From: Deltaproteobacteria bacterium
GTDB lineage: Bacteria; Desulfobacterota; Syntrophorhabdia; Syntrophorhabdales; Syntrophorhabdaceae
Reading direction: 5' to 3'
Assembly (NCBI GenBank): GCA_029553295.1
Contig: JAKPCK010000045.1
Coordinates: forward strand, 1 to 36,453
Length of the DNA: 36,453 nucleotides
Shown here: piece by piece, positions 1 to 36,453 of the stretch
Numbering within the stretch: position 1 is the first letter of the stretch
How the letters are laid out: every line of letters begins with the position of its first letter
Notes under the pieces: generated by a model
What the model was told of the DNA's origin: nothing
The model's input: only the letters and a program-made list of their open reading frames with translations
The model's database searches: none
Translations under genes and position numbers: made by a program

Positions 1-1090
1 GACCGGGTGGAATCTCTTTGAGGTTGAAGTCTACAATGGTGTATGAACCTATTACCATTGCATAGCTGCCATCACGGAGCATTTCAACTATTTTCTGGAG
101 CGTTTGGCTGCTACTGTAGAGGTCATCTGAGTCAAGCTGAACTGCATACCTGCCACAAAAAGGGGAGTAAATCGCCTCGTTCCAGCAGCCGCCAATGCCG
201 AGGTCGCACCTTTCCGGGATTATATGGATTAATTGAGTGTGTTTACTGGCCAGACCAGAGAGGATGTCTGTTGTGCCATCTCCTGAGTGGTTGTCCACTA
301 CTATGATATTGAAGGGGAAACCAGTTTTCTGGGATAGGGCACTATAGATAGCATCTGCAATAGTCCCTGCCCTGTTTTTAACAGGTATGATAATAGAGGC
401 TTCAACTGGGAATTGATGACCCCCCATGTGCCCTGCCTTTTTGAGATGCTCAGGTGGTATATAGGCATCAATGTTTTTCAGATAATCCGTGAAAACAAGC
501 TCCATCTCCCTCTGGACCTCGTTGTTTTTTGGGTCTACATAGGAAAAGTGGGTATCATGGTCTTTCGTTTCTTCAAATACAGAATACAGGGGCTCATCTA
601 TATGGTGAATAGGATTGTCTATGGAGACCTTGAGCCAAAGGTCATAGAGACCGGCAAACCTCACAGGTGGCATTGCCCCGTATCTTTGAAGGGCTATTTT
701 TACTGCCTCTGTTGAAAAAAACATGATTGGGCCGAAATCAAAATCATCCCGGACGCTTCCAAACTGATAATCGATAAGGGGGTGCGGCCTTCTACCGTCT
801 TTTCCTTCATCATAATAATCGGAATAAACAATACCCGCCCTTTTGGTTTTGGCTGCCTCAAGCATCCTCTCCAACACACCGGCTTTAATCAAAGTAATAT
901 TATCCAGGAGCATGAGGATAAAATAATCGGTCTTGACCCCGGCGATTATTCTATTAAGCATTTCGTTTGTCGTTAATGGCACAGACGTTGTTATAACTTC
1001 TTCTACAAGACCGGATTCTCTAAGGCTTCTATGCGATTTCTCGAATATCTGTTCTGACTGGGATGTGGCTATAATGGTTATAGGACGCAA
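1..1090 (-). CDS. Family 2 glycosyltransferase, C-terminus cut by window edge
   Basis: The minus strand is open for 363 codons from a TTG at 1090 to the window edge. A GAGAGG ribosome site lies 7 nt before the TTG, and an in-frame stop lies upstream. From residue 231 a GT-A fold is plain: ASIIIPVKNRAG, then IIVVDNHSGDGTTD (262-275), DLGIGGCWNEA (296-306) and the metal/nucleotide-binding QLDSDDLY (318-325). The first 230 residues also look GT-A-like (YFILMLLDN, GIVYSDYYDEG), so this may be a two-domain enzyme acting on surface polysaccharide or glycoprotein. The acceptor and sugar cannot be told. It starts 23 nt after the integrase remnant and is read in the same direction. Confidence 0.85.
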   Translation of the reverse strand, partial: MRPITIIATSQSEQIFEKSHRSLRESGLVEEVITTSVPLTTNEMLNRIIAGVKTDYFILMLLDNITLIKAGVLERMLEAAKTKRAGIVYSDYYDEGKDGRRPHPLIDYQFGSVRDDFDFGPIMFFSTEAVKIALQRYGAMPPVRFAGLYDLWLKVSIDNPIHHIDEPLYSVFEETKDHDTHFSYVDPKNNEVQREMELVFTDYLKNIDAYIPPEHLKKAGHMGGHQFPVEASIIIPVKNRAGTIADAIYSALSQKTGFPFNIIVVDNHSGDGTTDILSGLASKHTQLIHIIPERCDLGIGGCWNEAIYSPFCGRYAVQLDSDDLYSSSQTLQKIVEMLRDGSYAMVIGSYTIVDFNLKEIPPG

Positions 1091-1113
1091 ATAAGAACCT
1101 CTCTTTTTTGCAA

Positions 1114-1284
1114 TTAATTATTATTGCCTTTTTGAGTGATAATATCAAGAGGACTTTTTGGTGCATTTGTCATATGGGTGTAAATCAATGCAAAAAAAGG
1201 GACATTTTTCTCCTGTGTAAGTTTATTGGATATTATAAACTCCTGAAAATCAGTCAAGATGCCTTTTAAGTTTTCATTAACCAT
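1114..1284 (-). pseudogene. Integron-type tyrosine recombinase remnant with internal deletion
   Basis: A 56-codon ORF starts at ATG 1284 (or a GTG three codons earlier). Residues 1-33 resemble the SAM-like N-terminal arm of tyrosine recombinases (TDFQEFIISNKLTQEKNVPF). Residues 34-50 read IYTHMTNAPKSPLDIIT, which matches the extreme C-terminus of integron integrases, where the Tyr of MIYTHV is the nucleophile and the protein ends near SPLD. The roughly 250 residues normally between them, with the catalytic Arg, Lys and His, are absent. The simplest reading is an in-frame internal deletion. The orientation, opposite to the cassettes, is the one expected of intI. The assignment rests on short motifs and needs a profile search. 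Confidence 0.65.
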
Positions 1285-1473
1285 AAATACCACAAATTAC
1301 GATGTTCTTTTTTGGTATTTATGATCACTAAAAACGAATATTTTTCAATAATAATATCGAATTTTATTTGTTGTATTTTTTTTTAATTATTTATGTAAAC
1401 TCTAAGAAAAAAGAACTTTGTATATTGATTGCTGGGCTAATAGCTTTTAAAATAATTGATATAGGAGGCTCTA
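1285..1473. other. AT-rich intergenic stretch, possible attI/cassette-promoter region
   Basis: No gene is visible. Between an integrase remnant and a first cassette this is where attI and Pc would lie, but I cannot point to a convincing GTTRRRY core or a clear -35/-10 pair. The only firm signal is the AGGAGG ribosome site at its right end, serving the ORF at 1474. Confidence 0.35.
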
Positions 1474-1785
1474 ATGGACGTTTACGTAAATTATCCAAAT
1501 CCACACTTTACGGTCCACAGCAATGCACAATGTACCGAAATTCAGAAACATAAGAAAACAAATCAGAGAGTCGTCACCGTAGACAATTCAAATTTTGGGC
1601 AAGTCTTGTCTGACCTAGTAAACAACAAATATTCGTTTTCTTCAAATGCGTCGGAAAATGATATGTGGTTTGATATAACTTTATCTTCACCACAGCAAAA
1701 TACAGGTTTCGTATTTATTTTACAAGCTATTTTAGGAAACAGATATAAACCTTTGTCAAATGCTCCTGTTACCTTTCATTGCTGA
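1474..1785 (+). CDS. Hypothetical cassette protein, 103 aa
   Basis: Not recognised. The ATG follows a strong AGGAGG with a 5-nt spacer, which supports real translation. The protein is polar, rich in Asn, Ser and Thr, with no signal peptide, membrane segment or obvious catalytic motif. It has an aromatic C-terminal part (GFVFILQAILGNRYKPL) and ends at Cys. The stop lies 14 nt before the attC site at 1800, the usual tight packing of an integron cassette ORF. The AT-rich coding sequence differs from the flanking housekeeping genes and suggests transfer. No function is proposed. Confidence 0.65.
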   Translation: MDVYVNYPNPHFTVHSNAQCTEIQKHKKTNQRVVTVDNSNFGQVLSDLVNNKYSFSSNASENDMWFDITLSSPQQNTGFVFILQAILGNRYKPLSNAPVTFHC

Positions 1786-1799
1786 GACGGATTTGAAAG

Positions 1800-1862
1800 G
1801 ACCAACAAGGCGGTCCAGCGAATCGCCGAAAAAGCCTGCTCCCGCTGACCTTTGCGTTATGT
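1800..1862 (+). repeat. attC recombination site of cassette 1
   Basis: A 63-nt imperfect palindrome with classical attC order: R'' GACCAAC (1800-1806), 5-nt spacer, L'' GGTCCAGCG (1812-1820), variable loop, L' CGCTGACC (1843-1850), 5-nt spacer, R' GTTATGT (1856-1862). L'' pairs with L' except for one extra C, the extrahelical base typical of L''. The expected crossover is between G1856 and T1857. R'' fits RYYYAAC and R' fits GTTRRRY only loosely, but the equal 5-nt spacers and the bulge are characteristic. Confidence 0.75.
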
Positions 1863-1930
1863 GTCAAATTGTGAGCAGGAAAGAAGGTCAAATTGATTCG
1901 ACCTATTAGTAAAAGGAGGTGGTTTTATAT

Positions 1931-2017
1931 GTGATTGTTTCTTTATTCGGAGGTATAGCTACGGGAGTTGTTTATTATTTTCTATCAACTATCAAAAAAA
2001 GGAGGATACAAGTATGA
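1931..2017 (+). CDS. Possible 28-aa single-TM leader peptide
   Basis: A GTG-started ORF of 28 codons encodes a mostly hydrophobic segment (VSLFGGIATGVVYYFLSTI) followed by KKRR, as in a single-pass membrane peptide. Its TGA overlaps the ATG of the lipoprotein gene as ATGA, so translation could be coupled. GGAGG at 1915-1919 lies 11 nt before the GTG. The same ribosome site is better spaced for an ATG at 1929 that is followed at once by TGA, a start-stop element that could stall ribosomes. Expression is unproven. Confidence 0.4.
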   Translation: MIVSLFGGIATGVVYYFLSTIKKRRIQV

Positions 2018-2529
2018 AAAACAAGATGTGGAAAACAATGATAGTTTTACTTATTTCGGTTTTGCTCATTAGCTGTGCGACGATTATGGGTAAAAGTGGC
2101 CCTGAAACTTTGAATGTTCGTAGCACTCCCGAGCAAGCAAGTGTTATTATTACTGATGAAAGTGGTGTCAAGATTTTTGAGGGTAAAACCCCTACTACCT
2201 TACCACTAGAAAAAAAGAAAGGCTATTTTAGTGGTAAAAAATATACTGTAAAAATCACGAAAGATGGTTATGCTGCCCATACTCTTACTGTAGATACGAG
2301 GTTAAATGGATGGTATATAGGTGGTAACCTTCTACTTGGAGGTCTTATTGGTTAGCTTATTGTTGACCCTCTAACAGGTGCTATGTGGACTCTTGATACA
2401 AATGAAATCAATGCGACTTTAGATGCATCAAAACAAGGTGCAATGATGCAAACTAATAAAATAGGAATTGTTCTTTTACAAGATGTCCCATTATCTCTAA
2501 GAGAAAAAATGGTTAAAATCTCCCAGTAA
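2014..2529 (+). pseudogene. PEGA-like lipoprotein gene interrupted by an in-frame TAG
   Basis: The gene opens with a signal peptide and lipobox (LLIS-C21), then a beta-rich, PEGA-like region: VRSTPEQASVII, a pattern of conserved turns, and YTVKITKDGYAAHTLTVD. An AAAAGGAGG ribosome site precedes the ATG. TAG at 2353-2355 stops the product after 113 residues inside a Gly-rich hydrophobic stretch (GGNLLLGGLIG). The same frame then runs on for 57 sensible codons (LIVDPLTGAMWTLD...) to TAA at 2527. Related lipoproteins, as I recall, carry Trp at this point, so a TGG to TAG change is likely. Either the product is truncated, losing the GAMW motif, or it is made by suppression. Confidence 0.75.
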
Positions 2530-2551
2530 AAGAAGTACTTATAAAAAAATC

Positions 2552-2622
2552 ACATAACGAGGCGCTTCACTGGCAGCAATTCCGCTGCACTCCATTGCTG
2601 CCAGTGAGTTTGGTCGTTAGCA
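2552..2622 (+). repeat. attC recombination site of cassette 2
   Basis: A 71-nt palindrome with outer TAACGA (2555-2560) and TCGTTA (2614-2619), and inner 13-bp perfect arms TCACTGGCAGCAA (2567-2579) and TTGCTGCCAGTGA (2595-2607) around a 15-nt loop. R'' is ACATAAC (2552-2558) and R' is GTTAGCA (2616-2622), with crossover expected after G2616. Together with the site at 1800 it bounds a 760-nt cassette. No further attC site was seen from here to the cysteine synthase gene. Confidence 0.85.
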
Positions 2623-2738
2623 CGTAATTGAATTTGTGTTTAGTTTTGTCTTAGAAAAGCACCTGGAATTGGAGATTCTGGACAGTTGGCTCAATTGGTT
2701 GGCATGCAGGCTGAAATACGCCATAGTCTTTCTTTGTT

Positions 2739-3647
2739 TTATGGAGGGCATTTGGCACATATGGACCTGAACTGCATGGTGCTCAGATAGCGGTCACCCC
2801 TATCCGGGAGTATCACTACAATATTTCCGTGGTCTATCTTATTTGCTATCTTCAATGCAATAGCCACTGCTGCACCGCTTGATGTGCCGACGAATATACC
2901 CTCATGCTGGGCAAGGAGCCTTGTTGCCTCAAATGCCTCGCCGTCCTCAACCATATATCTCTCATCAAGGAGAGAGGGGTCAAATATCTTGGGTACCATG
3001 GACTCTGTCATATTCTTCAAACCCTGGATTGTATGCCCCATAACAGGTTCAACACCCACTACCTTTACATCAGGTTTTACAGATTTCAGATAAGCCCCTG
3101 TCCCCATAAGCGTCCCTGTTGTCCCCATACCCGCCACAAAATAGTCTATCTCACCTTTTGTCTGTTTATATATCTCCGGGCCTGTGGTCTCAAAATGGGC
3201 AAGTACATTGTCTTTATTTTCATACTGATTGGGCATATAGTATTTATCCGGTTCCTCCTCCAGAAGCCTGTGTGCCCTCTTTATGGCGCCATCTATATTC
3301 TCTTTTGCCGGGGTAAGAAATACATTCGAGCCGAGTCCTTCGAGGATTAACCTCCTCTCCGTGCTTACACACTCGGGCATACATAGATCAACCTTATAGC
3401 CCTTTGCAGCCCCTATCATGGCTATAGCAATACCTGTGTTACCTGATGTCGGCTCGAGGATTATCTTGTCCTTTGTAAGCTCTCCCCTTTCCTCTGCCTT
3501 CTGTATCATATAAAGGGCTGGCCGGTCTTTTATTGACCCGCCTGGATTACAGCCCTCGAGCTTGCACAGGATCTTTACCCTGGGATTCTTATTGATATTA
3601 ATGAGCTCTACCAGCGGGGTGTTACCTATTGCCTCGAGTATGTTCAT
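2739..3647 (-). CDS. cysK: Cysteine synthase (O-acetylserine sulfhydrylase family)
   Basis: A PLP enzyme that makes cysteine from an activated serine and sulfide in the cytoplasm. At 302 aa it has the usual length. K40 in GGSIKDR is the Schiff-base lysine, PTSGNTG (about 66-72) is the substrate loop, and GMGTTGTLMGTG holds the PLP phosphate. The C-terminal LPDRGDRYLST is typical of CysK/CysM. It ends CAKCPP, a short Cys-x-x-Cys tail. CysK and CysM (or an O-phosphoserine-using form) cannot be separated by eye. The ATG follows GGAGGT by 8 nt. TTGTTT-N17-TATCTT upstream is a plausible promoter. It stands alone, divergent from the DUF89 gene. Confidence 0.88.
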   Translation of the reverse strand: MNILEAIGNTPLVELININKNPRVKILCKLEGCNPGGSIKDRPALYMIQKAEERGELTKDKIILEPTSGNTGIAIAMIGAAKGYKVDLCMPECVSTERRLILEGLGSNVFLTPAKENIDGAIKRAHRLLEEEPDKYYMPNQYENKDNVLAHFETTGPEIYKQTKGEIDYFVAGMGTTGTLMGTGAYLKSVKPDVKVVGVEPVMGHTIQGLKNMTESMVPKIFDPSLLDERYMVEDGEAFEATRLLAQHEGIFVGTSSGAAVAIALKIANKIDHGNIVVILPDRGDRYLSTMQFRSICAKCPP

Positions 3648-3808
3648 ATGTATGACCTCCAGTCCATATGGATATTAGACATAAAAAGATAACAGAATAG
3701 TGTTTCATAAACAAGCTATATTTGACATCCTTTTTAGTGGACCCAAAGAAATTGTCTTTAAGGATTGAATTTAATCCAATAAGGTTTTATCTTTTATACA
3801 AAATAAAT

Positions 3809-4636
3809 ATGAAGGTGACAGGATACTGTATAGATTGCTTGAAGGGGCTTGTAGATAGGACAGCGGTCCTTTCAGGGGCTGATGAAGCAGCAAGGTCATA
3901 CTGCCATTATATTGTGAGGAGGATGTGGGAGGAAGGGATGACCCCTCCTTCAATAGCCAATAGAATACTCCGTTATATAAAGGAGGCAACAGGGGTCTAT
4001 GACCCCTATGAGGAGATGAAGGACCGAGAGGCCCTGAGGGCAAAAAAGGCTGTCTTAGAGCTCTGGGGGTTTTTCCCTGATACCTTAGAGGGTGCGCTGA
4101 AATTTTCCAGTCTCGGAAACTCAACGGATATATTTCCTGATACACATGGCGGGTTTTCAGGGATTGACAGCCTTAATTTCTTTGGTGATATGGAAGAGAT
4201 TGCAAAAGAGTTTGACGGAAAGGGCAAAGAGGTCTTGCTTCTTGGTGATAATATAGGGGATTTTCTATTTGATATGAGGTTGGTAAGATTTCTTGAGGAA
4301 AGGGGGAAAAGGGTATATTATGCAGTAAAAGAGCATCCTGTCCAGAATGACCTTTCTATGAAGGACGTTAAAAGGTATCGTTTTAATGAAATTTTTGATA
4401 ATATAATCTCTACCGGCACTGATGAGGTGGGGATAGAGGAAAAGGACATAAAAGGTATAATAAAGTCCCTATGGGAAAACGATGCTGTGGTTATTGCCAA
4501 GGGCATGGGAAATTACGAGACCATATCAGAGATGGATAAAACAAGGCATGTTATCCATATCCTTAAGGTCAAGTGTCCTGCTGTCAGTGATAATTTAGGA
4601 TTTCCCAAGGGCTCTTATGTTGCAACTATTTGCTGA
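3809..4636 (+). CDS. DUF89/ARMT1-like metal-dependent phosphatase
   Basis: DUF89 proteins are metal-dependent phosphatases thought to clear damaged phospho-metabolites. The marks are an N-terminal GYCIDCLKGL, LLLGDNIGDFLFD (metal-binding Asp/Asn cluster), AKGMGNYETISE and a final LKVKCPAVSDNLGFPKGSYV. The frame opens at 3722, but family members begin just before the Cys-x-x-Cys segment, so I chose ATG 3809 (275 aa). No ribosome site is visible there. TTGAAT-N17-TATCTT (3765-3793) would start RNA only about 10 nt upstream, so the message may be nearly leaderless. The gene precedes dnaJ by 43 nt. The substrate is unknown. Confidence 0.75.
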   Translation: MKVTGYCIDCLKGLVDRTAVLSGADEAARSYCHYIVRRMWEEGMTPPSIANRILRYIKEATGVYDPYEEMKDREALRAKKAVLELWGFFPDTLEGALKFSSLGNSTDIFPDTHGGFSGIDSLNFFGDMEEIAKEFDGKGKEVLLLGDNIGDFLFDMRLVRFLEERGKRVYYAVKEHPVQNDLSMKDVKRYRFNEIFDNIISTGTDEVGIEEKDIKGIIKSLWENDAVVIAKGMGNYETISEMDKTRHVIHILKVKCPAVSDNLGFPKGSYVATIC

Positions 4637-4679
4637 TTTATTATACAATGAATCTTTCTTATAAAGAGGTGGTGATATA

Positions 4680-5597
4680 ATGGGAACTAAAAAGGATTAT
4701 TACGAGATACTGGGTGTTCCAAAGAATGCTTCCGACGAGGACATAAAAAAGGCATACAGGAAGCTTGCCCTTAAATACCACCCAGACAGAAACCCTAATA
4801 ATAAAGAGGCAGAGGAGAGGTTTAAGGAGATAAGCGAGGCATATGCAGTTTTAAGCGATAAAGAGAAGAGAAAACAGTATGATACATTCGGCATGAGCGG
4901 ATTCCAGCAGAGGTATACAGAGGAGGATATATTCAGGGGTTTTAATATCGGCGACCTTTTCAGAGACCTGGGGTTTGGCAGTGGTGACATCTTCAGCACC
5001 ATATTTGGTAGACAGACAGGCAGGGGAGGAAGACAGAGGAGACAATATTACGATTTCGGCGACTATATCTCAAGGGAAAGACAGCCCGAAGGTGGCCTTG
5101 ACCTCAACTATGAGCTTGAGATACCCTTTATGGATGCCGTGAGGGGATGCTCAAAGAGGGTATCCTTTTCAAGGCAGTCAGGCGTTGAAGAGGTAGATGT
5201 AAAGATACCAAAGGGGATAGAGTCAGGCAAGAAACTGAGGCTGAAGGGAAAGGGCAGTATAGACCCATATACAGGCAGGACAGGGGATCTATACATTACC
5301 ATAAAGGTTGGTGAACACCCTGTATTTAAGAGGACAGGGAATGATATTACAGTGAAGAAGGCCATAAAACTCACCGATGCCTTGCTCGGTACAGTAACAG
5401 AGGTGGCATCCATAGACGGGCCAAAACAGGTAAAGATTCCCCCTGGCGCAAAAAAGATAAGGCTTAAGGGCCTTGGGGTCCCTGATGAAAAAGGCGGCAG
5501 GGGAGACCAGTATGTGGAGATAGAGGTAGATATACCTAAAAAGATAACAGATAGACAAAAGACGCTCCTCGAAGAGCTCCGAAGGGAAGGCCTTTAA
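4680..5597 (+). CDS. DnaJ-family co-chaperone without zinc finger (CbpA-like)
   Basis: The J-domain is residues 1-70, with the DnaK-stimulating HPD motif at 34-36. A Gly/Phe-rich linker follows ([17 protein letters not shown] and on), then two beta-sandwich substrate-binding domains from about 140 to the end. The four CxxCxGxG zinc repeats of true DnaJ are missing, so at 305 aa it is a class II, CbpA-type Hsp40 that delivers clients to Hsp70 in the cytoplasm. GAGGTGGTGATA precedes the ATG. The stop overlaps the next start as TAATG, so the two products are probably made together. dnaK is not in this window. Confidence 0.88.
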
Positions 5598-6376
5598 TGC
5601 TGCCAAGGCGTCACATCCTCGATGTCTGGGAGTTTGTAAAGGATGAAAAAGAACTCCTATCCATGGCATCTGTAACCCTTGCCATAGATGCAGTTAAGTT
5701 TATGGATACAAAGGAGAAAAAAGACCACCTTGTTGAGGCCTTGGAGCTCAATGAGTTTATCTGTTATATGTTTCCCATGAAGAGACCGGGCAACAGGTCA
5801 CTACTTTTCCATGTTATCTCAGACCTTATCGGTCTTCTCATGTATGGAGTCCCCAAAAAGACGAGGCACAGCCTCGAGATAATAGAGACCGTCAACTATT
5901 CTGAGAAGAGCATGAGGGTATACCCTGTTATAGAGGTTTGGAACTCATTAAAAGAGCACATTTACACAAAAAAACATGGCCCTATGAGTATCATAGATGG
6001 TTTTATAAAGAAGATAAAGATAGAGATGGATGTCATTGATAATTATCCCTTTGTTGAGGACCTGTTTTATGAATCAAAAAAGGCTATAAAAGATTGGCTG
6101 CCGTCCTTTTCAAGGTATTATGATAAAAAATCAAAGACCATTTGGAATGCCTATGAAAGATGGTGGGATGTATGGCACTGCAAGGCCGATAAAGACACAA
6201 TCCTGTCTGCCATGGTGGAGAGACTGTGCATACAGGCAGAGACAGAATATGATATCCGCCTTGACAGGGAGGATGTATTCTCATCTATAAAACTCGATAA
6301 AGAGGGCAACTCCAGGGAAAATAATCATTTCTCCCATTGGTATAAAGAGGGCGTAAATTTATTGTTAAAAATTTAA
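5597..6376 (+). CDS. Unrecognised 259-aa protein coupled to the DnaJ-like gene
   Basis: No family was recognised. The ATG shares its A with the TAA of the DnaJ-like gene, which is strong evidence for translational coupling. The product is charged and largely helical, with Trp- and Tyr-rich patches in its second half (TIWNAYERWWDVWHC) and no signal peptide, membrane span or nucleotide-binding motif. An early segment (ELLSMASVTLAIDAVKFMD) is moderately hydrophobic. Lying between an Hsp40 gene and groESL, it may be a partner or client-specific helper of that Hsp40; this is context only. Transcription of groES restarts from its own promoter just after it. Confidence 0.75.
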   Translation: MLPRRHILDVWEFVKDEKELLSMASVTLAIDAVKFMDTKEKKDHLVEALELNEFICYMFPMKRPGNRSLLFHVISDLIGLLMYGVPKKTRHSLEIIETVNYSEKSMRVYPVIEVWNSLKEHIYTKKHGPMSIIDGFIKKIKIEMDVIDNYPFVEDLFYESKKAIKDWLPSFSRYYDKKSKTIWNAYERWWDVWHCKADKDTILSAMVERLCIQAETEYDIRLDREDVFSSIKLDKEGNSRENNHFSHWYKEGVNLLLKI

Positions 6377-6385
6377 TTTGCTGTA

Positions 6386-6446
6386 TTGACAAAAACCCTT
6401 CTTCATCCTTATATTATTTTTAGCAATCAATTTAAATAATGGCTAA
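6386..6446 (+). promoter_or_regulatory. groESL promoter and degenerate CIRCE operator
   Basis: TTGACA (6386-6391) and TATATT (6410-6415) are 18 nt apart. Just after the -10 lies TTAGCAATC-N9-AATGGCTAA (6420-6446), with the exact 9-9-9 geometry of CIRCE, whose consensus is TTAGCACTC-N9-GAGTGCTAA. The left arm has one mismatch and the right arm three. The outer TTAGC/GCTAA pair is kept. HrcA repression of groESL is the likely meaning. No hrcA lies in the window. Confidence 0.6.
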
Positions 6447-6480
6447 CAATTAAAAAATAATTTGAAAGGAGTGTGATACG

Positions 6481-8425
<1,945 letters not shown>

Positions 8426-8428
8426 GAG

Positions 8429-8506
8429 AGACTTAAACCCTGTAAAGGGATTAGAAAAGTCTATAAGATTTAAAGAGGGGCAGAGTGGCAGGAGACCTCT
8501 CCTGCC
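8429..8506. terminator. Two hairpins between convergent groEL and arnD-like genes
   Basis: AGACTT (8429-8434) pairs with AAGTCT (8457-8462), enclosing CCCT-GTAA-AGGG. Further on, GGCAGGAG-ACCT-CTCCTGCC (8487-8506) is a perfect 8-bp stem in the last codons of the opposing gene. Neither is followed by a clear T run, so intrinsic termination is uncertain. Together they could mark the meeting point of the two transcripts. Confidence 0.35.
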
Positions 8507-9390
8507 CTTCCCCTTATAGAGCCATAGAATATCTCGCAGATAGGCAGTTCACCTCTATCTTTTATGTCCTGTGCAATATCTATAAGCCTTTCAAATATAA
8601 AACCCCTGGATATGGATTTCTGTAAAAACATCTCAAGAAACCCCCCCCATCTTTTACCCTCTAATTCTGCATGGATGGTGAGGATGTTAATATTCTTCTT
8701 AAGGGAGTCTACAAAATAACTGGATAGGGCCTCTGGGTCATTGCCCTCAATACCAACAACCTCATCAAGGGTGGGGAGGTTTGAAGGTATCTGGATTATG
8801 CGGAATACCCTGTTATCCATAACAGGAAAAAAAGGCATCACCCCCCTTGTGTCACTGGAGTAGATAAAGCCATTCTCCTGGAAGAATTTAAGGGCATGGG
8901 CATTTATCATCCAGCCCGGGGCGGCAAAGGACAGGGGCGCCCTACCTGTAATATCCCTATATATCCTAACAGATTCCTTCAGTATCTCCTCTGTGCGTTC
9001 CCTGTCAAGGTCTTTGATGTGGTCGTGCCAGTATACATGGTCGTATCCGTGTATGCCTACCTCATGACCCTCCTCGATTATTGTCCTTATTATTCCTGCA
9101 GCCCTCTTTGCTATCTCTGGGCCCCTTAGAAGTATCCCGTAAAGGAGTGTTATTATACCGTATGTCTGTAAGACACCTACCCTATTTACCTTTTTCAGAA
9201 AGCCCTTTCTTGTCCATATCCTCTTTACAGTCCTGCCTGTGTTATCCCTACCCATGGGGATAAAAAAACTTGCCTTGATATTGTATCTCTTCAAGATAGA
9301 GAGGATTTGAGGCACGCCTCTTTGCATCCCCATATGTGTATCCACATCTATCTTTATACCGATAATGCCTTTTGTATCTGAATTATTCAA
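8470..9390 (-). CDS. ArnD-like polysaccharide deacetylase/deformylase
   Basis: A 306-aa NodB-fold protein that follows the ArnD pattern closely: IDVDTHMGMQRGVPQIL (14-30), ASFFIPMGRDNTGR, HEVGIHGYDHVYWHD (metal His pair), SFAAPGWM, SSDTRGVMPFFPV, IQIPSNLPTLDEVVG, ILTIHAELEG and a final GEVSCH. ArnD removes the formyl group from formamido-arabinose on undecaprenyl phosphate, the step before lipid A modification and polymyxin resistance. The other arn genes are not beside it, so the natural substrate may differ. Its start overlaps the alcohol dehydrogenase gene by 8 nt, so it is last in an operon. A cytoplasmic-face enzyme is likely, as no signal peptide is seen. Confidence 0.75.
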   Translation of the reverse strand: MNNSDTKGIIGIKIDVDTHMGMQRGVPQILSILKRYNIKASFFIPMGRDNTGRTVKRIWTRKGFLKKVNRVGVLQTYGIITLLYGILLRGPEIAKRAAGIIRTIIEEGHEVGIHGYDHVYWHDHIKDLDRERTEEILKESVRIYRDITGRAPLSFAAPGWMINAHALKFFQENGFIYSSDTRGVMPFFPVMDNRVFRIIQIPSNLPTLDEVVGIEGNDPEALSSYFVDSLKKNINILTIHAELEGKRWGGFLEMFLQKSISRGFIFERLIDIAQDIKDRGELPICEIFYGSIRGRAGEVSCHSAPL

Positions 9391-10414
9391 TGATCTTTAA
9401 TACCTTTGCCCCTCTGATCTTTCTTTTTTTGAGTTCACTTAGGGCCATATTGGCGTCCTCAAGCCTATATACCTGCACCTCAGGTTTAATGGGTATCTGG
9501 CTGGAAAGCTCAAGAAACTCACCTATATCATTTCTTGCCACATTGGCTACACTCTTTATCTCCTTTTCATGCCATATATGGGTCGGGTAATCGAGATTAA
9601 GAAGGCAGTCTCTGTCAAGGGTCTCCTTTCTTATGGCGTTTATAACGAGCCTGCCACCCTTTTCAAGCTTCTTTAAACCCTCCATGACTGGAAGCCATAC
9701 AGGGGTTGTGTCTATGGCACAGTGTATCTTTTCCGGGGGCATATCCTCAATATCTCCTGCCCAGTATGCACCGAGTTCCAATGAGAATCTCCTCTCCCCC
9801 TCACTCCTGGCAAAAACGAATATCCTCGAATCAGGATACTTAAAACGTGCCATCTGGAGTACAATGTGTGCAGATGCACCAAAACCGATAAGCCCCAGAT
9901 TCATCCCATTTTCAATGCCTGTTAGCCTTAATGAGCGATAGCCTATTGCACCGGCACATAAAAGGGGTGCAGCCTCTATATCTGTAAAGACATCGGGTAT
10001 CTTAAAGGCAAAATCCTCTTTTACCACCATGAACTCTGCATAACCACCATTGGCATCCCTGCCTGTTGCCTTGAAGTCTTCACAGAGGTTTTCATTGCCC
10101 CCTTTACAGAAACGGCATCTACCACAGGAAGAATATATCCATCCAACACCTACCCTCTCACCCTCTCTTAGCTTATTGACATTTTTCCCTTTTTTTTCCA
10201 CAAACCCTATGACCTGATGACCCAAAATAACAGGAAAATCAGGTGGCGGCGTCCTCCCTTCTATCTCATCGAGTTCAGTATGACAGACGCCACAGGCAGA
10301 TACCCTCAATAGCACCTCCCCTTCTTTAGGCTCAGGGGTGGGTAAATCTTCAGGCCTTAAGGGATTATCAACCTCGTTCATGTTATATATCCCATCCAGA
10401 ATCATTGCCTTCAT
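9383..10414 (-). CDS. Zinc-dependent alcohol dehydrogenase family protein
   Basis: A 343-aa medium-chain dehydrogenase that oxidises or reduces an unknown alcohol/aldehyde pair with NAD(P). Catalytic zinc ligands are C41 (CGVCHTE) and H66, with a third Cys likely in APLLCAG. The structural zinc is held by C97, C100, C103 and C111. The Glu after the His in most relatives is Gln here (GHQ), a feature I associate with the TIGR02822-type subfamily. LGLIGFGASAH is the start of the Rossmann fold. GAAGGGGG precedes the ATG. It begins 14 nt after the cyclase gene and overlaps the ArnD-like gene, so the three are probably cotranscribed. Confidence 0.88.
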   Translation of the reverse strand: MKAMILDGIYNMNEVDNPLRPEDLPTPEPKEGEVLLRVSACGVCHTELDEIEGRTPPPDFPVILGHQVIGFVEKKGKNVNKLREGERVGVGWIYSSCGRCRFCKGGNENLCEDFKATGRDANGGYAEFMVVKEDFAFKIPDVFTDIEAAPLLCAGAIGYRSLRLTGIENGMNLGLIGFGASAHIVLQMARFKYPDSRIFVFARSEGERRFSLELGAYWAGDIEDMPPEKIHCAIDTTPVWLPVMEGLKKLEKGGRLVINAIRKETLDRDCLLNLDYPTHIWHEKEIKSVANVARNDIGEFLELSSQIPIKPEVQVYRLEDANMALSELKKRKIRGAKVLKIIE

Positions 10415-10428
10415 AAAAGACCCCCTTC

Positions 10429-12387
10429 CTATTTCTCTGTAAAAGTAACGACCTCTTTCTCTTCAAGCTCTATTATCTCTGAAGGCTGATCTTTGCCCAG
10501 TTCTGTAACCTCGTATATCTCAACAGGTTTACTTTTGCCCTTAACCGCTACCTTATCCAGGCCCCTTACCCTAACATGCCATATTGTCCCGTCTTTTATC
10601 TTGTCCCTTATCTTTTCAAAGGTAGACTCTGTGATTATGATATTTGCGTTGTATTTCCTTGTCAGGCCCTCAACCCTGGCACCGAGGTTGACATTATCCC
10701 CTATTACAGTATAGTCCATCTTTTTGCCCTCGGCACCTATATTACCCACAATGGCCTCACCGGTATTTATGCCGTAGCCTGCGTCAAGGGGTGTCTTGCC
10801 CTCAGAGACCCATTTCTCCTGGAGTTCCTTTAACCTCCTTACCATATGGAGTGCACACTTTACAGCGAGTTCAGCATGATTCTCCTGTGGTATAGGTGCA
10901 TTCCAGAATGCTACTATCTCATCGCCAACGAACTTGTCCAGTGTCCCATCCCATTTGAATATGATATTGGTCATCTCACCTAAATATTCGTTTAGTATCT
11001 TGACTACCTCTTCAGGCCCGTGTTTCTCAGAGAATGTGGTAAAGCCCCTTATATCGGAAAAAAATACGGTTATCTCCTTTCTCTCACCACCAAGCTTGGC
11101 AAGGTTAGGGTTTTTTATAAGCTCGTTGACCACTTTTTCTGTTACATAGCTTGAGAACATGCCCCTGATACGCTTTGCATATCGCTCCTCTGTGGCATAC
11201 CTGTATGCCGTTATAATAAAATATATAACGAGTATATTGCTTGTGGAATAGCTCAAGGTTATCCAGATGTTTTTCCAGAAGAAAAAATAATATGCCACGA
11301 GGGAAAGGACAGCAATAAATACAAATGCGCTGATAGCGCCGTATACTGCCTTGAGCCTTACGATGAGGATGGCGAAGAGGATACCGGTCAACAGTATAAT
11401 GATGATATTTGTCAGGTTCGTTATCTTGTATATAAAATCCTTTTTCAGGATAGAGGCTATTACACTCGCATGTTTTTCTATACCGGGCATGGCTGCTGAT
11501 GTTGGTGTGACCCTGAGGTCATATATACCCACTGCTGTTGCACCTACAAGGATTATCTTATCCTTTATATCTGATGGCTTTACCTTTTCTTCCAGTATAT
11601 CAACAACGGATATATATGGAAATGTACCCTCTGGTCCATAATAATGCACAAGTATCCTGCCCCAGAAATCAGTGGGTATGAGGTTTTCACCAAGCTGAAC
11701 CCCTTGGGTTGCCCTTAGTGTCATGGCCTCTATGGGCAATCCGAGATACATCCTTGCTGTCTGCAGGTCAATAGAGGGGAATAACTCGCCGTCAAACTCT
11801 ACAGCCATAATCTCCCACCTTAAGACCCCGTCCCTGTCCGGTATCATGTTTATAAAACCCACTTTCTTTGATGCATCCATTAGTTCTTTTACAGGGATAA
11901 GGATACCCCGGGCGCTGATGGGTGGAAATATCTTAAAGTAGTCTGAGTTTCTGATTATGGGGAAGGCATTATCATAGAGGACATCTTCTGTAATCTTTGT
12001 TTTTTTGCCTTTAAAATCAAATACAACAGGGAGTATTACATTCCCTGCATTGGCTATGGACCTTGCAAGGACATCATCACCCGCTGAAGGCTCGCTGAAG
12101 ATTATATCCATCATAATGACCCTTGCACCCATTGATTTAAGTCGGTCAATGAGCTGGGCCACCCTTGACCTATCCCATGGCCACCTGCCCAGTTTTTCAA
12201 GGCTTCTGTCGTCTATGGCAGCGATGGCAATCTCAGGAGGGGGCGTAGTCTTTCCCCTGACCTTGTATCTTGTGTCATATATGAGGAGTTCAAGGTGTTC
12301 TAAGGGGAGTAATTTTATGATGGCGAAGAAGGAGAATAATATGGATACAGCAATGCCTATTACTATGGGTATGATTATTTTCTTCAT
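10429..12387 (-). CDS. CHASE2-domain membrane adenylate cyclase
   Basis: A 652-aa receptor cyclase. A TM helix (4-24) is followed by an extracytoplasmic CHASE2 sensor (about 30-310, with AIDDRSLEKLGRWPWDR), three TM helices (about 322-395) and a class III cyclase domain from about 437. D445 (FFSDIRGF) and D489 (KFVGDE) bind metal, and N567 and R571 (DNVNLGAR) are the transition-state pair. K485 with T560 is the Lys/Thr pair of CyaC-type adenylate cyclases, so cAMP is the expected product. The ligand of CHASE2 is not known. A charged tail follows the cyclase. It lies downstream of the MetE-like gene by 43 nt. Confidence 0.88.
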   Translation of the reverse strand: MKKIIIPIVIGIAVSILFSFFAIIKLLPLEHLELLIYDTRYKVRGKTTPPPEIAIAAIDDRSLEKLGRWPWDRSRVAQLIDRLKSMGARVIMMDIIFSEPSAGDDVLARSIANAGNVILPVVFDFKGKKTKITEDVLYDNAFPIIRNSDYFKIFPPISARGILIPVKELMDASKKVGFINMIPDRDGVLRWEIMAVEFDGELFPSIDLQTARMYLGLPIEAMTLRATQGVQLGENLIPTDFWGRILVHYYGPEGTFPYISVVDILEEKVKPSDIKDKIILVGATAVGIYDLRVTPTSAAMPGIEKHASVIASILKKDFIYKITNLTNIIIILLTGILFAILIVRLKAVYGAISAFVFIAVLSLVAYYFFFWKNIWITLSYSTSNILVIYFIITAYRYATEERYAKRIRGMFSSYVTEKVVNELIKNPNLAKLGGERKEITVFFSDIRGFTTFSEKHGPEEVVKILNEYLGEMTNIIFKWDGTLDKFVGDEIVAFWNAPIPQENHAELAVKCALHMVRRLKELQEKWVSEGKTPLDAGYGINTGEAIVGNIGAEGKKMDYTVIGDNVNLGARVEGLTRKYNANIIITESTFEKIRDKIKDGTIWHVRVRGLDKVAVKGKSKPVEIYEVTELGKDQPSEIIELEEKEVVTFTEK

Positions 12388-12430
12388 TTAATGGACTTTA
12401 TCAGGTTTATCTTGCATTCCCCCATGAAAA

Positions 12431-13420
12431 TCAAATCTCAGATAGTTTTTTAAGCAGTTCCATAGCCTTTAGTGCCTCTTTGTCATTTAGGCTACCAAGA
12501 CCGCAACTTGTTGTAATAAGTAATGATTTTTCATCTTTGATTTCAGAGAGCCCCTCCATGTTTTTCCTGAACCTCTTCAATAGTCCTATCATATCATCTA
12601 CGGTTTTATCAAGGACAGCATCAGATGATGGCACAATGCCAGGTGAGATCTTCCCTCCTCTTTTTAAGAAGCCCCTTAGCTCCTCCTTGAAATAGAATAT
12701 TGTATCCATATAGTTGAAGGCATCATAATTTATTATATCGATATCACAGCCCAAAAGCACTGACCAGTCTGTGTTGCCGCAGCAGTGGATGCCTTTTATT
12801 GCATCTACCCCATTTATTACATCATTAAATATGGATATGGCCTCCTGTTTCCCTATTGTGACATAGGCTGTACCGAATGACACCATATAAGGCTCATCAA
12901 AGAATATGATTATATCCTTGTCAGGGTAGCGAGACCTTATCTCCTTAATCATCCATTGGGCCTTCATATGGAGGGCCTTTTTTATTATATCAAAAAAACC
13001 ATAGTTATATATTACAGGGACTCCTTTTTCATCCTTCAGGCCAAGCCCCATGCTAAATGGCCCTGTAAGCTGGCCTTTTATAGATTTTACACCATGGGAT
13101 ATATCCTTTAGCCTCTCAAGGAATCTGTAGAATCCCGGTGCTACTTTTTCAGACATGGCAAAGGCATCCAGGTTTTCACCCATGACATCTTCGTAGAACC
13201 CCTCTATGCCCTCTGTATCCTGGGTATCCATAAAGACTGTATTTTTCTCCCTATCCCATTTAATGCATGGGACATGCTCGAGGAATGTGGAATACATATT
13301 TTCATCCGGCGACCTTTTTGGGAGTTGAGGCCAGAAAGGTATATCTGGACAGGTAGTGAATATGAGGTCCAATGCCCTGTCTACATCCTGGAAAGGAAGG
13401 CTACCTATGCCTGTAATCAT
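12431..13420 (-). CDS. Cobalamin-independent methionine synthase-like (MetE C-terminal/UROD fold) protein
   Basis: A 329-aa TIM-barrel protein of the MetE-C/UROD superfamily. Features are MITGIGSLPFQDVDRAL at the start, KGQLTGPFSMGLGL, IIIFFDEPYM, GIHCCGNTDW and LLITTSCGLGS near the end. The His-x-Cys pair (IHCC), the Glu and the late Cys resemble the zinc ligands of MetE, so thiol or corrinoid methyl transfer is plausible. The N-terminal half of full MetE is missing, as in the short core-MetE and methyltransferase subfamilies. The substrate cannot be named. GGAGGT lies 7 nt before the ATG. First gene of an apparent operon with the cyclase. Confidence 0.7.
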   Translation of the reverse strand: MITGIGSLPFQDVDRALDLIFTTCPDIPFWPQLPKRSPDENMYSTFLEHVPCIKWDREKNTVFMDTQDTEGIEGFYEDVMGENLDAFAMSEKVAPGFYRFLERLKDISHGVKSIKGQLTGPFSMGLGLKDEKGVPVIYNYGFFDIIKKALHMKAQWMIKEIRSRYPDKDIIIFFDEPYMVSFGTAYVTIGKQEAISIFNDVINGVDAIKGIHCCGNTDWSVLLGCDIDIINYDAFNYMDTIFYFKEELRGFLKRGGKISPGIVPSSDAVLDKTVDDMIGLLKRFRKNMEGLSEIKDEKSLLITTSCGLGSLNDKEALKAMELLKKLSEI

Positions 13421-13465
13421 CTATCTACCTCCATGAGCGATTGGTTATGAGATCTTAAAATCTTT

Positions 13466-13501
13466 GACTTTTGGGCACATCCTTGAGTCCCTCAAAAAGT
13501 C
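13466..13501 (-). promoter_or_regulatory. Nested hairpin in the leader of the MetE-like gene
   Basis: In the 165-nt gap before the MetE-like gene the transcribed strand can fold GACTTTT with AAAAGTC around an inner TTGAG-GGA-CTCAA hairpin. An ATG with 22 codons (13513 down to 13445) covers the same stretch. It could be an attenuator or leader peptide. It does not match a riboswitch class I know. Confidence 0.3.
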
Positions 13502-13585
13502 TTTTGTATTCATAAAAAATTTAAAACCCAACAAAATTGAATTTTAAGATTTGTAACACACAGAGTTTTTTCTGTAAAGGGTTTA

Positions 13586-15190
13586 TTAACTGATGTCATC
13601 CCTTTTTTTCCACCTCCTGTGGGAGGATATGGCAAACCTGTGTGCCTCATCCCTTATCTTTACAATGGTCTTGAAGACCGGCGAAGACGGTGGCATGAGG
13701 ACAGGGTTTTTTCTCATGGGTATATAGATGAGGTCTTTCATGGCATGCCTTTTTTCTCCCTTGGCTATGCTTATTATATCTATGTCTTTGCCCATTTCTT
13801 TTAAGACCTTAAGGGCCGATGATAGCTGTGCCTTTCCCCCATCAATAATAAATAAATCTGGTAGAGGCATGATATCCGGGTCTTTAAGGCGTCTTGAAAT
13901 GACCTCCATAATAGAAGAGGTATCATCCATGGTTGAGGGACCCCTTATATGGAATACCCTGTATCCATCCTTTTTTGGCTTAAAGGATTCAAAGACAACC
14001 ATTACGCCTGTAGGGTTTTTCCCATGGGTATGGGATATATCATATGCCTCTATCCGTAGCGGCTCCTTTCTCAGATGGAGCATTCTCTTAAATGCCCTGT
14101 CCAGGGGTGTTTGCTCTTTTTCCTCGTAGAGGTTCTGTATGGCCAGGGCAACAAGGGGTCTGGATGCAGCATCTTTTTGCCCTTTTATCCGTGTTATGGC
14201 ATTTTTCTTATCCCTCAGAAAATTTTCAAGTATACCCATATCCTCTATATCCTGAGATAGTATAATCTCGTCCGGGACAGGCCTTGTATTGTAGAACTGA
14301 AACAGCAAAGAGGATATGGCATCATCCATAAGGTCTGATACATAAGGTTCCTTGAATGTCTTTTTTGATATAAGCACGCCCCTTCTAAAGCTCAGGACAA
14401 CAGCCTTTAGCCTCCCCTCCTCACAGAGAAACCCCCATACATCTCTGTCTTTCCCGAGGTGTTCATGGACATTCTGTTTCTCGGTGAGCCTTTTTATGGT
14501 CTCATACCTGTCCCTTAGAGCCTTTGCATCCTCAAACCTCCACTCTGATGCTGCCCTTTCTATCTGCTTTGTAATGTTATCGAGGATTTTTCTATTGCGG
14601 CCAGAGAGAAAGTCTACAAGCTCTGATATAATCTCTCTGTATTTTTCCTCTTCAATCCTCCCTTCACATGGTGCAGGGCATTTGCCCATCTGAAACAGGA
14701 TACACGCCCTCTTTCTCTTTTTGAATACCGTATTCTTGCATCTCCTTACAGGATAAAAGGTCTGTATTATCTTCATTACTTCCTTTATGTCACCTATATC
14801 CGGGTAAGGCCCAAAATACATGGCACCATCTTCCTGTATCTTTCTCGTTGTGAACAATGCAGGGAAGGTCTCCTGGACAGTCAACTTCAGGGAGATATAT
14901 GTCTTATCGTCCTTTAGATTTATATTATATCTTGGTTTATGCTCTTTAATAAGGTTATTTTCCAGGAGGAATGCCTCTTTTTCATTTCCCGTTAATATGG
15001 TCTCTATCTGGGCTATGTTTTCCGCGAGATGTTCGGTTTTTACATCCTTTTTCCCGGCCTTTATATAGCTCTTTACCCTTTCCCTTATATTTTTTGCCTT
15101 GCCGATATAGACAATCCTGTTTTCTTTGTCTTTGAATATATAGACCCCTGATGAATCAGATAGATTTTCTATTATTCTTTCGTCTATCAA
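13586..15190 (-). CDS. uvrC: UvrC excision nuclease lacking the C-terminal HhH domain
   Basis: UvrC makes the two incisions of nucleotide excision repair with UvrAB. The order is: GIY-YIG nuclease (GVYIFKDKENRIVYIGKAKN, about 14-33); a four-Cys segment (RRCKNT...RACILFQMGKCPAPCEG) that holds an Fe-S cluster in relatives; a UVR motif (WRFEDAKALRDRYE); and the RNase H-like nuclease with Asp in AYDISHTHG and IIDGGKAQL and the final His in FAISSHRR. It ends seven residues later at 534 aa, so the (HhH)2 DNA-binding domain is absent; most UvrC are about 600 aa. No alternative frame downstream encodes it. The start is TTG behind AGGTGAAG. Confidence 0.92.
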   Translation of the reverse strand: MIDERIIENLSDSSGVYIFKDKENRIVYIGKAKNIRERVKSYIKAGKKDVKTEHLAENIAQIETILTGNEKEAFLLENNLIKEHKPRYNINLKDDKTYISLKLTVQETFPALFTTRKIQEDGAMYFGPYPDIGDIKEVMKIIQTFYPVRRCKNTVFKKRKRACILFQMGKCPAPCEGRIEEEKYREIISELVDFLSGRNRKILDNITKQIERAASEWRFEDAKALRDRYETIKRLTEKQNVHEHLGKDRDVWGFLCEEGRLKAVVLSFRRGVLISKKTFKEPYVSDLMDDAISSLLFQFYNTRPVPDEIILSQDIEDMGILENFLRDKKNAITRIKGQKDAASRPLVALAIQNLYEEKEQTPLDRAFKRMLHLRKEPLRIEAYDISHTHGKNPTGVMVVFESFKPKKDGYRVFHIRGPSTMDDTSSIMEVISRRLKDPDIMPLPDLFIIDGGKAQLSSALKVLKEMGKDIDIISIAKGEKRHAMKDLIYIPMRKNPVLMPPSSPVFKTIVKIRDEAHRFAISSHRRWKKRDDIS

Positions 15191-15243
15191 ACTACTTCAC
15201 CTTTAATATTATTTATACTTTTTCAAAGGCCTTATTAAAGCCA

Positions 15244-16023
15244 TCATTGTTCAAAAATCAGACACCTGTCTCTGCATTCTTTGGACTTCACACCCCTGCA
15301 TCCTGCAGCAATGCCTACCCTGTGGCAGAGAAAAAAGTCGTATTTCAAAGGGTCTTCAGGTGAAAGGCGTCTCAATGCCTCTGTAACCTCAATGGCAGCC
15401 TTAAAGGTAGGGTTTTTTGTCTTTATCCAGCCAAGACACCTGCCTATCTTAAATATATTTGCATCCAGGGGGACAATAAGGTCCTTCTTGTCTATAAAAC
15501 CCCATATACCCTTATCTATCTCATCTTTTCTTACCATCCATCTTAAAAAAAGACACCACCTCTTCATGGGGTTGGACGGGGATGGGGCAGGAAAGAAAAA
15601 TGTGAGGTCATTGCTGTTATGGAATATGTATCTCCTTGCAGACCACAGGGTCTGTCTTATGTCGCCTCTGTAGAATTTTTTAATCATATTCCCAAGGGTG
15701 TCAAACCCCTCGGAGATTTTTTTTAATGCCATGAAAAGCATTATTAGATCACTGTCTTTCTGAAACCTGTAGTACATGCCTGAAAGACATGTAAAATCCC
15801 CAGCCCTTATAAATTCATATGGACTTTGACCCATCTTTTTAAATAATTCTTTCAGGAATCTCTTAAAGACCTCGATCCTGCCATAGGCAAACTGGGAGGC
15901 AAGAAACCCAGCCACCTCCATGTCTTTTTCATCAGTGTAGTTATCGAGGAAGATTACAGGGTCGTTCTTCTTTGCCTCTAAGAGATTATATTTGTCTTTT
16001 TCGTACGCCTCGATAATGCCCAT
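15244..16023 (-). CDS. TIGR02757/DUF2400 family protein
   Basis: A 259-aa conserved bacterial protein of unknown function, mostly helical. Family marks are FLDNYTDEKDMEVAGFLASQ, FAYGRIEVF, NPMKRWCLFLRWMVRKDE, LIVPLDANIFKIGRCLG and EALRRLSPEDPLKYDFFLCH. It ends with a Cys cluster (CRGVKSKECRDRC) that may bind a metal or Fe-S cluster. The helical repeats recall HhH-type glycosylase folds, but no activity is established. It is divergent from the mraZ promoter and precedes uvrC by 53 nt in the same direction, which is consistent with a DNA-related role but does not prove one. Confidence 0.85.
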   Translation of the reverse strand: MGIIEAYEKDKYNLLEAKKNDPVIFLDNYTDEKDMEVAGFLASQFAYGRIEVFKRFLKELFKKMGQSPYEFIRAGDFTCLSGMYYRFQKDSDLIMLFMALKKISEGFDTLGNMIKKFYRGDIRQTLWSARRYIFHNSNDLTFFFPAPSPSNPMKRWCLFLRWMVRKDEIDKGIWGFIDKKDLIVPLDANIFKIGRCLGWIKTKNPTFKAAIEVTEALRRLSPEDPLKYDFFLCHRVGIAAGCRGVKSKECRDRCLIFEQ

Positions 16024-16120
16024 GATATATCAAATTTTAATCTACAACATAATGGGCTGTAATTCAAATTAATGGGGCGTTTAATAAACATTATGTGTTT
16101 GAAAAAAATCTAAAAAATAC

Positions 16121-16149
16121 TTGACAAAATCGAATGTTACAAGTATAGT
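16121..16149 (+). promoter_or_regulatory. Sigma-70 promoter of the dcw cluster
   Basis: TTGACA (16121-16126), a 17-nt spacer and TATAGT (16144-16149) form a near-consensus promoter 40 nt before mraZ. No other clear promoter was noticed before ftsZ, so it may drive the whole 16-gene run. Confidence 0.75.
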
Positions 16150-16184
16150 TGGTTTAATGTGGTAAATGGTGTTATAAAGTGGGA
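16150..16184 (+). promoter_or_regulatory. MraZ-box-like direct repeats
   Basis: Four 5-nt elements start exactly 10 nt apart: TGGTT (16150), TGGTA (16160), TGTTA (16170), TGGGA (16180). MraZ is known to bind TGGGN repeats spaced by 5 nt before its own gene, so autorepression of the cluster is likely. The last repeat sits where the ribosome site of mraZ would be. Confidence 0.6.
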
Positions 16185-16189
16185 TAAAA

Positions 16190-16630
16190 ATGTTTGCCGG
16201 TAGATATGAATATACAATAGACGATAAAAGTAGGGTCAGTATACCATCCAAGTTCAGGGAGATCCTATCGACAAAATACGACATGCGCCTGATACTTACG
16301 AATCTCGATGGGTGTATAGTGGGCTATCCATATCAGGAGTGGGTGGAGATACAGGAAAATATTGCAAAAAAAGAACAGATAAACAAGGATGCAAGGACAT
16401 TTTTGAGGTATTTTTACTCAGGGGTTACTGAGTGTTCCATAGATAAATTGGGGAGGATATTGATACCCCAGTCTTTAAAAACCGATGCCCTGATTAAAAA
16501 AAATGTTGTCATAGTGGGGATGAATAAGAAGATAGAGATATGGGCCCAGGAGGTATGGGAGGAGCTTGTGAAGAAGGCGATATCTGACCCTGATAGGGTT
16601 GCAGATATTGTATCTGAGCTTGGCCTTTGA
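16190..16630 (+). CDS. mraZ: Transcriptional regulator MraZ
   Basis: A 146-aa DNA-binding protein with two AbrB/SpoVT-like swapped-hairpin halves. Each half holds the DxxxR motif: IDDKSRVSIPSKFRE (10-24) and IDKLGRILIPQSLK (about 85-98). MraZ forms rings that bind repeated boxes and control the dcw operon. FAGRYEYTID at the start is typical. It is first in the cluster, directly downstream of matching repeats. The ribosome site is weak (GTGGGA) and coincides with the last repeat, so MraZ binding and translation signals overlap in DNA. Confidence 0.95.
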   Translation: MFAGRYEYTIDDKSRVSIPSKFREILSTKYDMRLILTNLDGCIVGYPYQEWVEIQENIAKKEQINKDARTFLRYFYSGVTECSIDKLGRILIPQSLKTDALIKKNVVIVGMNKKIEIWAQEVWEELVKKAISDPDRVADIVSELGL

Positions 16631-17496
16631 TTGAAAGAGCCCATATACCTGTTTTAGTCAAGGAAGTATTAGATTATTTAATCTCTGAAAAGTTTAGCCT
16701 TTTTATAGATGCAACAGTAGGGGGCGGGGGTCATGCTTTCAGCATACTGGGGCATCACAGTAAGATAAAACTAATAGGTTTGGATGTAGATGAAGCCGGA
16801 CTGGCTATAGCGGCAAGGAGACTTCAACCCTTTGGGGAGCGGGTTAGGTTGATAAGGGGCAATTTTAGAGACCTGAAGGATATACTGGCCAGAGAGGGTA
16901 TTGATGGATTTGATGCCATCCTGTTCGATTTAGGTTTGTCCATGTATCACCTGCAGGGCAAGAGGGGATTTAGCTTTTATGATGACAGCTTTCTTGATAT
17001 GAGGATGGATAATCAGCAAGAAAAAACAGCCTTTGATGTTGTAAATAGATACAGCACCGAGAGATTAGAGAATATACTGTTGCAATACGGTGAGGAATAC
17101 AGGGCAAGGGCTATTGCAAAGGCCATTTTATATGCAAGGAAGAAAAAACCCATTACCACTGCCCTTGAACTCAGTAGCCTCATCTTACGGGTTAAAGGAA
17201 AAAAGGGCAGGACTCACCCGGCCACAAAGGCATTTCAGGCAATAAGGATAGAGGTGAACAGGGAACTGGAGAATATAGTGTCCGGACTCAGGGATGCCAT
17301 TGAAATGTGTAGGCCAGGGGGTAGAATAGGTGTTATCTCTTTTCATTCGCTGGAAGACAGGATCATTAAAAATACATTCAGGGCCGATGAGAGGATAAAG
17401 GTGATTACCAAAAAGCCTCTTAAGCCATCTATGAAGGAGATAAAAGAAAACCCTGCTTCAAGGAGCGCTAAACTCAGGGTAGCAGAAAAGATATAG
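16627..17496 (+). CDS. rsmH: 16S rRNA m4C1402 methyltransferase RsmH (MraW)
   Basis: The enzyme methylates N4 of C1402 in 16S rRNA with SAM. At 289 aa it has HIPVLVKEVLDYL at the start, the SAM site DATVGGGGHAF (29-39), the second motif DAILFDLGLSMYHL, KAFQAIRIEVNREL and ISFHSLEDRIIK. I use the TTG at 16627, which overlaps the mraZ stop as TTGA and places the conserved HIPVL at residue 6, the usual distance. No ATG fits. Confidence 0.95.
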   Translation: MIERAHIPVLVKEVLDYLISEKFSLFIDATVGGGGHAFSILGHHSKIKLIGLDVDEAGLAIAARRLQPFGERVRLIRGNFRDLKDILAREGIDGFDAILFDLGLSMYHLQGKRGFSFYDDSFLDMRMDNQQEKTAFDVVNRYSTERLENILLQYGEEYRARAIAKAILYARKKKPITTALELSSLILRVKGKKGRTHPATKAFQAIRIEVNRELENIVSGLRDAIEMCRPGGRIGVISFHSLEDRIIKNTFRADERIKVITKKPLKPSMKEIKENPASRSAKLRVAEKI

Positions 17497-17512
17497 ATAG
17501 GGGGGATTATAG

Positions 17513-17815
17513 ATGCAAAGGGTATACATATATGCAACAAGACAGGAGGTCAGATATAGAGGTACTCGTTCGACCCTGATATTTATATTATCCTTTCTTT
17601 GCATTGCCCTTTTTTATTTTATCGTCAGGGGGGCATGCATTAACTTGAGGGAGGACCTGATTGCCCAGCTCTCCAGAGAAAGACACGCCCTTGAGACAAA
17701 TAGCAGGCTAAAGATAGAGTTATCAGGGATTACCAAGAAGAGGTATCTTGAATTTAAGGCAAAGGAGCTCGGGCTTAAAAAGCCAAAGGAAGAGGAGGTT
17801 TTGGTATTGAGATGA
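17513..17815 (+). CDS. ftsL: FtsL-like divisome protein
   Basis: At 100 aa, it has a basic N-terminal tail, one TM helix (about 22-42, LIFILSFLCIALFYFIV) and a periplasmic coiled-coil-like helix (LREDLIAQLSRERHALET). It ends with FKAKELGLKKPKEEEV, like the FtsL/DivIC ending in which a short helix precedes a beta strand. FtsL is poorly conserved, so size, topology and the slot after rsmH carry the call. FtsL joins FtsB and FtsQ to activate septal wall synthesis. The start follows a G-rich ribosome site, and the end overlaps the next gene as ATGA. Confidence 0.75.
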   Translation: MQRVYIYATRQEVRYRGTRSTLIFILSFLCIALFYFIVRGACINLREDLIAQLSRERHALETNSRLKIELSGITKKRYLEFKAKELGLKKPKEEEVLVLR

Positions 17816-18702
17816 ATAAAAAGGCTAAAAGAAAGGCCTTCTTCATCTGTCTCACCATATGCCTTTTATATATATCATTAGCAGCGAATATTACAGAGCG
17901 AATAAAAATGACAAGGGTATCGGAAGCAATAGGCAATACAAAGACAGGTATGTCTGTATCTTTACCGGTGGCACAGGTAAAAAAGCAACAAGAGATTGCG
18001 AAGGAATCAATAGATAACAAGATAAAAGTGCCTGAACCAGAGAAATCAGAGAACGCCCCTGTTATTAAAAGTGACGATGACCATATAGAACCCATGTTTT
18101 TCATATCTGTCCCTATTGTCTGCTATTCCATTAAAAAAAGGATAATAGACAGGGATACACTTATCCCATCCTCAAACAACACATGGAAAAAACCCATTCA
18201 GATTTTAGAAGACAGGGATATGGAGGGTCTAAAAAATCTATCGAGGTTGATAGGTAGAAAGGATATATCAGATTTTCTAAAGAGAGAGGGTATAGAGCAC
18301 AGGGATGATATAACAGCCGAGAGCCTCTTAACAGGCAGGGGTTATGTAATCAACAAGGCAAGGTTCAGCGCCATATATGAGATGCACGTGGGGGAAGGAT
18401 ATGATACACTCTTCCCCATAATATTCAACGGTATGGCTATAAAAAGAACTGATAAGGGTTTTGAGCTCGTCCGCTCAAAGACACCAATACCTGAGAACAA
18501 AAAAGAGATAAGGACAGAAAAAGAGTGGATAATGCCAGATTTGACCAATGCCTCCATGAGGAAGGCCATTGAGATGCTAAATATTAATACAAGGAAGATC
18601 AGGATAATAGGCATGGGTACTGTATATGACCAGTATCCAAAACCCCATGAGAGGATAAAGGGTGAGGCAGAGTGTATACTATACGGAAGGGTGAATAACT
18701 GA
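17812..18702 (+). CDS. TM + PASTA protein in the ftsI slot; no transpeptidase domain
   Basis: Between ftsL and murE one expects FtsI, about 550-650 aa. This gene encodes 296 aa: a TM helix (8-26), a polar linker rich in Lys, Glu and Ser (30-95), an unrecognised middle region (about 125-235, with SRLIGRKDISDFLKREGI and YEMHVGEGYD) and a C-terminal PASTA-like domain (about 240-294: MPDLTNASMRKAIEML ... YDQYPKP). The ordered SxxK, SxN and KTG motifs of penicillin-binding proteins are missing; a lone KTG near residue 44 is in the linker. PASTA domains bind wall fragments and occur at the end of some FtsI proteins. It may be a scaffold, a sensor, or a relic of FtsI. It abuts ftsL by ATGA overlap and murE by 3 nt. 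Confidence 0.7.
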   Translation: MNKKAKRKAFFICLTICLLYISLAANITERIKMTRVSEAIGNTKTGMSVSLPVAQVKKQQEIAKESIDNKIKVPEPEKSENAPVIKSDDDHIEPMFFISVPIVCYSIKKRIIDRDTLIPSSNNTWKKPIQILEDRDMEGLKNLSRLIGRKDISDFLKREGIEHRDDITAESLLTGRGYVINKARFSAIYEMHVGEGYDTLFPIIFNGMAIKRTDKGFELVRSKTPIPENKKEIRTEKEWIMPDLTNASMRKAIEMLNINTRKIRIIGMGTVYDQYPKPHERIKGEAECILYGRVNN

Positions 18703-18705
18703 ACC

Positions 18706-20157
18706 ATGAGGCTCTTAGACCTTATAAAGGACATACCAGTAGAAAGCATAGATGGTGAGATAACCCTGGATATCAAAGGCATTACAAAGGATTCAAGAAG
18801 GGTTGAGGAAGGCTATATGTTCTTTGCCACCTCTACCAGTGAATCATACATAAAAGATGCATTCAACAGGGGCGCAGTGGCTATTGTATCCCAAAAGAGA
18901 CATGGATATGGTTTTAAATGTCATATAGTAACGGGTCATATAGAGGCTGCACTGGGTATGGTGGCCTCAAGGTTTTATGGAGATCCTTCAGAAAAGATAC
19001 ATATAACTGGCATAACAGGGACGAACGGAAAGACAACGATAACCTATCTTATAGAATCTATACTAAATGCCGCAGGCATGGCCCCCGGGGTTATAGGGAC
19101 TATATCATACAGGTATAAAGGAAAGACCTTTAAGGCAGACAATACAACCCCAGGGGCGGAACAGCTTCAGGGGCTCCTTGCCGAGATGGTATCATCTGGT
19201 GTAAGCCATGTGATAATGGAGGTCTCATCCCATGCCCTTGACCAGAGGCGGGTGGAGGGGACACATTTCAATACAGCCATATTTACCAATCTGACCCACG
19301 ACCATCTTGACTATCACAGGGATTTGGTTCATTATAAGGAGGCCAAGAGACTGCTTTTTAATCATTACCTGATGAAGAGCAACAAGGGGAAGAGATATGC
19401 TATCCTCAATATGGATGACCCCAATGTGGATGACTTTGTCCCCAAACCCCCTGTAAAGACATTGTTTTACAGCCGTAACAGGCAGGTCGATGCATATCTC
19501 TCAGATTATAGAGAGGATATAAATGGCCTGAGCCTAAAGGTCACACTGGGAAGGGAGAGCCTTAATATTACATCGTCCCTTATAGGCGGTTTTAATGCAT
19601 CCAATATACTGGCAGCATGTCTTTTTGGCTATGGAGAAGGGATACCCATGGGGTATATCAAGGAGGGCATAGAGTCGTTAGAGTCTGTCCCGGGCAGGAT
19701 GGAGCGGGTAAAAAATAACAAGGGATACCCGGTATTTGTTGACTATGCCCATACCCCTGATGCCCTTGCTAAGGTTTTGGAGATGCTGAATACAATAAAA
19801 AAAGGCAGACTCATAACTGTTTTCGGTTGCGGAGGCAACAGGGATACTGCCAAGAGGCCGATTATGGGTGATATTGCATCCCGGCTCTCAGACTTCACCA
19901 TTATAACATCAGATAACCCAAGGAATGAAGACCCTAAAAAGATCATAGATGATATTATAAGGGGTGTTCACGGCAATTCATACAGGGTTATAGAAAACAG
20001 GAGGGATGCCATATCTGAGGCTATAAGGATGCTAAAAAAAGATGACTGCCTCCTTATTGCCGGTAAGGGGCATGAGGATTATCAGATTATAGGAGACAGT
20101 GTTTATCATTTCAGCGACAAAGAGGTGGCAGAGGAGTTTTTAAATGTGGCTACTTGA
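18706..20157 (+). CDS. murE: UDP-MurNAc-L-Ala-D-Glu:meso-diaminopimelate ligase MurE
   Basis: Adds the third stem-peptide residue in the cytoplasm, using ATP. At 483 aa it has the P-loop TGITGTNGKTT (101-111), ligase motifs MEVSSHALDQRRVEG and TNLTHDHLDYH, GRMERV, VDYAHTPDAL and GCGGNRDTAKRP. DNPR at 403-406 is the signature for meso-diaminopimelate rather than lysine, so the wall is mDAP type. Three nt separate it from the preceding gene, and it overlaps murF by 14 nt. Confidence 0.97.
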   Translation: MRLLDLIKDIPVESIDGEITLDIKGITKDSRRVEEGYMFFATSTSESYIKDAFNRGAVAIVSQKRHGYGFKCHIVTGHIEAALGMVASRFYGDPSEKIHITGITGTNGKTTITYLIESILNAAGMAPGVIGTISYRYKGKTFKADNTTPGAEQLQGLLAEMVSSGVSHVIMEVSSHALDQRRVEGTHFNTAIFTNLTHDHLDYHRDLVHYKEAKRLLFNHYLMKSNKGKRYAILNMDDPNVDDFVPKPPVKTLFYSRNRQVDAYLSDYREDINGLSLKVTLGRESLNITSSLIGGFNASNILAACLFGYGEGIPMGYIKEGIESLESVPGRMERVKNNKGYPVFVDYAHTPDALAKVLEMLNTIKKGRLITVFGCGGNRDTAKRPIMGDIASRLSDFTIITSDNPRNEDPKKIIDDIIRGVHGNSYRVIENRRDAISEAIRMLKKDDCLLIAGKGHEDYQIIGDSVYHFSDKEVAEEFLNVAT

Positions 20158-21502
20158 TGAGGTTTTAGAGGCGGTGAAGGGTGAACCCCTTGTTGTAAAC
20201 AGGACATCCTTTACCGATATATCCACTGATACAAGGTCTATAGATAAAGGGGAACTCTTTATACCCCTTAAGGGCAAAAACTACGATGGCCATAGCTTTA
20301 TCCCACAGGCCCTTGAGTTATCCGGCGGTGGTTGTCTCTGCGAGAGAAACCAAGCTGGTATGGTAGCTGATGTGAGAGAGACTGTTATACTGGTAGATGA
20401 TACATTAAAGGCCCTTGCCAACCTTGCAACATATAAGAGAAAAAGGACAAAGGGACAGTTCATTGCCATAACCGGTAGCAATGGCAAGACAACCACTAAA
20501 GAGATACTTGTGGCCATGATAAAAAAGACATTTTCTGTGCATTACAATGAAAAGAATTACAACAACATAATAGGTGTATCTAGGAGTATCCTCTCTATAA
20601 ATGGGGACCATGATTTCTATGTCTTTGAGGTGGGGACAAATAGTCGCGGGGAGATAAGGACGCTTGCAGCTATTTTAGAGCCGGAGATATCCATCATTAC
20701 CAATATAAATCCATCTCACCTTGAAGGCCTTATGGATTTAAAGGGTGTCCTCGAGGAAAAGCTCGACCTTTTCTACGGGACAAAAAAAGGTGGTTCTGTA
20801 TTTATCAATGTGGATGACCCATATATAATCTCCTCATATATAGATGAAAACCACATAAAATGCGAATATGCCATAGACAGGGATGCCTTATACAGGCTTA
20901 TCATAGATGAAGACCTGGGATGGGAGGGTTTTGGTTTAACCTTGATTTTTCCCAAGGTGAACTTTAAGGCAAGGACAAGGCTTTTAGGTAAACACAATCT
21001 CTATAATATACTTGCCGCAGCATCCATTGCCGACAGGATTGGGATAGGCAGGTCTTCCATAAAGGAGACAATAGAGGAGTTTGACTACTATGATAAGCGA
21101 TTCAGGCCTGTCAAGTCCAAAAGAGGCTACCTTGTTGTGGACGATACATACAATGCAAACCCCTCTTCTATGGAATGGGCTATAAAGACTGTTGCAGGGC
21201 TTCCATGCAGGGGTAACAGGATTGCCATAATCGGGGATATGAAGGAACTCGGGGAAATGACTGAGTTCTATCACAGGGAACTGGGCAGGTTATTAAGACA
21301 GAGCAACATCAAAAAGACCTTCCTTATCGGTGAATCAGTTGCCTATACCTTCGAAGAGATAGGGGATGAAAGGGCAGAGTTATTTAAAGATAGGAAATTG
21401 CTTATTGAATCTGCTGCAAGGGTCATAAGGATGGATGATGTAGTCCTTGTTAAGGGTTCAAGGGCAGCAAGGATGGAAGAGATAGTGGAGGCATTGACCT
21501 GA
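20144..21502 (+). CDS. murF: UDP-MurNAc-tripeptide D-Ala-D-Ala ligase MurF
   Basis: Adds the D-Ala-D-Ala dipeptide to finish the UDP-MurNAc pentapeptide. At 452 aa it has the N-terminal substrate domain ([18 protein letters not shown]), P-loop [12 protein letters not shown] (109-120), [19 protein letters not shown] and the C-terminal [17 protein letters not shown] and [11 protein letters not shown]. The 14-nt overlap with murE and 1-nt overlap with mraY show tight coupling. Confidence 0.96.
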
Positions 21503-22578
21503 TGTTGTATCATATACTTTTTCCATTGCATGAAAAGTTTTCTTTATTCAATGTATTCAGGTATATCACCTTCAGGACTGTCCTGGCCATCTTAACTGCA
21601 CTCATCATCAGTTTTATTCTCACACCGTATATAATAAGAAAGTTCCATGAATGGAAGGTCAGAAGCGACAAGAGGGAGGATGTCCCGGACAGGCATATAA
21701 CAAAGCAGGGCACGCCCACCATGGGCGGGTTTGTTATCCTAATCTCCACCATTATACCCACGCTTTTGTGGTCCGATTTGACAAACTATTATATCTGGCT
21801 TGTTACATTTACGCTTTTGTCCTTTGGCGGTGTAGGTTTTGCCGATGACTTAAAGAAACTTAGGGGTAAAAATGGCAAGGGTATATCTGGTAAGACCAAG
21901 ATGTCCCTCCAGATATTTTTTTCAGTTATAATAAGCGTCCTTCTATATCTCAGGCCTGGTTTTATAACAGAGCTTACTGTCCCGTTTTTTAAGAATATTA
22001 CACCTCACCTAGGCATATTCTACATCTTCCTCTCCATATTCATAATAGTAGGGACTTCCAATGCTGTCAACCTCACAGACGGCCTTGACGGACTTGCCAT
22101 AGGCCCAGTGATTACCGTATGCGGTACATTTATGCTCTTTTCCTATCTTGCTGGAAATATCAAATTCGCCCAGTACCTTCAGATATTCTATGTAAAAGGT
22201 GCAGGGGAGCTTGCCATACTCTGCGGGGCTATGCTCGGTGCTGGTATAGGTTTTCTATGGTATAATGCATACCCTGCTGAACTTTTCATGGGGGATACAG
22301 GCTCTTTATCCCTGGGTGCAACCCTTGCCACCATAGCAGTAATAATAAAGCAGGAGATACTGCTCTTGATAGTAGGCGGTATATTTGTCCTGGAGACAGC
22401 ATCTGTTATAATACAGGTCCTGTCATTCAAATGGAGGGGCAAGAGGGTCTTCAGGATGGCACCCATACACCATCATTATGAACTAAAGGGCTGGAACGAG
22501 GAGAAGATAGTGGTGAGGTTCTGGATTGTCTCGATTATTTTAGCGCTATTGGCCTTAAGTACCCTTAAACTGAGGTGA
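21502..22578 (+). CDS. mraY: Phospho-N-acetylmuramoyl-pentapeptide transferase MraY
   Basis: The membrane enzyme that moves phospho-MurNAc-pentapeptide to undecaprenyl phosphate to give lipid I. At 358 aa with about 10 TM helices, it has [50 protein letters not shown] and the His-rich loop [11 protein letters not shown]. The ATG shares its A with the murF stop (TGATG). murD follows after 8 nt. Confidence 0.97.
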
Positions 22579-22586
22579 CTTTATAG

Positions 22587-23912
22587 ATGGAGATACCTGA
22601 TAGGATACTCATAGTCGGGCTTGGTAAGACAGGGGTTTCGGTGGCGAGATTTCTGGGTGGGCAGGGCAAGGCCATCACCGTAACAGATACTAAAACTGAG
22701 GCAGAGCTCTCCCATGCCATAGCTGAACTAAAAGGTGTGGAATTTAAAGGCAGATTCGGCGGTCACAATATGGATGACTTCATAAACCAAGACATGATAG
22801 TTGTGAGCCCGGGTGTGGATATAGAGATGCCATACATAAAAGAGGCTGTAAAAAGGGGTATCAGGGTAATAGGGGAGATAGAACTTGCCTCAGCATTTGT
22901 GGACAGCCCCATTATAGCCATTACAGGGACAAACGGCAAGACTACTGTTACATCCCTTATGGGAGAGATCTTCCAGGCTGCCTTCGAATACGTCTTTGTG
23001 GGAGGCAATATAGGCAATCCCCTTGTAAATTATGTCATGGATGATAAAAAAGCCGATTATGTCATACTCGAGATAAGTAGCTTTCAGCTTGAGACAATTC
23101 ATAGATTCCACCCCCATATATCCGTCCTCCTTAATATCACAGAAGACCATCTGGACAGGTACAGAAGTTTCGATGAATACAGGGATGCCAAGCTCAGGAT
23201 ATTTGAAAATCAATCCGGAGATGATTTTGCCATCCTGAATAAGAATATAGAGCTAAATAGACCCATCAAGGCAAAAAAACTATATTTCTCTGCATACGAT
23301 GTTGTAGAAGAGGGTGCATATTACAGGGACAATAAGATGTATATAAGGTTTAATGGCAAGGAATATACCTACAGAAGAGATATAAGCCCCCTTCCAGGGA
23401 CACACAATACAGAGAATCTCCTCGTTGTACTTCTTGCTGCTCATATAGCCGGGATAGAAAGAGGTGTCATAGAAGAGGTGCTCAAGGGTTTCATGGGCCT
23501 CCCCCATAGGGTTGAATATGTAAGGGAGATAAACGGGGTGAGATTTATCAATGACTCCAAGGCAACAAATGTAGATGCCACAAAGAGGGCATTACAGGGT
23601 ATAAATGACAATATCGTGCTTATAGCCGGTGGAAAGGATAAAGGCGGTAGTTACAGGGTTATGATGGATGAGTTAAAAAAGGTAAAGGCACTCATTCTTA
23701 TTGGAGAGGCAAGAAAGAGGATTATTGGAGAACTTGCCGGGCATGTGGTCATATATGAGGCAGCGGATCTGGATGATGCTGTGAAAAGAGCAATGGATGT
23801 GGCAAAAAAAGGAGATACTGTGCTTTTTTCCCCTATGTGCAGTAGCTTTGATATGTTCAGGGATTATAAGGAGAGGGGAGAGATATTCAAGAAGATCGTG
23901 TGGGCTATATGA
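22587..23912 (+). CDS. murD: UDP-MurNAc-L-Ala:D-Glu ligase MurD
   Basis: Adds D-glutamate to UDP-MurNAc-L-Ala. At 441 aa it has a Rossmann-like start (RILIVGLGKTGVSVARFL), SPGVD, the P-loop ITGTNGKTT (112-120), ILEISSFQLET, NITEDHLDRY, FINDSKATNVDAT and FSPMCSSFDMFRDYKERG at the end, all standard for MurD. Its stop overlaps the next start as ATGA. Confidence 0.97.
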   Translation: MEIPDRILIVGLGKTGVSVARFLGGQGKAITVTDTKTEAELSHAIAELKGVEFKGRFGGHNMDDFINQDMIVVSPGVDIEMPYIKEAVKRGIRVIGEIELASAFVDSPIIAITGTNGKTTVTSLMGEIFQAAFEYVFVGGNIGNPLVNYVMDDKKADYVILEISSFQLETIHRFHPHISVLLNITEDHLDRYRSFDEYRDAKLRIFENQSGDDFAILNKNIELNRPIKAKKLYFSAYDVVEEGAYYRDNKMYIRFNGKEYTYRRDISPLPGTHNTENLLVVLLAAHIAGIERGVIEEVLKGFMGLPHRVEYVREINGVRFINDSKATNVDATKRALQGINDNIVLIAGGKDKGGSYRVMMDELKKVKALILIGEARKRIIGELAGHVVIYEAADLDDAVKRAMDVAKKGDTVLFSPMCSSFDMFRDYKERGEIFKKIVWAI

Positions 23913-24697
23913 AAAAGGCTGCTATCTTACTCCTCACATCCCTACTCTTATACGGTATGGTCAGGGAGTTGAACTCTATAAAGATTGCCTTGATATGTGT
24001 TGGTCTGATAGGGTCATACATTGTCTGTCGTATACCCGGTAGATACATAATGTCCATGAAATACCCCTTGATTGTCATACAACTTGCCATAACAGCCCTA
24101 TTCCTTGTATTTCCCCATCTGTCCATCAAGGAGCATGGTGATTTCTTTGTTGCCTTTATGGCCATCTACAGCATTATGTTTTATCTCATCTCCATTAAAG
24201 AGGGTCAAAAGGGGCTCTTTAAAGAGGTGGTTGCCATATCAATCCTTTATTTTTCTGCATTTTTTAATCTCCTCATGGTAGGCAAGCCTGTGCTTATCAT
24301 CTCCATTGCCCTGCCCGTGATGCTCTATCTATTCATAATAGGGCACAACAAGGTTATCCTTTTTATCCTGGGATATACGCTCTTTATTGTTTTGGCTCTT
24401 ATAATGAGAAAGGTGTCCATAATCGGTGCAGGTATAAACTTCAGTAGTGATTTGCATAGATACATACTCCTTTTATCGCCCCTTTTTCTTTTGATATGGA
24501 GTTTTATCGGCCTTGTGAAAAAGACAGATTTTTTAAAGATAATCTCTTTTTTGGGCCTGATGTGTATCTCCATAGATATACTTATGGTGGTGGGCCTAAG
24601 GCTCTCCTGCGGCATAGTATATCAGCCTCTGGCAGCTATCCTGATTGTAGCCCCCATTGCCGGTATGATGATGAAGGCAGAGAAGGGAGGCTTATGA
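23909..24697 (+). CDS. About 10-TM membrane protein in the ftsW slot; not recognisably SEDS
   Basis: FtsW normally lies between murD and murG. This 262-aa protein (ATG 23909 overlapping the murD stop; a GTG at 23900 is possible) has 9-10 hydrophobic helices, the first at about 2-17 and the last near the C-terminus, joined by short loops. That helix number equals SEDS proteins, but FtsW is about 360-400 aa with a long periplasmic loop and conserved catalytic Asp. I find no SEDS motifs such as GGLFG, HTDFI or GEELG. It could be a shrunken, very divergent SEDS member, a lipid II handling protein, or something new. It also overlaps murG as ATGA, so it is locked into the operon. Confidence 0.7.
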   Translation: MKKAAILLLTSLLLYGMVRELNSIKIALICVGLIGSYIVCRIPGRYIMSMKYPLIVIQLAITALFLVFPHLSIKEHGDFFVAFMAIYSIMFYLISIKEGQKGLFKEVVAISILYFSAFFNLLMVGKPVLIISIALPVMLYLFIIGHNKVILFILGYTLFIVLALIMRKVSIIGAGINFSSDLHRYILLLSPLFLLIWSFIGLVKKTDFLKIISFLGLMCISIDILMVVGLRLSCGIVYQPLAAILIVAPIAGMMMKAEKGGL

Positions 24698-25764
24698 AGC
24701 TTTTTATTGCAGCAGGTGGAACAGGTGGCCATGTATTTCCTGGTATATCAGTGGCAGACAGGTTTACTGCCATGTCCCCTGACAATGAGGTGGTCTTCAT
24801 AGGGACAAAGACCGGTCTTGAGTCAAGGGCTGTGCCTCAGGCAGGATACAGGCTCTTGTGTGTAGATGCCCGTCAGTTTTCAGGCAGGAATCTGGCATAT
24901 AAACTGGTAACGGTAGCCAGCCTTGTAAAGGGTATCCATACCTGTTTGAGCTACATTAAAAAAGAAGACCCCCAGGCCATACTGGGCATGGGCGGGTTTG
25001 CATCCGTGCCCATGGTTATAGCAGGTTTTATACATGGGACCCCCATCTTTCTCCACGAACAGAATGTCCAGCCCGGTCTTGCCAACAGGATACTTGCCAA
25101 GTATGCAAGGACCATATTTATAAGCTTTGAGGATACAAGGCACTATCTCGGTAGTTCAAGGGTCATGCTTACCGGGAACCCCATAAGGGAATCTGTAAAG
25201 AAAAGGGATGTGGGATTGGGAGAGGGTGATTTCGGTATATTTGTATTTGGAGGAAGCAGGGGTGCAAGAAGCATAAATCAATCAGTGGTGGATATGCTGA
25301 ATTATTTAAATGAATACAGGGACAGGGTTATTGTATTCCATCAGACAGGGACAGAGGACTACGAAGGCGTGAAGGATATATACGATAGTTCGCAGATAAG
25401 GCACGAGGTCTTTGCATTTACAGACAACATGGCCCATTATTACAAGAACTCCCACGTTGTCATAGCAAGGGCAGGGGCAAGCACAATCTTTGAGCTTGCA
25501 TACTTCAAGAGGCCTGCTATCCTCATACCCTATCCTTATTCAGCAGGACAGCATCAGTGGAAGAATGCCCTTCAGGTGGAGAGGGCAGGTGGTGGTTATA
25601 TAATAGAGAATAGTGAGGCAAGCGGGGAGAGGCTTTTTTATGTCATCAAGAGGCTTATTGATGAACCGGAGCTATTGAAGAAGATGGGTGAAAATATAGG
25701 CAGGCTATATATAGAGGATGCAGAGGGACTTATCATAAAGGGGATAATAGATGGTATTTCATAA
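24694..25764 (+). CDS. murG: Lipid II synthase MurG
   Basis: A GT-B glycosyltransferase on the inner membrane face that adds GlcNAc to lipid I. At 356 aa it has GGTGGHVFPGI (8-18), GMGGFASVPMVIAG, HEQNVQPGLANR, FGGSRGARSIN and SHVVIARAGASTIFELA, then PYPYSAGQHQWKNA. The frame is open back to 24496, but ATG 24694 behind GGGAGG gives the family start and overlaps the preceding stop (ATGA). murC overlaps its end by 14 nt. Confidence 0.96.
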   Translation: MKLFIAAGGTGGHVFPGISVADRFTAMSPDNEVVFIGTKTGLESRAVPQAGYRLLCVDARQFSGRNLAYKLVTVASLVKGIHTCLSYIKKEDPQAILGMGGFASVPMVIAGFIHGTPIFLHEQNVQPGLANRILAKYARTIFISFEDTRHYLGSSRVMLTGNPIRESVKKRDVGLGEGDFGIFVFGGSRGARSINQSVVDMLNYLNEYRDRVIVFHQTGTEDYEGVKDIYDSSQIRHEVFAFTDNMAHYYKNSHVVIARAGASTIFELAYFKRPAILIPYPYSAGQHQWKNALQVERAGGGYIIENSEASGERLFYVIKRLIDEPELLKKMGENIGRLYIEDAEGLIIKGIIDGIS

Positions 25765-27127
25765 TATAGAGAAGGTGCATTTTGTAGGTATCGGTGGGAT
25801 AGGTATGAGCGGGATTGCAGAGGTATTGCTGAATCTCGGCTTTACCATCACAGGCTCAGATATAAGGAAGAACGAAACCACCGAGAGGCTTGAAAGGCTC
25901 GGGGCAAAGGTCTTTTACGGACATAGGGAGGAGAATGTCCTCGATGCCGATGTGGTGGTTATATCCTCTGCTGTGAGGTTCGACAATCCAGAGGTACAGA
26001 AGGCAAAAGAACTCTTTATCCCTGTTATCCAGAGGGCAGAGATGCTGGCAGAGCTCATGAGGATGAAATACAGCATTGCCGTTGCAGGGGCCCACGGCAA
26101 GACAACAACCACATCCCTTGTATCCACCATCCTTGCCCACGCAGGTTTGGACCCCACATGCGTAATAGGGGGCAAGCTCAACAGCTTTGGCAGCAATGCA
26201 AAGCTCGGGGGGAGCAAATACCTTGTTGCCGAGGCAGATGAGAGCGATGGGACGTTTCTCATTCTTTTTCCCACCATTGCCGTGGTTACCAATATTGACA
26301 TGGAACACCTCGATTTCTATAAGGATCTAAACGAGATAAAGTCTGCATTCCTCACCTTTTTGAACAAGGTGCCTTTTTATGGGATGGATATTATATGTAT
26401 AGACAACCCCAATCTCCAGAGCCTCATACCCAATCTCAAGAGGAGATATATAACATACGGCCTGTCAAAACAGGCAGATATAAGGGCGGTGGATATTAGA
26501 ACAGAGGGTTTCAAGACAGGTTTCCGGGTTATATACAGAGACAGGGAGCTTGGAGAGGTGGTTATGGGGCTCCCTGGTATCCATAATGTAGTAAACGGGC
26601 TTGCTGCCTGTGCAGTGGGTATGGAGCTTGATATACCCTTTCCCACTATAGCCGATGCCTTCCGGTCATTCTCAGGGATACAGAGGAGGCTGGAGATAAA
26701 GTGGGACGGAAGGATAAAGCTTATTGATGATTATGGACATCACCCTACAGAGATAAAGGCAACCCTTTCATCTTTAAGGGATATGTGGAAGGGCAGGATT
26801 ATAGTGGCATTCCAGCCCCACAGATATACGAGGACAAAGGCACTCATGGATGAGTTCGTTACATCCTTTAATGAGGCAGATATCCTTATAATAACCGAGA
26901 TATACCCTGCCTCAGAGGAGCCCATAGAGGGTGTATCAGGGGCAGCCCTTGCAGAAAGGATAAAGGCAAGCGGGCACAAGAATGTGCTTTTCTGTCCCAC
27001 GAAAGAGGATGCAGCAGAGAAGATAATAGAGATGGCAGCCCCGGGCGATGCTGTTGTTATGCTGGGTGCAGGGGATATAAACAAGATATGCGATACATTG
27101 AAGGATAGATGGACTGGACTGGAATAA
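25751..27127 (+). CDS. murC: UDP-MurNAc:L-alanine ligase MurC
   Basis: Adds the first amino acid, L-Ala, to UDP-MurNAc. At 458 aa it has KVHFVGIGGIGMSGIAE (8-24), the P-loop AGAHGKTTTT (112-121), VAEADESDGTF, TNIDMEHLDFY, DDYGHHPTEIKAT (a MurC mark) and FQPHRYTRTK. It overlaps murG by 14 nt and murB by 19 nt. Confidence 0.97.
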   Translation: MVFHNIEKVHFVGIGGIGMSGIAEVLLNLGFTITGSDIRKNETTERLERLGAKVFYGHREENVLDADVVVISSAVRFDNPEVQKAKELFIPVIQRAEMLAELMRMKYSIAVAGAHGKTTTTSLVSTILAHAGLDPTCVIGGKLNSFGSNAKLGGSKYLVAEADESDGTFLILFPTIAVVTNIDMEHLDFYKDLNEIKSAFLTFLNKVPFYGMDIICIDNPNLQSLIPNLKRRYITYGLSKQADIRAVDIRTEGFKTGFRVIYRDRELGEVVMGLPGIHNVVNGLAACAVGMELDIPFPTIADAFRSFSGIQRRLEIKWDGRIKLIDDYGHHPTEIKATLSSLRDMWKGRIIVAFQPHRYTRTKALMDEFVTSFNEADILIITEIYPASEEPIEGVSGAALAERIKASGHKNVLFCPTKEDAAEKIIEMAAPGDAVVMLGAGDINKICDTLKDRWTGLE

Positions 27128-28032
27128 AGGGGGCAGTCCTCAGGGATGTGCCCATGAAGAGGTATACCTCTATGAAGGTGGGTGGTAGCGTAAGATACAT
27201 GGTATACCCTATAGATGAAGAAGACCTGTTGGGTGTAGTTACGAGGCTCAGTGAGAATGGGATAAGCTACAGGTTTCTCGGAAACGGCACAAACGTAATC
27301 GTCAATGATTCAGGTCTTGAGGAGGCGGTTATAAGGGTCATAAGGATTAATATATTGAGGCACAGATATCATGGCGATAGCTGCACTGTAACAGTCTCCG
27401 GGGGTATGTCCCTCAAGAGGTTTATAACAGATTGTGCCAGAAGGGGTCTGTCTGGTCTTGAAAAACTATACTGGATACCAGGGACAGTAGGCGGTGGTAT
27501 CAAGATGAATGCAGGGAGCTTTGGCTCATCCATATCAGACCATCTCTTAGATGTGGTTGTATTCAACAGGGACAGTGGTTTTAAAACTATTGCAAAAGAT
27601 GACATGTCCTTTGGTTATAGAAGGTCATCTGTGAGGAGGAATGACTGTGTCTTTATGGCCAGGTTCAATCTCCACAAGAGAGATAAAGGGGCAATACTTG
27701 AGGACATGGATTATGTATACAGGGAGAGAAAGACCCACCACCCCATGGAGTTTCCATCTTCAGGCTCTGTTTTTAAATCCGTAGGCGGTGAGCCTGCATG
27801 GAGGTTTATAGAAAAGGCAGGGCTTAAAGGGATGAGGATAGGTAATGCGTGTGTATCAGAAAAACACGCAAATTTTATAATAAACCTTGGTGGCGCAACA
27901 GCCAGGGATATAAAAAGGCTTATTCACAGGATTAAAGGCGAGGTCTTTGAGAGATTTGGTGTTTTATTGGAAGAAGAGGTAGAGTTCTGGGGTTTTGATG
28001 ATAAGGCTACAGAAAATCAGAGGCAGGTATAA
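27109..28032 (+). CDS. murB: UDP-N-acetylenolpyruvoylglucosamine reductase MurB
   Basis: An FAD enzyme that reduces enolpyruvyl-UDP-GlcNAc to UDP-MurNAc with NADPH. At 307 aa it has YTSMKVGGSVRYMV, RFLGNGTNVIVNDSG (FAD site), PGTVGGGIKMNAGSFG, FGYRRSSVR, PSSGSVFKS (the proton-donor Ser) and SEKHANFIIN near the C-terminus. GlmU and MurA, which feed it, are not in the window. It starts inside the end of murC. Confidence 0.95.
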   Translation: MDWTGIKGAVLRDVPMKRYTSMKVGGSVRYMVYPIDEEDLLGVVTRLSENGISYRFLGNGTNVIVNDSGLEEAVIRVIRINILRHRYHGDSCTVTVSGGMSLKRFITDCARRGLSGLEKLYWIPGTVGGGIKMNAGSFGSSISDHLLDVVVFNRDSGFKTIAKDDMSFGYRRSSVRRNDCVFMARFNLHKRDKGAILEDMDYVYRERKTHHPMEFPSSGSVFKSVGGEPAWRFIEKAGLKGMRIGNACVSEKHANFIINLGGATARDIKRLIHRIKGEVFERFGVLLEEEVEFWGFDDKATENQRQV

Positions 28033-28037
28033 GGATT

Positions 28038-28931
28038 ATGAGGGATAAGAGAATTGGTGTCTTGATGGGTGGTATGTCATCGGAGAGGGAGATATCCCTG
28101 AAGAGCGGAAGGGCTGTCCTTGAGAGTCTTTTAAGGCAGGGCTATAATGCTGTAGGTATAGATGTGGACAGGGGCCTCATGGAGACCCTTAAAAAAGAAT
28201 CCATAGATATAGCCTTTATTGCCCTCCACGGCAGGTGGGGTGAAGATGGGACAGTCCAGGGCCTCCTTGAGACGGTGGGTATCCCCTATACAGGTTCAGG
28301 GGTATTAGGTTCTGCTGCTGCCCTGGATAAGGCAGCTATGAAGTATATCCTTAAAGGCGCCGGGGTCCCGACACCTGACTATAGGGTATACTATAAGAAA
28401 GATGCAATCCGATTCCCCATCCCTTTTGTAATCAAGCCAGCAAACGAGGGTTCTACCATAGGCATATCCATAGTGAGGGATAAGAAAGAGATAGAGGAAG
28501 CCTGTCAATGTGCATTCAGATACGACAAAAAGGTCCTGGTAGAGAGGTTCATAGAAGGTAGGGAGATAACTGTAGGTAAGATTGATGACATATCACTCCC
28601 CATAGTTGAGGTAAGACCAAAAAAAGGTTTTTATGACTTTGAGTCAAAATATACAGTAGGTATGACAGAATACATTGTCCCGGCAAAGCTCAACAAGACT
28701 ATTGAGAAAAGGGCATACAAGATAGCAGATGAGGTCTACAGGCTCTTTGAATTGTCTGGCTGTGCAAGGATAGATATGCTTATAGATGATGGCATCCCAA
28801 ATGTAATAGATATAAATACATCACCGGGCATGACAGAGACATCCCTTGTCCCAAAGGCATGGGGGTGTCTTGGAAAGGGCTTTGATGAGCTTATAGAGAA
28901 GATACTATCAGGGGCATCGTTGAAGATATGA
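28038..28931 (+). CDS. ddl: D-alanine-D-alanine ligase
   Basis: Makes the D-Ala-D-Ala used by MurF. It is a 297-aa ATP-grasp enzyme with VLMGGMSSEREISLKSG at the start, ALHGRWGEDGTVQGLLE, PYTGSGVLGSAAALDK, PFVIKPANEGSTIGIS and the metal/ATP end DINTSPGMTETSLVPKA. It belongs to the short DdlB-like group common in dcw clusters. GTATAAGGA is a modest ribosome site. ftsQ overlaps its stop as ATGA. Confidence 0.96.
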   Translation: MRDKRIGVLMGGMSSEREISLKSGRAVLESLLRQGYNAVGIDVDRGLMETLKKESIDIAFIALHGRWGEDGTVQGLLETVGIPYTGSGVLGSAAALDKAAMKYILKGAGVPTPDYRVYYKKDAIRFPIPFVIKPANEGSTIGISIVRDKKEIEEACQCAFRYDKKVLVERFIEGREITVGKIDDISLPIVEVRPKKGFYDFESKYTVGMTEYIVPAKLNKTIEKRAYKIADEVYRLFELSGCARIDMLIDDGIPNVIDINTSPGMTETSLVPKAWGCLGKGFDELIEKILSGASLKI

Positions 28932-29623
28932 AAAAAATACTCTATATACTTTTTATAACACCTATTTGTCTATTATCTATACTGACCCTTGTCTATCTGT
29001 TTTCCAGCGATGTCCCCATGTTTATAATAAAAAACATCAAGATTGTCGGTGTAAAACAGTTGAAGGACGCAGATGTTATGGGCAGAATATCACCTTATAT
29101 TAAAGACGGTGTATTGGATGCGCAAAAGATAAGGGAGGCAGTGCTTTCCCACCCCTTTGTATCTGATGTGAGGATAAAAAGGGTATACCCCTTCTCTGTG
29201 GTGATAGATATAAAGGAAAAGAGGCTTGCCGGATTATGGGTAGATAGTTCAGGGAATGTAATGATACTGGATGAACATGGAGAGCCATATAGGGGACTCT
29301 CTACAGGTGCAGCAAAAGATATGTTTATCATAAACACAAAGGATAGAAACAGCTTAAAAGACATATTGAAGGAGATAAACACCTGGATATCTGAAGGGCT
29401 TATAAAGAAAGAGGACATATCAGAGGTAGCCTTTAGAGACGGCAGCATAACCATCTTCCTTGTTCAGGAAGGTATAGAGATAGTCCTGGGAAAGGAAGAT
29501 CTGAAAAAGAGGCTGAAGAGGGCGATGGTTGTCCTGGAGGACGCAAAAAAGAGAGGTCTCCTGATTAAATGTATAGACGCCAGGTTTGAGAGGGGTGCCA
29601 TTATTCAGGAAAGGCAGGTGTAA
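28928..29623 (+). CDS. ftsQ: Cell division protein FtsQ
   Basis: At 231 aa, it has a short cytoplasmic tail, one TM helix (about 4-26), a POTRA domain (about 33-102: FIIKNIKIVGVKQLKDADVM ... HPFVSDVRIKRVYP) and a beta-rich domain (GLWVDSSGNVMILDEHGEPY). FtsQ holds FtsL and FtsB and links the early ring to the septal synthase. Its presence implies a classic divisome even though the ftsI and ftsW slots are odd. ftsA starts 2 nt after the stop. Confidence 0.9.
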   Translation: MKKILYILFITPICLLSILTLVYLFSSDVPMFIIKNIKIVGVKQLKDADVMGRISPYIKDGVLDAQKIREAVLSHPFVSDVRIKRVYPFSVVIDIKEKRLAGLWVDSSGNVMILDEHGEPYRGLSTGAAKDMFIINTKDRNSLKDILKEINTWISEGLIKKEDISEVAFRDGSITIFLVQEGIEIVLGKEDLKKRLKRAMVVLEDAKKRGLLIKCIDARFERGAIIQERQV

Positions 29624-29624
29624 T

Positions 29625-30869
29625 ATGGTAAGGGACGATGAAATGCTTGTAGGTCTTGACATTGGGACAACAAAGATATGTGTGGTTGTGGCAAAGGTGG
29701 CTGAGGGCAAGGTCAATATAGTGGGTATAGGTTCCCATCCATCCACAGGATTGAGAAAGGGCGTTGTCGTGAATATGGACAGCACTGTCAGTTCCATTAA
29801 AAAGGCTGTGGAAGAGGCAGAGCTGATGGCGGGCATAAAGATTGACAGTTGCATTGCCGGTATCTCTGGTGCCCATGTGAAGAGCTTTAACAGTAACGGG
29901 GTTGTGGCTGTAAAGGATAAAGAGGTCAGGGCTGATGATGTGGCAAGGGCTATAGATGCAGCCAAGGCAGTGGCCATACCCGCTGACAGGCAGGTCCTCC
30001 ATGTTATACCACAGGAGTTTATAATAGATGACCAGGACGGTATAAAAGACCCCATAGGGATTACAGGGGTGAGGCTTGAGGTTAAGGTGCATATAGTCAC
30101 AGGCAGTGTAGCCTCTGCCCAGAATATTATAAAGTGCTGCAGGCTTGCCGGATTAAATGTGGATGACATAGTGCTCAGCCAGATTGCATCTGCTGAGGCA
30201 ACGCTTTCACCAGAAGAGAAGGAGATCGGCGCAGCACTCATCGATATGGGGGGTGGGACAAGCGATATAGCTGTATTTGCCAATGGCAGCATAAAATATA
30301 CGGCTGTTTTGCCTTTTGGTGGCAACAACATAACAAACGATATAGCCATAGGCCTTAAGACCCCTCTTGAAGAGGCAGAGAAGATAAAAAAGAAGTTCGG
30401 CAGCGCCTTTTCAAGCATGATAGGGGAGAATGAGACCATAGAGGTCCCCAGCGTGGGCGGCAGAAAGCCCAGAACCTTAAAGAGAAAGACCCTTGCCGAT
30501 ATCATAGAGCCCAGGGTAGAAGAGATATGCACCATGTTGTACGAGGAGATTAAAAAATCAGGGGCAGAGAAGCTCTTGGCATCAGGGGTTATACTTACAG
30601 GGGGATGCGCAAACCTTGAGGGGATTGTGGAGCTTTCAGAAAATATATTCAATCTCCAGACGAGGATAGGATTTCCAACAGGTGTAGGGGGGCTCGTGGA
30701 TGTGGTGAATAACCCCATATATGCCACCGGGGTTGGGCTGTTGATATGTGGTTATAAGAATCCAGGGGTAAAGAAGTCTAAGTTTGAGAAGGGCAGGGCA
30801 ATAAAAAAGATATACACAGGCCCAAATATCCTGAAAAGGATGAAGGAATGGTTTAAAGAAATCTTTTAA
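29625..30869 (+). CDS. ftsA: Cell division protein FtsA
   Basis: An actin-fold ATPase that ties FtsZ to the membrane. At 414 aa it has MLVGLDIGTTKICVVVAKV (phosphate 1), GISGAHVKSFNSNG in the 1C domain, ALIDMGGGTSDIAVF (phosphate 2), VILTGGCANLEGI, and a C-terminal amphipathic helix (NILKRMKEWFKEIF), the membrane anchor. The frame is open to 29586 inside ftsQ; ATG 29625, just after the ftsQ stop and behind AGGCAGG, is the better start. ftsZ follows after 12 nt. Confidence 0.96.
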   Translation: MVRDDEMLVGLDIGTTKICVVVAKVAEGKVNIVGIGSHPSTGLRKGVVVNMDSTVSSIKKAVEEAELMAGIKIDSCIAGISGAHVKSFNSNGVVAVKDKEVRADDVARAIDAAKAVAIPADRQVLHVIPQEFIIDDQDGIKDPIGITGVRLEVKVHIVTGSVASAQNIIKCCRLAGLNVDDIVLSQIASAEATLSPEEKEIGAALIDMGGGTSDIAVFANGSIKYTAVLPFGGNNITNDIAIGLKTPLEEAEKIKKKFGSAFSSMIGENETIEVPSVGGRKPRTLKRKTLADIIEPRVEEICTMLYEEIKKSGAEKLLASGVILTGGCANLEGIVELSENIFNLQTRIGFPTGVGGLVDVVNNPIYATGVGLLICGYKNPGVKKSKFEKGRAIKKIYTGPNILKRMKEWFKEIF

Positions 30870-30881
30870 GGAGGTAAGAGG

Positions 30882-32042
30882 ATGCCAAACACATTTTATA
30901 TGGATGAAAGCGGTGGTTTTTCAGCAAAGTTAAAGGTAGTCGGTGTTGGTGGAGGTGGGTGTAATGCCTTGAATAACATGGTGGATGCCAATGTGAGAGG
31001 CGTTGAGTTTATAGCTGTCAATACTGACCTTAAGTCTCTGAATATGTGTAAGGCACCCATTAAGATACAGATAGGGAATAAACTGACAAGTGGTCTCGGG
31101 GCAGGCGCTGACCCTGAGGTGGGCAAAAAGGCCGCCCTTGAGGATGTGGAGAAGATCAAGGAACACCTGAAAGGTGCACATATGGTATTTATCACCTGTG
31201 GCCTTGGTGGAGGCACAGGGACAGGGGCATCACCTGTTATAGCAGAGATATCAAAGGAGCTTGGCTCCCTTACCGTTGCCATTGCCACAAAACCTTTTGC
31301 CTTTGAAGGAAAAGACAGGATGAGACAGGCAGAACAAGGTGTTGCCCAACTCAAGACAAGGGTGGATTCCTTAATCACCATTCCAAATCAGAGGCTGTTT
31401 TCCATAGGCGGTAAACACATGACCATTATAGAGGCATTCTTAAAGGCAGATGAGGTGCTTTTGAACGCTGTCCAGAGTATATCAGACCTTATAATAGGGT
31501 CAGGCCATGTGGTTGTGGATTTTGCAGATGTAAAGACAATAATGAGCGAGAGGGGTATGGCAATAATGGGCATTGGAGTTGCAACCGGGGAGAACAGGGC
31601 AAGGGAGGCAGCACAGAAGGCTATATCGAGCCCGCTTCTCGAGGATATATCCATTCACGGTGCAAGGGGTGTCCTTATAAATGTTACTGGAGATACCAAT
31701 ATGACCCTCCATGAGGTAAATGAGGCATCAACCCTTATACAGGAACAGGCCCATGAGGATGCAAAGATAATATGGGGTCTTGTGTATGACGATACAATGG
31801 ATGGTGCCATGAGGATCACAGTCATAGCCACAGGTTTTGAGGAGAAGGCTATTGTAGACGAAGAACCTATAATAAAGCCTGTAAAACATACGGGCAGGCT
31901 TTTTCGAGACCTTGATGAGCCGCCCTTTATAAGAAAAAACATAACCATAGATTATAAGGAGATTAAATCAAAGAGCGATAACCTTGATATAGATGATGAG
32001 AGATACGATGTGCCGACTTTCTTAAGAAAGCAGGCAGACTAA
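30882..32042 (+). CDS. ftsZ: Cell division GTPase FtsZ
   Basis: The tubulin homologue that forms the Z ring. At 386 aa it has KVVGVGGGGCNALNNMV, the tubulin signature GLGGGTGTGASPVIAE, TIPNQRL, DFADVKTIM (T7 loop region, with the catalytic Asp) and the C-terminal peptide DVPTFLRKQ that binds FtsA. TAAGGAGGT precedes the ATG. Last gene of the cluster; the next gene is convergent. Confidence 0.98.
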   Translation: MPNTFYMDESGGFSAKLKVVGVGGGGCNALNNMVDANVRGVEFIAVNTDLKSLNMCKAPIKIQIGNKLTSGLGAGADPEVGKKAALEDVEKIKEHLKGAHMVFITCGLGGGTGTGASPVIAEISKELGSLTVAIATKPFAFEGKDRMRQAEQGVAQLKTRVDSLITIPNQRLFSIGGKHMTIIEAFLKADEVLLNAVQSISDLIIGSGHVVVDFADVKTIMSERGMAIMGIGVATGENRAREAAQKAISSPLLEDISIHGARGVLINVTGDTNMTLHEVNEASTLIQEQAHEDAKIIWGLVYDDTMDGAMRITVIATGFEEKAIVDEEPIIKPVKHTGRLFRDLDEPPFIRKNITIDYKEIKSKSDNLDIDDERYDVPTFLRKQAD

Positions 32043-32063
32043 AATTACAAGACCTTTGATGGA

Positions 32064-32753
32064 TTATGCACTGAAGAGTTCTTTATAGTTTAAGGCCCTT
32101 TGGATATCTATGGCTTTCCTTGCCAGGATATTCTGCAGTTTTACACCCACAGATAGGAATTCAAGGGCCATGAACTCAAGGATATCATGGAACCTTGTGT
32201 CCTGAGGCAGCCATTTTCTCACAATCAAGGCATCTACCTCAAACACCTCTCTGTCTATCATCAGGGTCACCTTTATAACCATCCCTTCATCGAAGTTGTA
32301 TGTCCTGTTATGGGATATACTTGCCCCGCCAAGGGATATGTCGATGATATTGGTCTTTATACCGTATATGAATAACTCTATGCCACTGTCGTTGGGCAGC
32401 TCAACACGATAGGATTTTCTCATATTGTATGGTTCTGGTTTAGAAGACCTCAATAATTTTATGGCATGAACTGTCTCTGTAGAGGACAGTCTGTAATTCT
32501 TGATAAGACCTATTATTTTAGCATGGAACCTGTAACGAATCCTGTGGTTTTTTTCCCTTTTTAAAAAGGTTATGATTGCTGTCTGGTTTAGCCTGTCCTC
32601 GAGGATTGGGGGGTCTATCTGACTTACTATAATTTCCTTTTCAGAGACATCATAGACTATGGAGCCCCTCATCTCACTTGTTTTGTTTATCCCTTCTGTA
32701 TCTACTATGAGCTTTATAATAAGGCCAGGTCTTATGTATCCCCAAGTCTCCAC
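32064..32753 (-). CDS. PilZ-domain protein (YcgR-like)
   Basis: At 229 aa, the first half is a beta-barrel like the N-domain of YcgR. The second half is PilZ with both c-di-GMP motifs: RKSYR (RxxxR) and DISLGGA ((D/N)xSxxG). A helical tail (VKLQNILARKAIDIQRALNYKELF) follows. It likely changes activity of a partner such as the flagellar motor or an exopolysaccharide machine when c-di-GMP rises. The start is GTG; no ATG fits. It is convergent with ftsZ, with only 21 nt between the stops. Confidence 0.88.
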   Translation of the reverse strand: METWGYIRPGLIIKLIVDTEGINKTSEMRGSIVYDVSEKEIIVSQIDPPILEDRLNQTAIITFLKREKNHRIRYRFHAKIIGLIKNYRLSSTETVHAIKLLRSSKPEPYNMRKSYRVELPNDSGIELFIYGIKTNIIDISLGGASISHNRTYNFDEGMVIKVTLMIDREVFEVDALIVRKWLPQDTRFHDILEFMALEFLSVGVKLQNILARKAIDIQRALNYKELFSA

Positions 32754-32842
32754 TATAGATATTCATACATGATTTTTATGGAAAATAAAAGTTTTTTAAT
32801 TAAGCCCGAGAAAATGTAGGGAGGCCTTGATTTTTGATGTTA

Positions 32843-32870
32843 AAAAAGGGGGATTTGCATCCCCCTTTTT
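32843..32870 (-). terminator. Intrinsic terminator of the Cache-symporter operon
   Basis: AAAAAGGGGGAT-TTGC-ATCCCCCTTTTT is a perfect 12-bp stem with a 4-nt loop, ending in a T run in either direction. It lies 9 nt past the symporter stop on the minus strand. It can also stop any plus-strand RNA. Confidence 0.85.
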
Positions 32871-32879
32871 GCATTGCAT

Positions 32880-34436
32880 CTACTGGTCTTTGCCCTCAAA
32901 GAGCTTTTTTATAAGTTCCCCTGATGGCGGCTTTGTGAATAGGCTTACACCGAAAAACAGAACAAGACAGCCACCCAGGAGTATGAACTCCATTGTAGCC
33001 ATACCCACCACCTTTTTTGTAAAGACCAAATAGCCACCGAAAAGTGTTGCTAATGTGCCATAAAGGACAGTCCAGAATGCACCCCACTTGGTTGCCCTCT
33101 TCCAGTAAAATGACATGGCTGTTACAAAGAAGAATATGGCACCCAGACCCATAGCAGCAAGCCCCATAAACATGGATAGCAGTTCAGGGGGTCTCTTCCA
33201 TGTCCAGTAAAAGGGTAGGAATAAAAACAGGGCAATAAGGAAATAGCTTATCCTTATGAGTGTCCTATCCTTTGTGGATGGCCACCAGAGGGTTATGATG
33301 TCCCTTGTCACATTGGCACTCATAATCATGACCATTCCTGCAAGGGTTGAAAGGGTTGCTGCAAAAAGACCCATGACATATAAAGTCTGCAATGGGATGC
33401 CGCCCACGGTATATGAGAGCAGTGGCGCAGCCAGATCTGCCTTCCATGGCTCTATCTTGAAAAGCTGGGGCCCAAATAGGGTCCTTGTGATAAGCCCGTT
33501 TGTTGATGATGCCAGCATGACCGGTATACCTGTTATGAACCATACAATGAATACGAGAAACCAGTACTCCTTTTTGTTCATCTTTTTCATACCCAGAAAC
33601 CTCCCCAGGTTATGGGGAAAGCCTATGGCCATGGTAAAGAATATGAGGGGGCTTGCCAAAAGCCCTACCCAGCTCGAAAAGAACTCGGTAGGCCCAACCT
33701 TTGGCAGATCTGGCCTTATAAGCTGCAGTAGTTTTGGGTCCTGTTGCCAGAGCTTCATGGATATCTCTTGAAACCCCCCGGATGATACGAGTGCCCATAC
33801 ACCGAAGATGGCGCCCACAATGCCGAGGAATGCACCCTGGAATGCCATAGACCAGTTTGTCCCTACATAGCCGCCCAGAACCATATATATCCAGGCGATA
33901 AATACACCGAGGAGCAGGCATAGAACAGGGGGGAAACCTGTAACAGCATACCATACACCTCCTGCTGCTTTTAGCTGTCCCACAGAATAGATGAAGAGGA
34001 AAAAGAGCATACAAATGCTTATTACGGTCTGGAGCATCTTGGATTCGTATCTCCTGCCCATAAGCTCAGGGACAGTGGTGGCATTGAGCTTCACGGCAAA
34101 ACTCCTTGTCTTGGCAGATGCCACCCATATACAGGGTATAATGCCTATGAGGCTCCACATACCAGCAAACCACATACCTGAAAACCCCACAGTATATGTA
34201 ATACCAGTAGAACCACAGAATGCCCAACCAGATAGATACGATGCTGCAAGGGCACATCCTGTAACAAAAGGCCCCATATCTCTTTTGCCTACAAGATACT
34301 CATCAAAGGATTTCCACTGTTTCTTACCCAGTATTCCCAGGAGAATGGAGATACCCAGGAGGATGGCTATGCCTACCGACGATGTAATAGCCATTGTCAG
34401 GGTTATCTCAGGGATAGGAAGATATTTGGCATTCAT
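32880..34436 (-). CDS. Sodium:solute symporter (SSS family)
   Basis: A 518-aa membrane protein with about 13 TM helices that imports a small solute with Na+. Family marks are KSFDEYLVGKRDMGPFVTG, AASYLSGWAFCGSTG, TVPELMGRRYESK, IYSVGQLKAAGGVW and GLFAATLSTLAGMVMIMSANVTRDI. The general shape resembles PanF and ActP relatives; monocarboxylates are a fair guess, but the sequence does not fix the substrate. It is translated from an ATG that overlaps the stop of a 39-aa TM protein (ATGA), and a periplasmic Cache protein lies upstream in the same operon. Confidence 0.9.
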   Translation of the reverse strand: MNAKYLPIPEITLTMAITSSVGIAILLGISILLGILGKKQWKSFDEYLVGKRDMGPFVTGCALAASYLSGWAFCGSTGITYTVGFSGMWFAGMWSLIGIIPCIWVASAKTRSFAVKLNATTVPELMGRRYESKMLQTVISICMLFFLFIYSVGQLKAAGGVWYAVTGFPPVLCLLLGVFIAWIYMVLGGYVGTNWSMAFQGAFLGIVGAIFGVWALVSSGGFQEISMKLWQQDPKLLQLIRPDLPKVGPTEFFSSWVGLLASPLIFFTMAIGFPHNLGRFLGMKKMNKKEYWFLVFIVWFITGIPVMLASSTNGLITRTLFGPQLFKIEPWKADLAAPLLSYTVGGIPLQTLYVMGLFAATLSTLAGMVMIMSANVTRDIITLWWPSTKDRTLIRISYFLIALFLFLPFYWTWKRPPELLSMFMGLAAMGLGAIFFFVTAMSFYWKRATKWGAFWTVLYGTLATLFGGYLVFTKKVVGMATMEFILLGGCLVLFFGVSLFTKPPSGELIKKLFEGKDQ

Positions 34437-34552
34437 TTATCCCACCTCCTTGTTATAAGCCATGTCCCTATGAATGTCATCAGGAATAGCCCGATTATGA
34501 GAACCCACCATACATACCACGGATGCATAAGCATTTCAGTTGTTGGCTGCAT
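34433..34552 (-). CDS. 39-aa single-TM microprotein coupled to the symporter
   Basis: A short ORF with a strong ribosome site (GAAGGAGG, 5 nt before ATG). It encodes MQPTTEMLMHPWYVW, a TM helix (VLIIGLFLMTFIGTWLI) and TRRWDK. Its TGA overlaps the symporter start as ATGA, and the GGAGG that serves the symporter lies within its last codons. Small membrane partners next to SSS transporters are known (YhdT with PanF, DUF485/DUF4212 proteins with ActP-like carriers), but this one is smaller than those. It is probably an assembly or stability subunit. Confidence 0.75.
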   Translation of the reverse strand: MQPTTEMLMHPWYVWWVLIIGLFLMTFIGTWLITRRWDK

Positions 34553-34596
34553 AAAACCCTCCTTCAAGATTTATTTATATTTTAAAAGTCTTTTAT

Positions 34597-35487
34597 CTAA
34601 TCGAGATATATCCCTGAGCCCACATAGAAGACCTCATTGCCCATGCTTATCTTCCTCACATATGCGCTCTTTTTTGATGGTGCCATCTGTCTTGGCTTTG
34701 GCCACATATAGTCAATCCAAATGGAATCTGTCTTTTCAAGGGCAGCCATCATATCCTTTATAAAGTATCTGCCCATACTATCTCTAAGATTGAAGACGTT
34801 CTGGCCTTCAAAGCCAGGGAAGGCAGGGTTGATTATATCATTGCCCTTGTCATCAATAACAAACACATAGGTGGTGAGATAGTTGTAATCGCCAACAGGG
34901 TCTTTTAGTTCTTTGAATGCCTCTTTACCTTTTTTTAGTATGAGATTGGCTGCATCATCTACCACATCTATGGCAAATACCCTATCCATCTTCATGTTAT
35001 AGAGGCCGCTGCCTACTATGTAGTCTTTTCCAGATGCTGTCTTGACATGCTTAACGAATGAGGTCTTCCACATAGGGTTTTCCTCGCCTGGCTTATACCA
35101 CACATAGTGAACCCAGCCCTCTGTTTTTGTGCCAGATGTAACCTTTTTTATGAAGGACTGGATGAATGGCTTTCCCATGAGGTCTTTGAGATTAAACTGG
35201 TTTGTGCCCTGTAGCTCTGGTCTCTGGGGGTTCACATAGACAAAACCCTTTGTGTCAATGACAAAGATGTATGTATCCCTGTGCAACCATTTACTCCCTG
35301 GTTTTTTAAACTGCTCAAAGGCAGCCTCACCTTGTTTTTCAAGGGTCAAAGCAGCCTCTTTAACGAGAGATATTAATTGTTTAGTCTCCATGTTTGCCGG
35401 TTCTGATGGATTAGCAGCATTGACAGAAAGACAAATGGCCATAAAAAGACAGGAAAATACAATGATGCAAAATACTTTTTTGTTCAT
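34597..35487 (-). CDS. Secreted protein with two tandem single-Cache domains
   Basis: Signal peptide 1-24 (cleavage likely SVNA-AN), then two repeats of an sCache_2-like fold. In the first: LVKEAALTLEKQGEAAFEQF, TYIFVIDTKGFVYVNP, GKPFIQSFIKKV, VGSGLYNM. In the second: VVDDAANLILKKGKEAFKEL, TYVFVIDDKGNDIINP, GRYFIKDMMAAL, VGSGIYLD. Cache domains usually form the sensor part of chemoreceptors and kinases and bind small organic acids. Here no TM or signalling domain follows, so it is probably a free periplasmic binding protein. Being first in the operon with the symporter, it may bind the same solute. GGGGGACAAG precedes the ATG. Confidence 0.85.
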   Translation of the reverse strand: MNKKVFCIIVFSCLFMAICLSVNAANPSEPANMETKQLISLVKEAALTLEKQGEAAFEQFKKPGSKWLHRDTYIFVIDTKGFVYVNPQRPELQGTNQFNLKDLMGKPFIQSFIKKVTSGTKTEGWVHYVWYKPGEENPMWKTSFVKHVKTASGKDYIVGSGLYNMKMDRVFAIDVVDDAANLILKKGKEAFKELKDPVGDYNYLTTYVFVIDDKGNDIINPAFPGFEGQNVFNLRDSMGRYFIKDMMAALEKTDSIWIDYMWPKPRQMAPSKKSAYVRKISMGNEVFYVGSGIYLD

Positions 35488-35524
35488 ATCTTGTCCCCCT
35501 TCAGTAGTTTTTGAAGATGCAGAA

Positions 35525-35540
35525 TGTGATATTTATCACA
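35525..35540 (-). promoter_or_regulatory. CRP/FNR-type palindrome upstream of the Cache-symporter operon
   Basis: TGTGATATTTATCACA contains TGTGA-N6-TCACA, the exact CRP half-sites and spacing; 7-bp arms surround a 2-bp centre. It lies 38 nt before the ATG of the Cache gene. Its position close to the start suggests repression or a promoter just upstream. The adenylate cyclase in this window makes a cAMP receptor plausible, though FNR/DNR-family proteins bind related sites. Confidence 0.6.
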
Positions 35541-35898
35541 AAAACAATTGTAAATATAATTAAATAACTTTTGCAAGAAAATTTTTACAAAAAATTTTGC
35601 CAATATTTTTAAAGAATTAGGCTTGGATATTGGTTTTGTTTATTATGGTAAAAAAATGATTTGTATTTTTTTTCACTTATCGGTATCTTTGAAAAAAATC
35701 TCTTGCCCTTGTGGCATATCCATCTTGCAAGGACAAGGTGTTTTTTATAAATCCATTTAGTCTTTAGTCTATGGTGTGTAGTTTATTTTGAGGCCCCTTG
35801 GATTTTATCATATTCATATAGTTGCATTTTGATTAAAAAGTCTGTAGTCTTTAATCTAAAATCTAAATCTATTTTGAGCTACATTTTGGGTTTATCTT
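35541..35898. other. AT-rich divergent intergenic region with a repeated 14-mer
   Basis: No gene is visible in these 358 nt between the Cache gene and the PAS gene. It holds two near-identical 14-mers on the plus strand, TAGTCTTTAGTCTA (35758-35771) and TAGTCTTTAATCTA (35845-35858), 13 of 14 bases equal and 87 nt apart. The second leads into ATCTAAAATCTAAATCT. Promoters for both divergent genes must lie here, but none is clear. Confidence 0.5.
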
Positions 35899-36453
35899 AT
35901 GGAAGAGGAAGAAAAAGGTTTGGGGGATAAAAGCCAGATGGAAGAGGTTAAAAGACTCCGGGAACGGGTTTTGATGCTGGAACATGTCCTCAGGGAAAAA
36001 GAGGAAAGGATAAGAAAGCTTGAACTCCTTGAGAATATCATTGAATATGCCAGAGAGGAGGTCTATCTTGTAAGACCTGACGGCAGGCTTGTCTTTGTGA
36101 ATGAGGCAGTAGCAAAAAGTCTTGGTTTCACAAGGGATGAGCTTTTGAAGATAGGTGTTGGTGATATCGACCCTATATACGGACCTAAGTTTATACAACA
36201 TTTCAACGAGTTAAAAAGACACAATCTGCCCCCCTTTGAGACAATCCATATGGCAAAGGACGGGAAAAGGATACCAAAAGAGATGAGGTCTGTCTATCTC
36301 AGGATAGGAGAAAACGAATATGTCTGTGGCTTTGGCCATGACATAACAGAGAGAAAAAAGACAGAGGAGGAATTGTTTACTGCATACAGGGAGTGGGAGT
36401 ATATATTCCAGGCAATAGGCCATCCCATGCTAATCCTTGACGGAGAACATACC
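35899..36453 (+). CDS. PAS-domain sensor protein, probably histidine kinase, C-terminus outside window
   Basis: Open for 185 codons to the window edge. A charged coiled coil (about 10-45, with RLRERVLMLEHVLREKEERI) leads into a PAS domain (about 50-155: EEVYLVRPDGRLVFVNEAV, LGFTRDELLKIGVGDIDP, then VCGFGHDITERKK). A second PAS starts at the edge (WEYIFQAIGHPMLILDG). There is no TM helix, so it is a cytoplasmic sensor. Multi-PAS proteins of this form usually end in a histidine kinase, less often in a response-regulator output or cyclase; the output is not visible. It is divergent from the Cache-symporter operon. An in-frame stop lies upstream of the chosen ATG. Confidence 0.8.
   Translation, partial: MEEEEKGLGDKSQMEEVKRLRERVLMLEHVLREKEERIRKLELLENIIEYAREEVYLVRPDGRLVFVNEAVAKSLGFTRDELLKIGVGDIDPIYGPKFIQHFNELKRHNLPPFETIHMAKDGKRIPKEMRSVYLRIGENEYVCGFGHDITERKKTEEELFTAYREWEYIFQAIGHPMLILDGEHT

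Follow-up and report, generated by a model that had tools for sequence, protein, structure and literature searches.

Introduction

In the sedentary chromosomal integrons of Xanthomonas, which lie at a fixed position beside ilvD, integrase activity has been lost in most strains; stop codons, frameshifts, or large deletions have disabled the integrase gene (intI), which the cassettes and attC sites outlast (PMC12444791). Clusters of attC sites lacking an integron integrase are referred to as CALINs (IntegronFinder 2.0, PMC9024848). In an early survey, nearly one-third of intI genes were pseudogenes ('pseudo-integrons'), mostly with stops and frameshifts and some with major deletions; more than one-fifth of lineages carried more than one intI, and a clade of IntI proteins about 120 aa longer than usual was described (PMC2426708). 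Experimental work has demonstrated that fitness is restored by integrase inactivation (PMC3510236), and the loss of this costly enzyme is an established process. In the open literature, Syntrophorhabdus and integrons appeared together only in passing co-mentions.

Here, we analyzed a window of 36,453 nucleotides (contig C112 of the host genome, G000), for which the Syntrophorhabdaceae are the closest named relatives. An AT-rich stretch of 1.6 kb, located between a glycosyltransferase gene and a cysteine synthase-like gene, is very probably a relict sedentary chromosomal integron. Like the Xanthomonas integrons, it occupies a fixed chromosomal position adjoining a conserved gene and its intI is inactivated, whereas it belongs to another phylum, has a different neighbor gene, retains two cassettes only, and carries fused intI ends (PMC12444791). 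As in a CALIN, two or more attC sites are present together with cassettes and a functional intI is absent; unlike in a CALIN, an integrase remnant is still recognizable, and the origin of the array is visible instead of assumed (PMC9024848). It also resembles the pseudo-integrons, among whose reported lesions are major deletions, but its intI pseudogene is an end-to-end fusion of 59 codons (PMC2426708). The array is a member of the well-documented class of integrons with decayed intI, and provides a clear case of chromosomal integron death in which attC sites and cassettes survive the integrase.

Organization of the locus

The remnant of intI (1114-1293, minus strand) adjoins the cassettes at their 5' side and has the opposite orientation, which is the standard integron layout. 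The neighbor on the integrase side, truncated where the contig ends, is a glycosyltransferase gene (GT2, Pfam PF00535; 2-1090, minus strand). The far end of the array is bordered by a cysteine synthase-like gene (PF00291; 2739-3647, minus strand). The GC content of the element was 29-38%, compared with approximately 41-48% in its surroundings. The first-pass annotation of this DNA had described a decayed integron with palindromes, ORFs, and AT-rich composition, and all of the parts that it named were found where it had placed them.

A complete integron has an attI site next to a functional intI with an IntI-specific domain; in place of such a gene, only the 59-codon fusion of the gene ends was found. 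The other features are those of a decayed integron or CALIN, namely two or more attC sites that point the same way (by our own covariance model, with a borderline second site), no intact integrase in the neighborhood, and a cassette structure recognizable in cassette 2 (8/8 bases). The remnant combines IntI homology with a lesion removing the catalytic core, as in an integron integrase pseudogene, and the position of the element is common to related genomes with a differing cassette-side flank, as in a sedentary chromosomal integron.

Between the remnant and the gene of the first cassette (ORF1) lies an AT-rich gap (1294-1473, delimited by composition), the expected place of attI and the cassette promoter. 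No attI or conserved sequence was identified in this gap, no cassette-1 start motif was found there within two mismatches, and a promoter scan returned promoter-like sites no better than those of shuffled sequences. Expression of the cassettes, if any, would start from promoters in or near this gap, upstream of ORF1.

The integrase remnant

The ORF at 1114-1293 encodes 59 aa from a GTG at 1293 and, in the same frame, 56 aa from an ATG at 1284; the latter is the 56-aa ORF that had been called integrase-like. Its residues 1-36 (1293-1186, minus strand) matched residues 1-36 of the 433-aa IntI of genome G014 with 58% identity (blastp, E 6e-10). From residue 37 onward (1185-1117, minus strand; the last ~22 codons), it matched the extreme C-terminus of IntI (IYTH....NAPKSPLD), from position 406 of 430 in G021. 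This C-terminal part also matched the IntI of G016 (blastp), and 30 of 34 nucleotides were identical to the intI tail of that genome. The N-terminal half scored 110 against a shuffle maximum of 49 and the C-terminal half 61 against 43, with none of 5000 shuffles reaching the observed score in either case. Because the stub aligns in two separate pieces to the two ends of IntI, it is one integron integrase gene without its middle, which has lost about 370-375 internal codons (approximately 1.1 kb). The remnant is more than a plain truncation, as codons 1-36 are joined directly to the final ~22. These results support both the integrase-like character of the ORF and the loss of the integrase, as the first-pass annotation had proposed.

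Integron integrases were sought in 60 relatives of the host, comprising two from its own genus, a further 34 from its family, and others more distant; in these searches, the best matches of the 59-aa ORF were a second copy in the host genome and the ends of intI genes. The stub was not recognized by Pfam, NCBIfam, or PHROGs.

The ancestor would have possessed a long IntI of approximately 430 aa with an N-terminal extension, encoded adjoining the glycosyltransferase gene, and would have captured cassettes via attI x attC recombination. A deletion in this lineage then very probably removed approximately codons 37-411 of intI, and with them the catalytic core save the C-terminal tyrosine motif, leaving the 59-codon in-frame stub as its product. 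The array would thereafter be mobilizable only via an integrase given in trans, and the cassette genes would be kept or lost on their own merits (ORF1 intact, ORF2 nonsense-mutated).

The second copy of the intI stub and glycosyltransferase gene was found on contig C16 of the host genome (positions 1-1607), which begins inside the copy. It shared 94% DNA identity with the window copy over 1,275 bp and had the same stub junction. An assembly artefact, with the true genome carrying an intact intI at this locus, would require the same misassembly twice, as the junction is identical in two copies that are 6% apart, and the reading frame is continuous across it; thus, even though the host is a fragmented metagenome assembly with contig ends falling within the duplicated region, we consider an artefact extremely unlikely and regard the deletion as real. 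The two stub copies differed by four nonsynonymous and zero synonymous codon changes, which fits an absence of purifying selection, but the number is small. The differences between the two copies lie in clusters. The pair may represent either a duplication with gene conversion or a mixture of strains, in which case C112 and C16 would carry a single locus from two strains.

attC sites

A covariance model (R1) was built from 11 attC sites, taken from plasmids and from two genomes related to the host (G021 and G018), with the window excluded; a first alignment (A1) was discarded before modelling because it contained a near copy of a window site. With a home-made attC finder based on R-box motifs and fold energy, genuine sites could not be told apart from the background, and the covariance model was used instead. 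Both of the attC sites that had been proposed for this locus were recovered with R1. attC1 (1800-1862, plus strand; R'' GACCAAC, R' GTTATGT) scored 49.3 bits in the window (E 5.5e-9) and was the top match of the whole genome. attC2 (2552-2622, plus strand; R'' ACATAAC, R' GTTAGCA), located 0.7 kb away on the same strand, scored 19.0 bits with an E value in the window of 0.045, which is borderline by itself; the next best match in the 36-kb window scored 11.6 bits.

The palindrome at 2567-2607 within attC2 is a perfect inverted repeat with a 14-bp stem. The DNA fold of this site had a z score of -4.28, and the site shared 78% identity over 67 bp with an attC on contig C124 of the host genome. 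The DNA fold of attC1 alone was as stable as that of shuffled sequences (z 0.23), and this site is recognized through sequence and structure rather than stability. A search of Rfam at gathering thresholds gave no match. Of the two outcomes named beforehand as contrary to the integron reading, attC scores below cut-off at both sites and a 56-aa ORF unlike tyrosine recombinases, neither was observed.

Gene cassettes

Cassette 1 carries ORF1 (1474-1785, plus strand), an intact gene for 103 aa. ORF1 had no Pfam family above cut-off, and a search of 395 genomes from the phylum yielded one distant relative (33% identity). The search for a start motif of cassette 1 did not reveal where this cassette begins at its 5' side.

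The known cut point of attC is G/TT. Placed by this rule, cassette 2 extends over 760 bp from the cut point of attC1 to that of attC2 (1857-2616, plus strand). At the junction within attC1, cassette 2 opens with GTTATGTG (cassette start TTATGTG), and this opening is matched by an exact complement, CACATAAC (2551-2558), at the beginning of the cassette's own attC. Five of the eight complementary bases are free of motif constraint, corresponding to a chance of about 1 in 1,000.

ORF2 (2014-2529, plus strand), the gene of cassette 2, is PEGA-domain lipoprotein-like (Pfam PF08308, E 1.6e-4, above cut-off) and runs from 2014 to 2355, then onward past one in-frame TAG (2353-2355). A relative in G004, which could be aligned across the stop (39% over 166 aa), has tryptophan at the TAG position, and ORF2 therefore carries a nonsense mutation. 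No useful homologues of the cassette genes were found on plasmids or viral contigs, and a search next to the relatives of ORF1 and ORF2 gave no attC.

The same locus in related genomes

In G015, which belongs to another genus of the same family, the glycosyltransferase gene is preceded by intI in the order seen in the window. G001, a member of the host genus, has a contig that starts with the tail of intI followed by the glycosyltransferase gene. The proposed comparison with relatives recovered the locus but not an intact copy, as the G001 match is a tail at a contig start and the G015 intI has an internal deletion of its own (approximately residues 60-346), which is out of frame and differs from that of the window. 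These matches suggest that an integron would have been present at this position before the genera diverged, and one locus in two genera has lost its integrase through different deletions. In the species-wide genome collection, intI beside the same glycosyltransferase gene was found in G015 only. The genomes do not share the cassette-side flank; after the cysteine synthase gene, G001 has other genes and no integron. The genus-mate G002 has a broken intI beside an attC.

AT-rich gaps often hold short ORFs and palindromes, and a chance assembly of unrelated small ORFs and transcription terminators could imitate an integron. Nevertheless, attC1 and attC2 have no T runs after them, and the independent tests (IntI matches, attC scores, the G015 locus, and shuffles) all agree; the matching loci in other genomes exclude chance in practice, and we regard its probability as virtually nil. 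The reading as a decayed integron is supported by the remnant, the two attC sites, the layout, and the matching locus in another genus.

In G015, DNA methyltransferase-like and HNH-like ORFs were noted, from translations read by eye, on the array side of its degraded integrase (contig C67, 9383-10814), and no recognizable attC was found in this region. The contig C41 of G001 starts with AGATGTGTATAAGAGACAG (1-19), which we take to be a Nextera adapter that was not trimmed from the public assembly.

Integrases and integrons elsewhere in the host genome

The search for a functional intI elsewhere in the genome, which the first-pass annotation had recommended, yielded none that was intact in the host assembly (97% complete), although an intact gene in a gap between its 157 contigs is possible. 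The best IntI match, on contig C124, is split into three pieces by frame changes, and the other TIGR02249 matches scored like the general tyrosine recombinases present in every control genome. Contig C124 holds a second dead integron (6003-8974), in which the frameshifted intI (7765-8974, plus strand) is accompanied on the opposite strand by a Phd/YefM-ParE/RelE toxin-antitoxin cassette (attC 6853-6909) and a class II glutamine amidotransferase cassette (attC 6003-6074). The stub and this frameshifted intI did not match by direct BLAST, and the C124 gene is nearer to other IntI proteins.

Across the whole genome, the R1 model identified three further attC sites on contigs C124 and C135. On C135 (2745-3209), a single attC (40.8 bits) follows the gene for a HicB-like antitoxin where the contig ends, and this is probably a cassette from another, broken-off array.

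If the cassettes were shuffled in trans by an integrase encoded at another genomic site or by a mobile element, the array would still be alive. attC sites are recognized by diverse IntIs, and full-length intI genes are present in G014 and G021 of the same family, but no intact intI is present in the host assembly, the other intI of the host is frameshifted, only two cassettes are left, and one of them carries the mutated ORF2. We therefore consider a live array unlikely, and the cassette array of this relict integron is almost certainly frozen.

Recurrent loss of the middle of intI

The related genomes were also surveyed using the N-terminal domain of the long IntI subgroup as a query, and the loci were then classified. 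The survey yielded approximately 25 full-length intI genes, many N-terminal remnants, and 10 genes with both ends but without the middle, including that of the window; the other nine loci belong to eight related genomes. The middle-less genes were in frame in G000, G053 (253 aa), G342 (~152 aa), G021 (~54 aa), and G016 (~50 aa), in frame with further damage in G010 and G350, and out of frame in G015 and at two loci of G402. Several of those in G053, G342, G021, G016, G010, and G350 had attC on the expected side and strand. Although 7 of 10 in frame seems to exceed one third, the share became 4 of 7, which is not significant, when three in-frame cases were omitted that were the query itself or had been found with a junction-spanning query.

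We interpret this recurrence as ordinary, neutral decay through internal deletions; the probability that selection is involved is small. The stub of the window is in frame and free of stops, and end-to-end fusions recur in frame in G053, G342, G021, and G016, and with further damage in G010 and G350, as might be expected if the 59-aa ORF encoded a small protein with a function (a mini-integrase that represses, is dominant negative, or binds attI) and its frame were under selection. This is very unlikely in view of the exclusively nonsynonymous codon changes between the stub copies, the out-of-frame matching locus in G015, the eroded SPLD motif of the G016 stub, and the in-frame share remaining after the omission. 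It is also very improbable that in-frame internal deletions, independent in several lineages (G000, G053, G342, G021, and G016, with G010 and G350 damaged), have been kept because the translated mini-integrases regulate or act as dominant negatives, rather than as neutral debris. The in-frame excess as a sign of function was set aside for ascertainment and for the same codon changes.

Together with the window, these loci suggest that standard intI searches miss remnants that could expose an anonymous attC cluster as a former integron. The usual layout is reversed in the integrons of G012, G039, and G016, whose attC sites lie downstream of intI and on the same strand.

What the first reader, a model, noticed from the sequence alone, without database searches (positions are those of the whole stretch)
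17812..18702. ftsI slot occupied by a TM-PASTA protein without transpeptidase
A nearly complete dcw cluster has no FtsI; a 296-aa TM + unknown domain + PASTA protein sits in its place. FtsI is normally essential. Either the enzyme is encoded elsewhere and this is a new divisome scaffold or sensor, or the PASTA end is what survives of an FtsI that lost its catalytic part.
Basis: partly seen in the sequence, partly recalled or inferred. Interest (0 to 1): 0.8.

Follow-up and report, generated by a model that had tools for sequence, protein, structure and literature searches.

The report
Cell-division synthases FtsI and FtsW disarmed
In a whole order of anaerobic bacteria, the two enzymes that normally build the wall between daughter cells (FtsI and FtsW) have been cut down to conserved, apparently non-catalytic stubs that still sit in the cell-division gene cluster, so other wall-building enzymes must make the septum.

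Summary
The window is a Syntrophorhabdaceae (Desulfobacterota) dcw cluster whose ftsI slot holds a 296-aa TM + unknown + PASTA protein. The unknown part (residues 88-201) is a shrunken FtsI transpeptidase core (hhalign E 1.7e-10, collinear through PASTA; Foldseek hits PBP2x/PBP3). Pedestal, SxxK, SxN and KTG are gone.

The stretch expected to hold the catalytic loop is about 15 residues.

Both proteins occur in 44/44 genomes of the order, in the same synteny, under purifying selection. Each genome has one PBP_dimer class B PBP (MrdA) and, accessory copies apart, one SEDS (RodA). FtsZ, FtsA, FtsQ, FtsL and usually FtsB remain.

A second Desulfobacterota clade (Desulfobulbia and others) lost ftsW outright and keeps a longer inactive FtsI, probably independently. 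FtsW absence in Desulfobulbaceae was already published; I found no report of the inactive FtsI or the pseudo-SEDS.

Best reading: a non-catalytic FtsW-FtsI scaffold, with septal wall made by class A PBPs and/or RodA-PBP2. Identity is well supported; the mechanism is inferred.

The parts
17812..18702 (+). Pseudo-FtsI gene (296 aa): N-terminal TM, disordered linker, degenerate transpeptidase core, PASTA
   Evidence: position in the dcw cluster
17818..17904 (+). Predicted membrane helix (residues 3-31) of pseudo-FtsI
   Evidence: AlphaFold helix 3-31
18073..18414 (+). Degenerate transpeptidase core (residues 88-201); SxxK and SxN replaced, KTG part absent
   Evidence: hhalign to active FtsI; Foldseek; motif table
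18532..18660 (+). PASTA domain (residues 241-283)
   Evidence: Pfam PF03793
23909..24697 (+). Pseudo-FtsW (262 aa from the ATG at 23909; the GTG ORF starts at 23900), SEDS-like fold without the large periplasmic loop
   Evidence: AlphaFold pLDDT 87.8; top PDB hits FtsW/RodA; hhalign to FtsW E 7.5e-4; 44/44 genomes
17513..17815 (+). FtsL-like (TM + short coiled coil) directly upstream
   Evidence: position and conservation; weak DivIC matches to this slot in several relatives
28928..29623 (+). FtsQ (POTRA + FtsQ/DivIB C-terminal domain)
   Evidence: Pfam
29586..30869 (+). FtsA
   Evidence: sequence and synteny
30882..32042 (+). FtsZ
   Evidence: sequence and synteny

Best explanation
The gene at 17812-18702 is the ftsI of this lineage reduced to a pseudoenzyme, and the gene at 23909-24697 is its ftsW partner, also reduced to a pseudoenzyme (supported by sequence profile, predicted fold and synteny). 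Both are kept by selection (shown by dN/dS and conservation). Most likely they still form a membrane scaffold with FtsQ-FtsL-FtsB and FtsA/FtsZ that marks the division site and passes on the signal to start wall synthesis (inferred). The septal wall itself is made by the other synthases in the genome, class A PBPs and/or RodA-PBP2, recruited or activated by this non-catalytic core (inferred; class A slightly favoured).
For: FtsI descent: hhalign E 1.7e-10 from residue 88 to the end, against a best score of 30 (vs 85.6) in 60 shuffles; Foldseek to PBP2x/PBP3; same dcw slot throughout the order. Motifs lost in all 32 members examined. FtsW descent: fold hits FtsW/RodA at probability 1.00, profile E 7.5e-4, same slot. 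Co-occurrence in 44/44 genomes with one PBP_dimer protein and a sole core SEDS that is RodA. Purifying selection. FtsB retained in most. Precedents: non-catalytic structural role of PBP2B (PMC5656894), septal wall by a class A PBP in C. difficile (PMC10693644).
Against: No experiment. The sequence signal for pseudo-FtsW is moderate (hhalign probability 25%), so that part rests on fold and position. Foldseek E-values for it are 6e-3 to 0.14. Nothing here shows localisation, partners, or which synthase builds the septum; some f3 genomes have only one or two GT51 proteins.
Confidence: 0.72

Rival explanations
1. RodA-PBP2 serves both elongation and septation; the stubs bind this pair and redirect it to midcell. 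(A version of the best explanation that names one enzyme.)
For: RodA and MrdA are the only core SEDS-class B pair left, with their motifs kept; one genome (G038, 97% complete) has a single GT51 protein.
Against: MrdA-RodA sits in an mreBCD operon as in dedicated elongasomes; in C. difficile the same pair is limited to elongation and a class A PBP makes the septum (PMC10693644).
Confidence: 0.4
2. An unrelated TM-PASTA gene and an unrelated membrane protein replaced ftsI and ftsW and do something else in division.
For: Pfam finds only PASTA, and nothing in the ftsW-slot protein.
Against: Profile and fold matches of the core to the FtsI transpeptidase domain and of the membrane protein to FtsW/RodA, each in its own slot; graded intermediates of inactive FtsI in the second clade.
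Confidence: 0.07
3. The two genes are decaying relics without function.
For: Motifs and whole domains are lost.
Against: dN/dS 0.10-0.23 and 0.08-0.20, like rsmH and murE; intact frames across three families (a few frame breaks in single drafts such as G014).
Confidence: 0.03
4. Active FtsI and FtsW exist elsewhere in the genomes and were missed.
For: All genomes of the order searched here are multi-contig drafts.
Against: They would have to be missed in all 44 genomes; the search found even a divergent accessory SEDS in genus g11. The parallel clade includes closed genomes such as G065 = Desulfurivibrio alkaliphilus AHT2.
Confidence: 0.03

Closest known systems
FtsI (PBP3/PBP2x-type class B PBP, here with C-terminal PASTA)
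   Same: dcw slot, N-terminal TM, transpeptidase-fold core, PASTA, collinear profile match
   Different: pedestal, SxxK, SxN, KTG and about half of the transpeptidase domain are missing
FtsW (SEDS glycosyltransferase)
   Same: dcw slot between murD and murG, SEDS-like predicted fold, profile similarity closer to FtsW than RodA
   Different: about 100 residues shorter, no HTDF-type loop; no SEDS Pfam match
Clostridioides difficile divisome (PMC10693644)
   Same: no canonical FtsW/FtsI used for vegetative division; other synthases build the septum
   Different: there the dcw-encoded pair is intact and re-used for sporulation; here both are inactive and no sporulation is involved
Catalytically inactive PBP2B of Bacillus subtilis (PMC5656894)
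   Same: a division class B PBP with a structural role independent of catalysis
   Different: a laboratory point mutant backed up by PBP3, not a naturally fixed reduced form
Desulfobulbaceae and cable bacteria without ftsW (PMC7873302)
   Same: ftsW absent from the genome; class Desulfobulbia is in the second clade found here
   Different: that report takes FtsI as present and active; here its catalytic motifs are found missing, and Syntrophorhabdales keep a pseudo-SEDS

Membership tests
FtsI / class B PBP (as an enzyme) | Transpeptidase motifs SxxK, SxN, KTG | tested here: not met
   absent at the aligned places in all Syntrophorhabdales members
FtsI / class B PBP (as an enzyme) | Pedestal/PBP_dimer domain | tested here: not met
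   only MrdA matches PF03717 in each genome of the order
FtsI (by descent) | Transpeptidase-fold core followed by PASTA, collinear with FtsI | tested here: met
   hhalign residues 88-296 on FtsI profile columns 316-681 of 685, E 1.7e-10; Foldseek
FtsI (by descent) | Slot between ftsL and murE in dcw | tested here: met
FtsI (by descent) | Septal localisation and binding to FtsQLB | not testable with these tools
   needs microscopy and interaction assays
SEDS (FtsW/RodA) | Pfam FTSW_RODA_SPOVE match | tested here: not met
   no match in 26 homologues
SEDS (FtsW/RodA) | SEDS fold | tested here: met
   predicted model only: top three PDB hits FtsW, RodA, RodA, probability 1.00
SEDS (FtsW/RodA) | Catalytic periplasmic loop with conserved Asp | tested here: not met
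   loop reduced to about 15 residues in the model; no HTDF-type motif seen in the family alignment, while all intact SEDS scanned have one
FtsW (rather than RodA) by descent | dcw slot and closer profile match to FtsW | tested here: inconclusive
   slot met; hhalign FtsW E 7.5e-4 vs RodA 0.19, but probability only 25%

The most novel reading that the evidence does not exclude
A natural FtsZ-based divisome whose core synthase pair is entirely pseudoenzymatic: an inactive SEDS and an inactive class B PBP act as a signalling scaffold that hands septal wall synthesis to class A or elongation-type synthases. Catalytic loss arose at least twice within Desulfobacterota, so FtsWI catalysis can be dispensed with while a scaffold is kept.
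Probability: 0.65. Interest if true: 0.92.

Novelty: new variant of a known kind. Interest (0 to 1): 0.86.

Why it matters
FtsW-FtsI is described as considered universally essential for septal wall synthesis (PMC10693644). Here is a large natural experiment, with cultured members in the second clade (e.g. Desulfurivibrio alkaliphilus), in which the catalysis is gone while stubs of the pair, or of FtsI alone, are kept by selection. That separates the structural from the catalytic role of the pair and makes it testable which synthase can build a septum. It also predicts that beta-lactams acting through FtsI have no such target in these bacteria, and it adds an apparent pseudo-SEDS, a kind of protein I found no report of.

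Tried and rejected
Assembly error: rejected by 44 genomes. An 'SSN' at residues 120-122 of the window protein as a surviving SxN motif: rejected, it is out of register with the alignment and absent in most relatives. Regex hits resembling SxxK or KTG in some second-clade proteins lie in the PASTA domain or linkers. One common origin of all losses: disfavoured, but only mildly (AU p 0.024). Homology of the ftsW-slot protein to MraY: a control, not supported. Literature searches for inactive FtsI/FtsW in these groups: nothing beyond the reported ftsW absence in Desulfobulbaceae; the library holds open-licence papers only.

Full report
OBSERVATION. The ORF at 17812-18702 is real and lies exactly where ftsI belongs: mraZ, rsmH, ftsL-like, [TM-PASTA], murE, murF, mraY, murD, [265-aa membrane protein], murG, murC, murB, ddl, ftsQ, ftsA, ftsZ. 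Pfam sees only PASTA.

WHOLE GENOME. In the window's genome (157 contigs, 96.8% complete) there are four transpeptidase-domain proteins: MrdA/PBP2, two PBP1a-type and one PbpC-type, and one SEDS protein, RodA. MrdA and RodA stand in an mreB-mreC-mreD-mrdA-rodA operon. So no FtsI and no FtsW enzyme was found.

BREADTH. The TM-PASTA protein is found in 44 of 44 genomes of the order (3 families, 19 genera, own genome included); outside it only two weak hits appear, in the PASTA region. The ftsW-slot protein: 44 of 44 inside, 0 of 16 outside. PBP_dimer proteins: exactly one per genome inside. SEDS: one per genome in 41 of 44; the two exceptions in genus g11 have an accessory SEDS and class B PBP pair near a Ser/Thr kinase gene, and G039 shows an extra short fragment that I did not pursue. 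Most other genomes of the phylum have two of each. The core SEDS of the order's members sampled, and of the second clade's, falls in the RodA clade, apart from dcw FtsW on a 100% branch. Named contigs with the same lengths as several of these genomes' contigs are Syntrophorhabdaceae (NCBI lineage).

WHAT THE ftsI-SLOT PROTEIN IS. Profile comparison with active FtsI of other Desulfobacterota gave 96.2% probability, E 2.7e-9, for profile positions 88-201 alone. With more FtsI sequences it gave 96.9%, E 1.7e-10, running from position 88 to the end, that is, core and PASTA in one collinear alignment. Controls: reversed alignment E 0.15; 60 column-shuffled alignments, best score 30 against 85.6. 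The alignment lays 'IEPMFFIS' on 'EPGSTFK', 'DMEGLKNLSRLIGRKDISDFLKREGI' on the 'SSNIGA..' helix, and 'LLTGRGYVINKARFSAIYE' on the 'FGQGVSVTGMQL' segment; the KTG part and the pedestal are missing. The AlphaFold model (core and PASTA mostly above 85 pLDDT) matches PBP2x, PBP3 and class D beta-lactamases in the PDB. TM-scores are modest (0.2-0.34): much of the fold is gone and the linker is disordered.

WHAT THE ftsW-SLOT PROTEIN IS. AlphaFold gave pLDDT 87.8, pTM 0.84. Its best three PDB matches are FtsW of the FtsWIQLB complex (8p1u) and two RodA structures, each at probability 1.00; below them come WaaL (0.89) and then mostly receptors and other membrane proteins at low probability (E-values of the three are 6e-3 to 0.14). 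Profile comparison: FtsW E 7.5e-4, RodA 0.19, reversed FtsW 0.09, MraY 0.11. The helices at 147-166 and 181-204 are joined by about 15 residues, where I infer the large catalytic loop to have been; I see no HTDF-type motif, which every intact SEDS scanned has.

SELECTION. In close pairs, dN/dS is 0.10-0.23 for the FtsI stub and 0.08-0.20 for the FtsW stub, similar to rsmH and murE (a further pair, 0.286 for the FtsI stub, involves a chimeric, N-filled ORF in L119 and is set aside). They are not dead genes.

A SECOND CLADE. A class sampled with 116 genomes has one SEDS match in 113 (two genomes show none, and in G057 the single gene is split in two frames) and two PBP_dimer proteins in nearly all. 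In the dcw clusters read to murG, murD runs straight into murG, and the ftsI-slot protein (about 600-700 aa, pedestal and usually PASTA kept) lacks all three motifs; Pfam finds only partial or weak transpeptidase remnants in the four tested. Further families (f31, f39, f40, f61, f67, f72, f73, f84, f88) show inactive ftsI-slot proteins of 320-643 aa and no ftsW; f39 and f72 are probably Thermodesulfobacterium and Thermodesulfatator (from memory of genome sizes, not tested). In the motif table the intact FtsI from 11 loci of other lineages all carry the three motifs (a twelfth, L125, is split over two frames), while none of the 69 loss loci has them at the right place. A five-protein dcw tree puts Syntrophorhabdales among lineages with active FtsI and the second clade elsewhere; a single origin is rejected only mildly (AU p 0.024). 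So two losses are likely, with different outcomes: Syntrophorhabdales kept a pseudo-SEDS and trimmed FtsI most; the other clade deleted ftsW.

MECHANISM. Shown: the catalytic motifs of FtsI are gone, the ftsW-slot protein lacks the catalytic loop, both stubs are conserved, and FtsQ, FtsL, FtsA, FtsZ and usually FtsB (58 of 60 genomes, outgroups included) remain. Inferred: the stubs still act as the structural centre of the divisome. Precedent: catalytically dead PBP2B supports division in B. subtilis and has a structural role independent of catalysis (PMC5656894). Inferred: wall synthesis is done by class A PBPs (as in C. difficile, PMC10693644) and/or RodA-PBP2. GT51 proteins (class A PBPs plus monofunctional ones) number mostly 3-4 per genome in the order against 1-3 in outgroups, but some genomes of family f3 have one or two, so I favour class A only slightly.

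KNOWN AND NEW. That ftsW is absent in Desulfobulbaceae was reported (PMC7873302); that paper counts FtsI as present and active. I found no report of inactive FtsI there, of the Syntrophorhabdales state, or of a pseudo-SEDS; the literature held is open-licence only.

LIMITS. No experiments; the order is known here from drafts only; the pseudo-FtsW claim rests on predicted fold plus position more than on sequence; names of most second-clade genomes are inferred.

Noticed in passing
L237:3292-6479 and L238:234-3415 (genus g11 of Syntrophorhabdaceae): An accessory SEDS protein next to a class B PBP with intact SxxK and KTG, beside a Ser/Thr kinase gene (and a PP2C phosphatase and FHA protein in L238); only seen in two genomes of this genus.
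   Followed up: partly
L126 and most of L174-L193 (Desulfobulbia): murE and murF form one fused ORF of about 1000-1070 aa in most members.
   Followed up: no
G057:C1:137697-138757: The sole SEDS gene of a single-contig genome is split over two adjacent reading frames; real break or sequencing error not known.
   Followed up: no
L222, L228, L235, L236 (families f32, f91, f36): Other Desulfobacterota with a single SEDS keep dcw ftsW and an FtsI with all motifs, so there it is RodA that seems to be missing.
   Followed up: partly
G039:C54:57784-58059: A short extra SEDS C-terminal fragment in one Syntrophorhabdales draft genome; origin unknown.
   Followed up: no

What the first reader, a model, noticed from the sequence alone, without database searches (positions are those of the whole stretch)
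23909..24697. ftsW slot occupied by a short ten-helix protein
Between murD and murG, fused by ATGA overlaps on both sides, is a 262-aa protein with about ten helices but no SEDS motif. Loss of ftsW and ftsI, which act as one enzyme, together with replacement of both, suggests a co-evolved substitute pair.
Basis: partly seen in the sequence, partly recalled or inferred. Interest (0 to 1): 0.78.

Follow-up and report, generated by a model that had tools for sequence, protein, structure and literature searches.

The report
Dead FtsW-FtsI pair across a bacterial order
A whole order of anaerobic bacteria appears to have given up the enzyme pair thought to build the division wall in most bacteria, yet has kept shrunken, apparently inactive descendants of that pair in the same gene slots, so something else must build the wall when these cells divide.

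Summary
At 23909-24697, joined by ATGA overlaps to murD and murG, lies a 262-aa, ten-helix protein (X) with no SEDS match. X is not a local oddity: 45 of 46 genomes of its order (Syntrophorhabdales) carry it clearly, and it was not found clearly outside that order. These genomes keep RodA-PBP2; the only SEDS protein in most is RodA.

The "substitute pair" idea is mostly wrong. The ftsI-slot product (17812-18702) is a shrunken FtsI: one TM helix, about half a transpeptidase domain, and the PASTA domain. Profile alignment (0 of 400 shuffles reach it) and fold match (PBP3, Z 11.2) agree. SxxK, SxN and KTG are gone. X is probably a shrunken FtsW in the same state. It has SEDS-like topology and an in-register profile match over TM2-TM4 (0 of 400 shuffles; 3 of 900 against a shallower profile), but no catalytic Asp. 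That evidence is moderate, and its C-terminal half shows no signal.

Best reading: a catalytically dead FtsW-FtsI pair, kept under purifying selection as a non-enzymatic divisome platform, while a class A PBP (or RodA-PBP2) builds septal wall. The closest precedent is C. difficile, where a class A PBP replaces FtsWI. A conserved dead pair was not found in the papers searched.

The parts
23909..24697 (+). X: 262-aa ten-helix protein in the ftsW slot; probable shrunken FtsW without the catalytic loop
17812..18702 (+). ftsI-slot protein, 296 aa: one TM helix, variable linker, about half a transpeptidase domain (residues about 87-203) lacking SxxK/SxN/KTG, C-terminal PASTA; shrunken FtsI
17513..17815 (+). 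small 100-aa protein in the ftsL position, conserved in the order (weak DivIC/FtsL-type matches at this position in several relatives)
21502..22578 (+). mraY
   Evidence: PF00953
22587..23912 (+). murD, ATGA overlap with X
24694..25764 (+). murG, ATGA overlap with X
28928..29623 (+). ftsQ (POTRA_1 + FtsQ_DivIB_C), retained
29625..32042 (+). ftsA and ftsZ, retained
   Evidence: relative L047 has both, at 83% and 93% identity; outgroup L067 at 58% and 49%

Best explanation
The ftsW-slot and ftsI-slot genes encode shrunken, catalytically dead descendants of FtsW and FtsI, fixed before the order Syntrophorhabdales radiated and kept since by purifying selection. SHOWN: the ftsI-slot protein derives from FtsI and lacks all three transpeptidase motifs; no other FtsI-type transpeptidase and no FtsW were found in the window's genome; RodA-PBP2 and class A PBPs are present; ftsQ, ftsA and ftsZ are kept, as is an FtsB/DivIC-type protein in most genomes. 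PROBABLE: X derives from FtsW by loss of the outer loops, including the one that carries the catalytic Asp. INFERRED: the pair still forms a membrane-plus-periplasm platform on FtsQLB, without enzymatic activity, and recruits or gates another synthase at the septum, most likely a bifunctional class A PBP (as in C. difficile), less likely RodA-PBP2.
For: ftsI slot: HHalign of 15 slot proteins against 21 FtsI from the same phylum gives PASTA (E 3.3e-11), a collinear second alignment of residues 89-215 to the transpeptidase domain starting at EPGSTFK, and a collinear TM helix. The middle region alone scores 38.1 against a maximum of 27.2 in 400 column shuffles and 17.5 reversed. AlphaFold residues 87-203 match PBP3/FtsI transpeptidase domains: first Foldseek hit E 9.9e-4, all 50 rows printed are penicillin-binding proteins or class D beta-lactamases; VIA Z 11.2, rmsd 2.7 over 118. 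0 of 15 keep S and K at the aligned SxxK. Outgroup FtsI also ends in PASTA. X: against a 60-sequence SEDS profile, score 32.9, 0 of 400 shuffles reach it; against 32 sequences, 30.5, reached by 1 of 300 and 2 of 600; the alignment (24-110 to 61-160) runs in register from TM2 to TM4. Ten TM, N-in/C-in, longest outer loop between TM7 and TM8 as in SEDS. Genome: the SEDS proteins of 11 order genomes placed on a tree fall in the RodA clade, support 1.0, with HTDF intact. G000 has one class B PBP (PBP2) and three class A PBPs. MurJ at E<=0.001 in 45 of 46.
Against: X-SEDS similarity is weak in absolute terms (HHalign probability 21.5%) and confined to TM2-TM4; the C-terminal half alone gives nothing (E 0.52). 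Three of 900 shuffles equalled the score in the shallower tests, and unrelated membrane proteins reached 24. Structure prediction of X failed. The PBP_dimer (pedestal) domain that contacts FtsL in the known complex is missing, so the old docking surface is partly gone. Nothing here shows that the two proteins interact or reach the septum, nor which enzyme makes septal wall.
Confidence: 0.6

Rival explanations
1. RodA-PBP2 does both elongation and septation, and the dead pair is an adaptor that brings RodA-PBP2 to the Z-ring. The dead-pair part of the best explanation stands; only the working enzyme differs.
For: RodA and PBP2 are the only SEDS/bPBP pair in most of the order; RodA keeps its catalytic HTDF motif.
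Against: The pair sits with MreC and MreD in G000, an elongation setting; the published precedent for FtsWI loss uses a class A PBP, with RodA-PBP2 for elongation (PMC10693644).
Confidence: 0.25
2. X is an unrelated ten-helix protein that replaced FtsW after ftsI had decayed; the resemblance to SEDS TM2-TM4 is convergent hydrophobic patterning.
For: No family hit in Pfam, NCBIfam or PDB sequences; no signal in the C-terminal half.
Against: In-register match beyond 0 of 400 shuffles with the deepest profile; same slot, same TM number and orientation; its partner is demonstrably a decayed FtsI.
Confidence: 0.22
3. X is an active enzyme: a minimal lipid II polymerase or flippase with a relocated active site using the invariant Lys105, Asn120 or Asp223.
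For: K105, N120 and D223 are invariant in 41 of 41 aligned sequences.
Against: K105 lies in a predicted cytoplasmic loop and D223 inside TM9; no conserved acidic residue in an outer loop. The ftsI-slot partner has lost all catalytic motifs. MurJ is present elsewhere in 45 of 46 genomes, so no flippase is missing.
Confidence: 0.08
4. Ordinary decay or assembly artefact: true ftsW/ftsI lie elsewhere in unassembled DNA, and the slot genes are pseudogenes.
For: Genomes are drafts; G014 has X split over two frames; G041 has an ftsW-like fragment on another contig.
Against: Same arrangement in 46 genomes with up to 100% completeness; dN/dS 0.18-0.19; the G041 fragment sits beside murC and murG far less like the order's than other members'.
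Confidence: 0.03

Closest known systems
FtsW-FtsI (SEDS-class B PBP) septal synthase
   Same: Same dcw slots; ftsI-slot protein keeps the TM helix, part of the transpeptidase fold and the C-terminal PASTA; X keeps ten TM helices, N-in/C-in, and a TM2-TM4 profile resemblance.
   Different: No catalytic Asp loop, no SxxK/SxN/KTG, no pedestal domain; both proteins much shorter (262 and 296 aa against frames of about 366-400 and 585-713 aa in most of the 21 outgroup genomes).
Clostridioides difficile division without FtsW/FtsI (class A PBP1 as septal synthase; PMC10693644, abstract and sections 6, 10, 11 read)
   Same: No canonical FtsW/FtsI for vegetative division; a RodA-PBP2 pair plus class A PBP remain.
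   Different: C. difficile keeps active dcw-encoded SpoVE/SpoVD for sporulation and lacks FtsA; here the dcw pair is dead, no sporulation role is known, FtsA is kept, and the organisms are Thermodesulfobacteriota, a phylum with Gram-negative-type envelopes (recalled).
Dominant-negative FtsW mutants (PMC8765783, passages read)
   Same: Changes in outer loops ECL2-ECL5 or of D297 abolish function; [quoted passage not shown]
   Different: Laboratory point mutants in an organism that still needs FtsW, not an evolved, conserved shortened protein.

Membership tests
SEDS family (PF01098, FtsW/RodA/SpoVE) | Match to the family profile | tested here: not met
   No PF01098 hit for P0001 or 20 relatives at E<=10
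SEDS family (PF01098, FtsW/RodA/SpoVE) | Catalytic Asp in the outer loop between TM7 and TM8 | tested here: not met
   Loop 167-183 has no conserved acidic residue; the only invariant acidic residue is D223, in TM9
SEDS family (PF01098, FtsW/RodA/SpoVE) | Ten TM helices, N and C termini inside | tested here: met
   Hydrophobicity and positive-inside counts over 41 sequences; not an experimental topology
SEDS family (PF01098, FtsW/RodA/SpoVE) | Common descent by sequence profile | tested here: inconclusive
   HHalign score 32.9, probability 21.5%, 0 of 400 shuffles; 3 of 900 shuffles with the shallower profile; no C-terminal signal
SEDS family (PF01098, FtsW/RodA/SpoVE) | SEDS fold | tested here: inconclusive
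   AlphaFold model unusable, pLDDT 41.8; Foldseek with it gave nothing significant
FtsI (class B PBP) | Transpeptidase fold | tested here: met
   Residues 86-203 match a PBP3-type domain, Z 11.2, rmsd 2.7, 118 aligned; only part of the domain is present
FtsI (class B PBP) | Catalytic SxxK, SxN and KTG | tested here: not met
   0 of 15 members keep S..K at the aligned site; the SxN region reads D-x-x-G in 15 of 15; no aligned KTG
FtsI (class B PBP) | PBP dimerisation (pedestal) domain | tested here: not met
   No PF03717 match in 15 members; variable linker in its place
FtsI (class B PBP) | Slot between ftsL and murE, C-terminal PASTA | tested here: met
   (PASTA in 14 of 15)
MurJ lipid II flippase | PF03023 match | tested here: not met
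   X has none; the genome's MurJ lies elsewhere, on C37
Class A PBP-driven division (C. difficile type) | No FtsW/FtsI, class A PBP present | tested here: met
   draft genomes
Class A PBP-driven division (C. difficile type) | Class A PBP at the septum, moenomycin causes filaments | not testable with these tools
   needs experiment

The most novel reading that the evidence does not exclude
A SEDS-bPBP pair has lost all enzymatic activity in the ancestor of an entire order yet is kept as an obligatory non-enzymatic regulatory platform that hands the divisome's activation signal to a class A PBP: division signalling uncoupled from the FtsWI enzyme.
Probability: 0.42. Interest if true: 0.85.

Novelty: new variant of a known kind. 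Interest (0 to 1): 0.74.

Why it matters
FtsW and FtsI are treated as the near-universal septal wall enzymes and as drug targets. An order that keeps FtsZ, FtsA and FtsQ but only dead remnants of FtsWI gives a natural separation between the pair's enzymatic and structural roles, a question so far approached with mutants. It also gives a second lineage, unrelated to clostridia, in which another synthase must make the septum, and simple inhibitor tests (moenomycin, mecillinam) on a cultured Syntrophorhabdus could show which.

Tried and rejected
AlphaFold of X with three sequences (window, L046, L047) failed (pLDDT 41.8); Foldseek with that model gave no hit under E 1. A RodA-PBP2 complex chain at rank 3 (E 2.7, probability 0.09) is not counted as evidence.

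I used the single genome-contig scan with one protein rather than an alignment, and it returned only two loci; this limited the structure work. Profile search of X in 148 genomes of the phylum found strong matches only in the five order members; six of the 143 others had marginal E 0.02-0.6.

Considered and dropped: X as a flippase (MurJ present); a second SEDS in the order (present in G012 and G020 beside a PBP; not FtsW-like on the tree); the G041 ftsW-like fragment as a true ftsW (its contig C54 carries murC and murG far less like the order's than other members' genes, while its murB is order-like, so it looks foreign or chimeric); the 'TDF' in X as a catalytic motif (not conserved). PDB sequence searches gave nothing useful for either family.

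Literature: no paper held the words pseudoenzyme, FtsW and FtsI together. Two held Syntrophorhabd- and ftsW; the passages with ftsW concern syntrophy-marker domains. Searches for degenerate, inactive or truncated FtsW or FtsI gave five papers, seen as listing only, none by title on this. One paper held FtsW, FtsI, dcw cluster and Deltaproteobacteria (cable bacteria, listing only). Preprints and most subscription journals were not searched.

Full report
What is there. The reported ORF is real: 262 aa, 23909-24697, ATGA overlaps on both sides, ten hydrophobic segments with an N-in/C-in charge pattern, and no SEDS or other family match.

Whose genome. The window is contig C112 of a 2.25-Mb, 96.8% complete draft. 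The nearest named relative, L046 (74% identical X), is 'Syntrophorhabdaceae bacterium SKW74'. Its contig has the same length as that of G001 (20,339 bases), a member of the window's genus, so the order is taken to be Syntrophorhabdales (Thermodesulfobacteriota).

Distribution. All 46 genomes held for the order have a match to X at E<=0.1, 45 of them at E<=1e-14; the exception G038 (66% complete) has a 76-residue match at E 0.006. Of 53 genomes of other orders in the phylum, two have marginal matches only (E 0.01 and 0.07). A profile search of 148 genomes of the phylum gave strong matches only in the five order members among them. The ftsI-slot protein was found in 46 of 46 order genomes, in two pieces in G024 and G040. 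On my reading of the coordinates, the two lie on the same contig, mostly about 6 kb apart, in 41 of 46. In the 14 order loci read with wider context, both slots are filled by these genes in the standard dcw order; murD was not seen between mraY and X in one of them (L052) and not called separately in another (L056).

SEDS and PBP census. PF01098 gives one match in 43 of the 46 order genomes and two in 3 (G012, G020, G041). Among the 53 other genomes it gives two in 39, one in 10, none in 3 and three in 1; some of these matches are fragments of one gene. In 42 of 46 order genomes the main SEDS match lies directly beside a transpeptidase match; in the other four (G001, G020, G029, G037) it lies at or near a contig end (read by eye). 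In G000 this pair is followed by MreD (below Pfam's cut-off) and MreC. In a tree of 45 sequences, the SEDS proteins of 11 order genomes form a clade (support 1.0) inside a RodA clade (support 1.0, n = 19) that excludes all 21 dcw-encoded FtsW; all 11 keep the HTDF motif. Two of the ten non-dcw outgroup sequences fell outside and may be misread ORFs; they were left out of the later profile. G000 has four transpeptidase matches: PBP2 and three class A PBPs. Transglycosylase (PF00912) matches occur in 46 of 46; some of them are short, monofunctional-type frames; G040 (97% complete) has a single match, in a 614-aa frame.

The ftsI slot. Fifteen members share a TM helix, a variable linker, a conserved middle and a C-terminal PASTA domain. 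Against 21 FtsI from the phylum, HHalign finds PASTA (E 3.3e-11), then residues 89-215 on the transpeptidase domain beginning at EPGSTFK (E 0.0011), then the TM helix (E 0.074), all collinear. The middle alone scores 38.1; 400 shuffles reach at most 27.2; reversed 17.5. A three-sequence AlphaFold model has mean pLDDT 49.9 and is reasonably confident only around residues 96-190. That part matches PBP3/FtsI transpeptidase domains: Foldseek's first hit is E. coli PBP3 (E 9.9e-4), VIA best Z 11.2, rmsd 2.7, 118 residues. Where FtsI has EPGSxxK the window has EPMFFIS, and 0 of 15 keep both Ser and Lys; the SxN region and KTG are also lost. This protein is therefore a dead, shortened FtsI; the match includes class D beta-lactamases because they share the fold.

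The ftsW slot. X resembles SEDS weakly. Profile scores are 30.5 against 32 SEDS sequences (1 of 300 and 2 of 600 shuffles as good) and 32.9 against 60 (0 of 400). The second, deeper test was added after seeing the first. Unrelated membrane proteins reach 16-24 and a true divergent SEDS 274. The alignment pairs X 24-110 with SEDS 61-160, the right register for TM2-TM4, but the C-terminal half has no signal. The longest outer loop lies between TM7 and TM8, where SEDS proteins carry the catalytic loop, but it is 17 residues long with no conserved acid. In FtsW, changes in outer loops 2-5 or of D297 abolish function (PMC8765783, passages). I conclude that X is probably, not certainly, a shortened FtsW, and very unlikely to be an active SEDS polymerase.

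Selection. Against L046, dN/dS is 0.19 for X and 0.18 for the ftsI-slot gene, against 0.05-0.17 for the seven other genes measured, so both evolve faster than their neighbours but under clear constraint (the comparison with L047 is mostly saturated).

How it may work. In the known complex the FtsI TM helix packs on FtsW TM8-TM9 and FtsL contacts the FtsI pedestal and transpeptidase domains (PMC7614612, passages). Here the pedestal is gone but the TM helix, part of the transpeptidase fold and PASTA are kept; FtsQ is kept, and FtsB/DivIC-type proteins were found in 44 of 46 genomes. I infer that the pair remains a platform. Septal synthesis would fall to a class A PBP, as shown in C. difficile (PMC10693644), or to RodA-PBP2. 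G040, with one SEDS match, two transpeptidase matches and one transglycosylase match, leaves only these two candidates.

Novelty. Division without FtsWI is known. A conserved dead FtsWI pair, order-wide, was not found in print in the searches.

Noticed in passing
L056 (G014:C61) 2882-5927: X is split over two overlapping frames, and the upstream frame of 776 aa matches MraY but is about twice MraY's length, possibly a fused mraY-murD; sequencing error or real change unknown.
   Followed up: no
L052 (G041:C56) 9118-11337: mraY is followed directly by X, with no murD-like ORF between them as in other members.
   Followed up: no
L058 (G041:C54): ftsW-like fragment-murG-murC-murB at a contig end; murC and murG unlike the order's, murB order-like: foreign or chimeric contig.
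   Followed up: partly
L059 (G012:C51), L060 (G020:C91): A second, divergent SEDS-PBP pair in two genomes of one genus; in G020 next to a frame that looks like a Ser/Thr protein kinase (by eye), in G012 near sigma/anti-sigma-like ORFs (by eye).
   Followed up: partly
window 10429-12387 (-): 652-aa protein that by eye looks like a CHASE2-type sensor joined to an adenylate/guanylate cyclase domain; no family search run.
   Followed up: no
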